From: a virus
Length of the DNA: 64,000 nucleotides
IMG/VR virus record: IMGVR_UViG_3300031539_000008
Span: 38,605-102,604 of that record
Strand: one strand, 5' to 3'
The first letter of the stretch is position 1. Every line of letters begins with the position of its first letter. The position numbers and the translations under genes were made by a program. The notes under the pieces were generated by a model. It did no database searches, was not told the DNA's origin, and was given only the letters and a program-made list of their open reading frames with translations. This document shows, piece by piece, positions 1 to 64,000 of this stretch.

Positions 1-32
1 CGAGATTCATCGCCGGCCCTGGACGATGCCGT

Positions 33-194
33 ATGAACGACAAGGATGACGACAAGTGCACCTCCGGCTTCCACTGTGGGAACCAGGCCACCGAGCCTCA
101 CCCGTGCCCATACCGTGAGGAGATCAACGATGACAGCGAAACGCTGTGCACCTGCTGCCAAGAATGCGCGCAAGAGTGCGCCAACGACATCTAG
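33..194 (+). CDS. Small Cys-rich putative zinc-binding protein (53 aa)
   Basis: The ATG at 33 opens a 53-residue protein with an acidic/Lys N-terminus and eight cysteines (C9, C15, C25, C39, C41, C42, C45, C49), ending in a C-x-C-C-x2-C-x3-C cluster. The pattern F-H-C-G-x2-A-T followed by H-P-C-P-Y and a terminal Cys cluster resembles a recurrent, unnamed small Cys-rich family I recall from proteobacterial phages and plasmids. Zinc binding is the likely property; the role is unknown. It is the first of six closely packed plus-strand genes, and its stop is 9 nt before the next ATG. Confidence 0.7.
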   Translation: MNDKDDDKCTSGFHCGNQATEPHPCPYREEINDDSETLCTCCQECAQECANDI

Positions 195-203
195 GAGCCA
201 GTG

Positions 204-371
204 ATGGAAGAGTGGTTCCAGAAGATGCAGGACTGGCACGAGAGCCTGTGCAAGAGCCCGAGGGTTCACCGAATCAACGGCAAGGACACGACCCTGCTCT
301 GCATGCGCGAGAAGGGGCACGACGGAGACTGCATGGAAGCGCTCGCGGAGCCGGAGGATACCGATGACTGA
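204..371 (+). CDS. Small hypothetical protein with C-x5-H-x3-C motif (55 aa)
   Basis: Starts nine bases after the upstream stop and overlaps the next gene through ATGACTGA at 364-371. The protein is acidic, begins MEEWFQKMQDW (amphipathic), and contains LLCMREKGHDGDC, a short metal-knuckle-like arrangement. Function not recognised. Confidence 0.6.
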   Translation: MEEWFQKMQDWHESLCKSPRVHRINGKDTTLLCMREKGHDGDCMEALAEPEDTDD

Positions 372-780
372 CGCCTACCGGACCCAATCTCCGCAGCACC
401 AAGAAGCGTGGGACTGGGACGTAATCGTGTACCCAGACGGCTCCATCCGCGTGCTGTGCATCGCGAGCGAGTGCGTGCACAAGTGCAGCTACTCGTGTGA
501 CTGCGCGTCCAAGCCTCGGATTTCGTCACCCATCGTGGACGAGTACGAGAGACCATTGGTCGAGACGCCCTACGCCAACGTGTCGACTGGCGATGCGCGC
601 CATCTGCTGACGACGAGATCCGGCTCGCTGATCTCGGTAATGTCTGGCAAGACCTACCGCCTGCATGGACCCCGGGTCGTTCACCAAGACTTCGCGAGCA
701 CGTCGATCTGGGCGATTTACAGAGATCCGGAGCCACACCCTACGTGGATCCAACGCGTCACGGGGTGGCTGCATGCGTGA
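364..780 (+). CDS. Hypothetical protein (138 aa)
   Basis: Translationally coupled to its neighbours: ATG 364 overlaps the upstream stop and its TGA overlaps ATG 773. Contains a run of cysteines in the first half (VLCIASECVHKCSYSCDCAS, about residues 37-56), which suggests a metal or disulfide knot, and a Trp-rich C-terminus. No family recognised. Confidence 0.65.
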   Translation: MTDAYRTQSPQHQEAWDWDVIVYPDGSIRVLCIASECVHKCSYSCDCASKPRISSPIVDEYERPLVETPYANVSTGDARHLLTTRSGSLISVMSGKTYRLHGPRVVHQDFASTSIWAIYRDPEPHPTWIQRVTGWLHA

Positions 781-928
781 GCTGCCCATCGGAGCGACCG
801 GGGGCGCCTGCTACCCCGCCGAGCGCTTTCAGATCCGAGAAGGCTGGCAACTGGAGGTGACTCCGCTCACCCTCGGCCGCGCGCGCATCATCCACACGGA
901 CGGCGTGTCCGTGGACGACTTCTGGTGA
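773..928 (+). CDS. Small hypothetical protein (51 aa)
   Basis: ATG 773 lies inside the end of the preceding gene (ATGCGTGA overlap), which favours this start over the upstream codons of the same frame. Begins MRELPIGATGGACYP. No recognised domain. Its stop at 926-928 directly precedes the next ATG at 929. Confidence 0.5.
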   Translation: MRELPIGATGGACYPAERFQIREGWQLEVTPLTLGRARIIHTDGVSVDDFW

Positions 929-1081
929 ATGCCATCCATGGAGGCCGCGGTCGTGGCCTTGGCGGAGTTCATGCTGAACGCTACGATGCTGGAACCCGAG
1001 GGCTGGAACCGATCCAGCTACGGCGCGTGGACACGCAGGCGCCCGAACCTGCTGCGTGAAGAGGAGTACGTCGCACCATGA
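929..1081 (+). CDS. Small hypothetical protein (50 aa)
   Basis: Begins MPSMEAAVVALAEFML and ends with an Arg-rich segment (WTRRRPNLLREEEY). The stop overlaps the next ATG (ATGA at 1078-1081). An alternative in-frame ATG is at 938. Function unknown; the case rests on gene packing and coupling. Confidence 0.5.
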   Translation: MPSMEAAVVALAEFMLNATMLEPEGWNRSSYGAWTRRRPNLLREEEYVAP

Positions 1082-1311
1082 AACAATTTCTCAGTAGTGG
1101 ATTCTCTGGAGCCATGGCCGGTTTTGCCGTCGTCATCTTCGCCGCATTCATCATGTTTCCAAGTGAGGCTCCAAGACGCCCAGATCCAGAGCGCGCTCGC
1201 TTCATGCTGGAGTGCGTCTCCGACCACCAGTACGCTCCGTCGACCTGTGCGGCGATCTGGGAGGGAGAGGACCCCCCTCAGATGGCGAACGGCGTCAAGC
1301 CTGGCTGCTGA
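1078..1311 (+). CDS. Small single-pass membrane protein (77 aa)
   Basis: A hydrophobic helix at about residues 8-28 (SGAMAGFAVVIFAAFIMF) follows a short N-terminus. The remainder is soluble with two Cys in a C-x(n)-STCAAIW context and a C-terminal Cys. Last gene of the left plus-strand group; converges on the minus-strand gene ending at 1340 with 28 bases between and no obvious terminator hairpin. Possible lysis, superinfection-exclusion or envelope role, not determinable from sequence. Confidence 0.6.
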   Translation: MKQFLSSGFSGAMAGFAVVIFAAFIMFPSEAPRRPDPERARFMLECVSDHQYAPSTCAAIWEGEDPPQMANGVKPGC

Positions 1312-1339
1312 GCTGTCACTGCGTCGGATCTGCCGCGAG

Positions 1340-3775
1340 CTACGCCCTCATCATCCGCGATAGCCGCCGCCGCTCACCGGCGCGTCGATCATCGCGACGG
1401 GCACTCTTGCTGCTCCGGCGTTTGCGCGACACGAACCCACCGCCGGTCGCCAGGGCCATGTTGACCCGAGCAAACAGCCTGGTCCCCCAGGCGGAGGGGT
1501 TCTTGAGCCACCCCTCTCGTCGCGCGATAGCCTCTCGCTCCGCCTCGCCCGCCAGCTCGATGCCGCCGAATCCCATGACCGGCGGGGGCTCCGTCGGCGA
1601 GCGCGGCGACTCCTGCCACCGCGGCTTTCCCTCCCACCGCGTCGCGATGGCTTTGATTTGGGCCGCAGAGATGGGGACCCCGATGGCGTCAGCCACCATG
1701 TCGACCACCTTCTTGGTGATTTTCGTGGCGCCAGTTGCGTCCAGCGCATCCAGAAGCGTCCACTCGAAAGACCTGAGCGCGCTCTCGGCTATCCGATCGC
1801 TCACTCCCTCCATGGAGGCCGCCTCGGAGAGCGTGTAGCCGCCCAGGACGGCTTCCACGATTCGGAAGTCACGATGCTCCCGTTTGGCTCGGGCGCGCTC
1901 AGAGAGCACGTCTCGCCCCTTGGGCTCAGGTGGGACTGGCGGCCTACGCGCCATAATCCGCATCATCTCCTGGAACTCGCCCTTGCCGAGAGGCGTGTGC
2001 TTCCTCGGCTTCTTCAGCTTGGGTCGCTTGGCGTACCCAAAGGCTGGAGGAGGAGGGGCGACCGGAGCAAAGGTAGATGGCGGAGCCATCGCAGGAAACT
2101 TTCCACGCGGAAGCAAGCGCCTCCCTGGCTTGACGAGTTTCTCCTTGGGCCCACGGATCGGCTCGGTGACCCCCATGAGCTTGAGGGTCTCAGCCATCAG
2201 CTCCTCAGTGGGCTCCATGCCCTCCGCCGTGGCCAAGGTGCGCACCATCTTGCGGGTCCGCCGGTATTCCGCCAGCTCCGGATCCATTGGACCGCCCTTG
2301 CGCGCCTCGATCGCGTACCGAATCTCCTGGGGCATCCCGCGGCGCTTACGCGTGTACTTGCGCGTTCTCAGGATCCTGGGCGGCTCCGTCTCCCCGGCAG
2401 CGATGGCGGTGAAGACGGCGTCGCGTTCCTTGTCTGTGCCGAGGGCGGCAAACACTGCGTCATTGAAGCGGGCCTGAGCGAGAGCCGCAGCGCGCCCTTG
2501 CCGCTTGTCGATCCTTTGCTGGCGGAAACGTAGCTCGGACCAGAAATCGTGCACGTCGTGGGCCAGGAGGTCGGCCAGGAGCGCTGAGTCCATGGCCTGA
2601 CGCGATGCCTCGGTCCCGAGCAGCTCCCACAGCGCAGTACGCAGGCGCTGCTCGGACCAACTGGTCATCTTCCCGGGTTCGCGCCCCTCCTTCCGCATCT
2701 CCTCACGCAGCTCCATCACCTTCGCCATGAAGGCATCTGGATCACTGCGGAGTAGGTTTTTCAGGTGCTCGACCAGTTTCAGCTCGGCCGTGACTGCGGC
2801 ATCCGAATGAGACTTGCTGCTCGCCCCCGCCGCGTCCTTCACTCGGGTGATCTCTTCGGCGAGCGCCGCCTCGGACACCGTGCGTGAGGTCCCCGTTGGC
2901 AGCGCCGCCTGCATGGTGGCCAGGGTCACGAAGTCGGCGATCTGCTCGGCCTCGATGGGCGCCTGGTCGGCAGCCACCTTCTCGCCGTACTTCATCATCG
3001 CCTTGACACCGCCCTTGCGATAGTGACCGATGTACTCCTTGGGCTCCGCCCCACGCATCATTTGCATGGCGAATGAGGCTACGTCGTTCAGCTCCTTGAC
3101 GAGGTTGCGCCCGTCCAGCACTGGTAGGCGCCTGGTCCTGGTGAGTTCTCGCTCTCCTCGTGTCAGCTCCTGATGCAGCCTCTTGACCCTCTGGTCGTAG
3201 GGAGCGTCCATCCCAGGCGTAAGCAGCATCTTGGTAGCGGCGATGGCCCAGGTGAACTCGGCAGAATCCTTTGCCGCCTCGACGACCACCTTCTTCACCT
3301 CTTCGACGGTCTCTGGCTGTATCTCCTGCTGCTCGATACGCCTGGTGATCCGCTCCTCCATCGGCACCTTGAGCGGACCAGCGCGCTTGATGATCTTTGC
3401 GACGCCAACATGGGTGATCCCCACGATGCGCGCGATCTCGCGGTTGCTCATTCCTTCCGCGCTGAGCGCCAGGATCTTCTCTTGAGTCTCCCTGGGAGTC
3501 TCTCGTCCTTTCGTCGTTCCGCGTCCCTTTTTGGTCAGGAGTTTGCGAATCGTGTCCGGCTTGAGCCCGGTCGCCTTTGAGATTTCTCCGTGCTTCCGAC
3601 CATCATCGTGCATCTTGAGGATCAGCGCGGTTGTCCTCTCGTCCGGGTTGGCCATGGCCATGCTGGCCACTGCCGTGCTCAGCCCTAGCAGTTCCCCACG
3701 CGTCGGCGACCGCGCGGCGGACCAGTAGGTGGTGCGCGCGACTCGGCACTTCGATGGTTTCTTGGCCTTTGCCAC
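1340..3775 (-). CDS. Large HTH-containing Lys/Arg-rich protein (811 aa), candidate DNA-binding structural protein
   Basis: Start is GTG at 3775 (MAKAKKPSK), chosen because sibling proteins begin in the same way (MAKK, MARSKKK). Residues about 55-80 and 95-120 look like two tandem helix-turn-helix units of the resolvase/homeodomain type (HGEISKATGLKPDTIRKLL and SNREIARIVGITHVGVAKI). A long helical, charged region follows, then a Pro-rich linker and another helical segment (about 640-700: YTLSEAASMEGVSDRIAESA, also HTH-like). The C-terminus is very basic and ends RRLSRMMRA, similar to the C-terminal tags of its neighbours. Terminal gene of the late operon. It may bind the genome inside the particle or act as a late regulator; neither is proven. 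An internal start near 3655 is possible. Confidence 0.75.
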   Translation of the reverse strand: MAKAKKPSKCRVARTTYWSAARSPTRGELLGLSTAVASMAMANPDERTTALILKMHDDGRKHGEISKATGLKPDTIRKLLTKKGRGTTKGRETPRETQEKILALSAEGMSNREIARIVGITHVGVAKIIKRAGPLKVPMEERITRRIEQQEIQPETVEEVKKVVVEAAKDSAEFTWAIAATKMLLTPGMDAPYDQRVKRLHQELTRGERELTRTRRLPVLDGRNLVKELNDVASFAMQMMRGAEPKEYIGHYRKGGVKAMMKYGEKVAADQAPIEAEQIADFVTLATMQAALPTGTSRTVSEAALAEEITRVKDAAGASSKSHSDAAVTAELKLVEHLKNLLRSDPDAFMAKVMELREEMRKEGREPGKMTSWSEQRLRTALWELLGTEASRQAMDSALLADLLAHDVHDFWSELRFRQQRIDKRQGRAAALAQARFNDAVFAALGTDKERDAVFTAIAAGETEPPRILRTRKYTRKRRGMPQEIRYAIEARKGGPMDPELAEYRRTRKMVRTLATAEGMEPTEELMAETLKLMGVTEPIRGPKEKLVKPGRRLLPRGKFPAMAPPSTFAPVAPPPPAFGYAKRPKLKKPRKHTPLGKGEFQEMMRIMARRPPVPPEPKGRDVLSERARAKREHRDFRIVEAVLGGYTLSEAASMEGVSDRIAESALRSFEWTLLDALDATGATKITKKVVDMVADAIGVPISAAQIKAIATRWEGKPRWQESPRSPTEPPPVMGFGGIELAGEAEREAIARREGWLKNPSAWGTRLFARVNMALATGGGFVSRKRRSSKSARRDDRRAGERRRLSRMMRA

Positions 3776-3800
3776 GGTTCAGTGTCGCATGCTCAGGCGG

Positions 3801-5342
3801 CTAGGTCCCCCGCATGGCCTTGCGGAGAATGTCCCTGGCCACGGGGTTCTTCTTGGCCTTCTTCTTGGCGGTTTTGACGCCCAGATACCCACCAGCGATG
3901 GCGCCGACAGGGCCGAGCAGGAGGGCACCGGCACCGCCGCCAATCGCCGCACGCTCTGCGCGCGATGGATTCTTCTTGGTCCGCTTCTTGGCCTTCTTCG
4001 CCGGCTTCTTCTTGGCTACGCCAGAGCGCCCCTTCGCCTTGCGCAGTGAGGCGCGGATCAGATCGACGGACTTCTTGCTCACTCCGCCGATGTCCCATTT
4101 CTTGTTCTGTTTGAGGTAGCGCTCGATGTCCGCCTTGGTGAGCGTCTCCGCGGTCTTGCCCCATTCATCTGGCGCGTAGACGATCCCCTTGAAGTCGGAC
4201 ACGAAGGCCAAGGTTCCGTCTGGAAACTGGACCCACCACTCGACGGTCAGCTTCTCGCCCACATCCTCCGGGCCAAGGGCCAGCGTTGGCTTGCCAAACG
4301 TCTTGACCAAATCTCCGTAGCTGGCGGTGATTTTACCCTTTTGACTGGTCCCATCCAGCAGCTCAAAGTCCACTTCGGACTCGGCGAGGGTGCGGTGGGG
4401 TCCGATTGGCGCAGCGGCACGCACAGGCGCAGCTTCAGCGCCCTTCAGCGCGACATAGGCCGAGGATGCGCGCGACTTCACCGAGGCCGCACGCGACTTC
4501 ACGGTGTCCCAGAACGATGGGTTGTCCAACGCCTTGCGGAACTCGGGATTCGTCTTGACCTGGCAGGCCTCGCACCCGCAGATCTCTGGGACCAGCGTGA
4601 ACTTGTCCGGGTTGGCCTGCGGACCGAAGCTGCCCTCGCCGCCGTAGTCCTTGACCAGAAACTTGCGCAGCATCGCGAGCGTGCGTCCGTGGCCGGCTCG
4701 CACCGACGGGACCCGCTCCAGGATCATCACGCTGCCCAAGCAGGATCGGTAGCCGTAGTGGTCCACACACTTGCGCAGGATCTTCTTCTGCGTGTCGCGC
4801 GGCTTGGAGAGAAATCCCTTGCCGCCGAGCTTGCCGGGTCGGGTGATAGCCTTGGCCATCCACTTCGCCTTGGGAGGCGTACCCTTGTTCAGTCGTGGGT
4901 TCGTCTTCATTTCCTTGTTGGCCCACTCAGTGGCCCGACGCACCGCATCGCTGATGGATTTGGCCTGGTGGGTCAGCTCGCGCTGCCTGGTACGGCCTTC
5001 GTCCTGGACGACGGAGTAGTAGTTGCCCGGAACGAACGGATCAAGGCCGACCGTGAGAAATAGAGCACCCTTGGTGAGTGCGGCGGTCTCGTTGACGTGG
5101 TCGATGGCCTCCAGCATCCAGCCGTTGACGGGATTCTTCACGGCCCCTCGTCTCGCCTTGCTCCTGGCGCCCGGCGGGTAGTAGGTCACCGGACCGACCC
5201 CCATCATGTGTCCGCCGATGCCTGACGTGGGCACCAGCTCCCCAAGCAAGTAGCTCTCGGGCACCGGGCCCGGCGGCATCCTCTTGATCTTGTGCCCCTT
5301 GGGCACCGATGACTTCCGTTTGGGAGGATTTTTCTTGGCCAT
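3801..5342 (-). CDS. Lys-rich protein with glycine-zipper segment and C-terminal ILRKAMRGT tag (513 aa)
   Basis: ATG 5342. Layout: basic N-terminus with repeated K-x-N-P motifs; a middle region with two Cys pairs (CVDHYGYRSCLG and CGCEAC); residues about 355-430 with beta-rich character; a Lys/Ala-rich tail; a glycine-zipper hydrophobic stretch (about 470-495, AAIGGGAGALLLGPVGAIAG); then KKNPVARDILRKAMRGT. The zipper suggests membrane insertion or oligomerisation. The C-terminal tag is shared with three genes at 11.8-13.7 kb. Function unknown; likely a virion component by context. Confidence 0.75.
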   Translation of the reverse strand: MAKKNPPKRKSSVPKGHKIKRMPPGPVPESYLLGELVPTSGIGGHMMGVGPVTYYPPGARSKARRGAVKNPVNGWMLEAIDHVNETAALTKGALFLTVGLDPFVPGNYYSVVQDEGRTRQRELTHQAKSISDAVRRATEWANKEMKTNPRLNKGTPPKAKWMAKAITRPGKLGGKGFLSKPRDTQKKILRKCVDHYGYRSCLGSVMILERVPSVRAGHGRTLAMLRKFLVKDYGGEGSFGPQANPDKFTLVPEICGCEACQVKTNPEFRKALDNPSFWDTVKSRAASVKSRASSAYVALKGAEAAPVRAAAPIGPHRTLAESEVDFELLDGTSQKGKITASYGDLVKTFGKPTLALGPEDVGEKLTVEWWVQFPDGTLAFVSDFKGIVYAPDEWGKTAETLTKADIERYLKQNKKWDIGGVSKKSVDLIRASLRKAKGRSGVAKKKPAKKAKKRTKKNPSRAERAAIGGGAGALLLGPVGAIAGGYLGVKTAKKKAKKNPVARDILRKAMRGT

Positions 5343-5345
5343 GAC

Positions 5346-5624
5346 TCAGCGTCTTCCGCGACCCTTGAGCGTGAGCCCGATGGCACCACGGCCCACGATG
5401 GCGTTGTTTTCTTGTGGCCAGCGGCCGGCGATCGGACCGATAATTCCTGCGCGCTCTGGGTTGCCCATGCCACGCGGAAGGACCTGCGCGCTCATGTGGC
5501 GCCCATCGCCCTGGAGCGGTCCGTAGCTCTTGTTGGGCTTGTAGGTGGAAACCAGGACGCTGCGTCCGTCCAGTCCGCCGATGCCAGCTCCCAGATCTGT
5601 GTCGCTCATTGATGGGTTGTGCAT
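5346..5624 (-). CDS. Small Gly/Arg-rich late protein with RGMG motif (92 aa)
   Basis: The start at 5624 (MHNPSMSDTDLGAGIGGL) is fixed by a near-identical N-terminus in the gene at 6277-6720. Contains VLPRGMGNPERAG near residue 50 and ends GLTLKGRGRR, an ending echoed by the 15499 gene (GLTLRGKQRR). Four bases separate its stop from the next gene's ATG. Presumed small virion or secreted protein; no family recognised. Confidence 0.65.
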   Translation of the reverse strand: MHNPSMSDTDLGAGIGGLDGRSVLVSTYKPNKSYGPLQGDGRHMSAQVLPRGMGNPERAGIIGPIAGRWPQENNAIVGRGAIGLTLKGRGRR

Positions 5625-5644
5625 GCCCTTGGTCTCTTTCTCTC
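5571..5644. repeat. Dispersed repeat A, copy 1 (pairs with 6667-6740)
   Basis: 74-bp segment, nearly identical to 6667-6740 with a few differences. It covers the ribosome-binding region, start codon and first codons (MxNPSMSDTDLGAGIGGL) of two genes whose remaining sequences differ. Confidence 0.8.
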
Positions 5645-5656
5645 GTGCAGACTGTC

Positions 5657-5908
5657 CTAGAATTTCGAGCAAAAGGGCGGCAGGTAGTCTCCGAGGTAGT
5701 GATTGCAACATTCGCAATTGAACTGGTTGCCCTGGTCGTCGACAGCGCACCGCTTGTAGTCTCCCTCTCCCGAACACGAGCGTGTGCTACCTGGGCTAGA
5801 GGTGATACGACCGCGACCACGCCGACGCGCGGGCTTCTGGTAGGCGGCACGGGTGGAGGCCGCAGATCCGCGTTTGCTTCTACTGGATGCCATGGATGGG
5901 TTGTTCAT
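5657..5908 (-). CDS. Cys-rich paralogue with basic N-terminal leader, copy 1 (83 aa)
   Basis: Begins MNNPSMASSRSKRG; the first 32 residues are identical to the gene at 5994-6242. After the Arg-rich leader (ARRRGRGR) comes a different Cys-rich domain with six cysteines, although the last part of both proteins is comparable (CCNHYLGDYLPPFC here, CCTRVLGGYLPPWC there). This looks like a recent duplication in which the mature domain diverged while the leader was kept. Likely a small disulfide-bonded, exported or virion protein. Confidence 0.7.
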   Translation of the reverse strand: MNNPSMASSRSKRGSAASTRAAYQKPARRRGRGRITSSPGSTRSCSGEGDYKRCAVDDQGNQFNCECCNHYLGDYLPPFCSKF

Positions 5909-5936
5909 CTTCGTTTCCTTTCAGTCCCTGACTCGG
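5827..5936. repeat. Direct repeat B, copy 1 (pairs with 6161-6270)
   Basis: 110-bp segment that recurs at 6161-6270 with about two mismatches, offset 334 bp. It spans the leader of one gene, the encoded N-terminal 32 residues and the upstream ribosome-binding site. Confidence 0.85.
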
Positions 5937-5993
5937 TTGCTAAGTGAAAGCCGCGATGGAGGGCCATCACCTGGACGACCCTCTCCACCCACC

Positions 5994-6242
5994 TCACATA
6001 TTCACGCACCAAGGAGGCAGGTATCCGCCCAACACGCGAGTGCAACACTGACCCTTGCCAGAATGCCAGTAGTAATCACTCCCGTGACTCTTCTTGCAGT
6101 CTGCGTCCTTGCCCAGATTCGATCCTCCAGGGACGCCGAGTGTCGCTCGTCCGCGCCTGCGCGCGGGCTTCTGGTAGGCGGCACGGGTGGAGGCCGCAGA
6201 TCCTCGTTTGCTTCTACTGGATGCCATGGATGGGTTGTTCAT
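5994..6242 (-). CDS. Cys-rich paralogue with basic N-terminal leader, copy 2 (82 aa)
   Basis: Same N-terminal 32 residues as the 5657-5908 gene, then a distinct domain (GKDADCKKSHGSDYY, GQCCTRVLGGYLPPWC) with four cysteines. Conserved CC-x(n)-LG-x-YLPP-x-C ending. The leader is at 85-110 bp of near-perfect DNA repeat. Function unknown; see the leader-cassette finding. Confidence 0.7.
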   Translation of the reverse strand: MNNPSMASSRSKRGSAASTRAAYQKPARRRGRATLGVPGGSNLGKDADCKKSHGSDYYWHSGKGQCCTRVLGGYLPPWCVNM

Positions 6243-6270
6243 CTTCGTTTCCTTTCAGTTCCTGACTCGG
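6161..6270. repeat. Direct repeat B, copy 2
   Basis: Second copy of the 110-bp repeat at 5827-5936. Confidence 0.85.
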
Positions 6271-6276
6271 GTTTGG

Positions 6277-6720
6277 TTATCGGAACACGTTTTTCACTTT
6301 ACACATGCCCTTGCAGACCTTGAGCTTGTACTCAGCTCCGCCACCATGCTTGGAGATGCAGTCCGCCTCGCAGCGGTTGGATCCGCCGCCACGGGGAGAC
6401 ATGCCACCGCGAGCGCTGACGGCCTTCAGTGTCCCTCGCGTGCGACGACGCCCCATGCCCAACGTCTTGGGTGCCTGGGTCGAGACCGCGCCACGGTAGT
6501 AGTCGTCACCACGCTCTCCGTCGACCTGGAAGTGGTTGCCGAACACGCGGTTGGCGTAGGAATTGCCATCCGTATTCACCGTGGCTCGAAAGTGACCTGG
6601 CTGAACCTGCTGGAGGTCCACCGAGAACTCGCTTCCGAACACGCGTTGGGCGTAGGAAGGTGCGCCCAGTCCGCCGATGCCAGCTCCCAGATCTGTGTCG
6701 CTCATTGATGGGTTGCGCAT
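6277..6720 (-). CDS. Late protein with duplicated VFG motif and Cys-rich tail (147 aa)
   Basis: N-terminus MRNPSMSDTDLGAGIGGL is shared with the 5346-5624 gene. Residues about 20-75 contain an internal repeat (YAQRVFGSEFSVD and YANRVFGNHFQVD). The centre is Arg/Gly-rich (TLGMGRRRTRG, SARGGMSPRGGG), and the C-terminus holds four Cys (NRCEADCISKHGG, VCKGMC). Reads as a modular small structural protein; no family recognised. Confidence 0.7.
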   Translation of the reverse strand: MRNPSMSDTDLGAGIGGLGAPSYAQRVFGSEFSVDLQQVQPGHFRATVNTDGNSYANRVFGNHFQVDGERGDDYYRGAVSTQAPKTLGMGRRRTRGTLKAVSARGGMSPRGGGSNRCEADCISKHGGGAEYKLKVCKGMCKVKNVFR

Positions 6721-6740
6721 GTCCTTGCTCTCCTTCTCTC
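6667..6740. repeat. Dispersed repeat A, copy 2
   Basis: Second copy of the 74-bp repeat at 5571-5644. Confidence 0.8.
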
Positions 6741-7032
6741 AGCGATTCGTATGGTACGCGAGCCTACAGACTCCCTGGCAGCAGACCCACAGGCCCTTGT
6801 GGTCAACCCTTGCCTTACAGCCGCGCGGGATCCTGGGTCGACTCGCTCGCTTGGTCGCTCCCACGCCACGGCGACATCCAGAGGACACCGGGGTTCCGAC
6901 GGGTAGCATGGTCTGCGCGGCGCATCCACCGATGCCGGGAAACCACAGCCCCATCATCGCTGGCTGTATGGCCGCTAGGTTCTCCAGCGCCATGGTCTCG
7001 CTGTCAGCTTCGGCTCTGCACGGGTTGAACAT
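6739..7032 (-). CDS. Cys-rich late protein with RRGVGA motif (97 aa)
   Basis: Starts MFNPCRAEADSETMALENL. A Gly/Met-rich centre leads to SSGCRRGVGATKRASRP at about residues 51-67, then a basic Cys-rich end (CKARVDHKGLWVCCQGVC). The leading segment up to RRGVG could be a removable propeptide (inference). Its ATG overlaps the last base of the upstream gene's stop codon. Confidence 0.65.
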   Translation of the reverse strand: MFNPCRAEADSETMALENLAAIQPAMMGLWFPGIGGCAAQTMLPVGTPVSSGCRRGVGATKRASRPRIPRGCKARVDHKGLWVCCQGVCRLAYHTNR

Positions 7033-7463
7033 CAGACGATCCGCACGATGGTTGCGCCGCGCACGGTCGGCACCTCGGTCGGGACAACTTGATTCTGGTC
7101 GGAGATGTCGACCTGGACCGCGCCAGGCGCAGCGGCCTCCAGGATGAAGCGATGGATGTACGGCGCGCCCGGCATGGCCTCCTCGGGCTCCTCGACCTCC
7201 TCGGTGACGATCAGCGTGGGGTCACCCTCGACGGCTTCCGTGAAGATCGTCCACTCGTAGGCCGTGCCGCTGGCATGAGGCAGCTCGATGGTCAGCACGT
7301 CTCCGAGGTTCAGCTCAACCTCGGTGGGCAGCTCGGACAGCTCGGTGATGAGTACCTGCTCCGGAGGCTGCCCGCCGTTTCCGTCCTTGACTTTGTCGCC
7401 CTTGCTCTTGGCGAGCAGAATGACGGCTCCGACGATGAGAACTGGTACAAGTGGAAATGGCAT
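7032..7463 (-). CDS. Membrane-anchored chagasin-like (inhibitor I42-type) protein (143 aa)
   Basis: Residues 1-20 form a hydrophobic N-terminal anchor followed by KSKGDKVKDG. The soluble part resembles the immunoglobulin-like chagasin family of cysteine-protease inhibitors: LNLGDVLTIELP, then GTAYEWTIF in the place of the conserved T-T-G-Y-x-W loop, then PGAPYIHRFILEAAAPGAVQVDI as the G-x-P-G loop and following strand. Chagasins block papain-like proteases. Here it could protect virion proteins or tune a phage peptidase; simple use as a structural fold is an alternative. Recognition is by eye only. Confidence 0.6.
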   Translation of the reverse strand: MPFPLVPVLIVGAVILLAKSKGDKVKDGNGGQPPEQVLITELSELPTEVELNLGDVLTIELPHASGTAYEWTIFTEAVEGDPTLIVTEEVEEPEEAMPGAPYIHRFILEAAAPGAVQVDISDQNQVVPTEVPTVRGATIVRIV

Positions 7464-7479
7464 CTGTGTCCTCGGTCTT

Positions 7480-7854
7480 TCACCCGCAGATCGGGTACCA
7501 GCTCGTGCCGCTTTGATGAGCGACGAGCGCGTAGTTTGCTTTGACTTCCAGGACCGTCCCTGGGTAGCTCAGTCCGCCGCAGAAGATCGTTCCGTTGGTG
7601 ATGTCGACGCAGCAGCTCGCGTAGGAGCCGTAGTGTCGGGGGTAGTAGCCGGCCCACCACGCCCACCAGTTGCCCCACCATCCGCTGCCCCCGCTGCCCC
7701 CGCTGCCACCTCGGCCGCGCCAAGGGTGGCCTGGGCGCCAACCTCCGCCGCCGCCGCCACCACCTCGACCTCGGCGGGCACGTCCTGCACGTCCTCCGCC
7801 GCGCTGTCCTACGCCGCGACGACTTCGATGAATGGTGAGTTTGACTTCTCCCAC
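7480..7854 (-). CDS. Gly/Trp-rich late protein with RRGVG motif (124 aa)
   Basis: MGEVKLTIHRSRRGVGQRGGG: the R-R-G-V-G motif falls 12-16 residues from the start. A Gly/Arg-rich region follows, then a Trp/Gly/Tyr-rich low-complexity stretch (about 55-75) and a compact C-terminal domain with four Cys (ASCCVDITNGTIFCGG, YPICG). Possibly a secreted or virion surface protein with one or two disulfides. No family recognised. Confidence 0.6.
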   Translation of the reverse strand: MGEVKLTIHRSRRGVGQRGGGRAGRARRGRGGGGGGGGWRPGHPWRGRGGSGGSGGSGWWGNWWAWWAGYYPRHYGSYASCCVDITNGTIFCGGLSYPGTVLEVKANYALVAHQSGTSWYPICG

Positions 7855-7859
7855 GTGAG

Positions 7860-8183
7860 CTACCTGTCGTAGATCGAGCGAAATTGGTCTCTGACCAACT
7901 GATTGACGAGCTGCTTCTTGGTCACGCGACCGTACCGCTTGAGCACAGGCTTTTTTTTTGCCTTCTTGCGGCGGCGCTTGGGGTTGTGTGACTCGATGGT
8001 GGCCAGCTTCTTGTAGTAGGCCTTGTCTTCGGTCAGGTGATCCATGGCGATCTCGACGGCCACCATGAAGTCGCTGGTGTGCTCCGTCTCAACCAGCGCT
8101 CCGCGAGCGAGTTCCACGGCGTTGAAGTCAGAGGGGGACTTCCCCACTGACAGACCGCCGGGTATGCGCTCGCGCCACGTCAC
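7860..8183 (-). CDS. DUF5661-like protein with basic tail (107 aa)
   Basis: GTG start at 8183 overlaps the upstream stop (GTGA). The core FNAVELARGALVETEHT then VAVEIAMDHLTEDKAYYKKL matches what I recall of the DUF5661 family (conserved E-x-E-H-T, then A-x-x-H-L-x-E-x3-Y-Y-x2-L). Residues about 70-80 are a Lys/Arg patch (KRRRKKAKKK). The family is of unknown function, common in phage genomes. The basic addition fits the Lys-rich style of this operon. Confidence 0.65.
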   Translation of the reverse strand: MTWRERIPGGLSVGKSPSDFNAVELARGALVETEHTSDFMVAVEIAMDHLTEDKAYYKKLATIESHNPKRRRKKAKKKPVLKRYGRVTKKQLVNQLVRDQFRSIYDR

Positions 8184-8863
8184 GGAATCCGTAGCTTTCG
8201 CTTCCTCTTCGGAGTCTTCTTCTTCGCCACCTTCTTCTTGGCCTTCTTCTTGGCCTTCTTCTTTTTTCCTCCGCGTGGAACCTGTGTCCACTCGCCGGAT
8301 GCACGCATCTCCACGTCCGATGGAGCGTACCGCTCGGTCCACTCGCCAGAGGAGATCATTTCGCGTGACTTCTTGTGCGCCGCCTTGTAGCCGGCGTCTG
8401 GATTGCTGGCCGTGCCAGAGAGCAGGACCGACTCGGTATGCGGGTCGATCAGGCCCCACTGGATCTGACTCTTGGCGCCGGGGTTGGGCACCCAGACATA
8501 TGCCAGCTCGGACGGGTTCTTGGTGAACCGCGTGAGACTGCCAGGCGTGCCCATCACGATCCCCTTCCAGTAACCGAGCAACGCATGCGAGCGCTTGTCT
8601 CCCATGCCCTTGGGCCCACAGCTCATGCGTGGGCTGGCCGCGTATCCGCGAGCCATCGCGGCGTTGGCCCCGGCCGAGCACGAGGTCAGATCGTACTTGC
8701 TGGCCCCCATTTTTCCCTTCGCGCTCCGGCTGCGAATCGGGACGTAGTAGGCACCGCGCGCCTCGCTCCAGCGGATGCGCGCCTGTCCTCCGGCGACGCC
8801 GCGGCCCTCCTTGCGAACTGCGGCAAGCGCCTTGGCGAAACTGACTTTCTGCTTTTTGGCCAT
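8180..8863 (-). CDS. Lys-tailed hypothetical protein (227 aa)
   Basis: Starts MAKKQKVSFAKALAAVRKEG. Globular middle (about 25-185) with an NP-containing segment (FTKNPSELAYVWVPNPG), then about 30 residues of almost pure Lys/Ala/Arg ending RKRKLRIP. The tail is like those of the H1-like and tagged proteins nearby and suggests nucleic-acid or membrane-surface binding. Overlaps the next gene by four bases. No domain recognised. Confidence 0.7.
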   Translation of the reverse strand: MAKKQKVSFAKALAAVRKEGRGVAGGQARIRWSEARGAYYVPIRSRSAKGKMGASKYDLTSCSAGANAAMARGYAASPRMSCGPKGMGDKRSHALLGYWKGIVMGTPGSLTRFTKNPSELAYVWVPNPGAKSQIQWGLIDPHTESVLLSGTASNPDAGYKAAHKKSREMISSGEWTERYAPSDVEMRASGEWTQVPRGGKKKKAKKKAKKKVAKKKTPKRKRKLRIP

Positions 8864-8871
8864 GACTGATC

Positions 8872-10236
8872 CTAGATCTTGCTGAACTTGCGCAGAATCG
8901 TCGCCTTCTCACGGGCACTCATCTGCTTGTTCGCCTTGGGTCCACTCGGCTTGACCGAGCGGGGGGTTTTGGCCGCGACAGCGCGAGCCTTGCGCGACTT
9001 CTTGCTCTTGAACTGCGCAAACAGCCCCTCGTGTCCCCGAATAGGCTCCAGGGGGTTGAGCTGTAGGTAACCACGCGAGGAGAGCTGCATGCGGCGACCC
9101 GAGGCCGTTGCGCCACGTCCCGCGCCGGAGCCTGGACCGTCGCCGGAGAACCGGCTCATGTTGCGACCGGCCACAGAGAGGCGATGAATCGCCTGCTCCA
9201 CCGTCATCTGCGGAGGCACGCCGGCGAACCCTGGGCGCGGCACGTTGCTCGGCCACGGCGCGACGCGCGTGGGCGCTCGCTTGGCCACCTTGCGCTTCGT
9301 GGCCTTGCGCTTGGCGACCTTCCGCTTTCCGGTCGTCTTCCGCTTTCCGGTCGTCTTCCGCTTGGCCACCTTCTTCTTGGCGGTCTTGCGCTTGGCGACC
9401 TTCTTCTTCGTGGCCTTCTTCTTCGTGGCCTTCTTCTTGGCTGGCTTGCGCTTGGCTGTGCTCAGCTTCTTGGAGCACAACTCCAGCCGCATGGAGCAGC
9501 CTTTCAGGGAGTCCTTGAGAGCCTCCTCCTGCTTCTTGGTCAGGTCTCCCCGATGCTTGGCCTTTTTCAGGCGCGTCTCCAGGGACTTGATGTGTGCCTT
9601 GAGCGAGGCGATTTCCTTGCTGTCCTTGCGCTTGGCGGCGGCGATGCGCTTGGTCTCCTGGCGTGCCGCATCGAATCCCTCCATCAGGTCGGACACCACG
9701 TCGGCTGAAACCATTTCTTCGGTCAACTTGGCCAGCGCAGCCTTGCCCTTGGTGATTTTGGCAATCTTGGCCTTGGACGGAATCGAACCCTGGGCCATTC
9801 CCCATTGTTTCTTCGTCAGACCGTGCTTGCGTACCTTGCTTGGCGTACCAGACGGGCTGGCGGGGCCGGCGGCAATCCCGACAGCTTTCTTCTTCTTCGA
9901 CCGCTTCTTCGTGGCCTTCTTCTTGGCCGGCTTGCTCTTGGTCGCTTTCTTCTTCGCAGTTTTCGCCACCTTTTTCTTGGCCACCTTTTTCTTGGCCTTT
10001 TTCTTGGCTGGCTTTTTCTTCGCCACCTTCTTCTTCTTGGTCGCCTTCTTCTTGGTCGCCTTCTTCTTGGTCGCCTTCTTCTTGGTCGCCTTCTTCTTGG
10101 TCGCCTTCTTCTTGGTCGCCTTCTTCTTCTTGGCGGCGTTGCGCTTTGGCGACTTGCGCTTCGCGGCACGCTTCTTCGCCTTCTTGGCGCGCTTCTTCTT
10201 TCGAGGATTGACGACGTTGACGGTGTAGGTGGCCAT
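8872..10236 (-). CDS. Histone H1-like Lys/Ala-rich repeat protein (454 aa)
   Basis: ATG 10236 with a CAGGAG ribosome-binding sequence upstream. Residues 10-145 are built of KKKAT and KKKA repeats like bacterial H1/AlgP tails. A helical central domain follows (about 160-270), then a second Lys-rich repeat block (about 270-320), a short globular segment and a basic end REKATILRKFSKI that is similar to the tag of other late proteins. Probably compacts DNA, in the virion or the infected cell. The repeated codons make the region prone to length change. Confidence 0.8.
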   Translation of the reverse strand: MATYTVNVVNPRKKKRAKKAKKRAAKRKSPKRNAAKKKKATKKKATKKKATKKKATKKKATKKKATKKKKVAKKKPAKKKAKKKVAKKKVAKTAKKKATKSKPAKKKATKKRSKKKKAVGIAAGPASPSGTPSKVRKHGLTKKQWGMAQGSIPSKAKIAKITKGKAALAKLTEEMVSADVVSDLMEGFDAARQETKRIAAAKRKDSKEIASLKAHIKSLETRLKKAKHRGDLTKKQEEALKDSLKGCSMRLELCSKKLSTAKRKPAKKKATKKKATKKKVAKRKTAKKKVAKRKTTGKRKTTGKRKVAKRKATKRKVAKRAPTRVAPWPSNVPRPGFAGVPPQMTVEQAIHRLSVAGRNMSRFSGDGPGSGAGRGATASGRRMQLSSRGYLQLNPLEPIRGHEGLFAQFKSKKSRKARAVAAKTPRSVKPSGPKANKQMSAREKATILRKFSKI

Positions 10237-10287
10237 GGTGGTGTTCTCCTGAGTTTGGACGCCCTTCGCGGGCAGGCGAGGTGGGCG

Positions 10288-10407
10288 TCAGCGCCCTCGC
10301 GGAAGTTTCGTGATGCTGAGAGTACCTGCTAACAGGGAAAACGAAAAGAGAACCAACCCGACGTGCACGGCAGCGGTGGCAAGAGTGGGTTTCTTCGGTC
10401 CGTTCAT
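10288..10407 (-). CDS. Small membrane peptide (39 aa)
   Basis: Encoded between two annotated genes: ATG 10407 overlaps the stop of the upstream gene (ATGA) and TGA lies at 10288-10290. Sequence MNGPKKPTLATAAVHVGLVL continues as one hydrophobic helix (about 12-32), then TKLPRGR. A single membrane span with a basic end fits the other small membrane proteins here. Confidence 0.55.
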   Translation of the reverse strand: MNGPKKPTLATAAVHVGLVLFSFSLLAGTLSITKLPRGR

Positions 10408-10577
10408 CGCCCCTTGCCGAAGTAGAACGCGGTGCCGACGAGTGCAAGCATCGCGGCCCACAACGGGACCTTCCTGCCGTTCTCATCGTCGCCGGCACCC
10501 ACGCCACGGCGTCCGCGAGTACGGACGATACGACGAGGGAGACGCGGACGACGTGTCTTGTACTTGGGTCGTCTCAT
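10404..10577 (-). CDS. Small Arg-rich membrane protein with RRGVGA motif (57 aa)
   Basis: The start at 10577 overlaps the upstream stop (ATGA). The N-terminal half is very basic (MRRPKYKTRRPRLPRR), then RGRRGVGAGDDENG, then one membrane helix (about 37-53, VPLWAAMLALVGTAFYFG). Paralogous in layout to the next gene upstream. The R-R-G-V-G-A motif sits between the basic leader and the membrane helix, where a processing protease could free the membrane part (inference). Confidence 0.7.
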   Translation of the reverse strand: MRRPKYKTRRPRLPRRIVRTRGRRGVGAGDDENGRKVPLWAAMLALVGTAFYFGKGR

Positions 10578-10741
10578 TTTACCGCCTTGATGATGCCGTA
10601 GGATGCGAGTCCTCCGAGGATCAGTGCGGCCCACACGGGTACGCACAGATCGGTGGTGTCACCGTTGGCCCCCATGCCGCGACGACCGCGAGACCTCGCC
10701 TTCTTCTTGCGCTTGTTGGTACGTGGACTGAACTTCGCCAT
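10574..10741 (-). CDS. Small Arg/Lys-rich membrane protein with RRGMGA motif (55 aa)
   Basis: Strong ribosome-binding sequence (GAAGGAGAAGAAG) before ATG 10741. Basic leader (MAKFSPRTNKRKKKARSRG), RRGMGANGDTTD, then one membrane helix (VPVWAALILGGLASYGII). Same organisation as the 10404-10577 gene, so the two are diverged duplicates. Confidence 0.7.
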   Translation of the reverse strand: MAKFSPRTNKRKKKARSRGRRGMGANGDTTDLCVPVWAALILGGLASYGIIKAVK

Positions 10742-10752
10742 CTTCTTCTCCT

Positions 10753-11454
10753 TCAGATCCTCATCAGTCTGCGCAGCGTTTTCCGCTGCTCGGGTTTCAG
10801 CTTTTTCTTCGGCATGCGTATTCCGCCGCCGACCGATTCGCCCGCGCGTTGGGCGAGCCAGTTGCAAAGGCCGCCGGGGGATTCGACATCTGGACGTGCC
10901 TCCATGATGGCGAGACAGGCGCTCATACTGCCGCCTGGAATGTCGACAGGATTCCCCTCGTAGGGTCCGACGCCGTATCTGGCGGTAATCTTCTGAGCCA
11001 CACGAAGCAGGCTCCGAGCTTCCGTGACTCCGTTTTGTCCAAGTTTGCGGGCTGGCCCAGGGTCGTCTCCAGAGTGTTCCGCTTCGCCCACGGCCACCGC
11101 TGCGTATTTGATGGTGTCCAGGGCTCCGTTGAAAGCCACTGTGAAATCTTCCACCCGCTGAGCCTTCTCGAAAGCCTTGGCGGCGAGACGCATCGCCTTG
11201 CGGTACCGATCCGCGTGTTCACTGCGTCCTGGGTTGGCTAGCTGCGGATCGAACCCGTACCTCCGCATGATCGAGAGGTTGTTCTTCACCGCCCGCCAGT
11301 CGCTCGGCGTCTGCGACATGAACACCGAGCCCTTCCCGCCCGGGGACGATAGCTTCCAATGACCAGCCTTGCGCAGCGTGGCTGTCCATCCCTGCGCCTT
11401 GGCCTGCTCGATCACCTCGCGCATGCGCCTGGAAAGGTCTGACTTGCGGGACAT
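10753..11454 (-). CDS. Protein with HicA-like N-terminal domain and basic C-terminal tag (233 aa)
   Basis: Residues 1-65 (MREVIEQAKAQGWTATLRKA, then GHWKL) resemble the small double-stranded-RNA-binding-like fold of HicA mRNA interferases, including the conserved G-H-W/G-S-H region. The rest is helical and ends KPEQRKTLRRLMRI, a variant of the tag seen in neighbours. There is no HicB-like partner next to it, so a toxin role is doubtful; use as a nucleic-acid-binding domain in a structural protein is more likely. Confidence 0.6.
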   Translation of the reverse strand: MSRKSDLSRRMREVIEQAKAQGWTATLRKAGHWKLSSPGGKGSVFMSQTPSDWRAVKNNLSIMRRYGFDPQLANPGRSEHADRYRKAMRLAAKAFEKAQRVEDFTVAFNGALDTIKYAAVAVGEAEHSGDDPGPARKLGQNGVTEARSLLRVAQKITARYGVGPYEGNPVDIPGGSMSACLAIMEARPDVESPGGLCNWLAQRAGESVGGGIRMPKKKLKPEQRKTLRRLMRI

Positions 11455-11462
11455 GGATGGGG

Positions 11463-11795
11463 CTACCGAGCGAAGACCTCGGCGCGTGTGTGAAGTCGGC
11501 CTTCATCGAACTCGATGTGGTCGCGTTCAACCTGATCTACCAACTCGGCCGGGCAATACCTGCGGAACGGAAGCATCTCCCGTGCCGCGTGCTCTGCGAC
11601 GAGGTCTGGCGGAAAGCCAAGGTTCCGCAGCATCCGATGCTCACGGCGCAACTTGTGTTGTTGAGCGTTGGGCAGATACGGAAACAGCGAATCCTCCTCA
11701 AATGCGAAGTGGCATTCCAAACAGCACGCCACATCCATGCGGCAACTATTCATCTTGTCTTTGCAGGCTCCGCAACATGGTGGCTTGACTGGCAT
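11463..11795 (-). CDS. Hemerythrin-like helical His-rich protein (110 aa)
   Basis: ATG 11795 overlaps the upstream stop as TGATG. The Cys-rich start (CCGACKDKMNSC, CCLECH) is followed by ECHFAFEEDSLFPYL, EHRML, AEHAARE and ERDHIEFDEG. These are spaced like the H-x(n)-E-E-x-LFP-x-L and H-x3-E-x3-D iron ligands of HHE/hemerythrin domains. Could bind iron or oxygen, or be a Zn/Fe sensor. Family call by eye only. Confidence 0.45.
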   Translation of the reverse strand: MPVKPPCCGACKDKMNSCRMDVACCLECHFAFEEDSLFPYLPNAQQHKLRREHRMLRNLGFPPDLVAEHAAREMLPFRRYCPAELVDQVERDHIEFDEGRLHTRAEVFAR

Positions 11796-12523
11796 CACGT
11801 ACCTCTCATGGCCTTCTCCAGGATACCCCTGGTTTTCTTGCTACTCGTGCGATTCTTCCTGGATTTCGTCCTCTTCTTCGTCGGGTTCGGGATGAGACCC
11901 TCTGCCGCCAGTGAGGTAAAGTTACGTGGAGAGACCACCACGTGATCCAACACCGGGATTCCAGTCATCCTGCCGACCTTGACCATGCGTTGTGTCAGAT
12001 CGATGTCAGCCTCGCTTGGCGAGGAGTCGCCAGTGGGATGGTTGTGTGCGATGACCACGCTGTGAGCCTGCCGACGGATCGCCTCCCGAAACAACTCTCT
12101 GGGGTGCACCTCCACCGCCGACAGGCTGCCAATGGCGATTCCGAGCACGTCGATCACTTGCTGGCGTGCGTCGAGCAACACGACGACGAAATACTCCTGC
12201 GGCTTCTTGCCGATGACCCTACGCACGAGTTCTGCTACCTCGGATGGCTGCCTGACAGTCCCCGCGCGGTCCTGACAGGCCGCGTCACACAAGCCAGCAA
12301 CCGCAAATACAGCAATCACCTTCTTGGCCTGGGCAGTGGGAACCCCAAGATGGGTGAGCGCACTCATGCTCGCGTCGGAGAGTCCACGCCCGTCGGGGAA
12401 GTTCTCGGCCAGGATGGCTGCGCTTTTCTTGGTCAGCCCCAACTCACGCAGGCGGTCCACGAGCTTGCCTCGCTCCCGAATCTCCAGGAGTAGATCGTTG
12501 TGTATCGGTCGACCTCTCGGCAT
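11795..12523 (-). CDS. radC: RadC-family JAMM-domain protein with C-terminal KAMRGT tag (242 aa)
   Basis: Residues about 20-95 are the helix-hairpin-helix part (LTKKSAAILAENF, HLGVPTAQAKKV). Residues about 120-225 form the JAB/MPN domain with VVIAHNHPTGDSSPSEADID, the H-x-H-P-x-G-D-x4-S-x2-D metal site, then TQRMVKVGRMTGIPVLDHVV. RadC proteins are common on mobile elements; their JAMM fold is peptidase-like but their activity is unproven. Unusual here is the basic tail (TKKRTKSRKNR) ending TRGILEKAMRGT, shared with putative structural proteins. This raises the possibility that it is packaged or processes virion proteins. Confidence 0.85.
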   Translation of the reverse strand: MPRGRPIHNDLLLEIRERGKLVDRLRELGLTKKSAAILAENFPDGRGLSDASMSALTHLGVPTAQAKKVIAVFAVAGLCDAACQDRAGTVRQPSEVAELVRRVIGKKPQEYFVVVLLDARQQVIDVLGIAIGSLSAVEVHPRELFREAIRRQAHSVVIAHNHPTGDSSPSEADIDLTQRMVKVGRMTGIPVLDHVVVSPRNFTSLAAEGLIPNPTKKRTKSRKNRTSSKKTRGILEKAMRGT

Positions 12524-12933
12524 CAGGTTCCTCGCATCGCTTTACGCAGGATCGCGCGGGCGTCTGGATTATTCTTCGCATTTTTCTTGGCGGTCTTTTT
12601 GGCCTTACTGGGCTCTTGGGCGATACGCCCTTCCGCCAGCTCGATCATGCTATCCTTCTCACCGGCCCGCTCATCCAGACGATCCTGGTCGCGCGCGGCC
12701 GTGTACGCCTGGATGTAGAAGCTGTACTCGACCTTGTAGATGTGGCCGTTGACCTTCGTGTAGAGGCCGGGGATGACTCGGTCGTTCAGGCTGTCCCACA
12801 GCTCATGCCACTGGTAGTCGTCTGGGCCGTAGTCTGGCAGCGCCTGCTGTTGCTTGCGGGGGTCTGGGATTCTGGCGCTGCGTCGGTCGAACGACGACAT
12901 CTCCCGATACGGCGATGTGACAACCGGAGCCAT
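12523..12933 (-). CDS. Tagged late protein (136 aa)
   Basis: ATG 12933 overlaps the upstream stop as TGATG; its own stop overlaps the RadC-like gene's ATG the same way. Acidic, Tyr-rich middle (PDYGPDDYQWHELWDSL, YKVEYSFYIQAYTAARDQD) and a Lys-rich end KKNAKNNPDARAILRKAMRGT-like (tag at the last nine residues). No family recognised. Confidence 0.7.
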   Translation of the reverse strand: MAPVVTSPYREMSSFDRRSARIPDPRKQQQALPDYGPDDYQWHELWDSLNDRVIPGLYTKVNGHIYKVEYSFYIQAYTAARDQDRLDERAGEKDSMIELAEGRIAQEPSKAKKTAKKNAKNNPDARAILRKAMRGT

Positions 12934-13727
12934 CACGTCCCTCGCATCGCCTTGCGCAAGATCGTCTTGGCGTCGGGGTTCTTCTTGGCCACCTTCTTCT
13001 TCGCCTTCTTCTTCGCTTCTTTCCTCGCTGGCTTCCCCCAGTTGAGTTCATCCACCAGCGAGATGGCCTTGTCGAAAGCGTCGGCACCACGAAAAGTCTC
13101 GTAGATCTTCGTCTTGTCGCGCACCGCGTATACGCCATGCGGGAGCACGTCAATCCGTACCATCGGGGATGCAGCCTTGGCCCTGGGGTTCTTCACCCTC
13201 TTCTTGGCGCGCTTGCGCGAGGCTTTGCTCGCGGGGTTGCTGCGCAGTTTCAGCATGTCCTCCACCTCGGAGGATATGGAGCTGGCGCCGTCCATGATGG
13301 AGTAATCGTCGGCGTGGTGTCCCTCGTTCCAAGCGGCGTGCGCATCTTCCAGGGCTAGGATGGCCAGGACTTTGCGATGTGACCCGTCTGTGGTTTCACG
13401 GGCCTTTTCAAGCGTCTTTTCAGCTTGCTTGAGGTGAGCCTTCGCCAGCCTGGCATGGGTCTTCTTGGCGGGGTTCGATGTCTTTTTGCGCGGGTTCTCG
13501 TACCCCTCGCCCTCCACGCCCCCGGCCTCGCCCCACCCAGACTCGCCGCCCGGCCACTCGTCCGAGAGCTTGGCCCCGAGCCTGGATGCCTTGCGGTCGC
13601 CGCCCTTGGGCTCGAATCCTCCACCCCGTCGCCACTCCCAGTACGCCTCCAGGTGTTCGCCGGCGGCGTGGTAGTCCTTGCGCTTGAGGGCGCTGGTGGC
13701 CATGTCGAGTGCTGCCTGCGGGTCCAT
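12933..13727 (-). CDS. Tagged Lys-rich late protein (264 aa)
   Basis: ATG 13727 (MDPQAALDMATSALK) is fixed by TGATG overlap with the upstream stop. The N-terminal part is helical and TPR-like (ALKRKDYHAAGEHLEAYWEW), with a Gly/Glu-rich linker. There are two helical segments separated by Lys/Arg/NP-rich stretches, then a small domain (MVRIDVLPHGVYAVRD). The end is a Lys-rich tail and NPDAKTILRKAMRGT. Modular alternation of folded parts and basic linkers; function unknown. Confidence 0.7.
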   Translation of the reverse strand: MDPQAALDMATSALKRKDYHAAGEHLEAYWEWRRGGGFEPKGGDRKASRLGAKLSDEWPGGESGWGEAGGVEGEGYENPRKKTSNPAKKTHARLAKAHLKQAEKTLEKARETTDGSHRKVLAILALEDAHAAWNEGHHADDYSIMDGASSISSEVEDMLKLRSNPASKASRKRAKKRVKNPRAKAASPMVRIDVLPHGVYAVRDKTKIYETFRGADAFDKAISLVDELNWGKPARKEAKKKAKKKVAKKNPDAKTILRKAMRGT

Positions 13728-14287
13728 CAGTACACCAGTCCTCTCTCCGTCACGGTTAGCCGACCGCCGCTGATGGCGATGGCCTTGGGCGGGCTTCCAG
13801 GCGACATCGCGATGCGCACGTTCTTGCCCAGGGTGTGGATGTAGTCGTCCGTCATTCCGTCCGACTTCCATTTGGAGCTGCGGTACACGATGTGAACCGC
13901 GCGACCGTACGGCTTGAGCTGGTAGTCTTGGAGCTTGAGTTCGCCCATCTGCACGGGGTCACGCGCCGCCCATCGACGAAATAGCTTGGCCGACTTCTCC
14001 GCGCCGGCCGCCTTGAACAGCTCCTGGTCCGGACCGAGATGGCCGACCCATCGCACGTGCTTCCCAGGGAAGATCAGCAACGTCTTCAGCGTCGGGCTCC
14101 AATAGAGGTTGGGGCCCTCCCCCGTGAACTTGTGGACCTCTTCCTGCCCGTCGCTGTCGCGCTCGACCTTGATCTCCAGGGCAGTGCCAAGCAGTGCCAC
14201 GTCGCCTGGATTCGGCAGGCGTGACGGCTTAGGGCCGGGGTTCCCCGCAAGTAGCAGGCACGGTAGGCAGGGGTTTTGGCGTGGCAT
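13727..14287 (-). CDS. Hypothetical late protein (186 aa)
   Basis: Starts MPRQNPCLPCLLLAGNPG, a short leader with two Cys. The body is beta-rich (ALEIKVERDSDGQEEVHKF, NLYWSPTLKTLLIFPGKHV), with a W-V-G-H-L motif and a C-terminal beta segment (AIAISGGRLTVTERGLVY). No recognised family. Confidence 0.65.
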   Translation of the reverse strand: MPRQNPCLPCLLLAGNPGPKPSRLPNPGDVALLGTALEIKVERDSDGQEEVHKFTGEGPNLYWSPTLKTLLIFPGKHVRWVGHLGPDQELFKAAGAEKSAKLFRRWAARDPVQMGELKLQDYQLKPYGRAVHIVYRSSKWKSDGMTDDYIHTLGKNVRIAMSPGSPPKAIAISGGRLTVTERGLVY

Positions 14288-14372
14288 CTTCGTTTCTCAG
14301 CGTCGTCGGGATCCCTTTTTCGGCCGCGACCGCGGCCCACCGGAATACCGTCAGCCAATCCCCGGGCCGCAT
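14229..14372 (-). CDS. Possible small overlapping ORF (47 aa)
   Basis: MRPGDWLTVFRWAAVAAEKG has protein-like character and fills the short interval between two genes, but overlaps both (22 and 59 bases). Kept at low confidence. Confidence 0.2.
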   Translation of the reverse strand: MRPGDWLTVFRWAAVAAEKGIPTTLRNEDATPKPLPTVPATCGEPRP

Positions 14373-14497
14373 GACGCGTCCCCCACTCCCCTGAAGTCGT
14401 GGAAGGACTGTGGTGCGATTTGTGGTGCGATTTGTAGCGTGGAGACGGTCGCCGCGTTGGCGCGGTCCACATCGGCTTTGCTTGGTTGAGTAGCCAT
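14351..14497 (-). CDS. Small late protein with RGVG motif (48 aa)
   Basis: ATG 14497 overlaps the upstream stop as TGATG; stop at 14351-14353. MATQPSKADVDRANAATVST, then duplicated IAPQIAPQ, then FRGVGDASCGPG. The R-G-V-G motif near the C-terminus supports the reality of this short gene. Confidence 0.55.
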   Translation of the reverse strand: MATQPSKADVDRANAATVSTLQIAPQIAPQSFHDFRGVGDASCGPGIG

Positions 14498-15060
14498 CAG
14501 GGGCGGCTTGTATCCTCATATTGTACGGGGAGCTGCGGGTCGCCGGAGCCAGGACCTGGCCCGGTGTGCTTCGTGCACACCCAGATGCCTTTGACGTACG
14601 CGAACTGCTCGCAGTCACCTGCGTCTATAGGCGTTGATCTTCCGGCTGATAGGGAACGCGAACGAGAGCGCGAACGAGAGCGCCGACGCCCAACCCCGAT
14701 CCTTGGGCCCGGTGCTGTTGGTCCATGGGGGAACAGGCATCCGGTAATCATGGACCCTTGGCACTCAGCCAAATCGTGAGCACTCAGCTTGCTCGCCATC
14801 CACTGTTTCTTACACCAGGCTAGACCACTGGAGATGCACTTGCCGCGGGGGCGGCTAGGCGTGGATCCTCCGCGTGAGCCCGCCCTCCCCTTGCCCCGAG
14901 CGCCGACTCCACGGTGCAGAGTCATCTTGACCGGTGCCCCCATGCCTCGCGGCACGATCGGGATGCGGACGTGTCCATCTTGGATGTGAGAACGAGCCGC
15001 GTCGGTGTCCCATGCTCCGAGGCCGACTTGACGCTGATACAGAGTGGGGTTGTTGGCCAT
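14497..15060 (-). CDS. Late protein with two RG[MV]GA motifs and an Arg-Ser repeat (187 aa)
   Basis: N-terminus MANNPTLYQRQVGLGAWD. Two motif copies occur close together, VPRGMGAPVKM (about 35-45) and LHRGVGARGKG (about 48-58). A Cys-containing helical part (CISSGLAWCKKQW) follows, then an RS dipeptide run (RRRSRSRSRSRSLS, about 130-143) and a final Cys pair region. RS repeats bind nucleic acid in other systems. Likely a virion protein; no family recognised. Confidence 0.65.
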   Translation of the reverse strand: MANNPTLYQRQVGLGAWDTDAARSHIQDGHVRIPIVPRGMGAPVKMTLHRGVGARGKGRAGSRGGSTPSRPRGKCISSGLAWCKKQWMASKLSAHDLAECQGSMITGCLFPHGPTAPGPRIGVGRRRSRSRSRSRSLSAGRSTPIDAGDCEQFAYVKGIWVCTKHTGPGPGSGDPQLPVQYEDTSRP

Positions 15061-15061
15061 C

Positions 15062-15493
15062 TCAGTACCTCCCCGTCGCCCGGTACTGACGCTTGGCGGT
15101 CAGACTGATGGGCCGGCGGTTCTTCCCACCTAGCCGGCGGGTGCCGGCTCCCTTGAAGGTGAGAGACATGCCAGATGCAGGCTCGTACCACCCGCCCCGG
15201 CTCGCGCCCAGGCCCTCGGGTTCGTCCGTGTACTGGTTGTTGTTGGCGTCCACGCCGCCGTCGTCTGGATAGCCAACGGTGTCGTTGTAGTCATCCATGC
15301 CGCCAGATGGCTGGCCATCCGGAGCGCAGTCCACGTCTGGCTGATGCGGGTAGGGCGTCTTCCCGCAGTGGCAGTAGTGGTGGTGGTGGTGGTGAACATC
15401 CTGGTGTTCATGCTGCGGCGCACAGCCGGTGTGGCAGCCAGCCACCCCTTGCTGTTTCCCTCGCTGCTTTCGATAGCTTCGTCGTTGAGCCAT
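15062..15493 (-). CDS. His-rich late protein with natural hexahistidine run (143 aa)
   Basis: MAQRRSYRKQRGKQQGVAG basic leader, then CHTGCAPQHEHQDV followed by six His and YCHCG (about residues 22-46), a probable metal-binding loop. An acidic Asn/Asp-rich centre and a basic end (SLTFKGAGTRRLGGKNRR) follow. It would bind Ni/Zn resins without a tag. Function unknown. Confidence 0.6.
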   Translation of the reverse strand: MAQRRSYRKQRGKQQGVAGCHTGCAPQHEHQDVHHHHHHYCHCGKTPYPHQPDVDCAPDGQPSGGMDDYNDTVGYPDDGGVDANNNQYTDEPEGLGASRGGWYEPASGMSLTFKGAGTRRLGGKNRRPISLTAKRQYRATGRY

Positions 15494-15498
15494 TTTTC

Positions 15499-16272
15499 TT
15501 ACCTCCGTTGTTTTCCGCGCAAAGTCAGGCCGCGCTTACCGATTCCGCCCTGGTCGCATCCCGCATCGATCCAGTAGGGCATGCTCCTGGTGGGGCATCC
15601 AGCAAATGGCTCGGCGTAGAACTGCGCGCTCTGCCCGATCCAGTACGGCTGTTGCCCGATAGGATAGGGCACCCGTCGCTGTCGCCTTTTTCGTCCTCGA
15701 CGAAATCCATAATACAGGCCGACCGGATTGGTGGTGGGTGCGCAGCCGATGTCCCCGGGATTTGGCCCGATGTACGGGTTGCATGCCGCGCCATACCCTG
15801 GTCCTGGAGGCACCGGTGGCCGAAGAGGCCGGCGACGCGCGGGAATGGGAGTGGCAGCGGGCGGTGCAGCGGAGGTCTGTCCGACGCCAGGGCTCGTGCA
15901 GTCGCCTGTGCAGTCGCCTCCGCACTCACACTCGTGTCCAGATGCGCAGGACTCACAGCAGTACCCTTCCCACCATGGCTGGTGATGGTCCACCGCAGGG
16001 GGGCAGTCTGAGTGACCGCCGCATGGCCGCTCAGGCAGACAGATGGGAAGCGCGCCGCGAATCGAGTAGGGCGTGTAGATTCCACTCTCCATCGCCAAAT
16101 AGCTGCGCTGGAGACCCGGATGCTGGACAGGCTGGCAACCGGGCCGATACGCCGGATAGGCGGGCATTTCGGTATCTCCGCTCCAGGTCCCGTGAGGCGC
16201 GCCCATTCCGCGGCGGTAGGTCAGGGGGATTCTGCGCATCGTCTTGTTCTTCCACTTGTCTCCACAGGGCAT
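15499..16272 (-). CDS. Cys/Pro/Tyr-rich late protein with RRGMGA motif (257 aa)
   Basis: MPCGDKWKNKTMRRIPLTYRRGMGAPHG: the motif follows a basic 20-residue leader. The body is Pro/Tyr/Cys-rich with a dense Cys cluster (GYCCESCASGHECECGGDC, about 103-121), an Arg-rich patch (FRRGRKRRQRRV) and three YW-containing turns. It ends KRGLTLRGKQRR. Suggestive of an extracellular, disulfide-stabilised virion protein. No family recognised. Confidence 0.65.
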   Translation of the reverse strand: MPCGDKWKNKTMRRIPLTYRRGMGAPHGTWSGDTEMPAYPAYRPGCQPVQHPGLQRSYLAMESGIYTPYSIRGALPICLPERPCGGHSDCPPAVDHHQPWWEGYCCESCASGHECECGGDCTGDCTSPGVGQTSAAPPAATPIPARRRPLRPPVPPGPGYGAACNPYIGPNPGDIGCAPTTNPVGLYYGFRRGRKRRQRRVPYPIGQQPYWIGQSAQFYAEPFAGCPTRSMPYWIDAGCDQGGIGKRGLTLRGKQRR

Positions 16273-16276
16273 TTTT

Positions 16277-16615
16277 CTACCTCTTCGGCTTCGCGAGCGG
16301 GCGATCGTTGTAACAAACCCACCGATAGCCGTTGAAGTGTGGCGTGAACCCGGGGAGGCAGGTCACCCCCCTGGTGGTAGCGGACGCGGCGATGCGGCGA
16401 CTGGGAGGCGCTGGCAGTCTGGCGCCCACGCCGTACTGCGTTGGGTGCATGAACACCTGCGGGCGGTAGGGGACTGCGTAGTCGATCACGGTATCGGTCC
16501 ACGGGTCGTAGCTCGCACCGACGCCGCGGGTGCTCCCTCCGCCGAGCAGACGCTTGGCAGACTCGACTTCGCGCAGCATGCGACCGCGCCCTTTGTCACC
16601 GCTTGGGTTGTTCAT
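16277..16615 (-). CDS. Late protein with RGVGA motif (112 aa)
   Basis: MNNPSGDKGRGRMLREVESA, then GGGSTRGVGASYDPW (about 27-41) and a second related site QYGVGARLP (about 61). The C-terminal part (TCLPGFTPHFNGYRWVCYND) is a small Cys-bracketed domain. It shares the MNNPS opening with the 5.6-6.2 kb paralogues. Confidence 0.65.
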   Translation of the reverse strand: MNNPSGDKGRGRMLREVESAKRLLGGGSTRGVGASYDPWTDTVIDYAVPYRPQVFMHPTQYGVGARLPAPPSRRIAASATTRGVTCLPGFTPHFNGYRWVCYNDRPLAKPKR

Positions 16616-16657
16616 GGGAACTCCTGGTCCCGATGCTACCGCGGCGGAGCTGTACCC

Positions 16658-17614
16658 TCAAATGTTCATCATGCGACGCATGAACGAGCCACGCGTTGCC
16701 TTCTTCGGGGCGCTCGCAGCTCGTTCCTTCGCGGTCTTCTCTACGAGCGCACACGCGGATGCAAGCGCACGCCGGGCTCCCCACGCTGTGTAGCTCCCAA
16801 GAGCCGTCTCGTCTGGGCCGATCACCGTCGCCATCGCCATGCCGTCATGCTCTGCGATGTCTCCGCCTTCGTACGCGCCAAGCGGTTGCACGTCGATGGT
16901 GTAGCTGCGGCAGGCGAACAAGCCGCCGTTGCCCTTCACGGTACGCATGCGCACGCCAGCGGGAACTGGTGGCTGCGGTGGAACACGTTTGCGGCTGCGG
17001 TGTTTCGCCTGCTCGTGCATCAGGTCGATCACTGCCAGCGCCTCCAGGTGGGGGAACGGCTGGTCCGAGGACCATTCTGCCAACACGGCACCGGGTCCGT
17101 CTTTGATCTGGCGCGCAATCTGGACGTTTGGCCCCTGCACAAGTATATGACGGCCTCTGTACTTGTAGATGGTTCCGTTTTCGTCCTTCTGGACGGTGAG
17201 CGGAGTCTTGTTCTCGCGGAATCCTCCGTAGAGCAGGTCGTCTTCGGCGGCCTCCCCTGGATTCTTTTGGACCTTCTCCCAGAACCCCCACTCGATTGTT
17301 CCGTCGGGCATCTTTCGCCCGCTGAAGTAGTGATGTGCCGGAGCCGTCTTTTGCAGCCCGGAGGTGATGTGGTCGAAAAGGGTATCAGCCTGGCGCTGCC
17401 AATCGCGCGGAGCCTCCTCGTACCACTCATCCCCGTCTCCACGCGCATCGGCCTCGGTGATGTAGAGATAGACGCTGCCAAGCTGTCCGCGTAGGGCACG
17501 ATCTGCGTCCGGGTCAAGATGGCGCAGCGTCCCCATCAGCTCGACGATCGCCTCACCCCGAGGCCCGTCTGGCATCTGGATGAACACGGGTCCGGGCTTG
17601 GCTCGCTTACGCAT
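16658..17614 (-). CDS. Late protein with C-terminal MRRMMNI tag (318 aa)
   Basis: MRKRAKPGPVFIQMPDGPRG. Mixed alpha/beta body with a GTIYKYRGRHILVQGPNVQI segment and a Pro-rich linker (VPPQPPVPAGV) separating two halves. The C-terminal half (DIAEHDGMAMATVIGPDE, TAWGARRALASACALVE) ends KKATRGSFMRRMMNI, one of the tag variants. No family recognised. Confidence 0.65.
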   Translation of the reverse strand: MRKRAKPGPVFIQMPDGPRGEAIVELMGTLRHLDPDADRALRGQLGSVYLYITEADARGDGDEWYEEAPRDWQRQADTLFDHITSGLQKTAPAHHYFSGRKMPDGTIEWGFWEKVQKNPGEAAEDDLLYGGFRENKTPLTVQKDENGTIYKYRGRHILVQGPNVQIARQIKDGPGAVLAEWSSDQPFPHLEALAVIDLMHEQAKHRSRKRVPPQPPVPAGVRMRTVKGNGGLFACRSYTIDVQPLGAYEGGDIAEHDGMAMATVIGPDETALGSYTAWGARRALASACALVEKTAKERAASAPKKATRGSFMRRMMNI

Positions 17615-17615
17615 T

Positions 17616-18317
17616 TCACATCCTGGTCAGAACACTGGGCAGGCGTCCACGGGATTTGGCGGCTTTCTTGCCGCCGTTGACCTGTGGCTTGGGAGCATAG
17701 TAGCGCTGTTCCCACTGCTTTGCAGCGCGCTTGGCCGCACTTATGGCGGTCTGCTCGCTGCGGTAGGGCTTGGAGGACGTGGCGGCGAGCTTGCTCTTTC
17801 GGTTGTCTTGCACCCAGAAGTGCCAGACGGTTCCGTCTCCGTCGACAGTGATGGAGAAGTCTTGCTCCGCCTCTGGATTGCGTCGTCTTCCAAGTCCACG
17901 CACAGACCAGTAGATCGGGTATCGGGCTCGTGAGTCGGCCCTGATGCGTCCACAGACTCGTGCAGCCCGGACAGAATCTCCGTGCCGCTTCGTTTGGTCG
18001 TCCACACACTGGTACCAGGGATAGGTGCCTGGCCCGCGTCGAGCCTTGTCTACCTTGCGACGTGCGGGGATGGTTTTCTGCTTCCTGGCCAGCTCGCCCG
18101 CAGCGCGCTGCAAGGTCTCTGACATGGCGAAGTCACCCGCGTTTTCCGCCTCGTAGATCAGGTCCGAAAGCCGGTCATGGTAGGCGACATAGCTCTCACC
18201 TTTCTTTCTGCGCGGGACGGCGGGACCACGTGGAATCAGCGCGGTTATTCGGCGCCTGGCAACCTTCTTGGTCGCCTTCTTTCTGCCCTTGCTAACCTTT
18301 TTCTTGGATCGGGCCAC
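17616..18317 (-). CDS. Lys-rich late protein (233 aa)
   Basis: GTG start at 18317, one base past the upstream TAG and preceded by GAAGGGG. Basic leader MARSKKKVSKGRKKATKKVA; helical middle (GESYVAYHDRLSDLIYEAE); a section WYQCVDDQTKRHGDSVRAAR, then SVRGLGRRRNPEAEQ; and a small domain DFSITVDGDGTVWHFWVQ. Sequence style matches the other MAK-starting late proteins. Function unknown. Confidence 0.65.
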   Translation of the reverse strand: MARSKKKVSKGRKKATKKVARRRITALIPRGPAVPRRKKGESYVAYHDRLSDLIYEAENAGDFAMSETLQRAAGELARKQKTIPARRKVDKARRGPGTYPWYQCVDDQTKRHGDSVRAARVCGRIRADSRARYPIYWSVRGLGRRRNPEAEQDFSITVDGDGTVWHFWVQDNRKSKLAATSSKPYRSEQTAISAAKRAAKQWEQRYYAPKPQVNGGKKAAKSRGRLPSVLTRM

Positions 18318-18318
18318 G

Positions 18319-18942
18319 CTACCCCTTCGGCCACTGTGATGGTGGAAGGGATAACTTCTCCTCCGCATCGAGAGACGCCCAGTTGGTACGATCGAACTCC
18401 TTGGCCATCTTGCTCAGCCAGGCGATGGCCGAACTCAGCGTCTTGGAGTCTCTTCGGGCCAGATATTCTCCCTCCGCCAAGATGATCGCCTCGTAGTGCT
18501 TGCTTCCCCACCGGTAGACGATCAGCTTGAACGGCCCCGTTGAGGCAGCGTAGTCCTGCTCGTAGACGTTCTCTGGGCTACCGTGGCGATCGGCCAAGCT
18601 ACGGTAGTAGTCGTACGCGGCCCCCTGAACCCCCTTGGACCCAGTGCCCCACATCAGGCGGTGGATGGATTCCTCGGTCTCCGTGCCTTCTGGATCGAGA
18701 TGCTCGTTGCCTTGCACAAGGTCGTCAGCCCACTCGGTGTTGCCGACGTACAGGTAGTACCTACGATCCCAGGGGAACAGATGCTCTCCGGGCCCGGAAG
18801 TTTGCGTCGGCTCTCCGCGCTCGATCTGGTACTTCCAGTCTGGGAAGCCAGGCACCCTGAATGAGCTGCGGTCCTTCTTCTGGCGAAGACCAATCGCCAT
18901 CGCACCAACGATGGCCATGCCCCAGATCAGTGGAAGTGGCAT
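18319..18942 (-). CDS. N-terminally anchored late protein (207 aa)
   Basis: MPLPLIWGMAIVGAMAIGLRQKK: membrane helix 3-18 followed by Arg/Lys, then a soluble domain of about 180 residues (YQIERGEP, YYLYVGNTEWADDL, YRWGSKHYEAIILAEGEYLA, SAIAWLSKMAKEFD). The positive charges after the helix predict the soluble domain on the cytoplasmic side. Start overlaps the neighbour at 18942. Confidence 0.7.
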   Translation of the reverse strand: MPLPLIWGMAIVGAMAIGLRQKKDRSSFRVPGFPDWKYQIERGEPTQTSGPGEHLFPWDRRYYLYVGNTEWADDLVQGNEHLDPEGTETEESIHRLMWGTGSKGVQGAAYDYYRSLADRHGSPENVYEQDYAASTGPFKLIVYRWGSKHYEAIILAEGEYLARRDSKTLSSAIAWLSKMAKEFDRTNWASLDAEEKLSLPPSQWPKG

Positions 18943-19298
18943 CAGTCCTCCATGTCCTCGACCATCTCCTCGATGACCGTACGCTTGACAACGGGCGGCT
19001 TGGGTGCCAACGCCGGAACCGCTATCGTTCCGGCACCAGTCGTCGCGTTGAGCATGAGGCGCTGCGCAGCCTCCCCGGTCACAACGACCCCTTCGGCCTC
19101 GTTCTTCTTCTTGAACATGCGCTCCAGGACGCGGATGGCGAAGAATCCACCCGTCGCCGTGGCGGCGCCCATGAGGGCTCCGGCCCAGAAGGAGCTGCGG
19201 TCTCGCGATGTCTTGGCTGCGGTCTCACCTACACCGCGCGCCTGTCTCCGTTCTTCACGGCGCTTGCGCTGTTCTGGAGTGGAGTAGAGCGATGCCAT
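18942..19298 (-). CDS. Membrane protein with ARGVGE motif (118 aa)
   Basis: Basic leader MASLYSTPEQRKRREERRQA, then RGVGETAAK at about 21-29, one membrane helix (about 37-56, FWAGALMGAATATGGFFAI), then a helical/acidic C-terminus (VIEEMVEDMED). The motif again lies between the basic leader and the membrane helix. Confidence 0.65.
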   Translation of the reverse strand: MASLYSTPEQRKRREERRQARGVGETAAKTSRDRSSFWAGALMGAATATGGFFAIRVLERMFKKKNEAEGVVVTGEAAQRLMLNATTGAGTIAVPALAPKPPVVKRTVIEEMVEDMED

Positions 19299-19307
19299 GG
19301 TCCTCGC

Positions 19308-19508
19308 CTATTCTGGGTCCCGCCCGAGTAGACCTCGGCCGATTTCTCGGCGCTCTTGGATGCGGTTGATCATGTCCCTGCCGACACCTGATGGGCTCGC
19401 CAGGCGCTTCTGGATCTCCTCAGTGGATAGCCCTTGGTCAACCCACTTGAGGATCTGGTTCACGAGTTCCAGTGCAGGATACACGATGGGGGCGAGTGGG
19501 GTGGTCAT
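19308..19508 (-). CDS. Small helical protein (66 aa)
   Basis: MTTPLAPIVYPALELVNQIL, amphipathic start, then LSTEEIQKRLASPSGVGRDM, which looks like a short helix-turn-helix, and a charged end. ATG overlaps the stop of the glycosyltransferase gene (ATGA). Function unknown. Confidence 0.6.
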   Translation of the reverse strand: MTTPLAPIVYPALELVNQILKWVDQGLSTEEIQKRLASPSGVGRDMINRIQERREIGRGLLGRDPE

Positions 19509-20611
19509 GCGGCTTCCTTTGCAGTCTTTGCGAGGCAGAACGCCAGGTTGGTCTCGATGCGCGGTCGCTGCAAGGCAGGGAGGCCATCGTTGGCCAGGAG
19601 TGCCTCGTTGGCCTGCCGTGCTTCCGCGTACCTACCGACCCAATATGCGGAAATCGCGTAGGCGTCCAACGCCATCCAGGTGTAGGCGGCATCCTCGACG
19701 TACAGGAGGTCTCGCTTCGGATAGGGGAGGTCGCGTGCAGCGCAGGCGTACACGTGTGCCATCGCGTATGCCTTGCTTTGTCGACACAGGGCAGAGAGTG
19801 CGACGAGCGGTTCTGACCGCTGCGGATTAGAGCGGTAAGCGGACAGGTATGAGGCGGCGACCACTTCATCCGTCGCTCCCGACCGGGCCTGGAGGACGCC
19901 GATCTGGTAGAGCGAGAACCACACCTCCTCGTACCATCCTACCATTTCGGCGCGCCTCCGATACCAGACGATGGCGCTTTCCAAGTCGCCGATGTCACGG
20001 TAGCTCTGCGCGAGATAGAACGTCGCCCGACTGTTTAGCGGATTTTCCTCAAGCTCGGCATGAAAATTGGAGATGTCGGCCTGATACTTCCTTTTTGGAT
20101 CCGCGCTCCGTCGGCGCGCTCCGTCGGACGGATGGCTGATTCTGATGCCGTCGATGTTTTCGCTACGAAATCCCTCGCGGCAGTTCAGCGCGCTGTGGCT
20201 TTTCGACCGGTAGAACCATGGCTTATCCGCTCGGATGAGGGTCGGCATCCTCCATGAACTTCCGCTCATGGTGATCCTGGCGAAGTACGCGTCCTCTGAG
20301 AGGTCAGGCAGCGCGAAGCCATCGTCGATCTCCCAGACGTAGGCGGCGTCTGAGAACAGCAGAAAGTCAGCGTGCGGTCTGGCCAGCTCCAGGGCCTCAG
20401 TACGGTTGGACCCGAAGTCGCGCCATGGGCGCTCGTGCAGCTCGCCGGGAATGTGCCCCAGGATGGCCTGGATCTTCTCCTTCGTGTCGTCCGTGGAGCC
20501 CGTGTCCACGATGCACCAGGAGTCGATGAGGTGCTTGATGGGCCCAAGGCAGCGCTCGATGACAGCGCCCTCGTCCTTCACGATCATGTTTAGGCAGATC
20601 GTCGTCCTCAT
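19505..20611 (-). CDS. Family 2 glycosyltransferase with TPR-like C-terminal region (368 aa)
   Basis: ATG 20611 (MRTTICLNMIVKDEGAVIER) overlaps the methyltransferase stop by four bases. The GT-A nucleotide-binding start is typical of GT2: NMIVKDEG, then CIVDTGSTDDT, then FLLFSDAAYVWEIDDG with the acidic metal-binding pair. The C-terminal half has TPR-like pairs (ATFYLAQSYRDIGDLESAIV, YRRRAEMVGWYEEVWFSLYQ). Probably sits in the cytosol and adds sugar to a protein or a glycan; the collagen-like fibre two genes upstream is the obvious candidate acceptor (inference). Confidence 0.85.
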   Translation of the reverse strand: MRTTICLNMIVKDEGAVIERCLGPIKHLIDSWCIVDTGSTDDTKEKIQAILGHIPGELHERPWRDFGSNRTEALELARPHADFLLFSDAAYVWEIDDGFALPDLSEDAYFARITMSGSSWRMPTLIRADKPWFYRSKSHSALNCREGFRSENIDGIRISHPSDGARRRSADPKRKYQADISNFHAELEENPLNSRATFYLAQSYRDIGDLESAIVWYRRRAEMVGWYEEVWFSLYQIGVLQARSGATDEVVAASYLSAYRSNPQRSEPLVALSALCRQSKAYAMAHVYACAARDLPYPKRDLLYVEDAAYTWMALDAYAISAYWVGRYAEARQANEALLANDGLPALQRPRIETNLAFCLAKTAKEAA

Positions 20612-21210
20612 GTCCTGCCCACTCCAATCCAGTATCCGTACTGGGTCTGCAACCGTCTCACCCAAATGACCGTGAGTTCCTGGAAGCATGGTTGGTACCA
20701 CCTGGCTGCGTCTGAATACCCAGAGAAATAGCGCACGTGTGCGGGGTCGTCAAAGTTGGGGACCGAGAAGATAACCAGCTTCCCACTTGGGATTCGACGG
20801 ATGAACCCTTGGTCGTCGTCGATGTGCTCAAATACCTCGGTGGCGATCACGGTATCGAAATCCCGGTCGAATACTTCACCGTCGCGCATGTCTGCGACGG
20901 CAAACGCCTCGGCTGGAATCTTTCCGGCATTCTTCCGACGTGCGATTTCGATTGCCTTCGGGGAAAAGTCGATTCCCGCGTAGGCGATCTTCGGCAAGTG
21001 TTGATTCAGGCAGCCCGCGAGCTGCCCAGGCCCGCATCCTATCTCGTAGATGGAGCTGGCGTTGTTAGCCGCCAACACATCCACAATTCGCATCCATACT
21101 GGGAGGTAGGGCGAGCCCTGCCACGGGTGCGAGTACCAGGAACTCTGTTCGTACATCCGGTCGTAGTACGAGTCGTCGAGCGCCTGGCTAGCCGTCCCTG
21201 CCTTCGGCAT
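20608..21210 (-). CDS. Class I SAM-dependent methyltransferase (200 aa)
   Basis: Start at ATG 21210 (MPKAGTASQALDDSYYDRMY), seven bases after the fibre gene. SAM motif I is IYEIGCGPGQLAGCL (about 47-61), motif II YAGIDFSPKAIEIAR, motif III FAVADMRDGE, and post-I FDTVIATEVFEHIDDD. Resembles methyltransferases of glycan-modifying operons, which methylate sugars. Coupled to the glycosyltransferase by ATGA. Confidence 0.85.
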   Translation of the reverse strand: MPKAGTASQALDDSYYDRMYEQSSWYSHPWQGSPYLPVWMRIVDVLAANNASSIYEIGCGPGQLAGCLNQHLPKIAYAGIDFSPKAIEIARRKNAGKIPAEAFAVADMRDGEVFDRDFDTVIATEVFEHIDDDQGFIRRIPSGKLVIFSVPNFDDPAHVRYFSGYSDAARWYQPCFQELTVIWVRRLQTQYGYWIGVGRT

Positions 21211-21217
21211 CGGTGAG

Positions 21218-22177
21218 CTACAACTCCCAGAGACCGGTTGCGCGCCACTGAAGGGTTGACCCTGTGATTCCGGATCCGACGCCTGGACGAACCTGGAGGC
21301 CGAGCAGATCTCCAACCCCGAAAATCGCGGAGATAGGTGAGAATGCGAACAACACGGGCACGCCCTCAACCATGGGGAAGGGTCCGCTCGTGGAGATCAC
21401 CAGTAGCGGAGGAACGGCCACCGGCAAGTGCGCGAACGCACCTGGCTGCACAGGGGCCACGTTTGGTGGGACGAGATCGAGCAGGTCAATGCTGACTCCG
21501 CTGAAGCTCCCGGCACCAGGGAGATTTTGCGCGAAGGACATGATGACGGCAACAAGGCGTCCAGCGCGATCGGGGATCCACTCCCAGATCGGCCCTGGCG
21601 GCGCAGTGGGCAGCGCTCCTGGGACCCCCAAGTTCCAGTCCGTGCCGAAGGTGAGGCGGAACGGGTCGGGGATTCCTTCTCCGGCCGCGTCGTTGGAGTT
21701 GGTGTGATGCGTGCGGTGCTCTTGGATAATCGGCCCGGTTGGCCCTGTTGGTCCGACACCGCCAGTGCTGCCAGCAGGCCCTGTTGGTCCGACACCGCCA
21801 GTGCTGCCAGCAGGCCCTGTTGGTCCGACACCGCCAGTGCTGCCAGCAGGCCCTGTTGGGCCGACACCGCCAGTGCTGCCAGCAGGCCCTGTTGGGCCGG
21901 TGACCCCTGTTCCGGTTGGTCCCGTTGGTCCCGCGACGCCGGTGCTGCCAGCAGGCCCTGTTGGGCCGGTTGGTCCGACGGGACCAGGACCTGTTGGTCC
22001 GGTCGGACCAACGCTGCCTGTTCCGCCGGTTCCGCCGGTCGGGCCTGTTGGTCCTGTTCCGCCGGTGACGCCCATGGGTCCGGTTGGTCCCTCTGGTCCG
22101 GTTGGTCCGGTTCCGCCGGTATCAACCCACTGCTTCCACGGAGGGCCACCACCAAATCCTTTGACTCTTTGTACCAT
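21218..22177 (-). CDS. Collagen-like fibre protein (319 aa)
   Basis: N-terminal segment [17 protein letters not shown] carries the G-F-G-x-G-x2-W-K motif shared with the two next small genes. Residues about 20-145 are Gly-x-y triplets rich in GPT/GPA, including four copies of a 12-residue unit. The C-terminal about 170 residues form a beta-rich globular head ([45 protein letters not shown]), the usual trimeric fibre tip. Collagen-like stalks are frequent in phage spikes and fibres, including PRD1 P5. Probably the receptor-binding spike. Confidence 0.8.
21738..21890. repeat. 36-bp tandem repeats encoding collagen-like units
   Basis: About four near-identical 36-bp units, each encoding the 12-residue unit [12 protein letters not shown] on the minus strand. 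Copy number is likely variable. Confidence 0.8.
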
Positions 22178-22201
22178 CGTCCTTGCGCCTCTCGTGGCGA
22201 G

Positions 22202-22606
22202 CTAGGGAACACCCTTGACTCGCGCGAAATACTGCCCCGCTTCCGGCGGCAGGTCGTCGACTATTTTCTGAACCTCACGCATCAGCTCGGCGAAATCCGG
22301 GTCCTTCCCAGTGGCGCGTGCCAGCCAGTACGTCCGCAGCAAAGCCACCGCGGACTGGACCGCTTCGGCCACCTTCGCGTCCGCGTCGTAGGTTGAGCCA
22401 AAACACTCCTCCATTTCGGGGGTCTTAGGCTCGTATCGGCTCTCGCACCTTTCCGCTTCAGATCGGTAGTAGCCGTCCCACGTCGTTTCGGCCGCTCGCA
22501 AGCCCTCTTCCGTGTAGACCACGGCCTTGTTGGCGGAATGAGCGCATCCCATGGTCAGCAAGATGCTGACCATGGCGCACTGTAACCGTGTGGTGCACCA
22601 ACTCAT
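22202..22606 (-). CDS. Putative lipoprotein (about 134 aa)
   Basis: Hydrophobic signal with a lipobox-like LTMGCAHS near residue 20 (MVSILLTMGC). If the internal ATG (M12) is used the signal is shorter. The mature part is helical and charged (YTEEGLRAAETTWDGYYRSE, AVALLRTYWLARA). Secreted lipoproteins in phage operons often act in lysis (spanin-like) or superinfection exclusion; which applies is unknown. Confidence 0.65.
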   Translation of the reverse strand: MSWCTTRLQCAMVSILLTMGCAHSANKAVVYTEEGLRAAETTWDGYYRSEAERCESRYEPKTPEMEECFGSTYDADAKVAEAVQSAVALLRTYWLARATGKDPDFAELMREVQKIVDDLPPEAGQYFARVKGVP

Positions 22607-22622
22607 GGCAGCGCGGACCGGA

Positions 22623-22805
22623 TTAGGACGATGGACAGTTCAGCTTCCACTGCTGACCGCCGCCCCAACCTTGGAGCCGGCTTTCGCCCGACTGCGTGTG
22701 CATCTTCCACTGGCGACCCGCGCCCCATCCGGCGGTGGGCACCGTGGCGAGCGGCGTGCACAGCACCTTGTATGTGCTTGATCCGAAACCTTTTGCGATT
22801 GGCAT
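22623..22805 (-). CDS. Small GWGxGxxWK-repeat protein (60 aa)
   Basis: MPIAKGFGSSTYKVLCTPL, AGWGAGRQWKMHTQSG and QGWGGGQQWKLNCPSS are three tandem versions of a 17-20 residue repeat with the core G-[WF]-G-x-G-x2-W-K. Likely folds as a repetitive beta or Trp-stacked module. Close relative of the next gene and of the fibre N-terminus. Confidence 0.65.
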   Translation of the reverse strand: MPIAKGFGSSTYKVLCTPLATVPTAGWGAGRQWKMHTQSGESRLQGWGGGQQWKLNCPSS

Positions 22806-22856
22806 TTGGGAGTTCTCCTCGCTTGAGTCTACGCGGCCAGGCGCCGCGGGTACAGG

Positions 22857-23054
22857 CTAGTCCTGACCTCCGCAAAAGAGCTTCCACTGCGGTCCGCCGC
22901 CGATTCCCTGAAGTCGGTTACTTGGTCCGCCGCCGATGTGAAACATCTTCCATGGCCTACCCGCGCCCCACCCTCGGGCTCTCACGCCGAGGCTGTCGTC
23001 GCAGTACGTCTTCCAGGTTCCGGGTCCCCATCCTTGTACGATGATCAGCGCCAT
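22857..23054 (-). CDS. Small GWGxGxxWK-repeat protein (65 aa)
   Basis: MALIIVQGWGPGTWKTYCDD, ARGWGAGRPWKMFHIGGG and QGIGGGPQWKLFCGG repeat the same core three times. Start at 23054 chosen because the upstream part of the frame is out of character. Probably binds or co-assembles with the fibre base. Confidence 0.65.
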   Translation of the reverse strand: MALIIVQGWGPGTWKTYCDDSLGVRARGWGAGRPWKMFHIGGGPSNRLQGIGGGPQWKLFCGGQD

Positions 23055-23091
23055 GGTCCTTGCTTCCTTTTCTCGGGTTGGTGATTGAAGT

Positions 23092-23874
23092 CTACGCGGC
23101 CTCGCTGTTGTCGTACAGCCAGTCGAGCAAATGGGTTGCGCCGGGGTAGTCGCCCTCTTCTGCGCGTTCCCACATGAAGTCCGGGTCGGTGCCCGTCTCG
23201 GCGAGGGCGCGGTCGAACCGCTCACGTGTCCCTGGGGATCGCTCATGCTCCTCGTTGTAGTCGTCGATGAGCGAGGACGCGGCCATGCCACGACGCACTG
23301 CCAGCCAGTTCTGATGCACAGGCGGCATCGCCTTGAACACGGGATTGCGGATCACTCGCTTCACGAAGTCGGCCAGCATCACCACCGACTCCAGCGGCTC
23401 AAACACGAGATGAGGAGACTGATCGGCGAACGGTCCGTGCACCCCTCCCGCCGAGAGACCGGTAGCCGGAAGGAAGCCGAACCATCCACCTGATCCGAAA
23501 CACCAGTAGCGCCAGTCGTATGGGTTGTCGCCGTAATAGCCGCGACCGACGGCGCCCTTCCACAAGTTGCATGCCGCCTTGGCCTCGTTGTCAGCGCCCT
23601 TGGTCCCGGTGCGCAGCTTCACGTTGGGCGGCATCGCGCCGTAGTCGATTCCAAGTCCGACTAGATTCTTTCCTCCAGATTCCGTGTATGCCACGGCGGG
23701 CGCGAAGGCTGAAAAGCCGGGAAGGGCACCTGTGGCCTCGACCCATTCGGCCCAGGCCTGCGCATCTTTGAGCCCCCCGCTCAAAGATGCAGTAGACACC
23801 TTACTCTTGCTGCCGCGGCGGCGCCCTCCCCCTGCAAAGAGCAGGGCGGCGCCGCCGAGAAGCAGGAGTGGCAT
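23092..23874 (-). CDS. Membrane-anchored lytic transglycosylase-like protein (260 aa)
   Basis: ATG 23874 (MPLLLLGGAALLFAGGGRRR) gives one N-terminal membrane helix and then RRRGSKSK. The catalytic-domain signature is PAVAYTESGGKN with E65 as the presumed catalytic acid (SLT-type A-x(n)-E-S-G-x-x), then SGGWFGFLPATGL in the position of the G-x-M-G-L-M-Q-x-x-P motif. The anchored layout parallels PRD1 P7, a virion transglycosylase used for entry. Proposed role: local peptidoglycan opening at entry or exit. A GTG at 23892 is an alternative start. Confidence 0.7.
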   Translation of the reverse strand: MPLLLLGGAALLFAGGGRRRGSKSKVSTASLSGGLKDAQAWAEWVEATGALPGFSAFAPAVAYTESGGKNLVGLGIDYGAMPPNVKLRTGTKGADNEAKAACNLWKGAVGRGYYGDNPYDWRYWCFGSGGWFGFLPATGLSAGGVHGPFADQSPHLVFEPLESVVMLADFVKRVIRNPVFKAMPPVHQNWLAVRRGMAASSLIDDYNEEHERSPGTRERFDRALAETGTDPDFMWERAEEGDYPGATHLLDWLYDNSEAA

Positions 23875-23878
23875 GGCG

Positions 23879-24262
23879 CTAGCCACTGTCACCCTCGGAG
23901 GCGGGCGTTGTCTTGCGCTTGCGCTTCTTTCCCCGGAAGCTGGCGCGTTGCAGGCCGCCTAGCAGTCCCTGGACTGCGCGGCCGGCGAAGGCCGCCACGA
24001 GATCGTCGGGGTCCTCGTACTCATCGTCTCCGTCTCCGTCTCCGTCGTCATCCTCATCGGCCTCAGCGCGGCGAGATGTCTTCGTCTTCGTCTTCGTCTT
24101 CGGTCCCGGCTCGACTTCCATGGTCGGTATGTTCGGGTCGCTGGCGAGGCCCTTGACTGTCTCCCACAGCTCCTCCGCGGAGGAGCATATGTGGACATCC
24201 CCACCTGGGTCAGTCACGACCATGGTTTCGCCGTTTTTGGATTGGCGGATGTCGATCAGCAT
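23879..24262 (-). CDS. Acidic/basic low-complexity protein (127 aa)
   Basis: N-terminal small domain (MLIDIRQSKNGETMVVTDPG, CSSAEELWETVKGLA), then a KTKTKTKT run, an Asp/Gly dipeptide run (DDDGDGDGDDEYED), a hydrophobic-amphipathic helix (LVAAFAGRAVQGLLGGL) and a basic tail KKRKRKTT. Function unknown. Confidence 0.6.
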   Translation of the reverse strand: MLIDIRQSKNGETMVVTDPGGDVHICSSAEELWETVKGLASDPNIPTMEVEPGPKTKTKTKTSRRAEADEDDDGDGDGDDEYEDPDDLVAAFAGRAVQGLLGGLQRASFRGKKRKRKTTPASEGDSG

Positions 24263-24315
24263 CGGACACCCCCGATTCGATTGGCGTTGTCGAGTAGCAT
24301 GGCCGGGATTCTACC

Positions 24316-24981
24316 CTACCCGCCCGGCTGCTGCTGAAACTTCACCCAGGGGAATGGGCCGTCTGGCGAATAGAGGCCGTAGTAGGCCATCGAGGCGGCG
24401 ATGCTCGCGTCGCTGACGGTGGCAGACTCGAAAATTACCTCGCCGCTGTCCTCGTCGATCACGCGCGAGAAGTATCCGCCGAGGTCGTCGTCTGGCAGGA
24501 CGCACCAGCGGCGTCCGGGCTCCATGACCTCAAGCGGATCCAGCGTGTCGTCGATGGACTCCCACTGCTCAGTGGCCTCGTTGTAGGCCAGCCAGTCGAA
24601 GGGGCCCGGCTCCGCGTCATCGCACGCGCCCGCGGGCGGCTGGAACTGCGTCTGCGGATCCATGCTGTCCGCCATCTCCTCCAGAGCCGTCAGGACCTCC
24701 TCCATCGAGTTGGCCATCGGCCCGGATGTCCAGTTGCCGTCGAGAAGCAGCTCCCCCACGTACTTGGCGGTGCCGCTCGGTGTCGACCAGACTCGGTACT
24801 GGTAGGCCGTTCCGCCCTCGGACTCGATCTCACCCTCATCGACGATTTGGTCCTGATCCGCGGATCCGTTTCCTGATCCGGTCTGATCCGTGGATCCGTT
24901 TTGCGCACCGTAGCCGCGCTTCTTGCGTCCGAGGGCCATCAACACGATTGCGCCGATAGCGAGTGGGATGACAGCGTTCAT
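24316..24981 (-). CDS. N-terminally anchored late protein (221 aa)
   Basis: MNAVIPLAIGAIVLMALGRKKRGYG: helix 3-18 then RKKR. Gly/Asn/Gln-rich linker (about 25-45), then a beta-rich domain (YQYRVWSTPSGTAKYVGELL, NEATEQWESI, WCVLPDDDLGGYFSRV). Stop overlaps nothing downstream; ATG overlaps the upstream stop (ATGA at 24978-24981). First of a series of similarly anchored proteins. Confidence 0.7.
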   Translation of the reverse strand: MNAVIPLAIGAIVLMALGRKKRGYGAQNGSTDQTGSGNGSADQDQIVDEGEIESEGGTAYQYRVWSTPSGTAKYVGELLLDGNWTSGPMANSMEEVLTALEEMADSMDPQTQFQPPAGACDDAEPGPFDWLAYNEATEQWESIDDTLDPLEVMEPGRRWCVLPDDDLGGYFSRVIDEDSGEVIFESATVSDASIAASMAYYGLYSPDGPFPWVKFQQQPGG

Positions 24982-25508
24982 CGGATCATCCTCGCGAGCA
25001 GCCCCTCTGGGAGAGACCTGGGAAGTGTGGTTGACGCATATTGTACGCCCATGTCGTACCCATGCTGCATGGCCATCTGCATGGCCGTTTCTGAAAACGT
25101 CTGCTCGGAGAATATCATGGCGGCTGCCGGCCATGGGTCGCCCAGAGAACACCTGGGATCCGTCGCCAGCCTGGTTACTTCTTCGGCGTAAGCGCGTGCG
25201 AAGTCGATGTTGTCAGCCATGACCCCTGGGGCCGGGCCAAGTGCCTTGCGCAACACAACCAGCGTGGAATCTGGCGACGCCGCTTCCTCCGGGGTCATGG
25301 GGAACCCAAGATTGGTCATCCCCTTCGCCGCCAACTGGGCCACCCTGGCAAGCAAGCGGATGGCCTCCTGCTGTGTCTGCGGTGTGTACTGGATGGGGTT
25401 GCACTCAGCGTCAATGAAGTAGATGGACCCACCGCCTCCGCCCTTGGCCTTACCCTTGGCCACGGCTAGAAGCGCCGCGCCGCCAGCGATCAGGAGCCAG
25501 GGACTCAT
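24978..25508 (-). CDS. N-terminally anchored late protein (176 aa)
   Basis: ATG 25508: MSPWLLIAGGAALLAVAKGKAKGGGGG, membrane helix then Lys/Gly linker. Soluble helical domain begins IYFIDAECNPIQYTPQTQQE and includes ATDPRCSLGDPWPAAAMIF; ends LARMIR. No family recognised. Confidence 0.7.
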   Translation of the reverse strand: MSPWLLIAGGAALLAVAKGKAKGGGGGSIYFIDAECNPIQYTPQTQQEAIRLLARVAQLAAKGMTNLGFPMTPEEAASPDSTLVVLRKALGPAPGVMADNIDFARAYAEEVTRLATDPRCSLGDPWPAAAMIFSEQTFSETAMQMAMQHGYDMGVQYASTTLPRSLPEGLLARMIR

Positions 25509-26029
25509 CCGAACGCCCCAGTCTCCGCGTCGTAGCGGATGTCCTTGATCCCACGCGCAGACAGCCCCGCGTTGACCATCTCCGCGATGCGGAGCAGCGC
25601 GTCGCGGTAGGGCAGGTACTCCTCCGGACAGGTGACCTCCAGGATGCAGGTCGGCGGCAACATGATCGGCGCCCCCGCGTTGTACGGGTAGGCGCCCCAG
25701 TAGCTCACCCGCGTCATCCATCCGCTGAGCCACTCCCCGCCCACCGGGGTCACGAAGCCGTCCTGGGTCATGCCCGGTACGCCCGCGTCGATCCCGTCCT
25801 GGCCGAGGAATGGCCCGACAGTGGGCAGATTCTCCAGGGCGATGTCGACGTATCCGGCCTCCCGGTCAGCCTGCTCGGCGGTGTCGGCATCCGGGGCTGG
25901 ACCTGGGCCGCCCTTCGGGAGCGTGCCGGTCACGTCGGTGACTCCACCCTTGCCGCCGTTTTTTGCGCGTCGACCGAGCATGACCATGGCACCGGCAACA
26001 GCGGCGAGATAGAAGATTGATTTGTTCAT
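25505..26029 (-). CDS. N-terminally anchored late protein (174 aa)
   Basis: MNKSIFYLAAVAGAMVMLGRRAKNGGKGG: helix 5-18, then basic/Gly linker. Soluble part contains EYLPYRDALLRIAEMVNAGL and a Cys (CILEVTCPEE). Both ends overlap neighbours by four bases. Function unknown. Confidence 0.7.
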   Translation of the reverse strand: MNKSIFYLAAVAGAMVMLGRRAKNGGKGGVTDVTGTLPKGGPGPAPDADTAEQADREAGYVDIALENLPTVGPFLGQDGIDAGVPGMTQDGFVTPVGGEWLSGWMTRVSYWGAYPYNAGAPIMLPPTCILEVTCPEEYLPYRDALLRIAEMVNAGLSARGIKDIRYDAETGAFG

Positions 26030-26973
26030 GGGAGATTGTCCTCTGGGGAAAATGGAGCGCCGCCTACAACGTCCTCTTGGATTCGGTCGCTAATCCACCG
26101 ATAGAACTCTTTGACGTTTCCGCTCGACCACTTCTTGTCGTCCAGCACGCACTCAGGACTCAGCTCATGGATGATGGACCGCGCAATTTGCATAGCCTTC
26201 TCCGTTGGGCCCCATCCTCCGTCTGGTCCGTAGTTGTAGAGGTAGTCGGCATACCCCATCGCGCTGTTTCCGGGGATGGCCAGCGCCTGTGCCAGTGTCG
26301 GAGCCTCCATGGCCATGTTGGACCAGAATCTGCGCCCGACGAGGGCGCCACACGCAGGGGTGAGCCACGCGCTGTTACCCTCCCAGTCGAATGAGCGAGC
26401 CTGGATGATCAGACTGATGGCGTTCTGAACGACGTAGGCGTATGCCTCGGTGCTATTTTTGAGGTCCGCGGGAAGTTTACCCAAGTCCAGGTCGATCTCA
26501 TTTTTGCTTCCCATCGTTCGGTCCCAGTAGAACGGGACATTCCTGATGTCCACCGCGTACTCTCCGACCTGCCCCGTGACCCCTCCGTCCATGTATGACA
26601 CTCCCGACGGCGGCAACTGCTGAAGCACGAACTCGATGTCGGGATTGGAGATGGCGGCCGGATTGATGACTTGGCCAAGGAGCCCCCAGTCCTCTGAGGC
26701 ATCCTCCCATCCTCCCACCAGCGGGATGCTGGTGAAGATGTAGATGGCGGCGGTGGCAGTGTCCATGGTGGCGATGGGCGCGTCGTACGACCCACTCATT
26801 TCCCCTACGGACTCCCTCTGGATCGACACATTGTCGGGCAGCCAATAACCGTCGAATTCCCTGGATCCTTTGTGGCCGAGCTTCTTTGCCGTGCGCGCCG
26901 CACTCTTGCCTGCCGACTTCGTCACGACGACAGCGGCAGCGCCGACCAGCATCAGTGCGACCAGCGGGTTCAT
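26026..26973 (-). CDS. N-terminally anchored late protein (315 aa)
   Basis: MNPLVALMLVGAAAVVVTKSAGKSAARTAKK: one helix, then a basic segment. Large soluble domain with GYWLPDNVSIQRESVGEM, IYIFTSIPLVGGWEDASED, PFYWDRTMGSKNEIDL and LSPECVLDDKKWSSGNVKEF. No recognised fold. Confidence 0.7.
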   Translation of the reverse strand: MNPLVALMLVGAAAVVVTKSAGKSAARTAKKLGHKGSREFDGYWLPDNVSIQRESVGEMSGSYDAPIATMDTATAAIYIFTSIPLVGGWEDASEDWGLLGQVINPAAISNPDIEFVLQQLPPSGVSYMDGGVTGQVGEYAVDIRNVPFYWDRTMGSKNEIDLDLGKLPADLKNSTEAYAYVVQNAISLIIQARSFDWEGNSAWLTPACGALVGRRFWSNMAMEAPTLAQALAIPGNSAMGYADYLYNYGPDGGWGPTEKAMQIARSIIHELSPECVLDDKKWSSGNVKEFYRWISDRIQEDVVGGAPFSPEDNLP

Positions 26974-26974
26974 T

Positions 26975-27844
26975 TCAGCTAAACTCCTTGATCATGTCGC
27001 GCAGACGAATCCACGCCTGAATGTAGTCCTGGTGCCCGGGGTCATTTGGATCCAAAACCTCTGGCCCATCGGCGTACGCATGATGGAATGCCCAGTCGGT
27101 GCGGTCCTCCAGGTTGAGATTCTGATCCAGGGCCTTGTAGGCCCACTCCCGCTCATGCCACATCTGGGCCTCCAGCGGAAAGCGCTCCCTCCACGCCGCA
27201 TCCATGACCTGCATGGCAGGCTGGTACAGGTGGCGATAGAACAGCCGGTAGAGCGCGGGCTCCTGGGCCGAGAAGTCGGCGAACGCCTGGAGATAGGCGT
27301 CCCAGGACGGATAGTCCTGGACGACGGGGAGCTTGGCCGCGCACATCTCGTACACGCCCCCGTCGAAGTCGAACAGGTACTGCATCGCCCATCGTTTGGT
27401 GGGTGACTCAAACGGGGTCTCGCCCGCATCGAAGAGGATTTCGTCCCAGTGGTCGGGCGGCGATGACGCCAGCTCGGCGTCATCCTCAGCCACGGTGTCC
27501 ACGACGGAGTTGTAGAACTCCACGATGTCGTCCGTGATCAAAGGACGGAACTGCTTGCCCACGGCGTACGCCTTGCAGTCCTCAGATACCCACATGGTCG
27601 CAGGCCACTCCTCGGTGGTTACATCCTGCGGAAACTCGTAGCCGTCTGGCATCACGTAGTCCTCCAGCACGGCAAGAACCTGCTGGTTCTCTGGTGTGGG
27701 TGCAGGCTCTCCGTCTCCTCCGTCTCCTCCGCCGTTGGGCTCAGGGAGCGGTTCGGGCGGCGGAATTGGCTTGTGCTTCTTCTTGCCACCGGCCAGCGCC
27801 AGGAGCAGGAGTGCTCCACCTCCGATTATGATTCCTGGATTCAT
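26975..27844 (-). CDS. N-terminally anchored late protein, WVSxDCxA paralogue 1 (289 aa)
   Basis: MNPGIIIGGGALLLLALAGGKKKHKP, then a Pro/Gly/Asp linker. Residues about 75-100 carry ATMWVSEDCKAYAVGKQFRP, matching a motif in the next gene (LWVSDDCQAFVMGQNWLP). The remainder is helical with many aromatic residues. The paralogy suggests a shared virion-membrane scaffold. Confidence 0.7.
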   Translation of the reverse strand: MNPGIIIGGGALLLLALAGGKKKHKPIPPPEPLPEPNGGGDGGDGEPAPTPENQQVLAVLEDYVMPDGYEFPQDVTTEEWPATMWVSEDCKAYAVGKQFRPLITDDIVEFYNSVVDTVAEDDAELASSPPDHWDEILFDAGETPFESPTKRWAMQYLFDFDGGVYEMCAAKLPVVQDYPSWDAYLQAFADFSAQEPALYRLFYRHLYQPAMQVMDAAWRERFPLEAQMWHEREWAYKALDQNLNLEDRTDWAFHHAYADGPEVLDPNDPGHQDYIQAWIRLRDMIKEFS

Positions 27845-28605
27845 TAGAACTCGATCCCTCCCTCGTACTCGTCGATGGCGGATTGGATGTCTGCAACGGA
27901 CGCCGAGGTGATGAAGCTGAGGAGGAAGTCGAGCGCGGGGTACTCCTTGCGCCAGGCTCGGAAGCTAGCCTGCCACTGCGCTGCATTGGCACCTCCGGCC
28001 CCTGGAAGCGTCTCCGCGCATGCTGCTGCCGAAGGCGACGAATCTGCCAGCGCCTGGATGGCGAACCGCACGCTCATCGGAAGGTCGCTTGGGTAGATTC
28101 CAACCTCGGCATAGCTGTTGTAATCGCCCCATGAAGATGGCAGAGATTTGCTCACGTATGCCCCCGGAACCCTGGCCCCAACCTGACCTGCGAAATCGAG
28201 GACGATCGCGTTTGGCATCGTGTGGATGGGATCGCTCCCATCTCCGATTTCGGCCAGCATGGTCTGGTTGATGACGTTCCACTTGAGCAGGTTTTCTTCC
28301 TGCGCCATCCACTGGTAGGGGCTGAGCGCTCCGACTGTCGGAAGCCAGTTTTGGCCCATCACGAACGCTTGGCAGTCATCGGAGACCCACAGATCGTTGG
28401 AGGTCATGCCGTCTGGAATCTGCTTCCCGTATCCGCCACCCTTGGGCAGCCAGCCAGACTTGCTTCCACCTGGGATCGGGTCCGTCTTGTTCGGATCGTC
28501 TGGATCGATCAGCGGCTTGAGGGGACCGCCGCCGTTCTTCTTCTTCCCTCCGAGGAGGGCGAGGAGCAAAAGACCTCCGCCGACGATGACTACTGGTTCT
28601 GGCAT
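27844..28605 (-). CDS. N-terminally anchored late protein, WVSxDCxA paralogue 2 (253 aa)
   Basis: MPEPVVIVGGGLLLLALLGGKKKNGGGP, linker, then PDGMTSNDLWVSDDCQAFVM at about 65-84. The C-terminal half is helical (SVRFAIQALADSSPSAAACA, FRAWRKEYPALDFLLSFI). Stop and start overlap neighbours. Confidence 0.7.
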   Translation of the reverse strand: MPEPVVIVGGGLLLLALLGGKKKNGGGPLKPLIDPDDPNKTDPIPGGSKSGWLPKGGGYGKQIPDGMTSNDLWVSDDCQAFVMGQNWLPTVGALSPYQWMAQEENLLKWNVINQTMLAEIGDGSDPIHTMPNAIVLDFAGQVGARVPGAYVSKSLPSSWGDYNSYAEVGIYPSDLPMSVRFAIQALADSSPSAAACAETLPGAGGANAAQWQASFRAWRKEYPALDFLLSFITSASVADIQSAIDEYEGGIEF

Positions 28606-28625
28606 GACGTTCTCCTTGCGACACT

Positions 28626-29216
28626 CTAGCCGCTTATTTCTGGGAATTGAAGTTGACCACTCTGGTTGAAGTAGGCGATGGCCTGCTCGACGTAGCTCTG
28701 CACGTAGTCGGCAAGTTGGGTCATAGCCTCGGGGACGGATCCGCCCGGATCAGCATCCGGCCCGAGTTCCTCGCTCAGCGGCAGCTTGCACAGCGTGCCG
28801 ACAGACGAGATTTCGTTGGTGGCATAGGCGACGGGAGAGTTTGCCACGAGAAGGTGAGCGACGACTACCGCGGAGAGATTCTCCTCTGCTCCGTACAGTG
28901 CGGTCTGATCCTCAGCGTTGGGTTGCGGCTGTGCGCCGATGGCTTCGACGATCTCGACAAGTGCCGGAAGCGCGTACCCACCAAACCATGCACTCTCGTT
29001 CGGCAGGATAGTCCAGACCTCGCACATGCCGCCCACGGAGATCTGCGGGGGCCCATCCTCGGAGGGTGTGCAAGACCGCTCGTTTTCGTCCCAGTGGAAT
29101 CCGACCGGGCATTCAGACGGCTGCGGGGGAAGCGGGGGCGTTTTCTGCCCCTTCTTCTTGCCCTTGGCTAGAAGCATCGCACCGCCGTAAAGAAGGAGTA
29201 GCGTGACCGGTTCCAT
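28626..29216 (-). CDS. N-terminally anchored late protein (196 aa)
   Basis: MEPVTLLLLYGGAMLLAKGKKKGQKTPP: helix then Lys-rich linker and a Pro-rich stretch. A short Cys-bracketed segment (CPVGFHWDENERSCTP, like a small disulfide knot) precedes a helical domain. Function unknown. Confidence 0.7.
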   Translation of the reverse strand: MEPVTLLLLYGGAMLLAKGKKKGQKTPPLPPQPSECPVGFHWDENERSCTPSEDGPPQISVGGMCEVWTILPNESAWFGGYALPALVEIVEAIGAQPQPNAEDQTALYGAEENLSAVVVAHLLVANSPVAYATNEISSVGTLCKLPLSEELGPDADPGGSVPEAMTQLADYVQSYVEQAIAYFNQSGQLQFPEISG

Positions 29217-29219
29217 GAC

Positions 29220-30083
29220 TCACTTCTTTCGGGATAGGATGAATACGCCAACGCCGAGGGCCAAAAGGACTACGCCTGGAGTCTTCCGCAGTGCACCTGT
29301 GATTCCTTTCAGAATTGCGAATATGTCAGCCAGGATCCCCGCGATGTCTTCGGCCGCCCTTTCGATTTTTGCGAAGACCTGATCTTGTTCTTCCAGTGCT
29401 CCGTCGAACAGGCCATCGTCGATAGCGGCGATGATCCAGAACTCGCGTCGCATCTCCAGCTCGTGCTCCAGGGCAACGATGACTTGGTTGATCAGCGAAA
29501 GCGCAAAGAGGTAGTCGGGGCCAGTGCAGCTCGGCGCATGGATGTCCGACCAGAAATCCTGGCAGGCGTTGTAGTCCCAGAAGAACAGCGGGCCTTCCAG
29601 GTTGTTCTCCACGTGCTCCCATGCCTGCTCGGTCATCTCGCGCGGATCAGGCATCTGGACGATGCCTCCGGCGAGAACGGGGAACATGGGTCGGTACACG
29701 TTCTCGTAGCGCAGGGTGATGTTCTCCAGGTCCGCATCGAGCTGCTTGAGGCCTTGCTCCCCAAGGCTAACCTGGGCCCGGTATCCGCGTACGCGAGCCA
29801 GGGTCGATCCCAGGCCGTTGACCGTATGCGCCAGTAGCTTGAGGCGGCTCTCCCTCGCCTGCATGAGCAGGCCGTCCACGGTCACCATCAGCTCAGTCGC
29901 CTCGGCGATCTTTGACAGATCTACCTCGCTCAGGTTTGGCGCGGTTTTGGCCTGCGAGATCATCGAGCGAGCGAGGCGGGCCTGGTCCTCAGACTTCTCC
30001 TCAACTGCGACGAGGTTTCGATACAGCTTCTTCGTCCGCGCAAACAGACCGCCAGCGTCGATGGTGTAGGCGCTACTCGCCAT
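29220..30083 (-). CDS. Helical protein with C-terminal membrane anchor (287 aa)
   Basis: MASSAYTIDAGGLFARTKKL. Mostly alpha-helical/coiled (KSEDQARLARSMISQAKTA, LLMQARESRLKLLAHTVNGL). One membrane helix at the extreme C-terminus (TPGVVLLALGVGVFILSRKK), a tail anchor of orientation opposite to the neighbouring N-anchored proteins. Overlaps the upstream gene by 11 bases. Confidence 0.65.
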   Translation of the reverse strand: MASSAYTIDAGGLFARTKKLYRNLVAVEEKSEDQARLARSMISQAKTAPNLSEVDLSKIAEATELMVTVDGLLMQARESRLKLLAHTVNGLGSTLARVRGYRAQVSLGEQGLKQLDADLENITLRYENVYRPMFPVLAGGIVQMPDPREMTEQAWEHVENNLEGPLFFWDYNACQDFWSDIHAPSCTGPDYLFALSLINQVIVALEHELEMRREFWIIAAIDDGLFDGALEEQDQVFAKIERAAEDIAGILADIFAILKGITGALRKTPGVVLLALGVGVFILSRKK

Positions 30084-31128
30084 GACCCCTCGCCATCATC
30101 CCGGGAGGCGGGGTGATACCGTTGCTTCCGTCGGACCAGGAGACGCCAAGGGTAGTGACGACGCCAGCTCCCAGGCTTGCTTCGTTCAGCTTGGGGAGCC
30201 ACACGGTGGGCCGATCATCTCCCCACGGCGTGGGCTCGGCGCCAGGGAGTTCGTGGTCGTCGTCCCAGGTGGTCGGAAGGTCATTCGCCGGCGAGCAAAC
30301 GATCAGGGAGACGTACTGCGCCACATCCTGCTCAGAGGGCTGGCCAATAGCCGTTAGCGCCGCACGGGCGATTCCATGGATGGTCTCGTCGCCCTCAACC
30401 GTGTGGAAGACGCCGTGTGCGACCTTGTTGTCGGTCGGATGATAGGCGTAGGGATCCGGCCGCCGTCGCATCACCCGCTTGCGCCGGAGTGTCAGCGACC
30501 GCCGAGGTGCCTCTGCCTGCGGAGGCATGGGCGTTGCTCGACCAATACGCGGCGATGGCTCCTCACGCTCGGGCTCACTCTCCTCTTCCTCGTCAGCATG
30601 CCCGTCCGCATCGCCGTCGCCGTCGCCGTCGCCGTCCTCCTCGATTTCCTCGATTTCCCGCTCGCGAGCATGGGACGTGGCATCATCTGCGATGCGTTCT
30701 TCCTGGGCGGCCAGTAGGGTGTTCACGCGCAAGCGGATGCGCTTGTAGATCATGGTGGCGCCAACGTCCCGGTCGCCATCGCGCAACTCTGGCGGCCATG
30801 GGAACTCCATGCCGGTCACCGGATGGATGGGATAGATAGTTTTTGCCACGGCCAGCGTCAGCCGATCAGGATCGGGCTCGCCCTTGTCCAGCAGTTCCTG
30901 GGCGACCTCGCTCACACGATGCGGCTGCCAGGGGAAGGTGGTCCAGCTCTGCTTGATCCGTCCGTTTCCACCCTTGACGCGACTGTGAGTCCTACGCGCA
31001 GGTCGTCTCAGCGTTCGCCGTGAAGACGCATCCGCAGTCTTGCCGGCGACACCCCTACGCTTGCCTCTGCTGTGTCCCTTTTTTCCGGCGAGAAGAAGCG
31101 CGCTTCCGATGACGAGAAAATGGATCAC
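30073..31128 (-). CDS. N-terminally anchored LysM-like protein (351 aa)
   Basis: The GTG at 31128 has an ideal AGGAGG ribosome-binding site and overlaps the upstream TGA. MIHFLVIGSALLLAGKKGHS anchor, then RGKRRGVAGKTAD. A Gly/Asp run (DGDGDGDGDADGHADEEEE, about 170-188) separates a helical part from a region FHTVEGDETIHGIARAAL that resembles a LysM motif (V-x-x-G-D-T-x2-x-I-A), followed by VWLPKLNEA. LysM domains bind peptidoglycan, consistent with cell-wall contact of an envelope protein. Confidence 0.65.
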   Translation of the reverse strand: MIHFLVIGSALLLAGKKGHSRGKRRGVAGKTADASSRRTLRRPARRTHSRVKGGNGRIKQSWTTFPWQPHRVSEVAQELLDKGEPDPDRLTLAVAKTIYPIHPVTGMEFPWPPELRDGDRDVGATMIYKRIRLRVNTLLAAQEERIADDATSHAREREIEEIEEDGDGDGDGDADGHADEEEESEPEREEPSPRIGRATPMPPQAEAPRRSLTLRRKRVMRRRPDPYAYHPTDNKVAHGVFHTVEGDETIHGIARAALTAIGQPSEQDVAQYVSLIVCSPANDLPTTWDDDHELPGAEPTPWGDDRPTVWLPKLNEASLGAGVVTTLGVSWSDGSNGITPPPGMMARGHGE

Positions 31129-31841
31129 GTAAAGCCTCCTGGTTGCGCCCACGGTGGTGGGGTGCCCGACAACTTCGCGAGCAGTGAACTTGGCGGATTG
31201 CGTCCCGATGGCGGGCAGACGATCTGGGCCGGGACTGCACCCATGCCGGGAGCACGTGCTGACGGCGCTTGCTGGATCGCCGGCAGCCACAGCAGTCCGA
31301 AGTTGGTGCGTTGAGATGGCGGGGTGAAAGTGGTGTCCTTCACGGGCCATCGCGCAGCGTGCAGGGACTTGAGCGCGTCTGGATTCTGCTTCTCGAAAGC
31401 CAGAGACGCACTGATGCCGCCGACTACGGTGTTACCGCTGTCGGGTACGCCGTAGTAGTAGCGATTCCAGTCGCTGCTGTTGATGCACCTTGCGTACGCG
31501 GTCACTTGCTGCGCCGTCATAGTGGGGACGCCGAAGATGGCCATGGCGGCCACCGCATCGACCAGCGCGCGATCAACCTCCAGGTCAGCAGCGGACACCG
31601 GATAGAACGTGCCGAAGACCGGCTGGCCAGGATTCGACAGGGGCACTTGAAGCTGAGTCCCTCCGTTTCCGTTTCCGTTTCCGTTTCCGTTTCCGTTTCC
31701 GTTTCCGTTTCCGTTTCCGCCGCCAGACGATCCACCGCCACCGCCACCGCCACCGCTACCTCCCGTCGTGGATGATCCTCCGCGTCGTCCGAGTGCGGCA
31801 GCGGCAAGGAGTCCGAGTCCGAGAATGACGATCGGTTTCAT
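31125..31841 (-). CDS. N-terminally anchored protein with Gly-Asn repeat linker (238 aa)
   Basis: ATG 31841: MKPIVILGLGLLAAAALGRRGG, Gly/Ser linker, then a GN dipeptide run (about 48-63) encoded by a hexanucleotide repeat. The C-terminal domain has NSSDWNRYYYGVPDSGNTVV and, near the end, SARAPGMGAVPAQ, a site like the motif found in other late proteins. Function unknown. Confidence 0.65.
   Translation of the reverse strand: MKPIVILGLGLLAAAALGRRGGSSTTGGSGGGGGGGGSSGGGNGNGNGNGNGNGNGNGNGGTQLQVPLSNPGQPVFGTFYPVSAADLEVDRALVDAVAAMAIFGVPTMTAQQVTAYARCINSSDWNRYYYGVPDSGNTVVGGISASLAFEKQNPDALKSLHAARWPVKDTTFTPPSQRTNFGLLWLPAIQQAPSARAPGMGAVPAQIVCPPSGRNPPSSLLAKLSGTPPPWAQPGGFT
31661..31719. repeat. GTTTCC-type hexanucleotide repeat
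   Basis: About nine tandem copies of a 6-bp unit (plus-strand TTTCCG) encoding Gly-Asn repeats on the minus strand. Such tracts slip easily and may vary in length. Confidence 0.8.
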
Positions 31842-32296
31842 CTGGCACCTCTTGGGCAACGGCATACGCCGCGTTTCACGTCTTCGCTCGGGTCGTATCG
31901 CATGTTGTCGCTGACGACGTAGGCGTGGTACGCCTGGTCAATCGGGCGCCCGTAGTGATCGTACTGCTGCTCCAGCACGACGTAGGCTGGACGGTTGAGG
32001 TGGTAGCGAATCCAGGCGGCAAGGTACGCCGACATATCCGCGCACGTCCCAACTTTCTCCTCCAGCAGCTTGTCCGCCGCCAATATGACCTGGCAGAAGT
32101 CCTCGCTGCGACACATCATCGGGTCAACGTACTCAACCCCTGCGTGGAGCAGGCAGCAGGGCGTGTTGGGGTCGAGGCCGAAGAAGATCTGATTGTGCTG
32201 GACTAATCCCTCTAACATCGCCTCCAGCATCTGTACCGTGGACTGGCCGTTGAGCGACCGGAAGCGAAAGCGGAGTTGCATATCATCGCCGACCAC
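31838..32296 (-). CDS. Transglutaminase-like (papain-fold) putative peptidase (152 aa)
   Basis: GTG 32296 chosen (ATG 32281 is the alternative). A plausible catalytic triad is C85 in KVGTCADMSAYLAAWIRYHL, H124 in QAYHAYVVSD and D135 in NMRYDPSED. This is the C-H-D order and spacing of the transglutaminase-like superfamily, whose bacterial members are often cysteine peptidases or amidases. The protein is soluble and Cys-rich near its C-terminus (VCRCPRGAR). It lies immediately downstream of the capsid candidates, where tailless viruses often encode maturation proteases. Target unknown. Confidence 0.6.
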   Translation of the reverse strand: MVGDDMQLRFRFRSLNGQSTVQMLEAMLEGLVQHNQIFFGLDPNTPCCLLHAGVEYVDPMMCRSEDFCQVILAADKLLEEKVGTCADMSAYLAAWIRYHLNRPAYVVLEQQYDHYGRPIDQAYHAYVVSDNMRYDPSEDVKRGVCRCPRGAR

Positions 32297-32297
32297 A

Positions 32298-33188
32298 TCA
32301 AAACTCCAAGTGCCAGACGTACGTGTAGAATCGACCAACGCCGGTCGTATTGACGCTGGCAACGCCGGCGGCATTTCCAGGGCGGTCTGACAGACAGCTC
32401 ACGTTTGCACAATCCAAGGAGAAGGGGACGGGGGAGATCAGGCCTGTCGGTGGGGCGCTCCCGGTCGGGTCGCCGAACTCCACCCAGTTGGCTGCGTTCG
32501 GGATACCCGGCGCTGGTCCAGGTGTCGAGATGCGAACGCCCACGGCTCCTGGTGGGCACGGCACGAATACGGGCGTCGCATCGGGGAGGGAGAACGTCTG
32601 CGTGAGCAGGGCCTCTCCTCGGACCGGGGCGAAGCTCTCCTGCACGGATGCCCTGATGATGGTATCGAGAAATAGCCCGGGTCCGTCCATGGACTGCGGA
32701 AGAGTCCCTTGGGGTGTCGAGCCTCGGACGCTGATGCACTCCGGCGGAGTGATGATGTTCAGCTCAAGCGAACAGGAGTGCGCAGAGATGCGCATGCCCG
32801 CGCCAATGTCGAAAACCGCGCGTCGGCCGATCCCTGCTTGATGCCAGGATACGGCCGCCCAGAGCTTGGAGCATGGCAGTCCCGAGCCCTGGATGACCGC
32901 AGGCGGGAGAGGTGAGGCAGAGTTTCCAACGAGCACCTGCCGCATGACCTCCAGGGCATTGATCTCTGCGGTCCACCAACGAGGCTCGGCGCAGCTTCCA
33001 CTGGGCCCACTGACGTACGCATCCATGCTCACCCGCGGGTTGATGGGCGACTCCATGGGCGTTTGGTTCGTATCGACCGGATTCGTGCCCCACCGGCACA
33101 GAAACTGCCGAGTCATCGACTGAGTCGGCGGAGTGCACTGGCCAGCGTAGGCACCGGGTGCAGATGGCTGGCGTGAGTTGAATGGCAT
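32298..33188 (-). CDS. Beta-rich candidate capsid protein 1 (296 aa)
   Basis: MPFNSRQPSAPGAYAGQCTP. Consists mostly of predicted beta strands and loops (RRAVFDIGAGMRISAHSCSL, FLDTIIRASVQESFAPVRGE, AVGVRISTPGPAPGIPNAAN, GVGRFYTYVWHLEF), with no membrane helix. Neighbour of a second beta-rich protein of similar size. A pair of single-jelly-roll coat proteins is the hallmark of P23-77/sphaerolipovirus-type capsids. The sequence resemblance is only at the level of strand pattern. Confidence 0.55.
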   Translation of the reverse strand: MPFNSRQPSAPGAYAGQCTPPTQSMTRQFLCRWGTNPVDTNQTPMESPINPRVSMDAYVSGPSGSCAEPRWWTAEINALEVMRQVLVGNSASPLPPAVIQGSGLPCSKLWAAVSWHQAGIGRRAVFDIGAGMRISAHSCSLELNIITPPECISVRGSTPQGTLPQSMDGPGLFLDTIIRASVQESFAPVRGEALLTQTFSLPDATPVFVPCPPGAVGVRISTPGPAPGIPNAANWVEFGDPTGSAPPTGLISPVPFSLDCANVSCLSDRPGNAAGVASVNTTGVGRFYTYVWHLEF

Positions 33189-33250
33189 CGGTTCGACCGG
33201 AAAAATGAGAGCCGACGCCCCCGGCTACCCGGGGACGGCGGCGACCTGGA

Positions 33251-33949
33251 CTACGCCAGGACGTTGCACCACAGCACGACGAAGAAGTGGATGTTGCTGG
33301 TGACGACGATGTTGTCGAAGAAGATCTGAAGCTCCTGACCGTTCTGCGAACGGAAGGGGGCCCAGTCGACACACACCGGCTCACGAGTCGCTGCGAACGC
33401 AGCGCTGTTGAGCCCGTTGCCGATCCCGCGAGCACGGAGCTGCGAGTTTCCGCCGATGGTCACGTTCGTGACCACGGTGGGAAGCTCGATCACCGGGTTG
33501 GCGATCAGGTTGTTCGCATCCGGGGCGGGAGCCGCCTCGAAAGCCGTGAACCAGATGGCCACCGCCTGCAACGCCACGGCGTCGAAGTTGGTGATCAACA
33601 GGCTTGAGCCACCCGCCGTGCCAGGCACGACCGGAGCCGTTCCGAGCGTGGTCGCGCCGATCAGGTCGCAATCACACAGGAACTCCTCCGGACACGGACC
33701 GCCGACGGGAGCCCCGAGCGGCAGATCGTTCTGACCGGGGAACCGACAGGACGGATCCTGTGAGTTGTTCGCGCCCATGCCCTGAAGGCGACCGCTGCGA
33801 GGAATGGGGAACGCCCGTCCCCGCCCGGGTTGGCTGCTGCCGGCACCGCGACGAGCGCCGATCATCAGATCGGAGAAGGTCTCGGCTTCCTTGTTGAGCT
33901 TCTTGCTCTGCTTGAGAGCGTTCATGTAGCCATCCAAATGTGCGGACAT
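33251..33949 (-). CDS. Beta-rich candidate capsid protein 2 with LQGMGA site (232 aa)
   Basis: ATG 33949 with an AAGGA ribosome-binding site. Helical/basic N-terminal about 60 residues (YMNALKQSKKLNKEAETF) end at RLQGMGANNSQDPS, then a beta-rich body (GSSLLITNFDAVALQAVAIW, VVTNVTIGGNSQLRARG) and a strand-rich end (ELQIFFDNIVVTSNIHFFVV). The N-terminal region looks like a removable scaffold or delta domain, and the motif would be its cleavage point. Likely the major or minor capsid protein. Confidence 0.55.
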   Translation of the reverse strand: MSAHLDGYMNALKQSKKLNKEAETFSDLMIGARRGAGSSQPGRGRAFPIPRSGRLQGMGANNSQDPSCRFPGQNDLPLGAPVGGPCPEEFLCDCDLIGATTLGTAPVVPGTAGGSSLLITNFDAVALQAVAIWFTAFEAAPAPDANNLIANPVIELPTVVTNVTIGGNSQLRARGIGNGLNSAAFAATREPVCVDWAPFRSQNGQELQIFFDNIVVTSNIHFFVVLWCNVLA

Positions 33950-33972
33950 AGCTGAATCATCCTTGCGTTTGC

Positions 33973-33992
33973 GCTTTGCAATCCTGCAAAGC
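33973..33992. promoter_or_regulatory. Perfect inverted repeat upstream of candidate capsid gene
   Basis: GCTTTGCA-atcc-TGCAAAGC, 8-4-8, located 24-43 bases before the ATG of the gene at 33251-33949. The half-site TGCAAAGC recurs at 34643-34650 in the divergent control region. Could be an operator or a stem in the mRNA leader. Confidence 0.55.
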
Positions 33993-34036
33993 CTTGGGTT
34001 TGCGCCTCTTGCTTCCACGACCGGGTGCCAGTGGGT

Positions 34037-34054
34037 GCTGATTTAGCCATCAGC
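34037..34054. promoter_or_regulatory. Leader hairpin (6-6-6)
   Basis: GCTGAT-ttagcc-ATCAGC hairpin in the 190-base non-coding leader (33950-34139) before the capsid candidate; further short palindromes occur at 34051-34058 and 34070-34079. No U-tract, so not a typical terminator. Confidence 0.35.
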
Positions 34055-34139
34055 GCTGACAGAGCCGGCTCTCGTCGAGAGGCTCGACCGAAACCTAGCG
34101 ATCACCGCAGGTTGAAACCTCGATCCGGGTCGATCCGGA

Positions 34140-34520
34140 TTAGGTCGCTTCCAGCGCCATCTGCTTGCCGTAGTTGCCAGCCCAGAGCGAGAGCGCTCCC
34201 ATGCCAGCAGCGCGGGCCGCACCGCTCATCTTCTTACCGGCCATGCCGGTAAGCCCGACGCCAGCGAGTGCAACGCCGACCAAAAGGTCGATGTCGACGC
34301 CGAACATCTTGAGGTCTTCCTCGGTTCCACCATCACGCTCGATGGTGCCCATGTAGTAGCCCACGCCGAAGGCGGTTCCGCCCGCCAGCGCGATCTCCAT
34401 GGTGTTTTCCGCGGCCTCTTTGGCCTTGTCCTTGTAGCGCCGGGCACGTGCAGCCATCCGCTGGAATCCGTCGACCAGCGTATCCTTGTCCAAGCGCTTG
34501 AGTTCGGTGGCGTCTGCCAT
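34140..34520 (-). CDS. Small multi-pass membrane protein (126 aa)
   Basis: ATG 34520 with GAGG upstream. Basic helical N-terminus (MADATELKRLDKDTLVDGFQ, ARARRYKDKAKEAAEN), then two hydrophobic Gly/Ala-rich segments (about 46-66 and 76-98) and a third weaker one. First gene of the late block in transcription order. Suits a virion-membrane or pore-forming protein; a holin-like role is possible. Confidence 0.65.
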   Translation of the reverse strand: MADATELKRLDKDTLVDGFQRMAARARRYKDKAKEAAENTMEIALAGGTAFGVGYYMGTIERDGGTEEDLKMFGVDIDLLVGVALAGVGLTGMAGKKMSGAARAAGMGALSLWAGNYGKQMALEAT

Positions 34521-34737
34521 GTTGTTTCGTCCTCGTAAGTCCGCAGCGTTGCTGCCGGGGTTGGTTTTGGTGTCTGCGCCTGCGGCGCGGGTGAAACGAT
34601 GGACCAACGCTGCCGGAAACTTGCGGACGTTGCAAGTACCAATGCAAAGCGCATGCCATGCACTTTTGCAATCGGCGTATAACTATGCGGAAATACTTGT
34701 TGCGCAACTGATCACAACCCGATTTGATGCGCAACTG
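34521..34737. promoter_or_regulatory. Divergent control region between late block and plus-strand gene
   Basis: 217 non-coding bases, AT-richer than its surroundings in 34630-34737. Contains TTGCAA at 34630 and 34667, TGCAAAGC at 34643-34650, the palindrome TTGCGCAA at 34700-34707 and a 12-bp exact direct repeat TGCGCAACTGAT at 34701-34712 and 34728-34739. No clean consensus -35/-10 pair could be fixed. Confidence 0.55.
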
Positions 34738-35961
34738 ATGGAACCGGACGAACTCTTCGACCCAGTGGACGTGGACCCGAGCATCCCTGACAAGCTCGTT
34801 GACCGCACTCTCAAGTACCTGCCCGCCCTCATCCGCGTCGATGTCGAGCGCAAGCGAGGCACGAACAGTTGGAAGAAGGTCAACGGCTTCAAGGTCGACA
34901 GCGATGCGAGTGGGGAGCCGGATGCAAGTGCTGAACGTGTCTGCGGAATGATCGTGATGATCGCCCAGAGCGACCACGAACAGGACGGTGGCACTCAGCA
35001 CTACCGCGCGAAGTACCACATCAAGGTCAAAAACGGCCAAATCCAGCGCAAGACGTTTGCGTTCAAGCTCTCGGACGATTCCGACGAGGCTGAGCCAACA
35101 ATGGACAGGCTGGAGGAGCAGGAGGTTTTGGCCGTGGCATTCGACCGCGCCATCGCACTGATTGAGATCCAAAACCGCCATATTGATAGCTGCTACTCAC
35201 AGATGCTGACGCAAGGGCAAACGCAGGCTGGCCAAACAGCGCCGCTATTGCAGACCATCGAGACGCTCGTGAGCAAATACCACGAGGGTCTGAACATGCA
35301 GGCGAATGCACTGCAAGCCGTATCGGAGATGGAACGCAGCAGCAAGGAGGCTGAAATCAAAGGTGAGCGCGATCGTGCCATTCTCGACATGCTCGCCGCC
35401 GCAGCGCCGGCCTTCGCAAGTCAGCTCGGCGCATACTTTGGCAAGCGCAAGGAGGACGCTCCAGGAGTGGATGCTCCGGTGGAAACGGCGACCGTCACCC
35501 AACAGCCTATCGAGCGCGTGAGGCCAACACGTCCGCCACACCGCGCACCGCAACCACGAGAAGAAGAAGTCGACCAACCAACCTACGATCCAGTACAGGA
35601 CAGCGAAGACATGGCCGCCAAGGAAGCAGAAGAAAACCCACTCACGCTGTTCGCGCACTCGTTCCGCGACAGCATTCTCTCGGAGCAGTGGCTCTCACTG
35701 GGCGAAGCGTTGACCAAACAGGAGATGAAACTCCTCAAGGACGCAACCACCGCGGAAAACGACGTGGACACGTCCGCGGGCATCATCGCCTTCAAGGACT
35801 CGCTGCGTCCGACCAAATACCTGCGGCTCAACCGCATCCTCGACCCTGAGCAGCGCGAGATGATTATGAAACTGCTGGAAGTAATCGACGAGTACACGCC
35901 TGATGACCCAGAGGATGACGAAGACGAGGAGGAAGAGGAGACGGAGGAAGAGACCGAGTAG
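34738..35961 (+). CDS. Isolated plus-strand protein with acidic C-terminus (407 aa)
   Basis: ATG 34738 (MEPDELFDPVDVDPSIPDKL); an ATG at 34642 in the same frame is possible but no better supported. An N-terminal mixed domain with basic surface (LIRVDVERKRGTNSWKKVNG, KYHIKVKNGQIQRKTFAFKL) is followed by a long helical region (about 135-240, VAFDRAIALIEIQNRHIDSC) and a Pro-rich linker. A helical domain comes next and then an extreme acidic tail (DDPEDDEDEEEEETEEETE). Acidic tails of this kind occur in ssDNA-binding proteins and scaffolds. It is the only plus gene between two minus-strand blocks, suggesting separate regulation. Confidence 0.75.
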   Translation: MEPDELFDPVDVDPSIPDKLVDRTLKYLPALIRVDVERKRGTNSWKKVNGFKVDSDASGEPDASAERVCGMIVMIAQSDHEQDGGTQHYRAKYHIKVKNGQIQRKTFAFKLSDDSDEAEPTMDRLEEQEVLAVAFDRAIALIEIQNRHIDSCYSQMLTQGQTQAGQTAPLLQTIETLVSKYHEGLNMQANALQAVSEMERSSKEAEIKGERDRAILDMLAAAAPAFASQLGAYFGKRKEDAPGVDAPVETATVTQQPIERVRPTRPPHRAPQPREEEVDQPTYDPVQDSEDMAAKEAEENPLTLFAHSFRDSILSEQWLSLGEALTKQEMKLLKDATTAENDVDTSAGIIAFKDSLRPTKYLRLNRILDPEQREMIMKLLEVIDEYTPDDPEDDEDEEEEETEEETE

Positions 35962-35977
35962 GGCCAAAACGTAAAAT

Positions 35978-36012
35978 CCCCGGCAGCACTGCGCTGCCGG
36001 GGCCCCTTTCCT
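35978..36012. terminator. Bidirectional rho-independent terminator
   Basis: 10-bp perfect stem CCCCGGCAGC/GCTGCCGGGG with a 5-base loop, followed by CCCCTTTCCTT on the plus strand and ATTTTACGTTTT on the minus strand. Separates two converging transcription units. Confidence 0.85.
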
Positions 36013-36060
36013 TGTCACGCCGTCGAAACCAGAGACAGCACCATACCAGCGGTCGAGCCT

Positions 36061-37332
36061 TCAGTCGAGAATCAGGTCACGGTGCGGCTCAACCTTGAAC
36101 CGCAAGTTCTTGCAAGCGGCGTTCTTCCACTTCGCAATCTCCACGTCGATAAAGCGTCGGTCCAGCTCGCCCTCGTCGTCCCACACGCGATTGAGCAAGA
36201 GGACTCCGTAGGCAGATTGCGCGATGGCAGATCCGCCTCGCAGATCTCCAAGATTCAGCGGACGTTTTATGCGAGCTTGCTCACGTGTCGCGTGTTGAGT
36301 CGGCTGAACCGTTGCGACGATCGGTATATTGAGACGCTTCGCTGCGGCAGCCAGCGCATTGGAGACCTTGAACCAGTGCGAGGTCTCGTTCATGTCGTCC
36401 TTGTCGGGCTGGATGAGCTGCATGAAGTCCAGCGCGATGAAGTCCAGACCCTTGGCGACCTCTGCGCTCAGCAACGCCAGGACGCGCGACAGCCTGGGCA
36501 TCGCCTCGTCGATGTAGCGCAGCTTCTTCGCAGCATCGCTGTCCAGATGTTTAGCAAGTCCCTGGAGCATCGCGGAGAAGTCGGCTTCGGTGACATCAGG
36601 TCGCTGGTAGGTGGTGAACGTACGCGTGCTGACCTGGCGAATCTCGGCGGCGAAGGTACGCGCTGCCATCTCCTTGTCAGTGTCCTCCATCGGCCACAGC
36701 AACGCCTCGTGCCCGTTCTGCGCAGCGTGCCAACACGCCATGCGCCCGAACGTCGTCTTGTGTCCCGAGGTCACCGCGCCGACGAGGTAGAACTTGCCGC
36801 GCTGCCATCCCGTCAGTGCAGTCGCCAGCTTCTCCATGGGCATCGGAATCAAGTCTGTGATTCCGGATTTGAGCGCCTGCGTCCATTCTCGGAACAGCTC
36901 GATTCCGACATCGCGGTGCGTTCGCGCTTCGGCCACGCCACCGGATTCAGCCTCGGCCAAAAATTGCCGCACAGTGTTTAGTGCTTCTTCTGGTTGCTCG
37001 ATCTCGCCCTTTCCGATCGCCTCCGTCAAATCCATCGCCGCTTTGGACAGGTAGCGGACCTGCCACCGTCGGACGATGCGCTTTTCAGCCAGGTTTACAT
37101 CCTTCGCGCTTGGTCTCATGCCGGCTAAAAGCGCGTAGCTGTCGGGGTCTATCCCCAGGTCGCCGGGTCTCCATCCCTTCGCTGCTCCCTGTGCACCCAT
37201 CCACCAGCTACCCAGTTTTCCGTTGCTGAACATCGCAGCGTTCACTCTCGCATCGCGTTGATCCGCAGCGCGATGCACAAGGTAGTGTGCGATCACCAGC
37301 TTCTCCGCTTCTTCATCGCCCTGCTTGTTCAT
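36061..37332 (-). CDS. DnaB-like replicative helicase (423 aa)
   Basis: SF4 RecA core after a short N-terminal region. LIPMPMEKLATALTGWQRGK precedes a variant Walker A, GAVTSGHKTT (185-194, His before the Lys instead of the usual Gly-Lys). Next come LLWPMEDTDKEMAARTFAAE (catalytic-Glu helix), Walker B FIALDFMQLIQPD, IVATVQPTQ, and DLRGGSAIAQSAYGVLLLNR (arginine-finger region). It should unwind the fork at the adjacent origin. It follows the initiator-like gene in the same operon, as lambda P or a helicase follows O. Confidence 0.85.
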   Translation of the reverse strand: MNKQGDEEAEKLVIAHYLVHRAADQRDARVNAAMFSNGKLGSWWMGAQGAAKGWRPGDLGIDPDSYALLAGMRPSAKDVNLAEKRIVRRWQVRYLSKAAMDLTEAIGKGEIEQPEEALNTVRQFLAEAESGGVAEARTHRDVGIELFREWTQALKSGITDLIPMPMEKLATALTGWQRGKFYLVGAVTSGHKTTFGRMACWHAAQNGHEALLWPMEDTDKEMAARTFAAEIRQVSTRTFTTYQRPDVTEADFSAMLQGLAKHLDSDAAKKLRYIDEAMPRLSRVLALLSAEVAKGLDFIALDFMQLIQPDKDDMNETSHWFKVSNALAAAAKRLNIPIVATVQPTQHATREQARIKRPLNLGDLRGGSAIAQSAYGVLLLNRVWDDEGELDRRFIDVEIAKWKNAACKNLRFKVEPHRDLILD

Positions 37333-37612
37333 TCAACTCCCTTGCCATCGCGTCGATCTCCGCGAAGTCGCGGTAGTGCTCGGCCCACTCCGGTTTGCTC
37401 ACTGAGAGCCCTGATTCGTAGGCGCAGCGCGCACGATACCTAGTCACCCAGTAACGCTCGTACCTGTTGCACCACCTGTCCGCCTCGTCTTTGGACTCAC
37501 ACGCCTGGTACATCACCGCACCTGGCACCATCGACCACGGTGATGCGCGAGGGTCCCACACGTACGCCCACCAGGCATCGGAGCCCATGAGCTGCCCCAC
37601 CCAACGTGACAT
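37313..37612 (-). CDS. Small Trp/Tyr-rich hypothetical protein (99 aa)
   Basis: ATG 37612 overlaps the upstream stop (TGATG). MSRWVGQLMGSDAWWAYVWD, then helical, Arg/Tyr-rich (RYERYWVTRYRARCAYE). Its end overlaps the helicase start by 20 bases. Function unknown. Confidence 0.55.
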   Translation of the reverse strand: MSRWVGQLMGSDAWWAYVWDPRASPWSMVPGAVMYQACESKDEADRWCNRYERYWVTRYRARCAYESGLSVSKPEWAEHYRDFAEIDAMARELNEQAGR

Positions 37613-37776
37613 CAGCGCTGATAGCTCTCGTGGCCGTGTTGTGCGGCCAGCGACTCCAGCGCGTCGGCGATGCGCTCCAGCGCCTCGACCTCCCGTTTCC
37701 GCCAATCAGCCTCCGTTTCCGGTGAATCCGATCCGAGAGCGCGCCTCATCCTGCCACGTGTCACGCGTTCATCCAT
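37612..37776 (-). CDS. Small coiled-coil protein (54 aa)
   Basis: ATG 37776 to TGA 37612-37614. MDERVTRGRMRRALGSDSPE, then a single amphipathic helix (REVEALERIADALESLAAQH). Start and stop both overlap neighbours, which supports the gene despite its length. Confidence 0.55.
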   Translation of the reverse strand: MDERVTRGRMRRALGSDSPETEADWRKREVEALERIADALESLAAQHGHESYQR

Positions 37777-37910
37777 GGACAATCACCTGTTTCCAGCGTG
37801 GCGCGGTAACGCCGGTTGAAATCATCCGCGGAGACCTCCTGCGTCACGGCCATTTCTGCCAAGCGCTTGCGTTTCAGCCATAACAGCCAATTTGTTTTCT
37901 TCTCAGCCAT
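37761..37910 (-). CDS. Small basic protein (49 aa)
   Basis: ATG 37910 overlaps the initiator-like gene's stop. MAEKKTNWLLWLKRKRLAEM, then SADDFNRRYRATLETGDC. Helical and basic. Its last codons repeat the GGTGATTGTxCATGG sequence that also forms the end of the upstream gene, so the start regions of two successive genes look duplicated. Confidence 0.5.
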   Translation of the reverse strand: MAEKKTNWLLWLKRKRLAEMAVTQEVSADDFNRRYRATLETGDCPWMNA

Positions 37911-38955
37911 GTACAATCACCTGCCCATCCTCGTCGCATTCGTAGCGCACGTTGTTTTTCAGGAAGTAGAATTCGCCGGTGGATTCGTCCTGCCGAATCT
38001 TGGGCTTGCCGTTGTGGCCGTTTACTCGCGGAGTTCTCTCCAGCCATTCCAAGTATTTGGACGATTTCGACAAATTGGCCAAAGTTACAATGGCATCCGC
38101 CGTAGGGCGGCCATCTGGGAACTGCGGCGACTGGCGGCAGTGTTCCGCAGCGTTCCGGATAACGACGAGCCACTCGTCGATTTGCCCCGGGGTTAGCTTG
38201 CGGCCTCCGTGCGGTCTTCGGACCGAGGTTGCGAACGCGGCCTTGTATCGGCGGCGTGCGGCGATCCCGAGGGACAGACGGGCATCATGCAGTGCGTTGA
38301 GCACTGCTTCCACGTCCTCCGGCTCGGAAGTGGCACCGGGGCCTTGCCCCTCGGTGCCGGTGTCGGGGGTATCCCCGACGCTGCGGCTAGAGCGCCTCTT
38401 GGGCACACGTCGCGCAGCCACGCGCTTTTCGCGTGGCGGTTTGGCAGCGCTAGCTGCCACTGTGTTCTTGGCTTGGCTCGGCTCGGCTCGGCTAGGCTCG
38501 GCTAGGTGTGACAATTCGTGACCATCGGTCACGCTTTGTGACACGATGTCACGCTGCGTGACCAAATTGATCACGTCACCACCTCTCGCATCCAGAGACT
38601 GCCTCTCTCTGGACAGCTTCTTGCGAAGCGCGTCTGACGCCTTCGCCTCCTGTGCCATGCGGTAGTTCGGCATTGAAAGCGCCGACTCCTCCACTACGAC
38701 TGTCTTGCAACGGATGAGATCGCTGAGTCCTGCCTCGACAATCTCCCGAGGCCATTTGGGCAAAAATACGCAGACGACATCCACCGGGTCGTGTCCACCG
38801 AGATCCATGCGTCCACGTAGATTCATCTTACGCAGAAGTTGTGGAAACAGCGCCTGGGCTTGCCAGCTCCACGAGAGCGACGTGAAGGTGTCGCTCCGAT
38901 AGAACCTCACGTAGCGCTCATTCTCCCAGTCCACTACGAGCGCTCCTTGATACAT
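37903..38955 (-). CDS. Replication-initiator-like protein with origin-like array inside the gene (350 aa)
   Basis: ATG 38955 (MYQGALVVDWENERYVRFYR) preferred over longer forms. The N-terminal domain (about 1-115) has the character of phage O/DnaD-type replication proteins (RFYRSDTFTSLSWSWQAQAL, VCVFLPKWPREIVEAGLSDL, winged-helix-like). The central linker (about 125-215) is low-complexity and encoded by the repeat arrays at 38470-38579. The C-terminal domain (about 225-350) has a helical segment (LHDARLSLGIAARRRYKAAF) and a beta end. Lies just before the helicase operon genes. Expected to bind the repeats and load the helicase. Confidence 0.65.
   Translation of the reverse strand: MYQGALVVDWENERYVRFYRSDTFTSLSWSWQAQALFPQLLRKMNLRGRMDLGGHDPVDVVCVFLPKWPREIVEAGLSDLIRCKTVVVEESALSMPNYRMAQEAKASDALRKKLSRERQSLDARGGDVINLVTQRDIVSQSVTDGHELSHLAEPSRAEPSQAKNTVAASAAKPPREKRVAARRVPKRRSSRSVGDTPDTGTEGQGPGATSEPEDVEAVLNALHDARLSLGIAARRRYKAAFATSVRRPHGGRKLTPGQIDEWLVVIRNAAEHCRQSPQFPDGRPTADAIVTLANLSKSSKYLEWLERTPRVNGHNGKPKIRQDESTGEFYFLKNNVRYECDEDGQVIVHG
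38470..38504. repeat. Seven tandem GGCTN pentamers
   Basis: Contiguous 5-bp units GGCTT, GGCTC x3, GGCTA, GGCTC, GGCTA, inside the initiator-like gene and directly next to the GTSAC array. Confidence 0.8.
38508..38579. other. Candidate replication origin: GTSAC sites at 10-bp spacing
   Basis: Self-complementary pentamers GTGAC or GTCAC begin at 38508, 38518, 38528, 38538, 38548 and 38558, exactly 10 bp apart, with further TCAC/GTCAC copies at 38571 and 38575. All six would face the same side of the helix. Placement inside an initiator-like gene parallels ori-lambda in gene O. Confidence 0.65.
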
Positions 38956-39349
38956 CCCTACATTCAAGGATGAAATTAGAGAAGCTGTCGGAACACATGA
39001 AGCGACGACACACCCTAATGCAACTCTGCGCATCGTCAGCTAGGAGGGAGATGTATCTGCGTTCACCTCGTGCAGAGGCGCGCGACAAATCCTCGACGGT
39101 TTTCATGGCTGCGATGCGCAGCGATTCGATGAAATCATCGGCCCCTAAGTCGAGATCCAGATCAGACTTCCCACGGTTGCACGCGAAGCATGATGTGGTC
39201 AGATTCTCCTCCATGTCGGTCCCACCGTTCGCCAGCGCGATGATGTGGTCCACCTCCAGCGGAGATGATTCAGCCGTCATGCCGCAGTAGCGGCAGCGGA
39301 ATCCATCCCTCCAGAAGATCTTGAAGCGCAGGCGCTTGCTTATCGCCAT
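38918..39349 (-). CDS. HNH endonuclease (143 aa)
   Basis: Start taken at ATG 39349 (MAISKRLRFKIFWRDGFRCR); 39373 is possible. Complete HNH core: CRYCG, then LEVDHIIALANGGTDMEENL, then TSCFACNRGK (C-x2-C, D-H, N-L, C-x2-C). The C-terminal half is helical. May act in packaging or cos cleavage, as a homing or defence nuclease, or in DNA repair. It overlaps the initiator-like gene by 38 bases, so co-transcription is likely. Confidence 0.8.
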   Translation of the reverse strand: MAISKRLRFKIFWRDGFRCRYCGMTAESSPLEVDHIIALANGGTDMEENLTTSCFACNRGKSDLDLDLGADDFIESLRIAAMKTVEDLSRASARGERRYISLLADDAQSCIRVCRRFMCSDSFSNFILECRDVSRSARSGLGE

Positions 39350-39467
39350 GGCACGCCCCGCCCGCCCGCCCATGTGGCAAGCTCACCCCTGTATCCAGCG
39401 CTCATCATCCCATCATCGCTCTCTCTTGTACGGCGCCTGCCGTGTCGATGGTCCGTCTCGTTCCGAC

Positions 39468-39484
39468 ATCGGTGATACACCGAT
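39468..39484. promoter_or_regulatory. 17-bp palindrome, candidate operator of the replication operon
   Basis: ATCGGTG-ata-CACCGAT in the 290-base gap upstream of the HNH/initiator/helicase genes and downstream of a terminator; followed by GATCACGCGCGATCGATC. Its location fits a promoter-operator for the leftward operon. Confidence 0.5.
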
Positions 39485-39512
39485 CACGCGCGATCGATCA
39501 AGGGTCGCGCAA

Positions 39513-39548
39513 GAAAAAACCGGGAGGGCCTCCGTGGGCCACTCCCGG
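39513..39548 (-). terminator. Rho-independent terminator
   Basis: Minus strand: CCGGGAG stem with inner GGCC pairing, then CTCCCGG and TTTTTTCTT. Ends the transcript of the lipoprotein operon. Confidence 0.85.
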
Positions 39549-39639
39549 CTGGAACGAAACGTCATCTCCCAAGAGAGGTTGACGGTTCTATGTTGGGCCC
39601 TTTATGGAGGCCCTTTGTGATTCGACAATCGCACGGATC

Positions 39640-40713
39640 TCAACCCATGTCCAGATAGGCTTCGATCTTCTCTTCGATCTCGCGCACTTGAGCCATTTCA
39701 TGCGGGATCTGCGTGCCCAACCATTCGATGGGGACCTTCTGGTAGGGGTCGAGTCCCACCCTGGTTGCTCGCTGATGAAATGACCCGGGATCGGTAGAGA
39801 TCTGCTCCGGTCGACCATGTTTTCCGCCACTTGCGCAGTGGTGAAGATCCCACCAGTCCGGATCTCCCCCGCGGAGAGACCGCAGCTTGCCGTGACATGC
39901 GCGCAGTGTCTCCAAGTAGGTCTCGGTCGCGATGACGCGGTTGCATAGCACCTCGGGCGGCGCGGTTCGATCCCACCGCCACAAGTGCACGGCTGGATTC
40001 GTCCCGTACGCCCCGCGACTGCGCCAGCGGTTGGCCGACCAGTAGTGCGGGTTTACGTCTTGGTACAAATCACGCTTACGCTTCCACGACCCCCTCGCGG
40101 CCACCTTGTCGGGGTTGAGCAGGTGAGTGCGCTTCTTGTCGTGCTTGGCTTCGCGCCAGGAAACTACGGCTAAAAGCAGAGACAAAGGCTTTGGGCTGCA
40201 CTTTCCAGCGTCAACCTCCTGGCCTTTTCCCCACCGCCACCATTTCTGCGGCTGACAGATCCCCTCGTGCTTCCCATCTACGCGTCTGTAGACGTACGCC
40301 TCCAGCTCCGCGCGCGCCCGTGTGCGCTCGCGCGAATCGAGAGGTCGCGGGACGCAGACTCGGCCGTGCCCTGACACCCACCATGGATCCACGCAGATCC
40401 GAGTCCGTCCGGTTCGCGGATCTGGCGAGCATTCGGTCGGCAGTTCCTCGCTGGCACCGTCCCCTTCGCGCCGGCATGGCGGGAGGTCGTCGACCTCGTA
40501 GCACCAGTTCTCGGCTCCTTCGTACGCTTCCATGGCGAGCGTTGGTTCTGGCTTGGGTACCTGCATCGCAGATAGGTGCGCTGACTCGGGCACTGTTTCC
40601 TCCTGTCTCGGCGTTGGCTGCTGTGGCTCAGCGGATGGCTCAGCGGGTTGGTAGGGCTCGGACGAACAGACCGAGAGGGTGAACAGCGTCATCAGCGTGA
40701 TGGAGTGGCGCAT
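39640..40713 (-). CDS. Putative lipoprotein with possible lysozyme-like core (357 aa)
   Basis: ATG 40713: MRHSITLMTLFTLSVCSSEP gives a signal peptide with a lipobox (LSVC). A Pro/Glu-rich linker (about 20-60) follows, then a Cys-rich part and a helical domain with LLAVVSWREAKHDKKRTHLL, DVNPHYWSANRWRSRGAYGT, and WDLHHCASGGKHGRPEQIST. The E in SWREAKHD and the following G-A-Y-G motif suggest a diverged transglycosylase/lysozyme fold, but this is weak. Exported to the periplasm. Possibly lysis or entry. Confidence 0.6.
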   Translation of the reverse strand: MRHSITLMTLFTLSVCSSEPYQPAEPSAEPQQPTPRQEETVPESAHLSAMQVPKPEPTLAMEAYEGAENWCYEVDDLPPCRREGDGASEELPTECSPDPRTGRTRICVDPWWVSGHGRVCVPRPLDSRERTRARAELEAYVYRRVDGKHEGICQPQKWWRWGKGQEVDAGKCSPKPLSLLLAVVSWREAKHDKKRTHLLNPDKVAARGSWKRKRDLYQDVNPHYWSANRWRSRGAYGTNPAVHLWRWDRTAPPEVLCNRVIATETYLETLRACHGKLRSLRGGDPDWWDLHHCASGGKHGRPEQISTDPGSFHQRATRVGLDPYQKVPIEWLGTQIPHEMAQVREIEEKIEAYLDMG

Positions 40714-40723
40714 CGGCGGGAGT

Positions 40724-40972
40724 CTACCGTTTCTTCTTTGCCTCGCGCGCGCGGGCACGCGTGAGCGCGTGATGAAGGCGGTCGACCGCCTCTTGCGCGT
40801 GTGCATTCGCACCGACCATCGCTTGATGGCCGATTTTGTAGATCCCGACGGGCGGCTCTCCCTCATCGAGATCGCGTGCGATCGAGTCAGCAAGTTTGAC
40901 CACGTCTGGCCAACGGCTATGGAAAACCGCGTCGCTGAGATGCTGACGTGCCATGAAAGTGTCCTGCTTCAT
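40724..40972 (-). CDS. Small helical basic protein (82 aa)
   Basis: MKQDTFMARQHLSDAVFHSR, then DVVKLADSIARDLDEGEPPV. Helical and ends with RARAREAKKKR. Overlaps the next upstream gene by four bases. Function unknown. Confidence 0.55.
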   Translation of the reverse strand: MKQDTFMARQHLSDAVFHSRWPDVVKLADSIARDLDEGEPPVGIYKIGHQAMVGANAHAQEAVDRLHHALTRARAREAKKKR

Positions 40973-41187
40973 GGCACCGCAAGCTCCGCAGCGACGGCTC
41001 GGCCGAGGTCGGTGATGATGACGACGGATTGCCCGAGGGCTATCCGTCCCGTGTCCGCGACGATTCCTAGGGCGACGAGGTGATTGCGGTACTGCGTTCT
41101 GAACGGCTTGTTGTGCCGGGCGCTGCGGGTCAGGGCGTTGACTTCGCCCTGGTTCATGCGGCCGGCGATTTCGGCGGGGCTAGGCAT
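40969..41187 (-). CDS. Small winged-helix-like protein (72 aa)
   Basis: MPSPAEIAGRMNQGEVNALT and a following segment (HLVALGIVADTGRIALGQSV, VIITDLGRAVAAEL) resemble a winged-helix DNA-binding domain. Possible early transcription regulator. Overlaps the zinc-ribbon gene by eight bases. Confidence 0.5.
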   Translation of the reverse strand: MPSPAEIAGRMNQGEVNALTRSARHNKPFRTQYRNHLVALGIVADTGRIALGQSVVIITDLGRAVAAELAVP

Positions 41188-41794
41188 CGTCAGCCTCCAG
41201 CGTCGCGGTCATGGAATCTGGCAGATACTTGATCGTGAATCCGTCCAGGTCGTTGCCTTCGACGGTCGCCTTGCCTTCGCATACTGCTAGCACGGTCTTG
41301 CAGTTCATGTTGGGCAAGATGCCGAGTGCGCGGGTAACGTCCCCCTTCTCAAAGCAGGAACGCAGCTCCATCGCGATGGCGTTGCCGTAGAGCATGGGAA
41401 ACGGACGATTCTCATGTTTCGTCTTAGCCGACTCGTCCTGCTTCGCACGTGTTCCAACGCGGTTCTCGCTGCTGAGGAAGTAGTCGATTCGGTCAGGCGA
41501 GGTCTGGGCGGCGAGATACATCTTCTCGTCCACAGACGAGAAGGAACCGGCACCACACTGTGGGCAAACTGGATCCTTGCTGGTCCCGCCAACCGCGTCA
41601 TCGCGGCCTGACCACCCGCACTCGCAACCCCAGAAGATGGGCAGGGACTGAGGCGGTGCGGGTGGATCTGGCAGCCGACTGCTCGGGATGTCATAGCACT
41701 CCGCAGACTTCCTACACAGCTCGCATGGACCGTATGACTTTGAGAACGAAGTGGGCCACTTGCTCTTGACTCGGCATGGTTCGCAGAAAAACAT
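41180..41794 (-). CDS. Zinc-ribbon hypothetical protein (204 aa)
   Basis: MFFCEPCRVKSKWPTSFSKS, then CELCRKSAECY, then WGCECGWSG and DPVCPQCGAGSF: several Cys pairs suggesting two treble-clef or ribbon metal sites in the first 90 residues. The C-terminal half (LYGNAIAMELRSCFEKGDVT) has alpha/beta character. Function unknown. Confidence 0.6.
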   Translation of the reverse strand: MFFCEPCRVKSKWPTSFSKSYGPCELCRKSAECYDIPSSRLPDPPAPPQSLPIFWGCECGWSGRDDAVGGTSKDPVCPQCGAGSFSSVDEKMYLAAQTSPDRIDYFLSSENRVGTRAKQDESAKTKHENRPFPMLYGNAIAMELRSCFEKGDVTRALGILPNMNCKTVLAVCEGKATVEGNDLDGFTIKYLPDSMTATLEADDA

Positions 41795-42138
41795 TATTCG
41801 TACACTTCATTTCCAACGGTCACTTTGGTGAACCAGAGCGACATGAGGTAGGCGACCGCAGCCTCCTTGTGCTCGTGCTTGGGCTCGTAGCTGCCCAAGA
41901 TAGCCATTAGGTGTCGAAGTGCAGCGTCTTTGTCCACGCCCTCCTTGGCGCAGAACTCGTGTCCCTTGAGCCCATCGTAGAACCACCTGGCCATCAGCTC
42001 GTTCCATCGCGTCCCACGATGGCGTTTGAACTCCGGCGGGATCTCATCCCACTCTGGCATCCTGTTCAGCACGTGTGCCGGGAAGGCGATCTCCACGTCT
42101 GAGATTTCTTGTGGCGTCGTCCAATCGTCGTTGCTCAT
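41794..42138 (-). CDS. Small hypothetical protein (114 aa)
   Basis: ATG 42138 overlaps the upstream stop (ATGA). MSNDDWTTPQEISDVEIAFP, then VLNRMPEWDEIPPEFKRHRG, then ALRHLMAILGSYEPKHEHKE. Helical, acidic. No family recognised. Confidence 0.6.
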   Translation of the reverse strand: MSNDDWTTPQEISDVEIAFPAHVLNRMPEWDEIPPEFKRHRGTRWNELMARWFYDGLKGHEFCAKEGVDKDAALRHLMAILGSYEPKHEHKEAAVAYLMSLWFTKVTVGNEVYE

Positions 42139-42530
42139 GCTGCTTCCTCGTGGTTGGGCAGGTAGGGAGACCAGCCCGTGATGGATTTGATTACGCCGAT
42201 GGAGCTGGAGGTGAAGACCGTCACCAGGCGCCACCGGCCGTCGGAGCGTCTCTGTCTAAAGCTGTACTGGTCTGGGCCAGTAGGGCGCGGCGCCCCACTC
42301 AGAAGGATGCCGTCGCGTAGCTCACGCCCATAACGCCCGCCGCGATGGAACAGGCGCGGGAGCGCGTCGTATAGCGTGGGCGTGTGCCCCTCGGAACGCA
42401 CCGCTGGAAGGTTGAGTTGGCGTATTGGAGTAGGCGGCTGCTCGCAGGCAATCGCACGACGTGGAGGATCAGCAACGCGCTCCAGTGACGGCGTCGCCCC
42501 GAAAAGTGAGGACTGCTCCAACTTGCTCAT
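42135..42530 (-). CDS. Small hypothetical protein (131 aa)
   Basis: MSKLEQSSLFGATPSLERVA. Pro/Arg-rich, with PDQYSFRQRRSDGRWRLVTV and GVIKSITGWSPYLPNHEEAA. Overlaps both neighbours by four bases. Function unknown. Confidence 0.55.
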   Translation of the reverse strand: MSKLEQSSLFGATPSLERVADPPRRAIACEQPPTPIRQLNLPAVRSEGHTPTLYDALPRLFHRGGRYGRELRDGILLSGAPRPTGPDQYSFRQRRSDGRWRLVTVFTSSSIGVIKSITGWSPYLPNHEEAA

Positions 42531-42904
42531 GTCCAGAACGACCTCCCCTCACAGGTACCGCGGCACTGATACTCGACAAGCTCCGCCTTCACTGTCTCGT
42601 CTTCGCCAGACTGTGCAGCCCATGGCTCGCAGATAGAGATGCAGTTTCCACCGCAGAATGGGCACAAGCTCGGCGGCTTGGGCACTGCCTTGTATTTCAC
42701 CGCGCTACCCCATCTGAGCAGGTGCGACACCACGTGCCGCACATCTTCAAGCAGCGTGACGAGTTCAGCTCCATCGCGTAACGCCGCAGACCAGTTGGCG
42801 GCGAGCTGACGAGCCGCGAGTGCGGCTGCGATTTCGTGTAGCTCCAAAGGTTCGGACATTTGCTCGTCGCAGGCGAGCAGGTCTTGTTCGGTTAGCCTGG
42901 TCAA
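42527..42904 (-). CDS. Zinc-finger-like small protein (125 aa)
   Basis: TTG start at 42904 overlaps the upstream stop (TTGA); ATG 42859 is the alternative. Helical N-terminus (LELHEIAAALAARQLAANWS), then SLCPFCGGNCISIC and EYQCRGTCEGRSF, Cys pairs typical of the Lar-like zinc fingers found in phage early regions. Possible restriction-alleviation relative, not certain. Confidence 0.55.
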   Translation of the reverse strand: MTRLTEQDLLACDEQMSEPLELHEIAAALAARQLAANWSAALRDGAELVTLLEDVRHVVSHLLRWGSAVKYKAVPKPPSLCPFCGGNCISICEPWAAQSGEDETVKAELVEYQCRGTCEGRSFWT

Positions 42905-43224
42905 TGGTCGTCCTCCATCATCTGAGCATGGCGAGCCTCTGCTCGCGTCCAGTAGCACTCGTGCTCCATCCACTTGCTCTCGGGCATCGTCGCCCCACAC
43001 TCGCACTCATACGTCGATGGTTGCGACGTGCGCAGAGCGTGTCCCCCTTCATCTGCAAACGCTTTGATTCTGTCGAACACCTCGACGGCATCTCCGTCGA
43101 GAATGCCCATGTCCGCAAGCCAACGGCACACACCCTTCACGACTGAATCGCCGTACGGTTCCTCTCTGGGGATGAGCGAGGAAAGCAGCTTATTCACATT
43201 CCGGATGATCTCACGCTCACTCAT
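42901..43224 (-). CDS. Small hypothetical protein with zinc-binding motif (107 aa)
   Basis: MSEREIIRNVNKLLSSLIPR, then CECGATMPESKWMEHECYWT. The C-x-C ... H-x-C pattern is knuckle-like. Overlaps neighbours by four bases. Confidence 0.6.
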   Translation of the reverse strand: MSEREIIRNVNKLLSSLIPREEPYGDSVVKGVCRWLADMGILDGDAVEVFDRIKAFADEGGHALRTSQPSTYECECGATMPESKWMEHECYWTRAEARHAQMMEDDH

Positions 43225-43868
43225 GGCGCCACCCCCAACAGATCAAGCAGGGGACGCAGGGTCCACCCGTACTCGATCTTGCTGCGGTCGACCCACCCGT
43301 GATCCACGAGCCACGAAAGCTCGCTGAGCGTGACTCCACAATGAACGCTCTCATCGCGCCCCTCGTAGAAGACCGGAACCCTCGCATAGATTCTGCCTGA
43401 CTCAGCAGATCCCACTGTTACGTCGCGCTTGGCGTCCAGGCGAAGAGGCCCGTCGACTGTCTCGTCTGGGTTTTCTCCAGAGTTGTCACAGATCCAAATG
43501 CTCTTGCGATCGTCATCGGTGAAGAACCTCTTTCCTTGCCCGGCTGGCTCGATGCAAGCGAGCATCGTCCACTCCCGAGCCTTGTCCGTGGACGGCAGCG
43601 TTTCATCCATCTTCGCGCCCTCAACGATGCCTTCGCCTACCGCCTTCTTCTCGGAGGCCGTAAGCGGGCGGCCGTTGAACGTGGTGATGTTATATTCTCC
43701 CGCCATCGGGTCGTGTTCTTGGTAGGCGCTATTTTGCAGCTCCTTCGCAAACTGGCGGAGAAGTGCAGCCGGTGGTGGGGGATGGCCAAGTGACCTCACG
43801 ACCTCCTGGTCGTCTGAGTAAGACCGAGCGAAAGTCACAGAGATGTAATAGGTGTCGATGTCGTTCAT
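43221..43868 (-). CDS. Hypothetical protein (215 aa)
   Basis: ATG 43868 overlaps the upstream stop (ATGA). MNDIDTYYISVTFARSYSDD, middle ERAREWTMLACIEPA-like section (positions 100-115), then RKSIWICDNSG and a beta end. No family recognised. Early-type gene. Confidence 0.6.
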   Translation of the reverse strand: MNDIDTYYISVTFARSYSDDQEVVRSLGHPPPPAALLRQFAKELQNSAYQEHDPMAGEYNITTFNGRPLTASEKKAVGEGIVEGAKMDETLPSTDKAREWTMLACIEPAGQGKRFFTDDDRKSIWICDNSGENPDETVDGPLRLDAKRDVTVGSAESGRIYARVPVFYEGRDESVHCGVTLSELSWLVDHGWVDRSKIEYGWTLRPLLDLLGVAP

Positions 43869-44209
43869 GCTGCCCTCGCTTCCGCGTTCTTGACCCAATC
43901 CAAGCGCTGGTAGGCCGCCGGGATGCCCTCGATCTCAACGCCAAAGACTTCCCGCATGAAGCACAGCAGGGCGACGCAATCACACTCGTTCTTGATGCGC
44001 GTCTTTTCCATGAAGTAACCCAGGTGCATCGGAATATCCGTCTTGAGGGTCATGCCGCTTCCACCCGTGTCTCCCTCGCGGAGCCAGAACACCGCGAGTG
44101 AATCATCCCCGTCGAAGTCGAGCGTTCGACGGGCGTAGATGTAGTAGCGGGTCATGTTGCCCGGCTGATAGTCGTAGAAGTCGCCTCGTTGGTCCCTGAC
44201 TCCACTCAT
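43865..44209 (-). CDS. Hypothetical protein (114 aa)
   Basis: MSGVRDQRGDFYDYQPGNMT, then RYYIYARRTLDFDGDDSLAV, then VALLCFMREVFGVEIEGIPA. Alpha/beta. Overlaps neighbours by four bases. No family recognised. Confidence 0.6.
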   Translation of the reverse strand: MSGVRDQRGDFYDYQPGNMTRYYIYARRTLDFDGDDSLAVFWLREGDTGGSGMTLKTDIPMHLGYFMEKTRIKNECDCVALLCFMREVFGVEIEGIPAAYQRLDWVKNAEARAA

Positions 44210-44637
44210 GGCTTTCGTCCTTGCTTTGGCGGGGTGTAGGTGAGGCCGTATTGCTCGGCCAGGTCAGCGAATGCCCGCTCCCACCGCTCGGGGGTCTCGC
44301 CATCGTGAATCGACTGAAGCTCCTCCAGGAACTCCAGGTCGGCATTTGTGAGATCGGAGAAGAGGCGACCGCTCTCATGCAGCATTTGCACGGTCGAGCC
44401 CTCGATCTCCGGGGAGTAGTCCTTGTCGCTGATGGCCAGCCCGATAAAGCATCGGACGCCATCAGGGGCTCGGTACATGCACGCCTCGGTGTTGCCCTCG
44501 GCTCGCACGTACCCCTGCCTGCGCACCGCTCGCACGATGCGTGTAAACAAGGACTGCGCGTGTAGGAGCCCAATCTCGTCGGGCTCGGGCTCCAGTAGGA
44601 TGATCTGCTTTTTGGCCAGCTTGGCCAGATTTTTCAC
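44206..44637 (-). CDS. Hypothetical protein (143 aa)
   Basis: MKNLAKLAKKQIILLEPEPD, basic start, then CMYRAPDGVRCFIGLAISDK, then RVQMLHESGRLFSDL-like helical section with EELQSIHDGETPERW. The start LAKLAKKQIIL could be a short amphipathic helix. Function unknown. Confidence 0.6.
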   Translation of the reverse strand: MKNLAKLAKKQIILLEPEPDEIGLLHAQSLFTRIVRAVRRQGYVRAEGNTEACMYRAPDGVRCFIGLAISDKDYSPEIEGSTVQMLHESGRLFSDLTNADLEFLEELQSIHDGETPERWERAFADLAEQYGLTYTPPKQGRKP

Positions 44638-44834
44638 CAGTCCTCCGGTTCAATCGGTTCGTCCACGTCGGCTTGCGTGTACCCGGTCAGGATCTCGGGT
44701 CGGTATCGCCGCAGCTTGGAAGCGCGGCACTCGCAGCACACCACGCAGAGCGGAATGCCCTGCGCGTCGTTCTCCCACCAGGAGTCGTTGTTCGATGGGA
44801 TGCCATCGAGGCATTCATGGCCGCGTCGTCTCAT
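44634..44834 (-). CDS. Small Cys/Trp-rich protein (66 aa)
   Basis: MRRRGHECLDGIPSNNDSWW, then LCVVCCECRASKLRRY. The C-x2-C-C-x-C cluster suggests a metal site. Overlaps the adjoining genes. Confidence 0.6.
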   Translation of the reverse strand: MRRRGHECLDGIPSNNDSWWENDAQGIPLCVVCCECRASKLRRYRPEILTGYTQADVDEPIEPEDW

Positions 44835-45607
44835 CCTCCACCTCCGATCGCCTTCTTTCCGCTGCCCACGCTCTTGCCGCCACCGTCCAGATTGATGCTC
44901 TTGCCATCTCGCTGCCCGGCCTCGTAAGCTCCCCAGTCCCGCCTGGAACTGTTGGCGCGTCCCTTGCCCAACTTCATGTTGGACTTCAGCCAGGCATCCA
45001 CCTCGGCGCCACGTTCGTCGATGAGGGCGATGGCCTTGTCCACCCTCACCAGTGCGGCCGTCTGCCCCTCCAGGCGCTTCCGGGCTTCCTGGCGTGCCTC
45101 CTTCGTCCCATCGCGTAAACGCCTCTTGATGGCGTCCACGGCTCCCAGGCGGTAGCTGCTGGCCCAGGTGCGTCCCAGGCCAAGGGCATTGACGCGCACC
45201 AGACGCTCGATCTCCTTGGATAAGTACCCAAACAGGTAGGAGATCGTGGCCACGTCCGACTGCCTCCCCACCAGACAGAGCGTCCGCTTAGCCTTGCGCG
45301 TATCGTACTCGTACTTGTGGCCGATGTAGCACCGGCAAGCGTTGGCGGTCGCAAGCGCCACGGCGAGCGAGGTCTTCCACTGTGGCAGCCGGCCGGAGAC
45401 CGTCAGCGGCCGGCTACTGTGATCCGCGATCTCCTCGTCGTCGCCATCGGGCTCCTCGCCATCCATGTCGAGTACCGTCTGGTCGATCCTGTGTTGCTCC
45501 ATCAGGCGTTGCGCCTGGCCCGCGGCGTTCGCGGCCTCGTTGGCGTTTGAGGATTCAGCCAAGCGCATGAGCTTCTTGATTCGGTCGATGATTTTTTCTT
45601 GTTCCAT
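44831..45607 (-). CDS. DUF2786-domain protein (258 aa)
   Basis: Residues 1-42 (MEQEKIIDRIKKLMRLAESS, then NEAANAAGQAQRLMEQHRI) match the DUF2786 consensus (K-I-x2-K-I-R-K-L-L-x-L-A, then E-A-x2-A-x3-A-x2-L-M). The middle (WKTSLAVALATANACRCYIG, then LCLVGRQSDVATISYLFGYL) is the usual C-terminal partner region seen in such phage proteins. Function of the family is unknown. First gene of its operon, behind a promoter with an embedded palindrome. Confidence 0.8.
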   Translation of the reverse strand: MEQEKIIDRIKKLMRLAESSNANEAANAAGQAQRLMEQHRIDQTVLDMDGEEPDGDDEEIADHSSRPLTVSGRLPQWKTSLAVALATANACRCYIGHKYEYDTRKAKRTLCLVGRQSDVATISYLFGYLSKEIERLVRVNALGLGRTWASSYRLGAVDAIKRRLRDGTKEARQEARKRLEGQTAALVRVDKAIALIDERGAEVDAWLKSNMKLGKGRANSSRRDWGAYEAGQRDGKSINLDGGGKSVGSGKKAIGGGG

Positions 45608-45626
45608 GGGGTTCCGTTCCGCGGTC

Positions 45627-45656
45627 AGTATGGCTGAATGATTCAGCCACGGTCAA
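45627..45656 (-). promoter_or_regulatory. Promoter with palindromic operator between -35 and -10
   Basis: Minus strand: TTGACC (45656-45651), 18-bp spacer, CATACT (45632-45627). A 17-bp palindrome GGCTGAAT-g-ATTCAGCC covers 45632-45648, the spacer region. Directly downstream of a terminator and 20 bases before the ATG of the DUF2786 gene, so it should start that operon and be repressible. Confidence 0.65.
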
Positions 45657-45657
45657 G

Positions 45658-45689
45658 AAAAAACCGGGCGCCCACCATTGGGCGCCCGG
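45658..45689 (-). terminator. Rho-independent terminator
   Basis: 11-bp perfect stem CCGGGCGCCCA/TGGGCGCCCGG with CCAT loop on the plus-strand reading, followed on the minus strand by TTTTTT. Ends the operon of the gene at 45718-45984. Confidence 0.9.
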
Positions 45690-45717
45690 CGCAAGGACGA
45701 CGCACCTTTCGGTACGC

Positions 45718-45984
45718 CTATGGGCTGCCGCCCATGTCTACCATGTCGCGGAACGGACTCTGCGGGTCACGGTTGATTCGTTTGACTATCAGGGCGTCGC
45801 GCTCGTCCGTATTGTCGGGCGGCGGTTCCTCCTGCATGGCCTCGCACCACGCAGCCTGAATGGTCTGCATGGCGCTCTTGAAGTCGCGCATTTCCTCGGC
45901 GGTGAGCCTATCCCGCTCTACGCCGGTGATCAGCGCGTCCATCTCGGCGGTGGTCAGTTTGATGTAGTGTCGGCGTTCTTGCAT
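45718..45984 (-). CDS. Small helical protein (88 aa)
   Basis: MQERRHYIKLTTAEMDALIT, helical, with DFKSAMQTIQAAWCEAMQEE and a Pro/Asp-rich end. Last gene before the terminator. Function unknown. Confidence 0.6.
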   Translation of the reverse strand: MQERRHYIKLTTAEMDALITGVERDRLTAEEMRDFKSAMQTIQAAWCEAMQEEPPPDNTDERDALIVKRINRDPQSPFRDMVDMGGSP

Positions 45985-46385
45985 AGCTCCACCTTTTTGA
46001 TCCTTTCACCCTCCATGGCGATGTAGGCGTCGAGAGAGTCGATCAGCCCTGGCAGCACCTCCCTGATTGCGGTGCTGGAACTGACTTCATCTGGAAGAGA
46101 TGCCACGCACATGATGATCGCGGACTTCGCGGCCATCATGTGCGATAGGTCGTTGTATCCGTTGATCAGACGCGCTGCCTTGGCAGACATCTCCACGAAC
46201 GTCCAGGCGGCCTCCTCCATTGTGACGCCCTCCTCCTCCTCGTATTTATCGAACACCTGCTTGAGCAGTTGGTCCATGAGCAGCTTGACCAGAATGCTGG
46301 TCGCGGCGATGAACTCGGTGTTGTCCTCCCAGGTGCTCGCCACCTTGGCGGATACTTCCCTGCGCAGTTGGATGGGGATGATCAT
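45954..46385 (-). CDS. Helical hypothetical protein (143 aa)
   Basis: MIIPIQLRREVSAKVASTWE, then LVKLLMDQLLKQVFDKYEEE, then LINGYNDLSHMMAAKSAIIM. All-helical. Overlaps both neighbours. Function unknown. Confidence 0.6.
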   Translation of the reverse strand: MIIPIQLRREVSAKVASTWEDNTEFIAATSILVKLLMDQLLKQVFDKYEEEEGVTMEEAAWTFVEMSAKAARLINGYNDLSHMMAAKSAIIMCVASLPDEVSSSTAIREVLPGLIDSLDAYIAMEGERIKKVELCKNADTTSN

Positions 46386-46582
46386 TTGAGCCTCGACTCA
46401 TCCGCATTGACCACCGAGAGAACGTGGGTGTCCTCATCTTCCACGAGGAAGTATATGTCACCGTGTGGCGTCACACACGCCACGATAATCGTTCCCTCGA
46501 ATTCTTCGTCGTCGTCGTCCTCGCTGTCCCAGGCCACGGTGCGGCCGATCAGGGCTGCGATCCCTACTTCGTTGGTTGTCAT
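46382..46582 (-). CDS. Small acidic beta-rich protein (66 aa)
   Basis: ATG 46582 overlaps the upstream stop. MTTNEVGIAALIGRTVAWDS, then DDDDEEFEGTIIVACVTPHG and IYFLVEDED. A compact SH3/OB-like barrel is plausible. Function unknown. Confidence 0.6.
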   Translation of the reverse strand: MTTNEVGIAALIGRTVAWDSEDDDDEEFEGTIIVACVTPHGDIYFLVEDEDTHVLSVVNADESRLK

Positions 46583-46962
46583 GCGTCCTTGCTTTCTTGC
46601 CACGGTGTCCCGTGGCGACCGGCGACCTGCGCCACCCAAAACAGGTCGAACTTGCTGAGTCTTCCACTGGCGACCGCCGCCTGGATGGCAGCTCCGACGG
46701 CGTCAGTCCAACCGGGTGCGCCCCGGAGGTCTGTGCCGTCTACGAAATCCTGGTGTCGCCCGATGGCTGCGGCGACCTTTTCCTCCATGCCCTTGAACTT
46801 GTTTGCAATCTGGCACTCTTCGCACGTAGGCATGTGGCTGACGAGCCACGATAGTCGCATGAGGCGCCCGGCATCCCCACGGGCCGTGTTCTTGGCGTGG
46901 GAGACGGTGGCATCGCAGTACCCGGCCCACCAGAGCTGGTTGAGTTTGTTCTGATCGAGCAT
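46579..46962 (-). CDS. Hypothetical protein (127 aa)
   Basis: MLDQNKLNQLWWAGYCDATV, then LSWLVSHMPTCEECQIANKF, which carries a C-x2-C. Helical. The ATG overlaps the upstream stop by one base. Function unknown. Confidence 0.6.
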   Translation of the reverse strand: MLDQNKLNQLWWAGYCDATVSHAKNTARGDAGRLMRLSWLVSHMPTCEECQIANKFKGMEEKVAAAIGRHQDFVDGTDLRGAPGWTDAVGAAIQAAVASGRLSKFDLFWVAQVAGRHGTPWQESKDA

Positions 46963-47186
46963 CAGCGCTTCGCTCCGTTCACGACCTCATTCAGTAGCAG
47001 GATCATCTCCGTAACCCCGTAGACCGATCTGAGGTATTCGACCTGCTCCTCGACACCACCGTTGTTGACCTTAGTTGCCTCCTCGGATTTCGCATCATGG
47101 ACGGCTTCATCCAGGTCCTCATCTTGGAGCTGGCCGACCAGCGCCTGGAGTCGTTCCTGAAGGCTCTCGCTGTTCTGTGCGCTCAT
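46962..47186 (-). CDS. Small acidic helical protein (74 aa)
   Basis: MSAQNSESLQERLQALVGQL, then EDLDEAVHDAKSEEATKV, then VTEMILLLNEVVNGAKR. Likely coiled coil. Function unknown. Confidence 0.55.
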   Translation of the reverse strand: MSAQNSESLQERLQALVGQLQDEDLDEAVHDAKSEEATKVNNGGVEEQVEYLRSVYGVTEMILLLNEVVNGAKR

Positions 47187-47189
47187 GTC

Positions 47190-47384
47190 CTACTCCTTGT
47201 CATAGCCATCGAACCAGTCACCCACGCGCTCAGTGAGAGCCCGCAGGTCAGGCCGGGTGCAAGTGCTGCTGCTGGTCTCAGGGTGCCCGCAGTGCTTTCG
47301 AGCCTGGGCCAGCGTGAGGCCCGTGAGGGTCACGACATGGGGGCGATCATCGCTGGCGAAGAAACGGATGATTTTGTAGCTCAT
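47190..47384 (-). CDS. Small hypothetical protein (64 aa)
   Basis: Start at ATG 47384 (MSYKIIRFFASDDRPHVVTL). The motif TLAQARKHCGHPETSSSTC is a recurrent ending of small phage early proteins. The same opening (MSYEISFVHE) is seen at 50426, hinting at a common origin. Function unknown. Confidence 0.6.
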   Translation of the reverse strand: MSYKIIRFFASDDRPHVVTLTGLTLAQARKHCGHPETSSSTCTRPDLRALTERVGDWFDGYDKE

Positions 47385-47386
47385 GG

Positions 47387-47767
47387 CTACCACCACGCCC
47401 TGTAGAACACAGTGCGTCCCGCAAGCAGCGCGGACTTTGCCTTCTCGATGAATGCCAGATCATCCTGTTTCTCCTCCTCGGTGCCCCGCGACTGCCCGAA
47501 GAAGAACCCTTGCGTGTCGGGTAGACCTCCACTGCGTATATCGGTCTCCAGTGACGCCAGGTCGCCGTACGTCAGCCGTACGTTGACACAGTTGAAGTCC
47601 TGGTCCTTTCCGCCGCGTGCTCGATAGAGTTCCTCCATCCAGCCATGTAGGTTTGGGTGCTTGCGCCAGTAGTGCACCTCCAGCTCATCCTCTCGCTCGG
47701 GCACGTCGAAGTCGACCCACTCCTTGATCTCCAGCGTAGTGCTGCGAGCGTACATATCCAGTCCCAT
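47387..47767 (-). CDS. Widespread phage hypothetical protein, MGLDMY family (126 aa)
   Basis: ATG 47767 with an AAAGGA ribosome-binding site. MGLDMYARSTTLEIKEWVDF and LEVHYWRKHPNLHGWMEELY are the hallmarks of a common phage and bacterial family sometimes labelled phosphoglycerate kinase without evidence. Then NCVNVRLTYGDLASLETDI. Function unknown. Confidence 0.7.
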   Translation of the reverse strand: MGLDMYARSTTLEIKEWVDFDVPEREDELEVHYWRKHPNLHGWMEELYRARGGKDQDFNCVNVRLTYGDLASLETDIRSGGLPDTQGFFFGQSRGTEEEKQDDLAFIEKAKSALLAGRTVFYRAWW

Positions 47768-47939
47768 CGTTTTGTCCTTTGCGTTTGTGTTGCCCCCGGC
47801 AGGGGGATGAAAAAAAAACGAGCGCAGGGGGTATGCTTTTTTTACTCGAAAGCCGGCCATGCCTTATCCCTGATTTGCGGCGGTCGGCCACTCCCGCCTT
47901 TCTACACGCTCGCCTACCAACGGGCAGCGCCCGCCGATT

Positions 47940-48410
47940 TCAGTTGCAGCAGCAGCGAGCCCAATCCCCAAAACCGGGGTAGATCGCGGAGTTCGGGCAC
48001 GCGTCCAACCAGTATGCGGTGAACACGTTGAACGCCTGGCAATCTGCCAGGTTGTCCCACTTGACGCTGCCGATGCCGCTGCCAGCCTGCTCAGGTGCGT
48101 CACACTGATCCTCGACGCACCAAAGTAGCTGGATCTTGCAGTATTCTTCGCACGAGTCGTCGGTGGTGCCAGTTGGCTGAAAACAGTCGGTCCACTGGAC
48201 CGGATCACCATCGCCATCGCCATCGCCATCGCCATCGCCATCGCCATCGCCATCGCCATCGCCATCGCCCGTCTCGCTCGTGTCACCATCCCCGTCTCCA
48301 AGATCTGGAAAAGATGTGGTGTCGTCGGTCCCCGATGAATCGTCCTCCGCCCCGTTGTAGTCGTCACGGCAGGCCGAGAGAAGTACGCAGCACAGGATTG
48401 TCACTCGCAT
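47940..48410 (-). CDS. Lipoprotein with Gly-Asp repeat linker (156 aa)
   Basis: ATG 48410: MRVTILCCVLLSACRDDYNG has a lipobox LSAC. The mature protein starts with a Ser/Thr/Asp linker containing a long GD dipeptide run (about 38-66), then a Cys-rich domain (CFQPTGTTDDSCEEYCKIQL, WCVEDQCDAPEQ, CCCN). This architecture is typical of Nannocystaceae surface lipoproteins, so the gene may be host-derived. Possibly alters the host surface or takes part in lysis. Confidence 0.7.
   Translation of the reverse strand: MRVTILCCVLLSACRDDYNGAEDDSSGTDDTTSFPDLGDGDGDTSETGDGDGDGDGDGDGDGDGDGDGDPVQWTDCFQPTGTTDDSCEEYCKIQLLWCVEDQCDAPEQAGSGIGSVKWDNLADCQAFNVFTAYWLDACPNSAIYPGFGDWARCCCN
48209..48268. repeat. Ten tandem CATCGC hexamers
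   Basis: Uninterrupted 6-bp microsatellite (plus strand), encoding the Gly-Asp run of the lipoprotein. Confidence 0.9.
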
Positions 48411-48412
48411 AT

Positions 48413-48652
48413 TTACCTGCATCCAGCCTGGTTGAGCACGTGCTCGACCGCATAGGCCAAGTAGTCCGCGTTGTTTTCCTGTCCGAGCTTGCGGTCTATC
48501 TCGACCATGTTGGGGGCGATCACGTCGTCCCTGATGGCGCCGTGCAGCCACCCGCTCCCGAATCGCCCCTTCAGTCCGTACAGCCGAGTGCACTCGTGGA
48601 TCTGCGCCTCGGTGAGAAAGTCTCCGATGGACACGCTCTTGGTCTGGCTCAT
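48413..48652 (-). CDS. Small hypothetical protein (79 aa)
   Basis: MSQTKSVSIGDFLTEAQIHE, then CTRLYGLKGRFGSGWLHGAI, then NADYLAYAVEHVLNQAGCR. Helical. Ends three bases before the lipoprotein ATG. Function unknown. Confidence 0.6.
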   Translation of the reverse strand: MSQTKSVSIGDFLTEAQIHECTRLYGLKGRFGSGWLHGAIRDDVIAPNMVEIDRKLGQENNADYLAYAVEHVLNQAGCR

Positions 48653-49185
48653 CGCATCCTCCCCGCCAGCATCTCCAGTTGCTCGTCCCGTGTCATCTCA
48701 GCCCCGCGCTTGATCTGCTCCTTGCGCACGCTCCAGGTAACCTTCTCCAATAGGCCATGCTCCACGTCCAGCCAGATCTCGGCCATCCACATACCTGGCC
48801 CCATTTCCTGAGCGTGCGGCGTTCCCTCCTTCACCCGGGCCATCCAGCAAGTGCGGTCCTCGTAGGTGTTGTGCACCATGAGGAACGTGCACAAGTGAGC
48901 CGCGCCCAGTGTGTGCTCAGGATGCACGCCGCAGTGCATACAGGTGCCGCACTCGTCACAGACCCCAAACTCGCCGTACCCCTCATCACCGCAGGCGGGA
49001 CAGGCTTTTTGCTGCTCCAATTCCTTACCCTTGGCAGCGCAGCAGTCGTCGGGCGTCCACAGAACGCGGCGGACCTTGTTGCAGTGGACCGCGCGGTTGC
49101 GTGGCTTGCCGAGCGGCCCCTTCTCTGCCGATTTCATCAGGACGATCAGTCCCGCGTTGTCAGTCACACACTTGGCTCCGAACAT
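48649..49185 (-). CDS. Zinc-ribbon hypothetical protein (178 aa)
   Basis: MFGAKCVTDNAGLIVLMKSA, then KACPACGDEGYGEFGVCDEC followed by GTCMHCGVHPEHT, a series of four C-x2-C pairs (treble-clef or ribbon). The remainder is mixed. Overlaps the next gene by four bases. Function unknown. Confidence 0.6.
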   Translation of the reverse strand: MFGAKCVTDNAGLIVLMKSAEKGPLGKPRNRAVHCNKVRRVLWTPDDCCAAKGKELEQQKACPACGDEGYGEFGVCDECGTCMHCGVHPEHTLGAAHLCTFLMVHNTYEDRTCWMARVKEGTPHAQEMGPGMWMAEIWLDVEHGLLEKVTWSVRKEQIKRGAEMTRDEQLEMLAGRMR

Positions 49186-49187
49186 GG

Positions 49188-49505
49188 CTAACCTCCATTC
49201 GTTGCGGTCGGTGACCGCGGTTCAGAATTGCTCCGTCGATACCATAGGAATCCCTGGCCATCGCACTCGGCCACACACAGTGTGCCGCCCTCGTGCGCTC
49301 CGAGCTGTAGTTCCCGGGTGCGATGCTGCCCACATGGGCAAGTGATCTCCCGGTGGCCAGTTACGGCGAGTCGACACCCGCCAAGATCCTCGGGCACATA
49401 CACCCACTCGGGCACCGGGTTGCCCAGGACGTACATATCGGGGTCTTCGACGCTTTGTCCGTAGACGGCGCCGGCCTCACGGGTGAATCGTTCAATCTGG
49501 CTCAT
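49188..49505 (-). CDS. Hypothetical protein with Cys motifs (105 aa)
   Basis: MSQIERFTREAGAVYGQSVE, then CRLAVTGHREITCPCGQHRT and TLCVAECDGQGFLWYRRSNS. Likely metal-binding. No family recognised. Confidence 0.6.
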   Translation of the reverse strand: MSQIERFTREAGAVYGQSVEDPDMYVLGNPVPEWVYVPEDLGGCRLAVTGHREITCPCGQHRTRELQLGAHEGGTLCVAECDGQGFLWYRRSNSEPRSPTATNGG

Positions 49506-49551
49506 CGGTCAGCTCCTGGGTAGGGGTGAGCAGGGCGGCTAGCCAACTCAT
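49492..49551 (-). CDS. Possible 19-residue translation-coupled peptide
   Basis: ATG 49551 overlaps the stop of the larger gene upstream (TGATG) and the frame ends inside the next gene's start: MSWLAALLTPTQELTDEPD. May only serve to couple translation of its neighbours. Confidence 0.25.
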   Translation of the reverse strand: MSWLAALLTPTQELTDEPD

Positions 49552-50138
49552 CAGTTCACCTCCCCTGGGACCTCGCGCAACCAGTCGCACATGCGGCCGG
49601 TTACCTCGACTCCATCAAAGTCCTTGGACTTGGCCACGTCCTCACCGAACCCGGTTATCTTACCATCCGCGTCGCGGAGGATCTCGTACCCGTGTATCGT
49701 GGTCCGCATCCGTGTTTGCGTGTGCACTGTCAGCATCTCCACGCATCTCGGGTGCCCCTCCAGTGAGCCATGCTCGTCGCGCCACCGCATGACCTCATCC
49801 ATCTTCTCAGGCCCCACCTCGCCCACAGTCCAGCTCTCAGAGACCATGACGACGGCGCAGGCGTCAACCTGCTTGCAGAGCTTTGGCATCATCCAGCTCA
49901 AGATCTCCTTGCGCTCATCGTTCTGCATGAACTCGGCCAGATTGACGAGATAGGCGCACTGGACCGCGTTGCAGTCTGGGTCGAGGTTGCGTCCGATGAT
50001 ATGAGCGACCGGCGCTGCAAAGCCGTCAGTCATCAGAAAGTGCTTCGCTAGGCGAATCACGTTAGCCTCAACGTCCTTCAGCGGAAGGTCCCCGAGCGGC
50101 AGTCCCGTCATGGGGATGGAAAATGGTTTCTGTGGCAT
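49551..50138 (-). CDS. Hypothetical protein (195 aa)
   Basis: MPQKPFSIPMTGLPLGDLPL, then ANVIRLAKHFLMTDGFAAPV, then DACAVVMVSESWTVGEVGPE. Mixed alpha/beta, with CAYLVNLAEFMQNDERKEIL. No recognised family. Confidence 0.65.
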   Translation of the reverse strand: MPQKPFSIPMTGLPLGDLPLKDVEANVIRLAKHFLMTDGFAAPVAHIIGRNLDPDCNAVQCAYLVNLAEFMQNDERKEILSWMMPKLCKQVDACAVVMVSESWTVGEVGPEKMDEVMRWRDEHGSLEGHPRCVEMLTVHTQTRMRTTIHGYEILRDADGKITGFGEDVAKSKDFDGVEVTGRMCDWLREVPGEVN

Positions 50139-50159
50139 GGCATGGGCTCCTAGTGTGGC

Positions 50160-50426
50160 TCAGTTGGGTAGATCATCATCATCGTCGGCCACGCTGACGA
50201 TGCGATCGGGGAACATACGGCCGGTGAGATCGAGCGCCGCGTTGATAGCGAGGCCACGTGTCTGGAAGGCGAAGGGCGTGGCCATTCCATTACCGCGCTC
50301 GTCCTCCAGGAAGACATGCCAGTGCCCGTGTGGGCAGCGGTAGGTCTGAACCATGAGGTCGCCCACCATGTGTGCGCCTGGGTCTTCGCTTTCGATCTCG
50401 TGGACGAAACTGATCTCGTAGCTCAT
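50160..50426 (-). CDS. Small hypothetical protein (88 aa)
   Basis: MSYEISFVHEIESEDPGAHM, then TYRCPHGHWHVFLEDERGNG. The C-P-H-G-H-W-H segment is a probable metal site. Acidic end. Overlaps the upstream gene by four bases. Confidence 0.6.
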   Translation of the reverse strand: MSYEISFVHEIESEDPGAHMVGDLMVQTYRCPHGHWHVFLEDERGNGMATPFAFQTRGLAINAALDLTGRMFPDRIVSVADDDDDLPN

Positions 50427-50908
50427 GTCTGTGCCCCTTCCCGCGCTGCCGTGTACTCGATCCCGAGGTCGTCGGGGTTACAGCCGGTCTCAACGTACTC
50501 GCCCTCATCGTCCACGGGCTCAAACCCGATTACCAGGACCACCGGCCCGACCACCGGGCACCACGTGGTGCCGCGAGCGGCCATGAACTCTTCGTGCGAC
50601 GTGTAGACCTTGAACATGGGCTGATCGCCCATGTGTCCGGTGTAGGCATCCCACCCCTCCGGCGGCGGCGGCCAGCCAATGGTTTTCATCGCGAGCACGT
50701 TTGCCGGCATGTTGATCAGGCGCCCCTCCTCGTTCCCGAACGCAAGCACGTGCTCCTGTTCATCGTCGAGCAGTAGCTCAATCCAGCCCTTCTCCTGGTC
50801 TGGGCCGGCGACCGCACGTTGCAGCCAATTCAGGTTAGGGCGAAGCCCGGGTTCCCACTCGCGCCGCACGATGCGTCCATCCGGGTGGACGATGTTGGTG
50901 ACTGGCAT
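50423..50908 (-). CDS. DUF3846-like protein (161 aa)
   Basis: Strong GGAGATAG ribosome-binding site before ATG 50908. LNWLQRAVAGPDQEKGWIEL, then NEEGRLINMPANVLAMKTIG, then VVLVIGFEPVDDEGEYVE match the DUF3846 pattern (L-x3-Q-x2-V-G-G-x-I-E, then N-E-E-G-x-L-x2-L-P-x-N, then G-x-V-x-V). Family role unknown, common in phages and plasmids. Confidence 0.65.
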   Translation of the reverse strand: MPVTNIVHPDGRIVRREWEPGLRPNLNWLQRAVAGPDQEKGWIELLLDDEQEHVLAFGNEEGRLINMPANVLAMKTIGWPPPPEGWDAYTGHMGDQPMFKVYTSHEEFMAARGTTWCPVVGPVVLVIGFEPVDDEGEYVETGCNPDDLGIEYTAAREGAQT

Positions 50909-50940
50909 GGTCTCTATCTCCGTTGGTTGGTGGTTGAAGG

Positions 50941-50982
50941 AAAAAAGGCGCGGCGACCGGGAGCACGGTTGCCCCGGCCGCC
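50941..50982 (-). terminator. Rho-independent terminator
   Basis: Minus strand: GGCGGCCGGGG, 11-base loop, CCCGGTCGCC (one G-U pair), then GCGCCTTTTTT. Ends transcripts coming from the tRNA-like and upstream genes; the 50908 operon starts just after it. Confidence 0.8.
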
Positions 50983-51322
50983 ACTTCCGCTTGTCTTACG
51001 TCAACGGGGCGGCATTACTGCCGAGCAGCCCCCCGTCGCTTGCTCCACGTCGCTATGGGGCAGCGCACCCCCGTGGCCTGACACTTGGGAAAAGTTGCGA
51101 GATCGGCCCAATTCAATAGAGATCGCGGCAGCGCCACTCCCCAGAGCCTTAGCGTATCGTGCTTCCGAACTTGATCGTGAGTTGCAATATCGTGAGAAGA
51201 GGACGGATACCGAAGTAGAGCCTTATCTTCGTGCATAGGCGTTCGTGATGCTTGGGCCCGCGTGCAGAGGCGGCCGTAGGGAAAAACTCACATTGGTAGC
51301 CAGCGGCAACCGATCTCGCAGG
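50983..51322. other. Non-coding stretch of about 340 bases
   Basis: Short reading frames on both strands here lack ribosome-binding sites, overlaps or any recognisable protein character. I see no further RNA gene, repeat or promoter that I can defend between the terminator and the tRNA-like element. Confidence 0.4.
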
Positions 51323-51375
51323 GGGTGCGGCGGGAATCGAACCCGTGTAGGCGCATCCACTAGCGCCCCGCACCC
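51323..51375 (-). ncRNA. 53-nt tRNA-like element lacking an anticodon arm
   Basis: Minus strand. Acceptor stem GGGTGCG/CGCACCC is 7 perfect pairs. Next is GGCGC-TAGTGGAT-GCGCC, a D-arm-like hairpin whose loop has the G-G expected of positions 18-19. Three bases follow, then a T-arm ACGGG-TTCGATT-CCCGC with a canonical T-loop. There is no anticodon arm or encoded CCA. The element starts 12 bases after the stop of the 51388-51606 gene and lies before a terminator. Could be a decayed tRNA, a tRNA-elbow mimic or an attachment-site relic. Confidence 0.6.
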
Positions 51376-51387
51376 TACGTTTAGTCT

Positions 51388-51606
51388 CTAAGTACCGGCG
51401 AACCTGGACAGTGCGATCGCGGCTAGTCCGTCGACCCAATCCAGTTTCACCGACGCCGGGATGCTCCCGCCGTCTGCGATCTTGGCGCGAGCCAGTGTGA
51501 TCGCATCGGAGAAGTGGCCCGACTCAGCAAGCAACTTGAGCGCTTGCCAGAATAGCTCATCGTACACCTCGTCTTGCATGGGCATGCGTTGCTGTTCTCT
51601 TGGCAT
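51388..51606 (-). CDS. Small helical protein (72 aa)
   Basis: MPREQQRMPMQDEVYDELFW, then ALKLLAESGHFSDAITLARA, then GLAAIALSRFAGT. Amphipathic helices. Follows a terminator and ends near the tRNA-like element. Function unknown. Confidence 0.55.
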   Translation of the reverse strand: MPREQQRMPMQDEVYDELFWQALKLLAESGHFSDAITLARAKIADGGSIPASVKLDWVDGLAAIALSRFAGT

Positions 51607-51656
51607 AAAAAAACCAGCTACCCGGCCCGGGGCACGTCACCCCGAGCCGGATAGCC
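51607..51656 (-). terminator. Rho-independent terminator
   Basis: Minus strand: a 16-position stem (GCTATCCGGCTCGGGG with CCCCGGGCCGGGTAGC, two mismatches), loop TGACGTG, then GGTTTTTTT. Follows the AAA+ gene by 20 bases. Confidence 0.85.
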
Positions 51657-51676
51657 GGCGCCCATGCCAGTGGGAC

Positions 51677-53116
51677 CTAGACAAGACCAGCGTGGCTGAT
51701 CTTGCCGTTCTTGGGGTACGTGGGCTCGGGCTGTGCCGACGGTGCCTTGCCTTGGGACAACGCGCTGCCGACGATCGCGGCGGCCTTCTCCAGGTCGCTA
51801 CGATCATCGGGCTCTTGCGGCTGGAGCAACCGCATCTGCTGCTTCATGCCTTCAGCGGCCACGAGCAGGTCGGCCGGGTAAATCTCCGTGGCGTCCCCGG
51901 TGCGGGCGATGGCCGTGAGCTTGCTACGCTCACAGACCTCGCGGATCACCGCGGGAATCTGACCCGCAAGGCGCTCGCCCACTGCCTCCAGATCTTCCAG
52001 ATCGTGCATCCGGAGCAGGTCTCCGGTGTACTTCTCCACGAGGCGGATGGCAGCCCTAGCGTCGGGCGGCTCCACCGGGATCACCGCATCGAGACGGCCG
52101 GGGCGCAGCATGGCAGCGTTGATACGCTCCACGTGGTTGGTGGTGAGCACCACCATGATCTCGGTGTCCTTGCTTTCGATGCCGTCGATCACGTTGAGGA
52201 TCTCGTTGACCTTGGAATCCCGCCGCGAGCCGGTGAGCGCCTGGTCAATGTCCTCGCTGAAGATCACACATGGCTGGTAGCGCCGCGCGAACTCGACCGC
52301 CTGGGCAAGCTGATCGACGTTGGGGATGAGCAGGAACGTCCACCCGTTGCGAGCGCACTTCTTGGCCAACACCTTGGCGGTGAGTGTCTTGCCACACCCA
52401 TAGGGGCCAGCGAGCAGATTGCCGCGCTTGAGCGGGATCCCGTTGCGGCGGCACGCTTCGGTATTCTCGATCGGGCCGAATACCGAAGCGTTGATCATGG
52501 CCTCCACGTGCTCGGGGAAAACGAGCTGGTCCTCGTCCACGGTGGACAGGTCCATGAACTCCGGTTGGAAGTCCTCCACGCTGGTCGCGTCGCTCGGGTT
52601 GATGAACTGCATCCTGAGCGCGTTGCCCCGGTAGATCGACGACGTGGCCAACAAGCGTTCCGCTTCGTGGATGATCGCCCGGAATTCCGGCTCGTTCTTC
52701 CGTTGGACTTCACCAGTGATCCTGAGCACCGGAGTGCCCTGTCGCTGCCCGATCTGCGTCTCCAGGTATCCGTTGACACCCGGAATGACCATCAGGCCCC
52801 ACGGTACGCCCACCGACTCACCGACTCCGGTGCGTAGGGACACAACGCGTGGTGGATCGTCGCCCCACCACGACTTCTTGGGGGTGAGACTCGTCCACCC
52901 GTAGCGGTTGGACAGAGCGGTGGCGAGGGCGTGCGCCCCCTCCATGGGCATGCAGTCGATCGTGTGATCGATGACCACCTTCTGGTTCTCGTCCACGATC
53001 CGGCGCGTGACCCAATCGAGTAGGGCCGTCAGGTCCATATCCACGGGGATGGTGATCTCTTGGGTGTCGGAGCGGAGCAGCTCCACGTCACAGTGCTTCA
53101 ATGCTTGGGTAGTCAC
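51677..53116 (-). CDS. AAA+ ATPase, CDC48/FtsH-type (479 aa)
   Basis: GTG 53116 behind a GAGG site. N-terminal domain of about 200 residues (ITIPVDMDLTALLDWVTRRI), then the AAA core: Walker A GPYGCGKT (about 238-245), Walker B CVIFSEDID (about 280), sensor I TEIMVVLTTNHVERI, and arginine finger region AAMLRPGRLDAVIPVEPPD. The helical lid domain is followed by a hydrophilic tail. The fold unfolds or remodels protein complexes; substrates in phages are unknown. Expressed alone from a promoter with an operator-like repeat, suggesting early use. Confidence 0.85.
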   Translation of the reverse strand: MTTQALKHCDVELLRSDTQEITIPVDMDLTALLDWVTRRIVDENQKVVIDHTIDCMPMEGAHALATALSNRYGWTSLTPKKSWWGDDPPRVVSLRTGVGESVGVPWGLMVIPGVNGYLETQIGQRQGTPVLRITGEVQRKNEPEFRAIIHEAERLLATSSIYRGNALRMQFINPSDATSVEDFQPEFMDLSTVDEDQLVFPEHVEAMINASVFGPIENTEACRRNGIPLKRGNLLAGPYGCGKTLTAKVLAKKCARNGWTFLLIPNVDQLAQAVEFARRYQPCVIFSEDIDQALTGSRRDSKVNEILNVIDGIESKDTEIMVVLTTNHVERINAAMLRPGRLDAVIPVEPPDARAAIRLVEKYTGDLLRMHDLEDLEAVGERLAGQIPAVIREVCERSKLTAIARTGDATEIYPADLLVAAEGMKQQMRLLQPQEPDDRSDLEKAAAIVGSALSQGKAPSAQPEPTYPKNGKISHAGLV

Positions 53117-53146
53117 TTGATGCCTCACTGGCTTGGTTTGGGTTGA

Positions 53147-53174
53147 GCTGAACGGACAGAATGACCATTCAGCC
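53147..53174 (-). promoter_or_regulatory. Operator-like inverted repeat upstream of the AAA+ gene
   Basis: GCTGAA at 53147-53152 and TTCAGC at 53168-53173 form an inverted pair, with GAATG-acc-ATTC inside; the sequence CGTGGCTGAAT (minus strand) is shared with the operator at 45632-45648. Located 31-58 bases before the GTG start. Confidence 0.5.
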
Positions 53175-53237
53175 ACGCCCCGACACAGTGTCGAGACGTG
53201 GCTGTATTCTCATTCAACGTGGCAGCCGGCGTCGGCT

Positions 53238-53289
53238 GGTCGCGCCGCTTGGACGCGGCGCCGACCACGCGCCGGTAACGGCGGCACGG
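53238..53289. promoter_or_regulatory. Stable hairpin plus iteron-like element
   Basis: TGGTCG-CGCCGC / GCGGCG-CGACCA (6+6 pairs, one bulged C) at 53238-53269, followed by GCCGGTAACGGCGGCAC at 53271-53287, a variant of the 55.1-55.3 kb repeat unit. Confidence 0.5.
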
Positions 53290-53311
53290 CCGGCGCTTAC
53301 TTGGCTAACCG

Positions 53312-54007
53312 CTACGTGTGGATTGACCAGCCATCGACTGGACTGAGGGATACCGAGAACGTAGGTGCTCCACCATCTCCACCGTTGTCGTGCTTCCCGT
53401 GGAAGATCACGCCTCCGTTCAGTACGCAACGACCATCGGACACAATCGAGAACTCAAAGCTGTACGGGGCCCAGTCCGCGAACAGTGACACTTTCCCCTT
53501 GTAGTTGCCCGCGATAGCTTGGAGACGGTCCAGGCACTCGACGAGAGACCCCATCTTTTCCACTTTCACTGCGAAGGTGAGCACGCTCTCAAAGTGCTCG
53601 CGGTTGACGATCTCCCAACCATGAGTGCAGTCAGGGGTGCGGGGGTCGCCTGCACTTGCCCGATCGCTCATGTGATCCTCGGCGCGCAGTGTCTCACTGG
53701 AAATCTCACTTGATGGTACGTTGCGCGTTTTCATGTCTTCGTCGTCCTTCGACCAGTGTTCCGCTGCGCGGTATGCTTCAGAGAATTGAGCGCTCAGCTC
53801 GCAGCCAGTGAGCGATGCGACCTTACTCGCGAACAACACGTTGATCGGATGCGTGTTCACGTCGGCCGTGCCTAACTTGTTCTCCCGTGCTTCAGCCCAG
53901 ATCTTGTCGATCAGCTTGGCCCAGGTGTGTAGGACACCGGAAAGGTTACAGGCATCCTGAACATCGAGCGCGGCCTTGAAATCTCGCGCGGTGAGTACCT
54001 CTGTCAC
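53312..54007 (-). CDS. Hypothetical early protein (231 aa)
   Basis: GTG 54007 with ideal AAGGAGG spacing. MTEVLTARDFKAALDVQDAC and a helical part (WAKLIDKIWAEARENKLGTA, FSEAYRAAEHWSKDDEDM), then a Ser/Glu-rich linker, then a C-terminal beta domain (YSFEFSIVSDGRCVLNGGVI). No family recognised. Confidence 0.65.
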   Translation of the reverse strand: MTEVLTARDFKAALDVQDACNLSGVLHTWAKLIDKIWAEARENKLGTADVNTHPINVLFASKVASLTGCELSAQFSEAYRAAEHWSKDDEDMKTRNVPSSEISSETLRAEDHMSDRASAGDPRTPDCTHGWEIVNREHFESVLTFAVKVEKMGSLVECLDRLQAIAGNYKGKVSLFADWAPYSFEFSIVSDGRCVLNGGVIFHGKHDNGGDGGAPTFSVSLSPVDGWSIHT

Positions 54008-54045
54008 GGTGTTCCCTCCTTGGTTGGCTACGTTGCGCGCTTCCA

Positions 54046-54267
54046 TCAGATGATCCCCATGTAGAGAAACCATGACGGATGACCGTGTTCACAGATGCCG
54101 TCAGGTTCCACACGGCACCCGTCGGTAGCTTCGACTACGCCATCGTTGCCCCACTCCTCAAGCTGATCGATCTCCGGTGGTTCATCCAGTGGCTCGGGCC
54201 ACTTTGCAGTGTGCCCCGGTGATAGGAAGTCGAGGACCTCCCGTAGCTTCTCTAATTGCGCTGGCAT
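54046..54267 (-). CDS. Small acidic protein (73 aa)
   Basis: AAGGAGAG ribosome-binding site before ATG 54267. MPAQLEKLREVLDFLSPGHT, acidic (EPLDEPPEIDQLEEWGNDG), then DGICEHGHPSWFLYMGII, a recurrent C-x-H-G-H-P-S-W motif of small phage proteins. Function unknown. Confidence 0.6.
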   Translation of the reverse strand: MPAQLEKLREVLDFLSPGHTAKWPEPLDEPPEIDQLEEWGNDGVVEATDGCRVEPDGICEHGHPSWFLYMGII

Positions 54268-54317
54268 GGCGTTCTCTCCTTGGTTTGTGTTTTAGTTGTC
54301 CGCTGGAGTGCGGACAC

Positions 54318-54346
54318 AAAAAAACCCCGTGACAAGGCCACGGGGT
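54318..54346 (-). terminator. Rho-independent terminator
   Basis: Stem CCCCGTG/CACGGGG with a 7-base loop and a TTTTTTT tract on the minus strand. Ends the transcript of the gene at 54352-54747. Confidence 0.9.
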
Positions 54347-54351
54347 CTTTG

Positions 54352-54747
54352 CTACTTCTGCTGGCGGACATCCTGGGGGAACAGCGTGTAGCTATCCGCC
54401 TTGGACATTACGCGGTGATCTCCACCGCGACCCTTGGGGCCGGGCGGATCTGCGATCCCGTCGATCTGATGATCCTTGATGTAGTCGCGGATTTGCTCGG
54501 ATTGCTCCAAGATCTGCAACCACTCGCAAGCGTAGAAGGACGGGGGCCTGGTACGGATACCGTTCATTTGTAGGGCACCATACTTGGTTGTCGAAAGCGA
54601 GATCCCCGATTCTTTCTCCGCTTGGAATTTGCGCAATTTGGTAGCATCAGCCTCCAATTGATCTTGAAGCTGCTGTACCTTCAACGCGAGAGCGGCGTAG
54701 TTTTCGGGAGTGATCTCTTCGACCTGTTTAGCGGTGTTCTTTGACAT
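54352..54747 (-). CDS. Coiled-coil hypothetical protein (131 aa)
   Basis: ATG 54747 (MSKNTAKQVEEITPENYAAL), then LKVQQLQDQLEADATKLRKF, a clear coiled coil, then QMNGIRTRPPSFYACEWLQI, ending GRGGDHRVMSKADSYTLFPQ. First gene left of the iteron region. The coiled coil and basic end could suit an early regulator. Confidence 0.6.
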   Translation of the reverse strand: MSKNTAKQVEEITPENYAALALKVQQLQDQLEADATKLRKFQAEKESGISLSTTKYGALQMNGIRTRPPSFYACEWLQILEQSEQIRDYIKDHQIDGIADPPGPKGRGGDHRVMSKADSYTLFPQDVRQQK

Positions 54748-55084
54748 AGGCTTTTTTCTCCGGGGCGTCTGCCCGCCCCTTGGACGCGCGGCCAAGCCGG
54801 CGCCGGTAACAGCGGCACAAGCCCCGGCCGTCGCCGTTTCAGCCGTCCCCCGGGGGGCTGAAACATGCCCCCCACGGGCCCCACAATCGACCACGCGGGG
54901 CTTTGCACCATTCGGCCGTCCCACGCCCCGCGGGCATAGGGCCAAGCCCGCCACGGGCCGCACAATCGGCTGCTAGGGCCAAAACAGCCGGCCCCCCATG
55001 TATAGGGGAATTGGCAGAATAGGGACAAATTGGCCGAATTCGGCCGCGGGCCCTATCCCCTACTTAGATGCCGCGCAAAAAGCG
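54748..55084. other. Non-coding divergent region, left part
   Basis: Very GC-rich, with a GCCGGTAACAGCGGCAC copy at 54802-54818 and several CCGCGGG/CCCGCGG-like palindromic runs. No gene supported. Forms, with the iterons to the right, a 641-base gap between divergently transcribed blocks, so promoters for both are expected; I cannot fix them. Confidence 0.45.
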
Positions 55085-55308
55085 CGCCGGTAACAGTGGC
55101 ACGTCCAAGGATCCCCCCAATTCAGCCAAATTTGACCAGATACCCAAGGGATCGACTGCCGGTAACAGTGGCACGATATATCCACGGCCGGATCGGTTGC
55201 CGGTAACAGTGGCACGTCAGGGATCCACTAGGATCGACTAGATCTGTTTGCCGGTAACAGTGGCACGTCAGGGATCCACTCGGATCCGCTTGCCGGTAAC
55301 AGTGGCAC
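55085..55308. repeat. Five iterons, TGCCGGTAACAGTGGCAC
   Basis: Copies at 55085-55103 (first base differs), 55157-55175, 55198-55216, 55249-55267 and 55291-55308, same orientation, spaced 72, 41, 51 and 42 bp. The unit has terminal dyad symmetry TGCC-N9-GGCA. The spacers share GTCAGGGATCCACT-GGATC. Extra variants lie at 53271, 54802 and, inverted, 59287. Origin, centromere-like site or regulator operator. Confidence 0.8.
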
Positions 55309-55388
55309 CAGCCGGATCGATCGGGATCGGGTTGGCGGCTCCGCTGATGGTCCGCATCAGACCCGGAGGCTAGATTATCGTTGACGGC

Positions 55389-55532
55389 ATGATACCAGCC
55401 GTGCTAGTAACCGAATCGGAACGGAACGTGGCGGAAAACCCCCGCAAAGACGACATGCTGGCGCTCGTGGCCGTGGTCTCGCTGCTCGCAGCGCTAACGC
55501 TTCAGGCCCTCGTGGTCCGGGGGTGCGCATGA
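55389..55532 (+). CDS. Small membrane protein (47 aa)
   Basis: ATG 55389 to TGA 55530-55532: MIPAVLVTESERNVAENPRK, then one membrane helix (LALVAVVSLLAALTLQALVV) and RGCA. Stop overlaps the exonuclease ATG (ATGA), which supports the gene. First gene of the right plus-strand block. Function unknown. Confidence 0.6.
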   Translation: MIPAVLVTESERNVAENPRKDDMLALVAVVSLLAALTLQALVVRGCA

Positions 55533-56422
55533 GCTTGCAGGACACAGACCGCCAGCGCTGGCTTGAGATGCGCAAGGACGGGCTCGGGGGCAGTGACGCT
55601 GCGACCATCATGGGCGCAAACCCATGGTCCACTCCCTACGCGCTGTTCCTGGAGAAGGTTGGTCTCGTGGACACCTCCGACCAGGACAACGAGCGCATGC
55701 TCTGGGGGCGAAAGCTGGAGGGGGTGATTGCCGCGCACTACGAGGAGGTCACCGGGCGAGCGCTAGCGCCGGGGGTCGAAATGGTGTTCTCGCGCGAGCG
55801 CAAGCATCTATTCGCCAACACCGACCGGATGATACTCCCGATCGAAGGCAGAACGAAACCGGGCGTCTACGAGGGTAAGACGACCAGCGCCTACAACCTC
55901 GATGACTGGCGTGGCGGAAAGATTCCGCTTTACTACCAAGTGCAGACGCAGCACTACATCTACGTGACCGAAACCGACTGGGGCAGCGTAGCCTGCCTGG
56001 TTGGCGGCCAGCAGTTTGAGTGGAGCGACATCGAGCGCAACGATGCCTTCCTCAAGGCGTACGTGAAGAAGGCCGACGAGTTTTGGGACCGTGTGCTCAA
56101 CAACGACCCGCCGGAGATGGAGGGCCACCCCTCCGAGCGCCGGGCGCTGAACCTTCTATACGGCGAGGACACCGGCGAGGTCATCGAGCTTCCCGAGCAG
56201 GTCCAGGAGTGGGCTGACCGCATGGCCGAGGCCAAGGAGCGCGAGAAGGCGGCGAAGGACGAGCGCCAGAGCTGCGAGACGCTCATCGTCGGCGCTATGA
56301 AGGATGCCTCGTTCGGCCGGCTGCCCGACGGGACAGCGTTCAAGTACGTCGTGGAGCGCAAGAAGGCCCACACCAGGGCAGCCTGGGAGGGCCGCGTGCT
56401 CAGGAAGGTGAAGCGGTTTTGA
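55529..56422 (+). CDS. YqaJ-type viral recombinase exonuclease (297 aa)
   Basis: MSLQDTDRQRWLEMRKDGLG, then GGSDAATIMGANPWSTPYAL, are the usual YqaJ opening (R-x3-W-x2-R-x4-G-G-S-D-x2-x-I-M-G). LWGRKLEGVIAAHYEEVTGR supplies the first Glu, NTDRMI the Asp, and YEGKTTS the E-x-K of the PD-(D/E)XK nuclease. It degrades one strand from DNA ends so that RecT can anneal. C-terminal helical region (EWADRMAEAKEREKAAKDER). Confidence 0.9.
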   Translation: MSLQDTDRQRWLEMRKDGLGGSDAATIMGANPWSTPYALFLEKVGLVDTSDQDNERMLWGRKLEGVIAAHYEEVTGRALAPGVEMVFSRERKHLFANTDRMILPIEGRTKPGVYEGKTTSAYNLDDWRGGKIPLYYQVQTQHYIYVTETDWGSVACLVGGQQFEWSDIERNDAFLKAYVKKADEFWDRVLNNDPPEMEGHPSERRALNLLYGEDTGEVIELPEQVQEWADRMAEAKEREKAAKDERQSCETLIVGAMKDASFGRLPDGTAFKYVVERKKAHTRAAWEGRVLRKVKRF

Positions 56423-56622
56423 TCGTCTACACGCTGGAGATCGGCGTCGCCTACGAGGGTGGCGCGCTGGAGACCATCGCGTTGAGCAGGGAGGAGATTC
56501 TCAAGCACCACGCTTACGCGCAGTTTGAGGAAAGAGAGGGTGGTTGCGTCTACCGCAAGGTACGCAAATGGGACCTCGACGACGGGTCTTGCCAGGTTGT
56601 CGAGATGGATTGGGGACGATAG
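56419..56622 (+). CDS. Small hypothetical protein (67 aa)
   Basis: TTG start (56419) overlaps the exonuclease stop. MIVYTLEIGVAYEGGALETI, then LSREEILKHHAYAQFEEREG. Alpha/beta. Function unknown. Confidence 0.55.
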   Translation: MIVYTLEIGVAYEGGALETIALSREEILKHHAYAQFEEREGGCVYRKVRKWDLDDGSCQVVEMDWGR

Positions 56623-56624
56623 CT

Positions 56625-56798
56625 GTGGCTCTTTGGACCGACACGCTGCCCAAGAGTTGTCCATTCTGCCGCGCTCCTCTTCACTGGAACCGAGGATCCC
56701 CGATCCTTATTCTGATGTTCGGCTGGCGGCCGTGCTGCACGGACTGCATGAAGAACCTCAACACCCGTTGCTCCTCACTGGAAGTGAATCCATGGTAG
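56625..56798 (+). CDS. Small two-CxxC protein (57 aa)
   Basis: GTG 56625 (MALWTDTLPKSCPFCRAPLH), then WRPCCTDCMKNLNTRCSS: zinc-ribbon-like. An earlier frame start is less likely. Overlaps the next gene by seven bases. Confidence 0.55.
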   Translation: MALWTDTLPKSCPFCRAPLHWNRGSPILILMFGWRPCCTDCMKNLNTRCSSLEVNPW

Positions 56799-57079
56799 GC
56801 CGAACCGTCCCCAATCAGACCTGTCCAGGGTGCAGCGCAAAATTGGAAGCTGCCACCCACGCGGGCCCAGGAAGCCCCTCCCCGAATCCAGGCGACATCA
56901 GCGTCTGCCTCTACTGTCAGATGCCGCTGAGATTCAACGATGAGCTGCGCCTGGAACCTTTGGATCTGGAGAAGCTGGCGCTGGAGAACCCCGAGTCGGA
57001 CGAGGAAGTGAAACGGGTTGTGCTGACGATGAAGATGATGGAGTCGACGGGGCGCATGAGAGTGCCGAAGGGAAAGTGA
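56792..57079 (+). CDS. Zinc-ribbon small protein (95 aa)
   Basis: ATG 56792 (MVGRTVPNQTCPGCSAKLEA), then SVCLYCQMPLRFNDELRLEP. C-x2-C pair 1 and 2 form a probable zinc site, followed by an acidic helical part (LEKLALENPESDEEVKRVVL). Function unknown. Confidence 0.65.
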   Translation: MVGRTVPNQTCPGCSAKLEAATHAGPGSPSPNPGDISVCLYCQMPLRFNDELRLEPLDLEKLALENPESDEEVKRVVLTMKMMESTGRMRVPKGK

Positions 57080-57083
57080 GACC

Positions 57084-57629
57084 ATGGTAGATGAAACAGA
57101 ATGTCCGCCCACGCCTACGCCCGACATGACCGTGCGCGGGGCGATCAACCTGCGCTCTCATTGGGAGGCGAAGAACGACCTGCGCAGCATCATCGCGTTT
57201 TGGAGGGAAGGAAAAACGCTTACAGCATTCAGCGCCACACTGTCCTCTTGGGCGATGGAGTTGGGGGTGACGCCCGAGCCGCCTCCGTGGCTGGACTCCG
57301 TGGAGGCCGCGCTCAGCGGTCAGTCCGATCTGGACAACAAACTGATAGAGGGCGCACTCACGTCCGTCACTGCTGCCCATCGAGATCAAGTGAACAAGTT
57401 GGAGGATGCCCTCGCCTGGGCGCTGAATCGCATCCTCTATGCCAGCGTGGAGCAGGCCCGAAGCGGCGACGTGGTGACCTTCGACGGCCAGTCAGGGGAC
57501 GAGGTAGTCGAAAAAATCGAGGGCATCGTAGGAGACGTACGTGCGCGTGCGCGTACGCGCGAAGGAGGGGCCGGCGGGGGTTTCAAGCGCGGCGTTGCCC
57601 CGATGGTAGGTGGCGATGCTGAAGGCTGA
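57084..57629 (+). CDS. Hypothetical helical protein (181 aa)
   Basis: MVDETECPPTPTPDMTVRGA, then WEAKNDLRSIIAFWREGKTL, then DNKLIEGALTSVTAAHRDQV. Helical with an Arg-rich, Gly-rich end (RARARTREGGAGGGFKRGV). Function unknown. Confidence 0.6.
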   Translation: MVDETECPPTPTPDMTVRGAINLRSHWEAKNDLRSIIAFWREGKTLTAFSATLSSWAMELGVTPEPPPWLDSVEAALSGQSDLDNKLIEGALTSVTAAHRDQVNKLEDALAWALNRILYASVEQARSGDVVTFDGQSGDEVVEKIEGIVGDVRARARTREGGAGGGFKRGVAPMVGGDAEG

Positions 57630-57897
57630 GACCGAGACAGAACGGCGCCTGGTCGGCCTGGTCGGCGCACTGATGGCCATGGCGCCAGATTTACTCAAGG
57701 TGGCCCTCAAGGCTGCGGAGCTTGACGGCGAAGAGTTGGATGCCCTGGTCAAGCGCTCCGCTGGCGAGGACCCAGGCAGGTCCTTCTCCTGCACGATGTG
57801 GAACGTGATGAACAACACGATCGGGGCCGAGATGCTCAGCCATGAGGAGATCCTGCTCAAGATGGAAAGGAAGCCTGATGCCAGCGACTTGCCGTAG
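57616..57897 (+). CDS. Small helical protein (93 aa)
   Basis: ATG 57616 (GTG 57610 alternative). MLKAETETERRLVGLVGALM, then LKAAELDGEELDALVKRSAG, then CTMWNVMNNTIGAEMLSHEE. All-helical. Overlaps both neighbours. Function unknown. Confidence 0.55.
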   Translation: MLKAETETERRLVGLVGALMAMAPDLLKVALKAAELDGEELDALVKRSAGEDPGRSFSCTMWNVMNNTIGAEMLSHEEILLKMERKPDASDLP

Positions 57898-58189
57898 CTG
57901 CCACGCGCCTATTCTGTGGGTGACGACTCCGAGCGGGAAAAAGATGCCGCTCGATCCTGACCCAGTTGACCACGCTGATGGCAGCGCTCTGTTCGTGTAC
58001 TGCGGGGACAACGAGGTTCGGCCCTCCACCAAGGGTGATCGCCTCAGCGACGCCGTTGAATACGCCAGTCACTTCTCCACGTGCCCAGACGCTGGCCAGT
58101 GGCGGGAAGACAAGAGCCCTGTGGTCGAGTGTCCCAAGTGCAAGCACCGCTTCGTAGGAAAACCGTTACCAAGGAAAAAGAAGGGATAG
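57878..58189 (+). CDS. Zinc-ribbon small protein (103 aa)
   Basis: ATG 57878 (MPATCRSCHAPILWVTTPSG), then KKMPLDPDPVDHADGSALFV: the C-R-x-C-x2-x-I-x-W-x(n)-P-L-D pattern is a frequent phage zinc-ribbon family. A second pair CPKCKHRF sits at the end, then a basic tail. Probably nucleic-acid-associated. Confidence 0.7.
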   Translation: MPATCRSCHAPILWVTTPSGKKMPLDPDPVDHADGSALFVYCGDNEVRPSTKGDRLSDAVEYASHFSTCPDAGQWREDKSPVVECPKCKHRFVGKPLPRKKKG

Positions 58190-58193
58190 ACGC

Positions 58194-58454
58194 ATGACTG
58201 GATGGAAGAAGCCACGATGGCAGGGAGCTGCCAGCCTCACAGGTCCAAGCTCGAAACCGTTACCGCCCACCGAGGCCGAGGTGGTCGCCACTCCGGAACC
58301 GTTACCTCCCGCAGAAGCCGAGGCGACTCCCACACCGGAACCGTTACCGCCCGCAGAAGGACTCGCCCAGAGTTCGGATCCAGGGCCAGCGCCCGATGCA
58401 CCGTCGGAGAACGCATCACCCAATGATCCAGCCCAGACCACGGAGACCGAGTAG
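58194..58454 (+). CDS. Pro/Glu/Ala-rich low-complexity protein (86 aa)
   Basis: MTGWKKPRWQGAASLTGPSS, then three repeats of a KPLPPTEAE/EPLPPAEAE unit, then acidic Pro/Ser (DPGPAPDAPSENASPND). The DNA of the repeat is a 42-45 bp imperfect unit with CCGTTACC. Intrinsically disordered; perhaps a linker-type regulator located just before recT. Confidence 0.5.
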   Translation: MTGWKKPRWQGAASLTGPSSKPLPPTEAEVVATPEPLPPAEAEATPTPEPLPPAEGLAQSSDPGPAPDAPSENASPNDPAQTTETE

Positions 58455-58463
58455 GAAGGAAAC

Positions 58464-59285
58464 ATGACCAAGAGCACGCAAACCAATGGCGGCGCTGTCG
58501 CGCGCCGGAATCCCACCCAAGAAAAGGTTGCCCACGTCCGCGATCTTCTCAACCGAGCCAAGGGTCAAATCGAAATGGCCCTACCGCGTTGGATGGATGC
58601 GGACCGATTCGCCCGCATCACCATGACCAGCGTGCAGCTCAACCCAAAGTTGTTGGATTGTGATGCGGTGAGCCTGGTCAGCGCGGTAATGCAGTGCGCG
58701 CAGCTCGGACTTGAGCCCGACAACGTGCTCGGCCACGCCTACCTCGTGCCATTCAAGAACAAGGTGCAGATCATCGTGGGATACCGCGGAATCATGCGCC
58801 TAGCTCGCAACAGCGACCAGATCGAGAGCATCGAAGCCAGGGCCGTCTACGAGGAGGACGCATTCGACTTCGCGTATGGCGACAACAAGGTTCGGAACCT
58901 GCGTCACAAGCCAGCGGAGAACGCAAACGTCGGAAAGCTGCGAGCCGCGTACGCCATCGCACGCTTCAAGGGTGGCGGCGAGGTCTGGGAGGTGATCTTG
59001 CCGCGCGATGTGGCCAAGGCCAAGCGCGCTTCTCGCTCGTCCTCTCGCAGTGACAGCCCATGGAAGCTGTATGAGGAGCAGATGTGGCGCAAGACTGCGG
59101 TGCGACGGCTGGAGCCGTTCCTTCCGCTGGACGCCAATGCCCGCCGTGCCTTCGCCATCGACGAGGCTGGCGAACGAGGAGAGCTTCAGTACCTGGAGAT
59201 GTCGCTCCCAGAGTCGTCGGTCGACGGCGATGACGAGGACGATCTGACAAGGCTCGCTCGGGAGGCAGAGGAAAGTGCGCACTGA
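58464..59285 (+). CDS. recT: RecT single-strand annealing protein (273 aa)
   Basis: AGGAAAC before ATG 58464. MDADRFARITMTSVQLNPKL, then LVSAVMQCAQLGLEPDNVLG, then HAYLVPFKNKVQIIVGYRGI are the RecT/Bet-superfamily core, followed by ARAVYEEDAFDFAYGDNK and DSPWKLYEEQMWRKTAVRRL. It binds ssDNA left by the exonuclease and anneals homologous strands, supporting recombination-dependent replication. Normal length for the family. Confidence 0.93.
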   Translation: MTKSTQTNGGAVARRNPTQEKVAHVRDLLNRAKGQIEMALPRWMDADRFARITMTSVQLNPKLLDCDAVSLVSAVMQCAQLGLEPDNVLGHAYLVPFKNKVQIIVGYRGIMRLARNSDQIESIEARAVYEEDAFDFAYGDNKVRNLRHKPAENANVGKLRAAYAIARFKGGGEVWEVILPRDVAKAKRASRSSSRSDSPWKLYEEQMWRKTAVRRLEPFLPLDANARRAFAIDEAGERGELQYLEMSLPESSVDGDDEDDLTRLAREAEESAH

Positions 59286-59286
59286 T

Positions 59287-59301
59287 GCCGCTGTTACCGG
59301 C
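59287..59301. promoter_or_regulatory. Inverted iteron copy after recT
   Basis: GCCGCTGTTACCGGC, the reverse complement of GCCGGTAACAGCGGC, two bases beyond the recT stop. Same unit as the 55.1-55.3 kb iterons. Confidence 0.5.
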
Positions 59302-59340
59302 ACCGTCACTCATGGGCGTCTAAGTGGCAGGATAGAGCGA

Positions 59341-59379
59341 ATGGCAAAGACGAAGAAGCAAAGGACACGGAACGCATGA
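59341..59379 (+). CDS. Possible 12-residue basic leader peptide
   Basis: MAKTKKQRTRNA, with AGGATAGAGCG upstream, and a stop that overlaps the next ATG (ATGA). May only couple translation. Confidence 0.25.
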   Translation: MAKTKKQRTRNA

Positions 59380-59630
59380 GGGGTATCGACACTGCCAAAG
59401 TAATCGCCATCACGTGCCCGTACTGCAAGGCGCCGCCGGGCGTGCTCTGCACGACCAAGAACGGTGGGCGTTACACGGGAGACTTCCACACTCATCGCAA
59501 GGGCGTGATACATCCGCGCTTCATGCTCGACCATCGCGGGCGACCAAAGCGTGGGGTGCGCCGCCTGGTCGGAGAGGGCGGCGTCCGAGAGCTACAGGAG
59601 GACGCAAATGACGCGACCAACCTGCCCTGA
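59376..59630 (+). CDS. Small zinc-finger protein (84 aa)
   Basis: MRGIDTAKVIAITCPYCKAP, then PGVLCTTKNGGRYTGDFHTH: a C-x2-C-x(n)-P-G-x2-C-x(n)-H-x-H/R motif common in phage and actinobacterial small proteins. Basic C-terminal region (RPKRGVRRLVG). Likely DNA- or RNA-binding. Confidence 0.65.
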   Translation: MRGIDTAKVIAITCPYCKAPPGVLCTTKNGGRYTGDFHTHRKGVIHPRFMLDHRGRPKRGVRRLVGEGGVRELQEDANDATNLP

Positions 59631-60087
59631 GTGCGGCGCCGTAGACCCCGAGGACCAGGAGCACGATGTGTGTAGGTCTACGATGGCGCTCCGTGAGCGC
59701 GCCAACATCCTCCAGATCCAGGCGCAGGAGGCCGTAAGCGAGCGCAACCATCAGGCCTACGCCATCGAGCGGCAGACCGAGCTGCGCCGCCAGGCAGAAT
59801 CCAAGTGCGATCAGCTCCGTAGGCAGCTCCAGGAGGAGCATGAGAAGAACCTCGCGCTCATGGACAACATGGCCGATATGATGGTCGTGGCGCGCGCGGG
59901 CGAAATGGCCATCGGGCAGACGGTCATGGAGGCCGTGGGGGACGGCCAACGCCGCTCGATTATCGGCTGCGCTAAAATCTGTGCGGAACTGGCAGAGGAG
60001 CCACACCGCACGGGCGCCATCGCGCAGGCTCTAAAAGCAGCCGAGCGAGAAATACTGGCCCTGCTCACAGTTCGGAAGGAAGAATGA
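59608..60087 (+). CDS. Coiled-coil protein with N-terminal zinc motif (159 aa)
   Basis: ATG 59608 (MTRPTCPECGAVDPEDQEHD) gives one C-x2-C and a Cys near 22, then a long coiled coil (RERANILQIQAQEAVSERNH, QAESKCDQLRRQLQEEHEKN). C-terminal helical end. Function unknown. Confidence 0.6.
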   Translation: MTRPTCPECGAVDPEDQEHDVCRSTMALRERANILQIQAQEAVSERNHQAYAIERQTELRRQAESKCDQLRRQLQEEHEKNLALMDNMADMMVVARAGEMAIGQTVMEAVGDGQRRSIIGCAKICAELAEEPHRTGAIAQALKAAEREILALLTVRKEE

Positions 60088-60091
60088 ACAA

Positions 60092-60298
60092 ATGGACAAA
60101 CTGACCAAGGCATCCGCAGCGATCTCGCTGCTTGTTGCGCTGCTCGGACTTGCAGCGTTTTTTCTCTTCATAGGCGATGCCAAGGGCGCGCCACAGGAAG
60201 CCTCGCTTGCCGCGATGATCCTGTGCGCCGTGATTCCTCCTTACATCGTCACCCGCTGCCTTGCGCTGATTGCCGGTGGTCCAGGTGCCGCAGACTGA
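60092..60298 (+). CDS. Small two-span membrane protein (68 aa)
   Basis: MDKLTKASAAISLLVALLGL, then AAFFLFIGDAKGAPQEASL, then AAMILCAVIPPYIVTRCLAL. Two hydrophobic segments separated by a short loop, holin-like in size. No lysin nearby, so holin identity is only a suggestion. Confidence 0.6.
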   Translation: MDKLTKASAAISLLVALLGLAAFFLFIGDAKGAPQEASLAAMILCAVIPPYIVTRCLALIAGGPGAAD

Positions 60299-60614
60299 CT
60301 GCCTAGACTGCCTAGACTGCCTAGAGATCACGCGCTCACAGCGTGAGTGCATCAACTGCGGTGGTCCCGTGCGTGAGGCCATCGTCCGTCTCCCTGGCGC
60401 TCCTGGTGGCGAGGGGAACGCGGGCGAAGGGCCTCACCACGGGTGGAGCTGCGATCGGTGCCATGCGCTCTGGGATGGCGGTCGCCGCTACGGCTATGCC
60501 TGCCCCGAGCACGGTGGCCACGAGCCCTACGGCAAGCCTACCAGGGCCACCATCGAGCCTGGCACGCCAATGGGCGAGTACGAAGGATGCAACGCAGGCG
60601 GTGACAGCGAATGA
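60285..60614 (+). CDS. Cys-rich small protein with CLDCLDCL repeat (109 aa)
   Basis: GTG 60285 preferred (the frame is open upstream). VPQTDCLDCLDCLEITRSQR, then CINCGG, then WSCDRCHALWDGGRRYGYAC. A 9-bp triplicated unit (CTAGACTGC-like) encodes the CLD repeats. Zinc-binding likely; the final part PTRATIEPGTPMGEYE is flexible. Overlaps the next gene by four bases. Confidence 0.5.
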   Translation: MPQTDCLDCLDCLEITRSQRECINCGGPVREAIVRLPGAPGGEGNAGEGPHHGWSCDRCHALWDGGRRYGYACPEHGGHEPYGKPTRATIEPGTPMGEYEGCNAGGDSE

Positions 60615-61117
60615 CTGGACGCGGATCAGTGAACAAAGGCAAGAAGGCGGAGCGCGCGGTCGCTCGCGCCTTCCGTGGCGCGGGCTTTGACGCCCAACGC
60701 AACATCCAGACGCGCGGACCAGACGCTCCCGATGTCATCTCGTCCTGTTTCTGGAACGAGGTCAAGGACCGCAAGTCAGTCTCGTGCCGATCCGCGTGGG
60801 AGCAGGCGCAACGCGAAGCGCCAGATTCACTGATTCCCGTCGCCATCACGCACATGCCACGGCGCGACTGGCTCGTTACGATTCGGTTGGAAGATTGGCT
60901 GGCTATTTTGTCAGGCATGCAGCAGAATGTCGTAGCGCTGGATTCAGCCAGGGCACACGTGTGGAGGCAGGGCCATGTCGGCACCCACACGCAGGACCGT
61001 TGGGATGCCTACGTCTGGTGGCAGACGTGGGGAGACGGCGGAGAGATTCATCCAACGCCCAAAAACCCGGACGAGGAGAAGGAAGATGCAAGCAAACGAA
61101 GACCGCGGAATCCCTGA
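60611..61117 (+). CDS. PD-(D/E)XK putative Holliday-junction-resolvase-like nuclease (168 aa)
   Basis: MTGRGSVNKGKKAERAVARA, then GFDAQRNIQTRGPDAPDVIS and CFWNEVKDRKSVSCRSAWEQ. A Glu-bearing first helix (AERAVARAFR), then P-D-x-x and N-E-V-K form the D...E-x-K site. Its pattern is like Hjc-type or RusA-functional-analogue nucleases of phages. Probably resolves recombination branches with the exonuclease/RecT pair. Confidence 0.65.
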   Translation: MTGRGSVNKGKKAERAVARAFRGAGFDAQRNIQTRGPDAPDVISSCFWNEVKDRKSVSCRSAWEQAQREAPDSLIPVAITHMPRRDWLVTIRLEDWLAILSGMQQNVVALDSARAHVWRQGHVGTHTQDRWDAYVWWQTWGDGGEIHPTPKNPDEEKEDASKRRPRNP

Positions 61118-61388
61118 GCAGGTGCGCATGTTCGGCTACGCCATGCTGCTCGTCCACAAGGAGAAGCTGGAGTACCTGCTGAACAGGTTTCGCTCGGACG
61201 GCATGAACACGCGCCTGATCGACAACGCCTACAAGTACCTGGAGATGCTGTGCGAGGACGGACCCGACGACGCTGCCTTCGCAGACTGGTGCCGAGAGGC
61301 GATGGAACTGGGCAGCTCCATGCTGGACGAGAAGGCTTCCGCGAAACCGTCCCTGCGCGTCATCGACGGAGGGAGGGGCGATGGCTAA
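61086..61388 (+). CDS. Small helical protein (100 aa)
   Basis: ATG 61086 (MQANEDRGIPEQVRMFGYAM), then LLVHKEKLEYLLNRFRSDGM and DDAAFADWCREAMELGSSML. Helical. Overlaps both neighbours. Function unknown. Confidence 0.6.
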   Translation: MQANEDRGIPEQVRMFGYAMLLVHKEKLEYLLNRFRSDGMNTRLIDNAYKYLEMLCEDGPDDAAFADWCREAMELGSSMLDEKASAKPSLRVIDGGRGDG

Positions 61389-61695
61389 GCCAGGCTACGG
61401 TCTGTCAGGCTACCGCTACACCGACAAGGACAAGGAGCGCTGGAAGAAATGGTTTGAGCAAGATGGCCTGACGATCACCGAGATCTGCAACCGCACGGGC
61501 GCGAGTCGTCACACGGTGATGCGCTGGCTCAAGAAAGCGGGGGCGAAGTTCCGCGGAAATCCACGGACATTCGACCGCAAGGTAATCCTGCGTGACATCC
61601 AGGAGGGAAAGCTGACCCAATCAGCCATAGCGAAGAAGCACGGGTGCAGTCAGCGACTCGTGAGTGACATCGCCAACGGAAAGGCACTTCCATGA
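61381..61695 (+). CDS. Helix-turn-helix protein (104 aa)
   Basis: MAKPGYGLSGYRYTDKDKER, then LTITEICNRTGASRHTVMRW (HTH 1), then ITQS-like AIAKKHGCSQRLVSDIANGK (HTH 2). Two helix-turn-helix units resemble a small repressor/activator or NinH-type DNA-binding protein. Candidate binder of one of the operator repeats. Confidence 0.65.
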   Translation: MAKPGYGLSGYRYTDKDKERWKKWFEQDGLTITEICNRTGASRHTVMRWLKKAGAKFRGNPRTFDRKVILRDIQEGKLTQSAIAKKHGCSQRLVSDIANGKALP

Positions 61696-62168
61696 ACAGC
61701 TTTGAGGAATGGTGGGTTGATACCGCAGGCAAGCCGCCATCGACCGATGACGAGAGGGCAGCATTCCGCCTCACGTACTTGGCATGGCGAGCGGCGTTGA
61801 CCTTCGGCGCGTGGGACATTCCGGCGCCAGTTGTCGATTCAGCTCTCAAGCGCGTAGGCACAGGGACATCGACGTACGATGACGAGCTGCTTCTGCGCAG
61901 ACGCATCATCGTCGGGGACGAGGTGGCGTCCATGCTCACGCTGGAGCTAGACTCCTTCCAAGACGTGCGTGACCGCCTCGCTACTCAGGCGGAGCAAGAA
62001 TCCTCCTACATGCCCGAAGGCGCCACTCCGATGGGTGGCAGTCGCTGGCGCTGCTCACGTTGCAACTTCATCGGCGGCCTCAAACGCGTGGAGACCATCT
62101 GCCGAGGCTGCGGCTACCCCGGAGACGACACACGGACCTGGCTCAACGATGGCCAAGAAGAACAGTGA
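61692..62168 (+). CDS. Hypothetical protein with C-terminal zinc ribbon (158 aa)
   Basis: MNSFEEWWVDTAGKPPSTDD: an N-terminal pattern (F-E-x-W-W, then F-R-L-T-Y-L-A-W-R-A-A) seen in many phage early proteins, followed by a C-terminal zinc ribbon (WRCSRCNFIGGLKRVETICR-GCG). Function unknown. Confidence 0.65.
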   Translation: MNSFEEWWVDTAGKPPSTDDERAAFRLTYLAWRAALTFGAWDIPAPVVDSALKRVGTGTSTYDDELLLRRRIIVGDEVASMLTLELDSFQDVRDRLATQAEQESSYMPEGATPMGGSRWRCSRCNFIGGLKRVETICRGCGYPGDDTRTWLNDGQEEQ

Positions 62169-62355
62169 GTCCCGCATCGCCCTCCCAAACGGAGAGGTGC
62201 TTGAGATCCACGACGAACTCATCACGCAGGCCCTGGTTGGCCTGGCCGGAGAGCGTGACGATGCCGTTCAAGTCGTCTACGATCTGATGAACAACAACAA
62301 CGAGAAATCTCGCGCAACAGCGCGGGCGTTCCTCAAATTCCACGGGAGAAGATGA
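62149..62355 (+). CDS. Small helical protein (68 aa)
   Basis: ATG 62149 (MAKKNSESRIALPNGEVLEI), then DELITQALVGLAGERDDAVQ. Overlaps both neighbours. Helical, acidic-basic. Function unknown. Confidence 0.55.
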   Translation: MAKKNSESRIALPNGEVLEIHDELITQALVGLAGERDDAVQVVYDLMNNNNEKSRATARAFLKFHGRR

Positions 62356-62762
62356 TGGGAGACTTCAGCGAATACGTGAAAAAATCCGCCGCGAAGGGAA
62401 ATGGACAGCCCAAGGCCATCCAGATCGGCTCCACGCACTACAACCTGGCAGAAATCTCGTTCTACATGAACCAGACGCCGAAGGAGATCTTGACGGCGGT
62501 GTGCCAGAACATCGTCCAGGTACTCCAGCAGCAGGGCGATTACGCCGGCGCGCAGGCTATGATCAAGAACCCGCAGCCGTTCGCCGGGAGCCCACAGGCG
62601 ATGGCCGTATTCATGGCGGCCAGCCTGGAGATCGAGAAGGCCAACGATCGCATCGAGACGCTGACCAGCATTGTGCGAGAGCTGGCCGGCGCGGCCAATC
62701 TTTCCACGATCGCGCGCCTGAAGCTCGACGCACTGGGCGTGGAGGAGTCCGATGCCGAGTAA
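62352..62762 (+). CDS. Hypothetical protein (136 aa)
   Basis: MMGDFSEYVKKSAAKGNGQP, then KAIQIGSTHYNLAEISFYMN and QQGDYAGAQAMIKNPQPFAG. Helical C-terminal. No family recognised. Confidence 0.6.
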   Translation: MMGDFSEYVKKSAAKGNGQPKAIQIGSTHYNLAEISFYMNQTPKEILTAVCQNIVQVLQQQGDYAGAQAMIKNPQPFAGSPQAMAVFMAASLEIEKANDRIETLTSIVRELAGAANLSTIARLKLDALGVEESDAE

Positions 62763-63291
62763 CAAGATTCTGCACGGCCCCTACGGCGACGCCTGGGCCT
62801 ACTTCGTGGAGATGCCCAACTTCCAATTCTCTGGTGGCTGGCACCGCGCGGAGAACGAGGCGGAGGCCCTGGAGAAGGGCAAGCTGGAGCTGGCGCGTTG
62901 GAACCAGGATCTGGATGCGCCAGTAGACCGGGTGGAGGTTCCGGTGCGCGCGCCACGAATCGGGTCCACCAGCGGACGCGACGCGTCAGGCCACCTGACC
63001 GACGGCGAGTACGTCGAGCGCCTGTACTACGGCGGAGACGAATGCGCCCGCATTGAGTTCTCCGGCGCGTGCCCTGTCCAGGGAGTTGGGACGGTTGACG
63101 GGAGGCAGGTGTACTACCGTGCGCGCGGTAGTGGCTGGAGCCTGTCCGTGGAGCTGAGTGATGAGGAGGAGTGGACGTACACCGAGGCGCCGTATGCCTG
63201 GCCAGATGGCGGATGGCTGCATCGAGACGAATCCATGGCCAACATCAAGAAGGCGGTCGCCGCCTTTCGCACGAGAATGGGAGCGAAGTAG
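62752..63291 (+). CDS. Hypothetical protein (179 aa)
   Basis: MPSNKILHGPYGDAWAYFVE, then FQFSGGWHRAENEAEALEKG, then EYVERLYYGGDECARIEFSG. Two beta-rich halves that might be repeats. Function unknown. Confidence 0.65.
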   Translation: MPSNKILHGPYGDAWAYFVEMPNFQFSGGWHRAENEAEALEKGKLELARWNQDLDAPVDRVEVPVRAPRIGSTSGRDASGHLTDGEYVERLYYGGDECARIEFSGACPVQGVGTVDGRQVYYRARGSGWSLSVELSDEEEWTYTEAPYAWPDGGWLHRDESMANIKKAVAAFRTRMGAK

Positions 63292-63462
63292 ATGGCTGAC
63301 TACGACGCGCAGTGCAACTGCGACCAGGCACTCGCGCTATGTGGACTTTTGGCCGAGGCGCGCGAGCTGATCGCGGAGCACATCTCAATTAACGATGGAA
63401 TCGAGTGGATGGAGCGACTCCATCGTTCACGGGACTTCGTGGATCCGGAGCCGCCACGCTAA
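63292..63462 (+). CDS. Small hypothetical protein (56 aa)
   Basis: ATG 63292 follows the preceding stop by one base. MADYDAQCNCDQALALCGLL, helical, then HISINDGIEWMERLHRSRDF. Length and packing support it. Confidence 0.5.
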   Translation: MADYDAQCNCDQALALCGLLAEARELIAEHISINDGIEWMERLHRSRDFVDPEPPR

Positions 63463-63473
63463 CGAGGGCTGAT

Positions 63474-63587
63474 ATGGATCTGATTATTTTCTGCCTCCTC
63501 TTCCCGCTCATGGCGTGGGATGCCATCAACGACGTGAACTACACGTGGTGGCGCAAGTGGCTCGGAGAGGAACCGGAGAGAAGCTGA
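63474..63587 (+). CDS. Small membrane peptide (37 aa)
   Basis: MDLIIFCLLFPLMAWDAIND: one N-terminal membrane helix, then VNYTWWRKWLGEEPERS. Its stop overlaps the next ATG by one base. Confidence 0.5.
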   Translation: MDLIIFCLLFPLMAWDAINDVNYTWWRKWLGEEPERS

Positions 63588-63829
63588 TGCGTGACGCCTT
63601 GATGATCCTGTTTGGCATCCTCGGCATGACGTTGCTCGTGGTCGGCATCCTCGGCATGACGTGCGCGGCAGAGGCATCTCCGAGGTGCTGTGACTACGAT
63701 GCGCAGGGCGTACGCGACCGCCTCACGATCGCATGGTCCCGCGCGTTTGCTGGAGAGCCACTCGGGGACCAGGATCTCCAGGCGTTTTCCGACGCCGACT
63801 CCATCCTCAAGTGCGTGGCTGGAAAATGA
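63587..63829 (+). CDS. Small exported or membrane protein (80 aa)
   Basis: ATG 63587 (MRDALMILFGILGMTLLVVG), then ILGMTCAAEASPRCCDYDAQ: a hydrophobic signal/anchor (GILGMT occurs twice) with a possible cleavage before AEAS, and Cys pairs. Helical mature part. Function unknown. Confidence 0.55.
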   Translation: MRDALMILFGILGMTLLVVGILGMTCAAEASPRCCDYDAQGVRDRLTIAWSRAFAGEPLGDQDLQAFSDADSILKCVAGK

Positions 63830-63905
63830 GATCTGCACAGGAAATTCACAGCCTGTGGAGAACTCTCACGTTGACACGTGGCGGAAAGTAGCCAGGCTCG
63901 GCTCT

Positions 63906-64000
63906 ATGGATCCAGTAGTCGGCGGACGCGTGAGGGCGTGGCACGAGGTCTACAAGGAGGCCGTGCGCCGCGACAACGCCGAGGTCCAGCGGCTCGATGC
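63906..64000 (+). CDS. Partial gene at the right edge
   Basis: ATG 63906: MDPVVGGRVRAWHEVYKEAV and on, open to the window end. Charged helix; the product cannot be judged. A TTGACA at 63871-63876 lies 30 bases before the ATG but no good -10 follows at normal spacing. Confidence 0.5.
   Translation, partial: MDPVVGGRVRAWHEVYKEAVRRDNAEVQRLD

Follow-up and report, generated by a model that had tools for sequence, protein, structure and literature searches.

Does the large minus-strand gene block of this virus encode a tailless particle with an internal membrane, or is it part of a tailed phage with its head and tail genes elsewhere? The analysed window, a stretch of 64,000 nucleotides, forms the right-hand part of a virus contig of 102.6 kb. 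The contig lacks a terminal repeat and an ORF is interrupted at its right end; it is a fragment of a bacterial virus genome, so that a tail module could sit outside it. Over roughly 100 kb it carries fibre, lysis, integrase, sigma factor and recombination genes, replication genes of types known from tailed phages (AAA ATPase, RecT, DnaB) and a late-type block of 33 kb on the minus strand (~1.3-34.5 kb of the window). An earlier note, made from the sequence alone, had interpreted the region as part of a large tailless, membrane-containing virus of myxobacteria. As a whole, this interpretation is partly supported by our analysis; evidence for a myxobacterial host was not found.

Membrane-anchored proteins of the minus-strand block

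Twelve proteins start with a glycine-rich N-terminal helix that is followed by lysine or arginine and then by a soluble domain (Table 1). Ten of their genes are located within 23092-31841, which bears out the previous count of at least eight at 24.3-31.8 kb, and the remaining two at 7032-7463 and 18319-18942. Most neighbours in the cluster are separated by 1-53 bases or share up to 11 bases, which points to a single minus-strand operon. Based on the positive charges after the anchor helix, the soluble domains are predicted to be cytoplasmic.

We compared the virus with 14 control sequences (Mx8, ct2os315, six 50-kb pieces of huge uncultured phages, PRD1, PM2, SH1, P23-77, FLiP and SSIP-1) using the same gene caller and the same helix and charge criterion. 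Nine of twelve consecutive genes encode anchored proteins in the virus, compared to two at most in the controls. Without the charge rule, the values were 10 of 12 for the virus and six each for Mx8, SSIP-1 and P23-77; this looser criterion is not specific, since Mx8 also reaches 6 of 12.

The tail-anchored protein and the collagen-like fibre described previously were both recovered. A multi-pass topology of the small membrane protein at the head of the block is plausible, as hydrophobicity indicates one clear and two weak helices; Pfam and PHROG searches with this protein gave no match. The anchored protein that had been likened to a transglycosylase (23092..23886) retains its anchor, and its enzymatic assignment is weak: it had no match in Pfam, PHROGs or the PDB, and an SLT domain lacked Pfam support. 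The match of N-anchored protein 2 to phrog_10432 (0.0024) is due to its acidic repeat only.

Table 1 Features of the minus-strand block. Positions refer to the window; genes are given in descending order of position.
Feature	Position	Strand	Evidence and remarks
Small Gly-rich membrane protein, 126 aa	34140..34520	-	First gene of the module; hydrophobicity
Candidate small coat protein, 232 aa	33251..33949	-	172 aa after GMGA motif (residues 57-60)
Candidate large coat protein, 296 aa	32298..33188	-	Model strands in C-terminal half
Transglutaminase-like Cys-His-Asp protein	31838..32296	-	GTCADMSAYLAA...YHAYVV...YDPS, read by eye
N-anchored protein 1	31125..31841	-	Hydrophobicity and anchor criterion; Gly/Asn repeat linker
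N-anchored protein 2, 351 aa	30073..31128	-	Hydrophobicity and anchor criterion
Tail-anchored protein, 287 aa	29220..30083	-	Hydrophobicity; C-terminal helix, terminus SRKK
N-anchored protein 3	28626..29216	-	Anchor criterion
N-anchored protein 4	27844..28605	-	Anchor criterion; weak similarity to N-anchored protein 5
N-anchored protein 5	26975..27844	-	Anchor criterion; weak similarity to N-anchored protein 4
N-anchored protein 6, 315 aa	26026..26973	-	Anchor criterion
N-anchored protein 7	25505..26029	-	Anchor criterion
N-anchored protein 8	24978..25508	-	Anchor criterion
N-anchored protein 9	24316..24981	-	Anchor criterion
N-anchored protein 10	23092..23886	-	Anchor criterion; lytic-transglycosylase-like by eye, ESGG motif
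Collagen-like fibre	21218..22177	-	PF01391 8.4e-9; PHROG tail-fibre matches; N-terminal RVxGFGGGxxWK motif
N-anchored protein 11	18319..18942	-	Anchor criterion
C-tagged protein	16658..17614	-	Terminus SFMRRMMNI
C-tagged protein	12933..13727	-	Terminus NPDAKTILRKAMRGT
C-tagged protein	12523..12900	-	Terminus NPDARAILRKAMRGT
C-tagged RadC/JAB-domain protein	11795..12523	-	phrog_10276 3.1e-29; terminus ILEKAMRGT
Protein with HicA-like N-terminus	10753..11454	-	phrog_2089 2.9e-15; related C-terminus TLRRLMRI
Lys-rich histone-H1-like protein	8872..10236	-	35% Lys+Arg; C-terminus ILRKFSKI
N-anchored protein 12	7032..7463	-	Chagasin-like cysteine-protease-inhibitor domain, PF09394 4.2e-8; anchor criterion
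C-tagged protein, 513 aa	3801..5342	-	Terminus NPVARDILRKAMRGT
811-aa protein, HTH domains	1340..3775	-	Basic C-terminus RRLSRMMRA

Candidate coat genes and known membrane-containing viruses

We infer that the 232-aa and 296-aa proteins are encoded by the coat genes. The two genes are adjacent, as noted before, and the beta-rich character ascribed to their products is weakly indicated by structure models of low confidence: the smaller protein gave an all-beta model (pLDDT 39) without a fold match at E<=0.001, and the larger a model with a pLDDT of 34 and no significant fold match. Models of this quality neither support jelly-roll folds nor speak against them. Homologue searches with either protein were empty, and homology to VP16 and VP17 of P23-77, P3 of PRD1 or P2 of PM2 was not detected. 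The rare-codon fraction of the gene for the smaller protein is the seventh-lowest among the genes tested. Its GMGA motif belongs to a pattern, G[MLVI]GA, that may mark a maturation cleavage site; the called genes contain five R-associated matches compared to 1.05 expected, which is a lead only, because the shuffle maximum is also five and similar motifs occur in Mx8. For the neighbouring product of 31838..32296, a transglutaminase fold is putative and lacks Pfam support, as PF01841 gave no match.

As is a hallmark of phages with an internal membrane, several single-helix membrane proteins are clustered with the candidate coat genes. In gene order and sizes, the virus resembles the Thermus phage P23-77 (Matshushitaviridae), which has two single-jelly-roll coat proteins and an internal membrane. 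In the virus, a 126-aa membrane protein, a 232-aa protein (172 aa after GMGA) and a 296-aa protein are followed by the anchored proteins and the lytic-like enzyme; in P23-77, proteins of 138, 173 (VP16) and 291 aa (VP17) are followed by membrane proteins and a transglycosylase. The small membrane protein thereby takes a position corresponding to VP15. VP15, VP19, VP20, VP22 and VP23 are described as membrane-associated proteins of P23-77 (PMC12429598). The anchors of VP22 (MDGKTLLLVLLGGGVAAYLAYSLAKR) and VP23 (MRTAVLLAMLGGAVLGVYLARRG) resemble those of the virus in style, and N-terminal anchors of a similar kind are present in the P23-77 ORF31 transglycosylase, PRD1 P16 and PM2 P6. However, P23-77 has a genome of 17 kb compared to more than 102 kb, contains a packaging ATPase and shows no sequence similarity to the virus.

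SSIP-1 (Salisaeta icosahedral phage 1), a membrane phage with a 44-kb genome and a T=49 capsid (PMC6260650), shares the large size, an integrase, a sigma factor and an endolysin, and it likewise encodes a cluster of proteins with a single anchor helix at one terminus, whereas its anchors are mostly C-terminal, its ATPase gp40 is present and homologues in the virus were not detected. PRD1 (Tectiviridae) and PM2 (Corticoviridae) resemble the virus in the P16 and P6 anchors and possibly in having a virion lytic enzyme and spike proteins, and differ in their 10-15 kb genomes, packaging ATPase and lack of sequence similarity; their coat has a double jelly roll. Homology to any of the tailless viruses compared was not detected for any protein. 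The likeness to PRD1-, PM2- and P23-77-type viruses claimed before is supported by the anchors and, for P23-77, by the order and length of the genes near the coat candidates.

When IMG/VR was scanned with peptides of both coat candidates, the AAA ATPase, the exonuclease and the small membrane protein, a single distant exonuclease match was returned. Genome scans found one distant glycosyltransferase and nothing homologous to the tail-anchored protein. DNA patterns for the C-terminal tag described below and the fibre motif gave no matches, or chance matches without related genes. Structural relatives were not found by tblastn against phages and plasmids, and hhalign, applied to one pair only, gave no signal.

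Tailless particle or incomplete tailed phage

Pfam and PHROG searches over the incomplete 102.6-kb contig detected none of the terminase, portal, HK97 and tail families apart from fibre-type matches, so that the absence noted earlier for the window extends to the whole contig. A tape measure gene was not found across its ~100 kb. An FtsK/HerA packaging ATPase, for which the earlier note had suggested a full-contig search, was also not found on the incomplete contig with PF01935, PF01580 or phmmer with five known packaging ATPases, four of which detect one another.

We consider the chances about even that the contig derives from a large membrane-containing, probably tailless virus that uses two terminal address tags. 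It is a more tentative proposal that it represents a tailless membrane lineage of more than 100 kb in which an N-terminal anchor and a C-terminal LRRxM[RK] cargo-loading peptide sort the virion proteins. The minus-strand block would then be the virion module of a particle with an internal membrane. The Gly-rich anchored proteins would enter the inner membrane of the host and, judging from the predicted topology, expose their soluble domains to the cytoplasm. On this face, the 296-aa and 232-aa proteins could build the shell, and the anchored domains may bridge membrane and shell, as P16 does in PRD1. The GxGGGxxWK motif, which is common to the N-termini of the collagen-like and other fibres, might dock these fibres on one vertex protein.

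Counting against this reading are the missing packaging ATPase, the low confidence of the coat-candidate models, which do not show a jelly-roll fold, the absence of homologues, the fragmentary state of the contig and the replication genes of tailed-phage type. The genome size also counts against it, as more than 102 kb greatly exceeds the ~7-18 kb of known prokaryotic double-jelly-roll viruses (PMC5894146) and the 44 kb of SSIP-1.

The main alternative, which we regard as rather unlikely, is a tailed phage of ~130 kb or more with terminase, head and tail genes off the contig. In that case, the anchored proteins would belong to the host membrane or be accessories of the virion, and the C-tagged ones would be internal head proteins that are injected, like T4 Alt/IP; tailed phages are well known to package effectors. 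The interrupted contig end, the missing terminal repeat, the replication genes and the matches of the collagen-like and other fibre genes to tail-fibre PHROGs are all in line with it. However, ~100 kb including a late-type block would have to be free of head, tail, tape measure and portal genes, and none of the tailed controls contains a comparable anchor cluster. If the tailless reading is true, the virus would be a bacterial member of more than 100 kb, over twice the size of SSIP-1, indicating that the membrane-phage design can hold a large genome together with delivered proteins. This would bear on the origin of large membrane-containing viruses.

A common C-terminal peptide

Nine proteins outside the N-anchored set, including RadC/JAB and kinase-like proteins, end in a common tag (LRRLMRI / ILRKAMRGT), and its carriers are mostly basic. 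The expression [AILFS]-L-R-[RK]-[LMIA]-M-[RK], composed after the C-termini had been inspected, describes these nine termini with no internal match in 29,423 residues, compared to a shuffled expectation of 0.0035 and a maximum of one in 2000 shuffles. The tag was absent from the 14 control sequences. A DNA element was rejected, as the tag is encoded by varying codons and at varying distances from the following gene, which indicates that the constraint acts on the protein.

Short terminal peptides send unrelated proteins into a shell in the case of T4 internal head proteins (capsid-targeting sequence) and encapsulin cargo (cargo-loading peptides). The peptide of the virus differs from these signals in its sequence and C-terminal location, and its packaging role is putative. 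We read it as a possible address for virion cargo, by which the tagged proteins may enter the particle with the DNA and reach the next host. It is unlikely that the tag is unrelated to packaging and acts, for instance, as a degradation signal or in docking to a hub protein of the phage or its host, as short, basic, amphipathic C-terminal peptides can. The tagged genes are confined to two blocks, one of which (3.8-17.6 kb of the window) lies inside the late-type block and the other at 10.1-15.5 kb of the contig, and no replication gene is tagged, which argues against this explanation. It is quite improbable that the anchored proteins are non-virion proteins that remodel the host membrane or form an intracellular vesicle or replication organelle, with the tag as a signal for import or retention there. 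An operon in which one type of anchor carries unrelated soluble domains, and a short tag on nucleic-acid-type proteins, would fit such targeting, but fibre genes and coat candidates are contiguous with the operon, similar anchors in characterised viruses sit on virion membrane proteins, and no chimallin-like or vesicle protein was recognised.

Independently of the particle type, the sharing of one C-terminal peptide by unrelated phage proteins suggests a simple hypothesis for a packaging signal, and the peptide might serve as a tool for cargo loading. A HicA-like match reported by PADLOC (1.9e-8) was assigned by eye to 10753..11454. The single significant tblastn match connects residues 329-437 of the tagged 3801..5342 product to a gene of the tailed phage ct2os315 (36%, 9e-7), which is not structural, lies in the early region and adjoins an antirestriction gene.

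Proteins with N-terminal membrane anchors

The run of anchored proteins described in the earlier note is real, as 12 genes of the contig satisfy one numerical criterion (14 residues with a mean hydropathy of at least 1.5 inside about the first 21, and a net charge of at least +2 over the following 14), all of them (12/12) inside the minus-strand block. Gaps between neighbouring genes of the anchored operon are mostly no longer than tens of bases, or the genes overlap. Nine anchored genes fall within one stretch of 12 consecutive genes of the contig, compared to a maximum of two in controls analysed with the identical gene caller and criterion, namely Mx8, the tailed phage ct2os315, six 50-kb segments from huge uncultured phages, PRD1, PM2, SH1, P23-77, FLiP and SSIP-1. 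Without the charge rule the measure is less specific (contig 10; SSIP-1, P23-77 and the tailed Mx8 6 each).

The anchors are built as in P23-77 VP22 (MDGKTLLLVLLGGGVAAYLAYSLAKR), VP23 (MRTAVLLAMLGGAVLGVYLARRG) and the ORF31 transglycosylase, as well as in PRD1 P16 and PM2 P6. In P23-77, VP15, VP19, VP20, VP22 and VP23 are associated with the membrane (PMC12429598). Near the two coat candidates, the genes follow the order 126-aa membrane protein, 232-aa protein, 296-aa protein, anchored proteins, lytic-like enzyme and fibre, which parallels P23-77 with VP15 (138), VP16 (173), VP17 (291), membrane proteins, lysozyme and transglycosylase. No sequence similarity of contig proteins to the compared tailless viruses was found, and the likeness in anchors and gene order to P23-77 and others is one of analogy. 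The 44-kb phage SSIP-1 (T=49; PMC6260650) possesses its own cluster of proteins anchored at the C-terminus; about nine proteins at 21296-40363 of its genome (L030) end in a similar single helix rich in Gly, plus Lys. A 570-aa protein upstream of the window (L001 3746-5458, on the same contig) carries a same-style anchor at its C-terminus (GAVLAIAAIAGLILLGRRR); a search for homologues found none.

Anchored and C-terminally tagged genes (window positions or gene numbers).
Feature	Position or gene	Strand	Remark
Anchored	7032-7463	-	chagasin-like cysteine-protease inhibitor domain; phage late region
Anchored	18319-18942	-	
Anchored	23092-23886	-	
Anchored	24316-24981	-	
Anchored	24978-25508	-	
Anchored	25505-26029	-	
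Anchored	26026-26973	-	
Anchored	26975-27844	-	
Anchored	27844-28605	-	
Anchored	28626-29216	-	
Anchored	30073-31128	-	
Anchored	31125-31841	-	
C-tagged	g12		NALRRIMRL
C-tagged	g14		SAFHRLMRI
C-tagged	g16		DVFRRMMKL
C-tagged	g17		AALRRMMKL
C-tagged	g76		ILRKAMRGT
C-tagged	g84		ILEKAMRGT
C-tagged	g85		ILRKAMRGT
C-tagged	g86		ILRKAMRGT
C-tagged	g90		SFMRRMMNI

Coat, packaging and the type of virus

About 170 genes were called with a codon-usage script on the whole 102,604-base record, that is, the window (positions 38605-102604) and the other 38.6 kb. The absence of terminase, portal, tail and HK97 genes, noted earlier for 64 kb, extends to the whole contig, where neither Pfam nor PHROGs gave such families among the matches listed, fibre-type matches excepted; for PHROGs, the 25 most frequent families of 70 window proteins were listed and most of the rest were covered individually later. 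The HerA/FtsK ATPase for which the earlier note had proposed a search was not found on the full contig, either with PF01935 and PF01580 or with the five ATPases of PRD1, PM2, SH1, P23-77 and SSIP-1 as queries, while four of these five detected one another in the same test. Only two contig proteins, an AAA protein and a DnaB helicase, carry a Walker A-like motif.

Single-sequence AlphaFold2 models of the coat candidates, proposed earlier as possible jelly rolls, were beta-rich at low confidence (296-aa protein, pLDDT 33.8; residues 61-232 of the 232-aa protein, pLDDT 39.4), and the latter model had no PDB or BFVD match at E<=0.001. The contig contains no terminal direct repeat of at least 16 bases and its right end cuts the last ORF, indicating a fragment or an unjoined circle. 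An incomplete tailed phage is the main rival explanation. A large tailless, membrane-containing virus, as suggested earlier, is the best single explanation, with roughly even chances of being correct; since the search for a packaging ATPase gave nothing and the models leave the coat candidates without an assigned fold, the contig cannot be placed in any tailless virus family. For the myxobacterial host suggested in the earlier note, the analysis yielded evidence in neither direction.

A shared C-terminal motif

Nine unrelated proteins, encoded in L001 10073-15535 and window 3801-17614, have in common one C-terminal motif, LRR[LMI]M[RK][IL] or ILRKAMRGT. Five or six more C-termini are related (g75, g81, g83, possibly g11, g15 and g91). 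The motif had no match inside proteins (29,423 residues) and a chance level of 0.0035 on average, at most 1, when the last 30 residues were shuffled (2000 trials); the expression was composed after the C-termini had been seen, and the margin over chance is very large. Tagged genes differ from one another in codon choice and in their spacing from the following gene, so the constraint acts on the protein. The tagged set is heterogeneous, including a RadC/JAB domain and, by eye, a kinase-like protein, and the related C-termini include HicA-like and histone-H1-like proteins. Most simply, the motif would be a putative address that directs cargo into the virion, as an analogue of what is known for the internal proteins of T4. 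The tagged products of L001 11257-12753 and 14978-15535 appear by eye protein kinase-like (HYGNIG, DPG motifs) and ADP-ribosyltransferase-like, without database support.

Fibres and other genes

Fibre-type proteins share the N-terminal motif RVxGFGGGxxWK. Its GxGGGxxWK type, perhaps a docking peptide, occurs in fibre-like and small proteins (window 21218-23054; L001 832-1767; L002 534-1055), twice or more in two small proteins at window 22623-23054. A glycosyltransferase and a methyltransferase (window 19505-21210) adjoin the collagen-like fibre gene and might modify its product. Gene 31838-32296 shows by eye a transglutaminase-like Cys-His-Asp pattern, for which Pfam gave no support. The contig also gave matches to the superoxide dismutase and thioredoxin families, which were assigned by eye to L001 7046-7648 and L002 10810-11121. 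Two neighbouring small Cys-rich proteins (window 5660-6254) are nearly identical in their basic N-terminal halves (MNNPSMASSRSKRGSAASTRAAYQKPARRRGR) and differ in their C-terminal halves.
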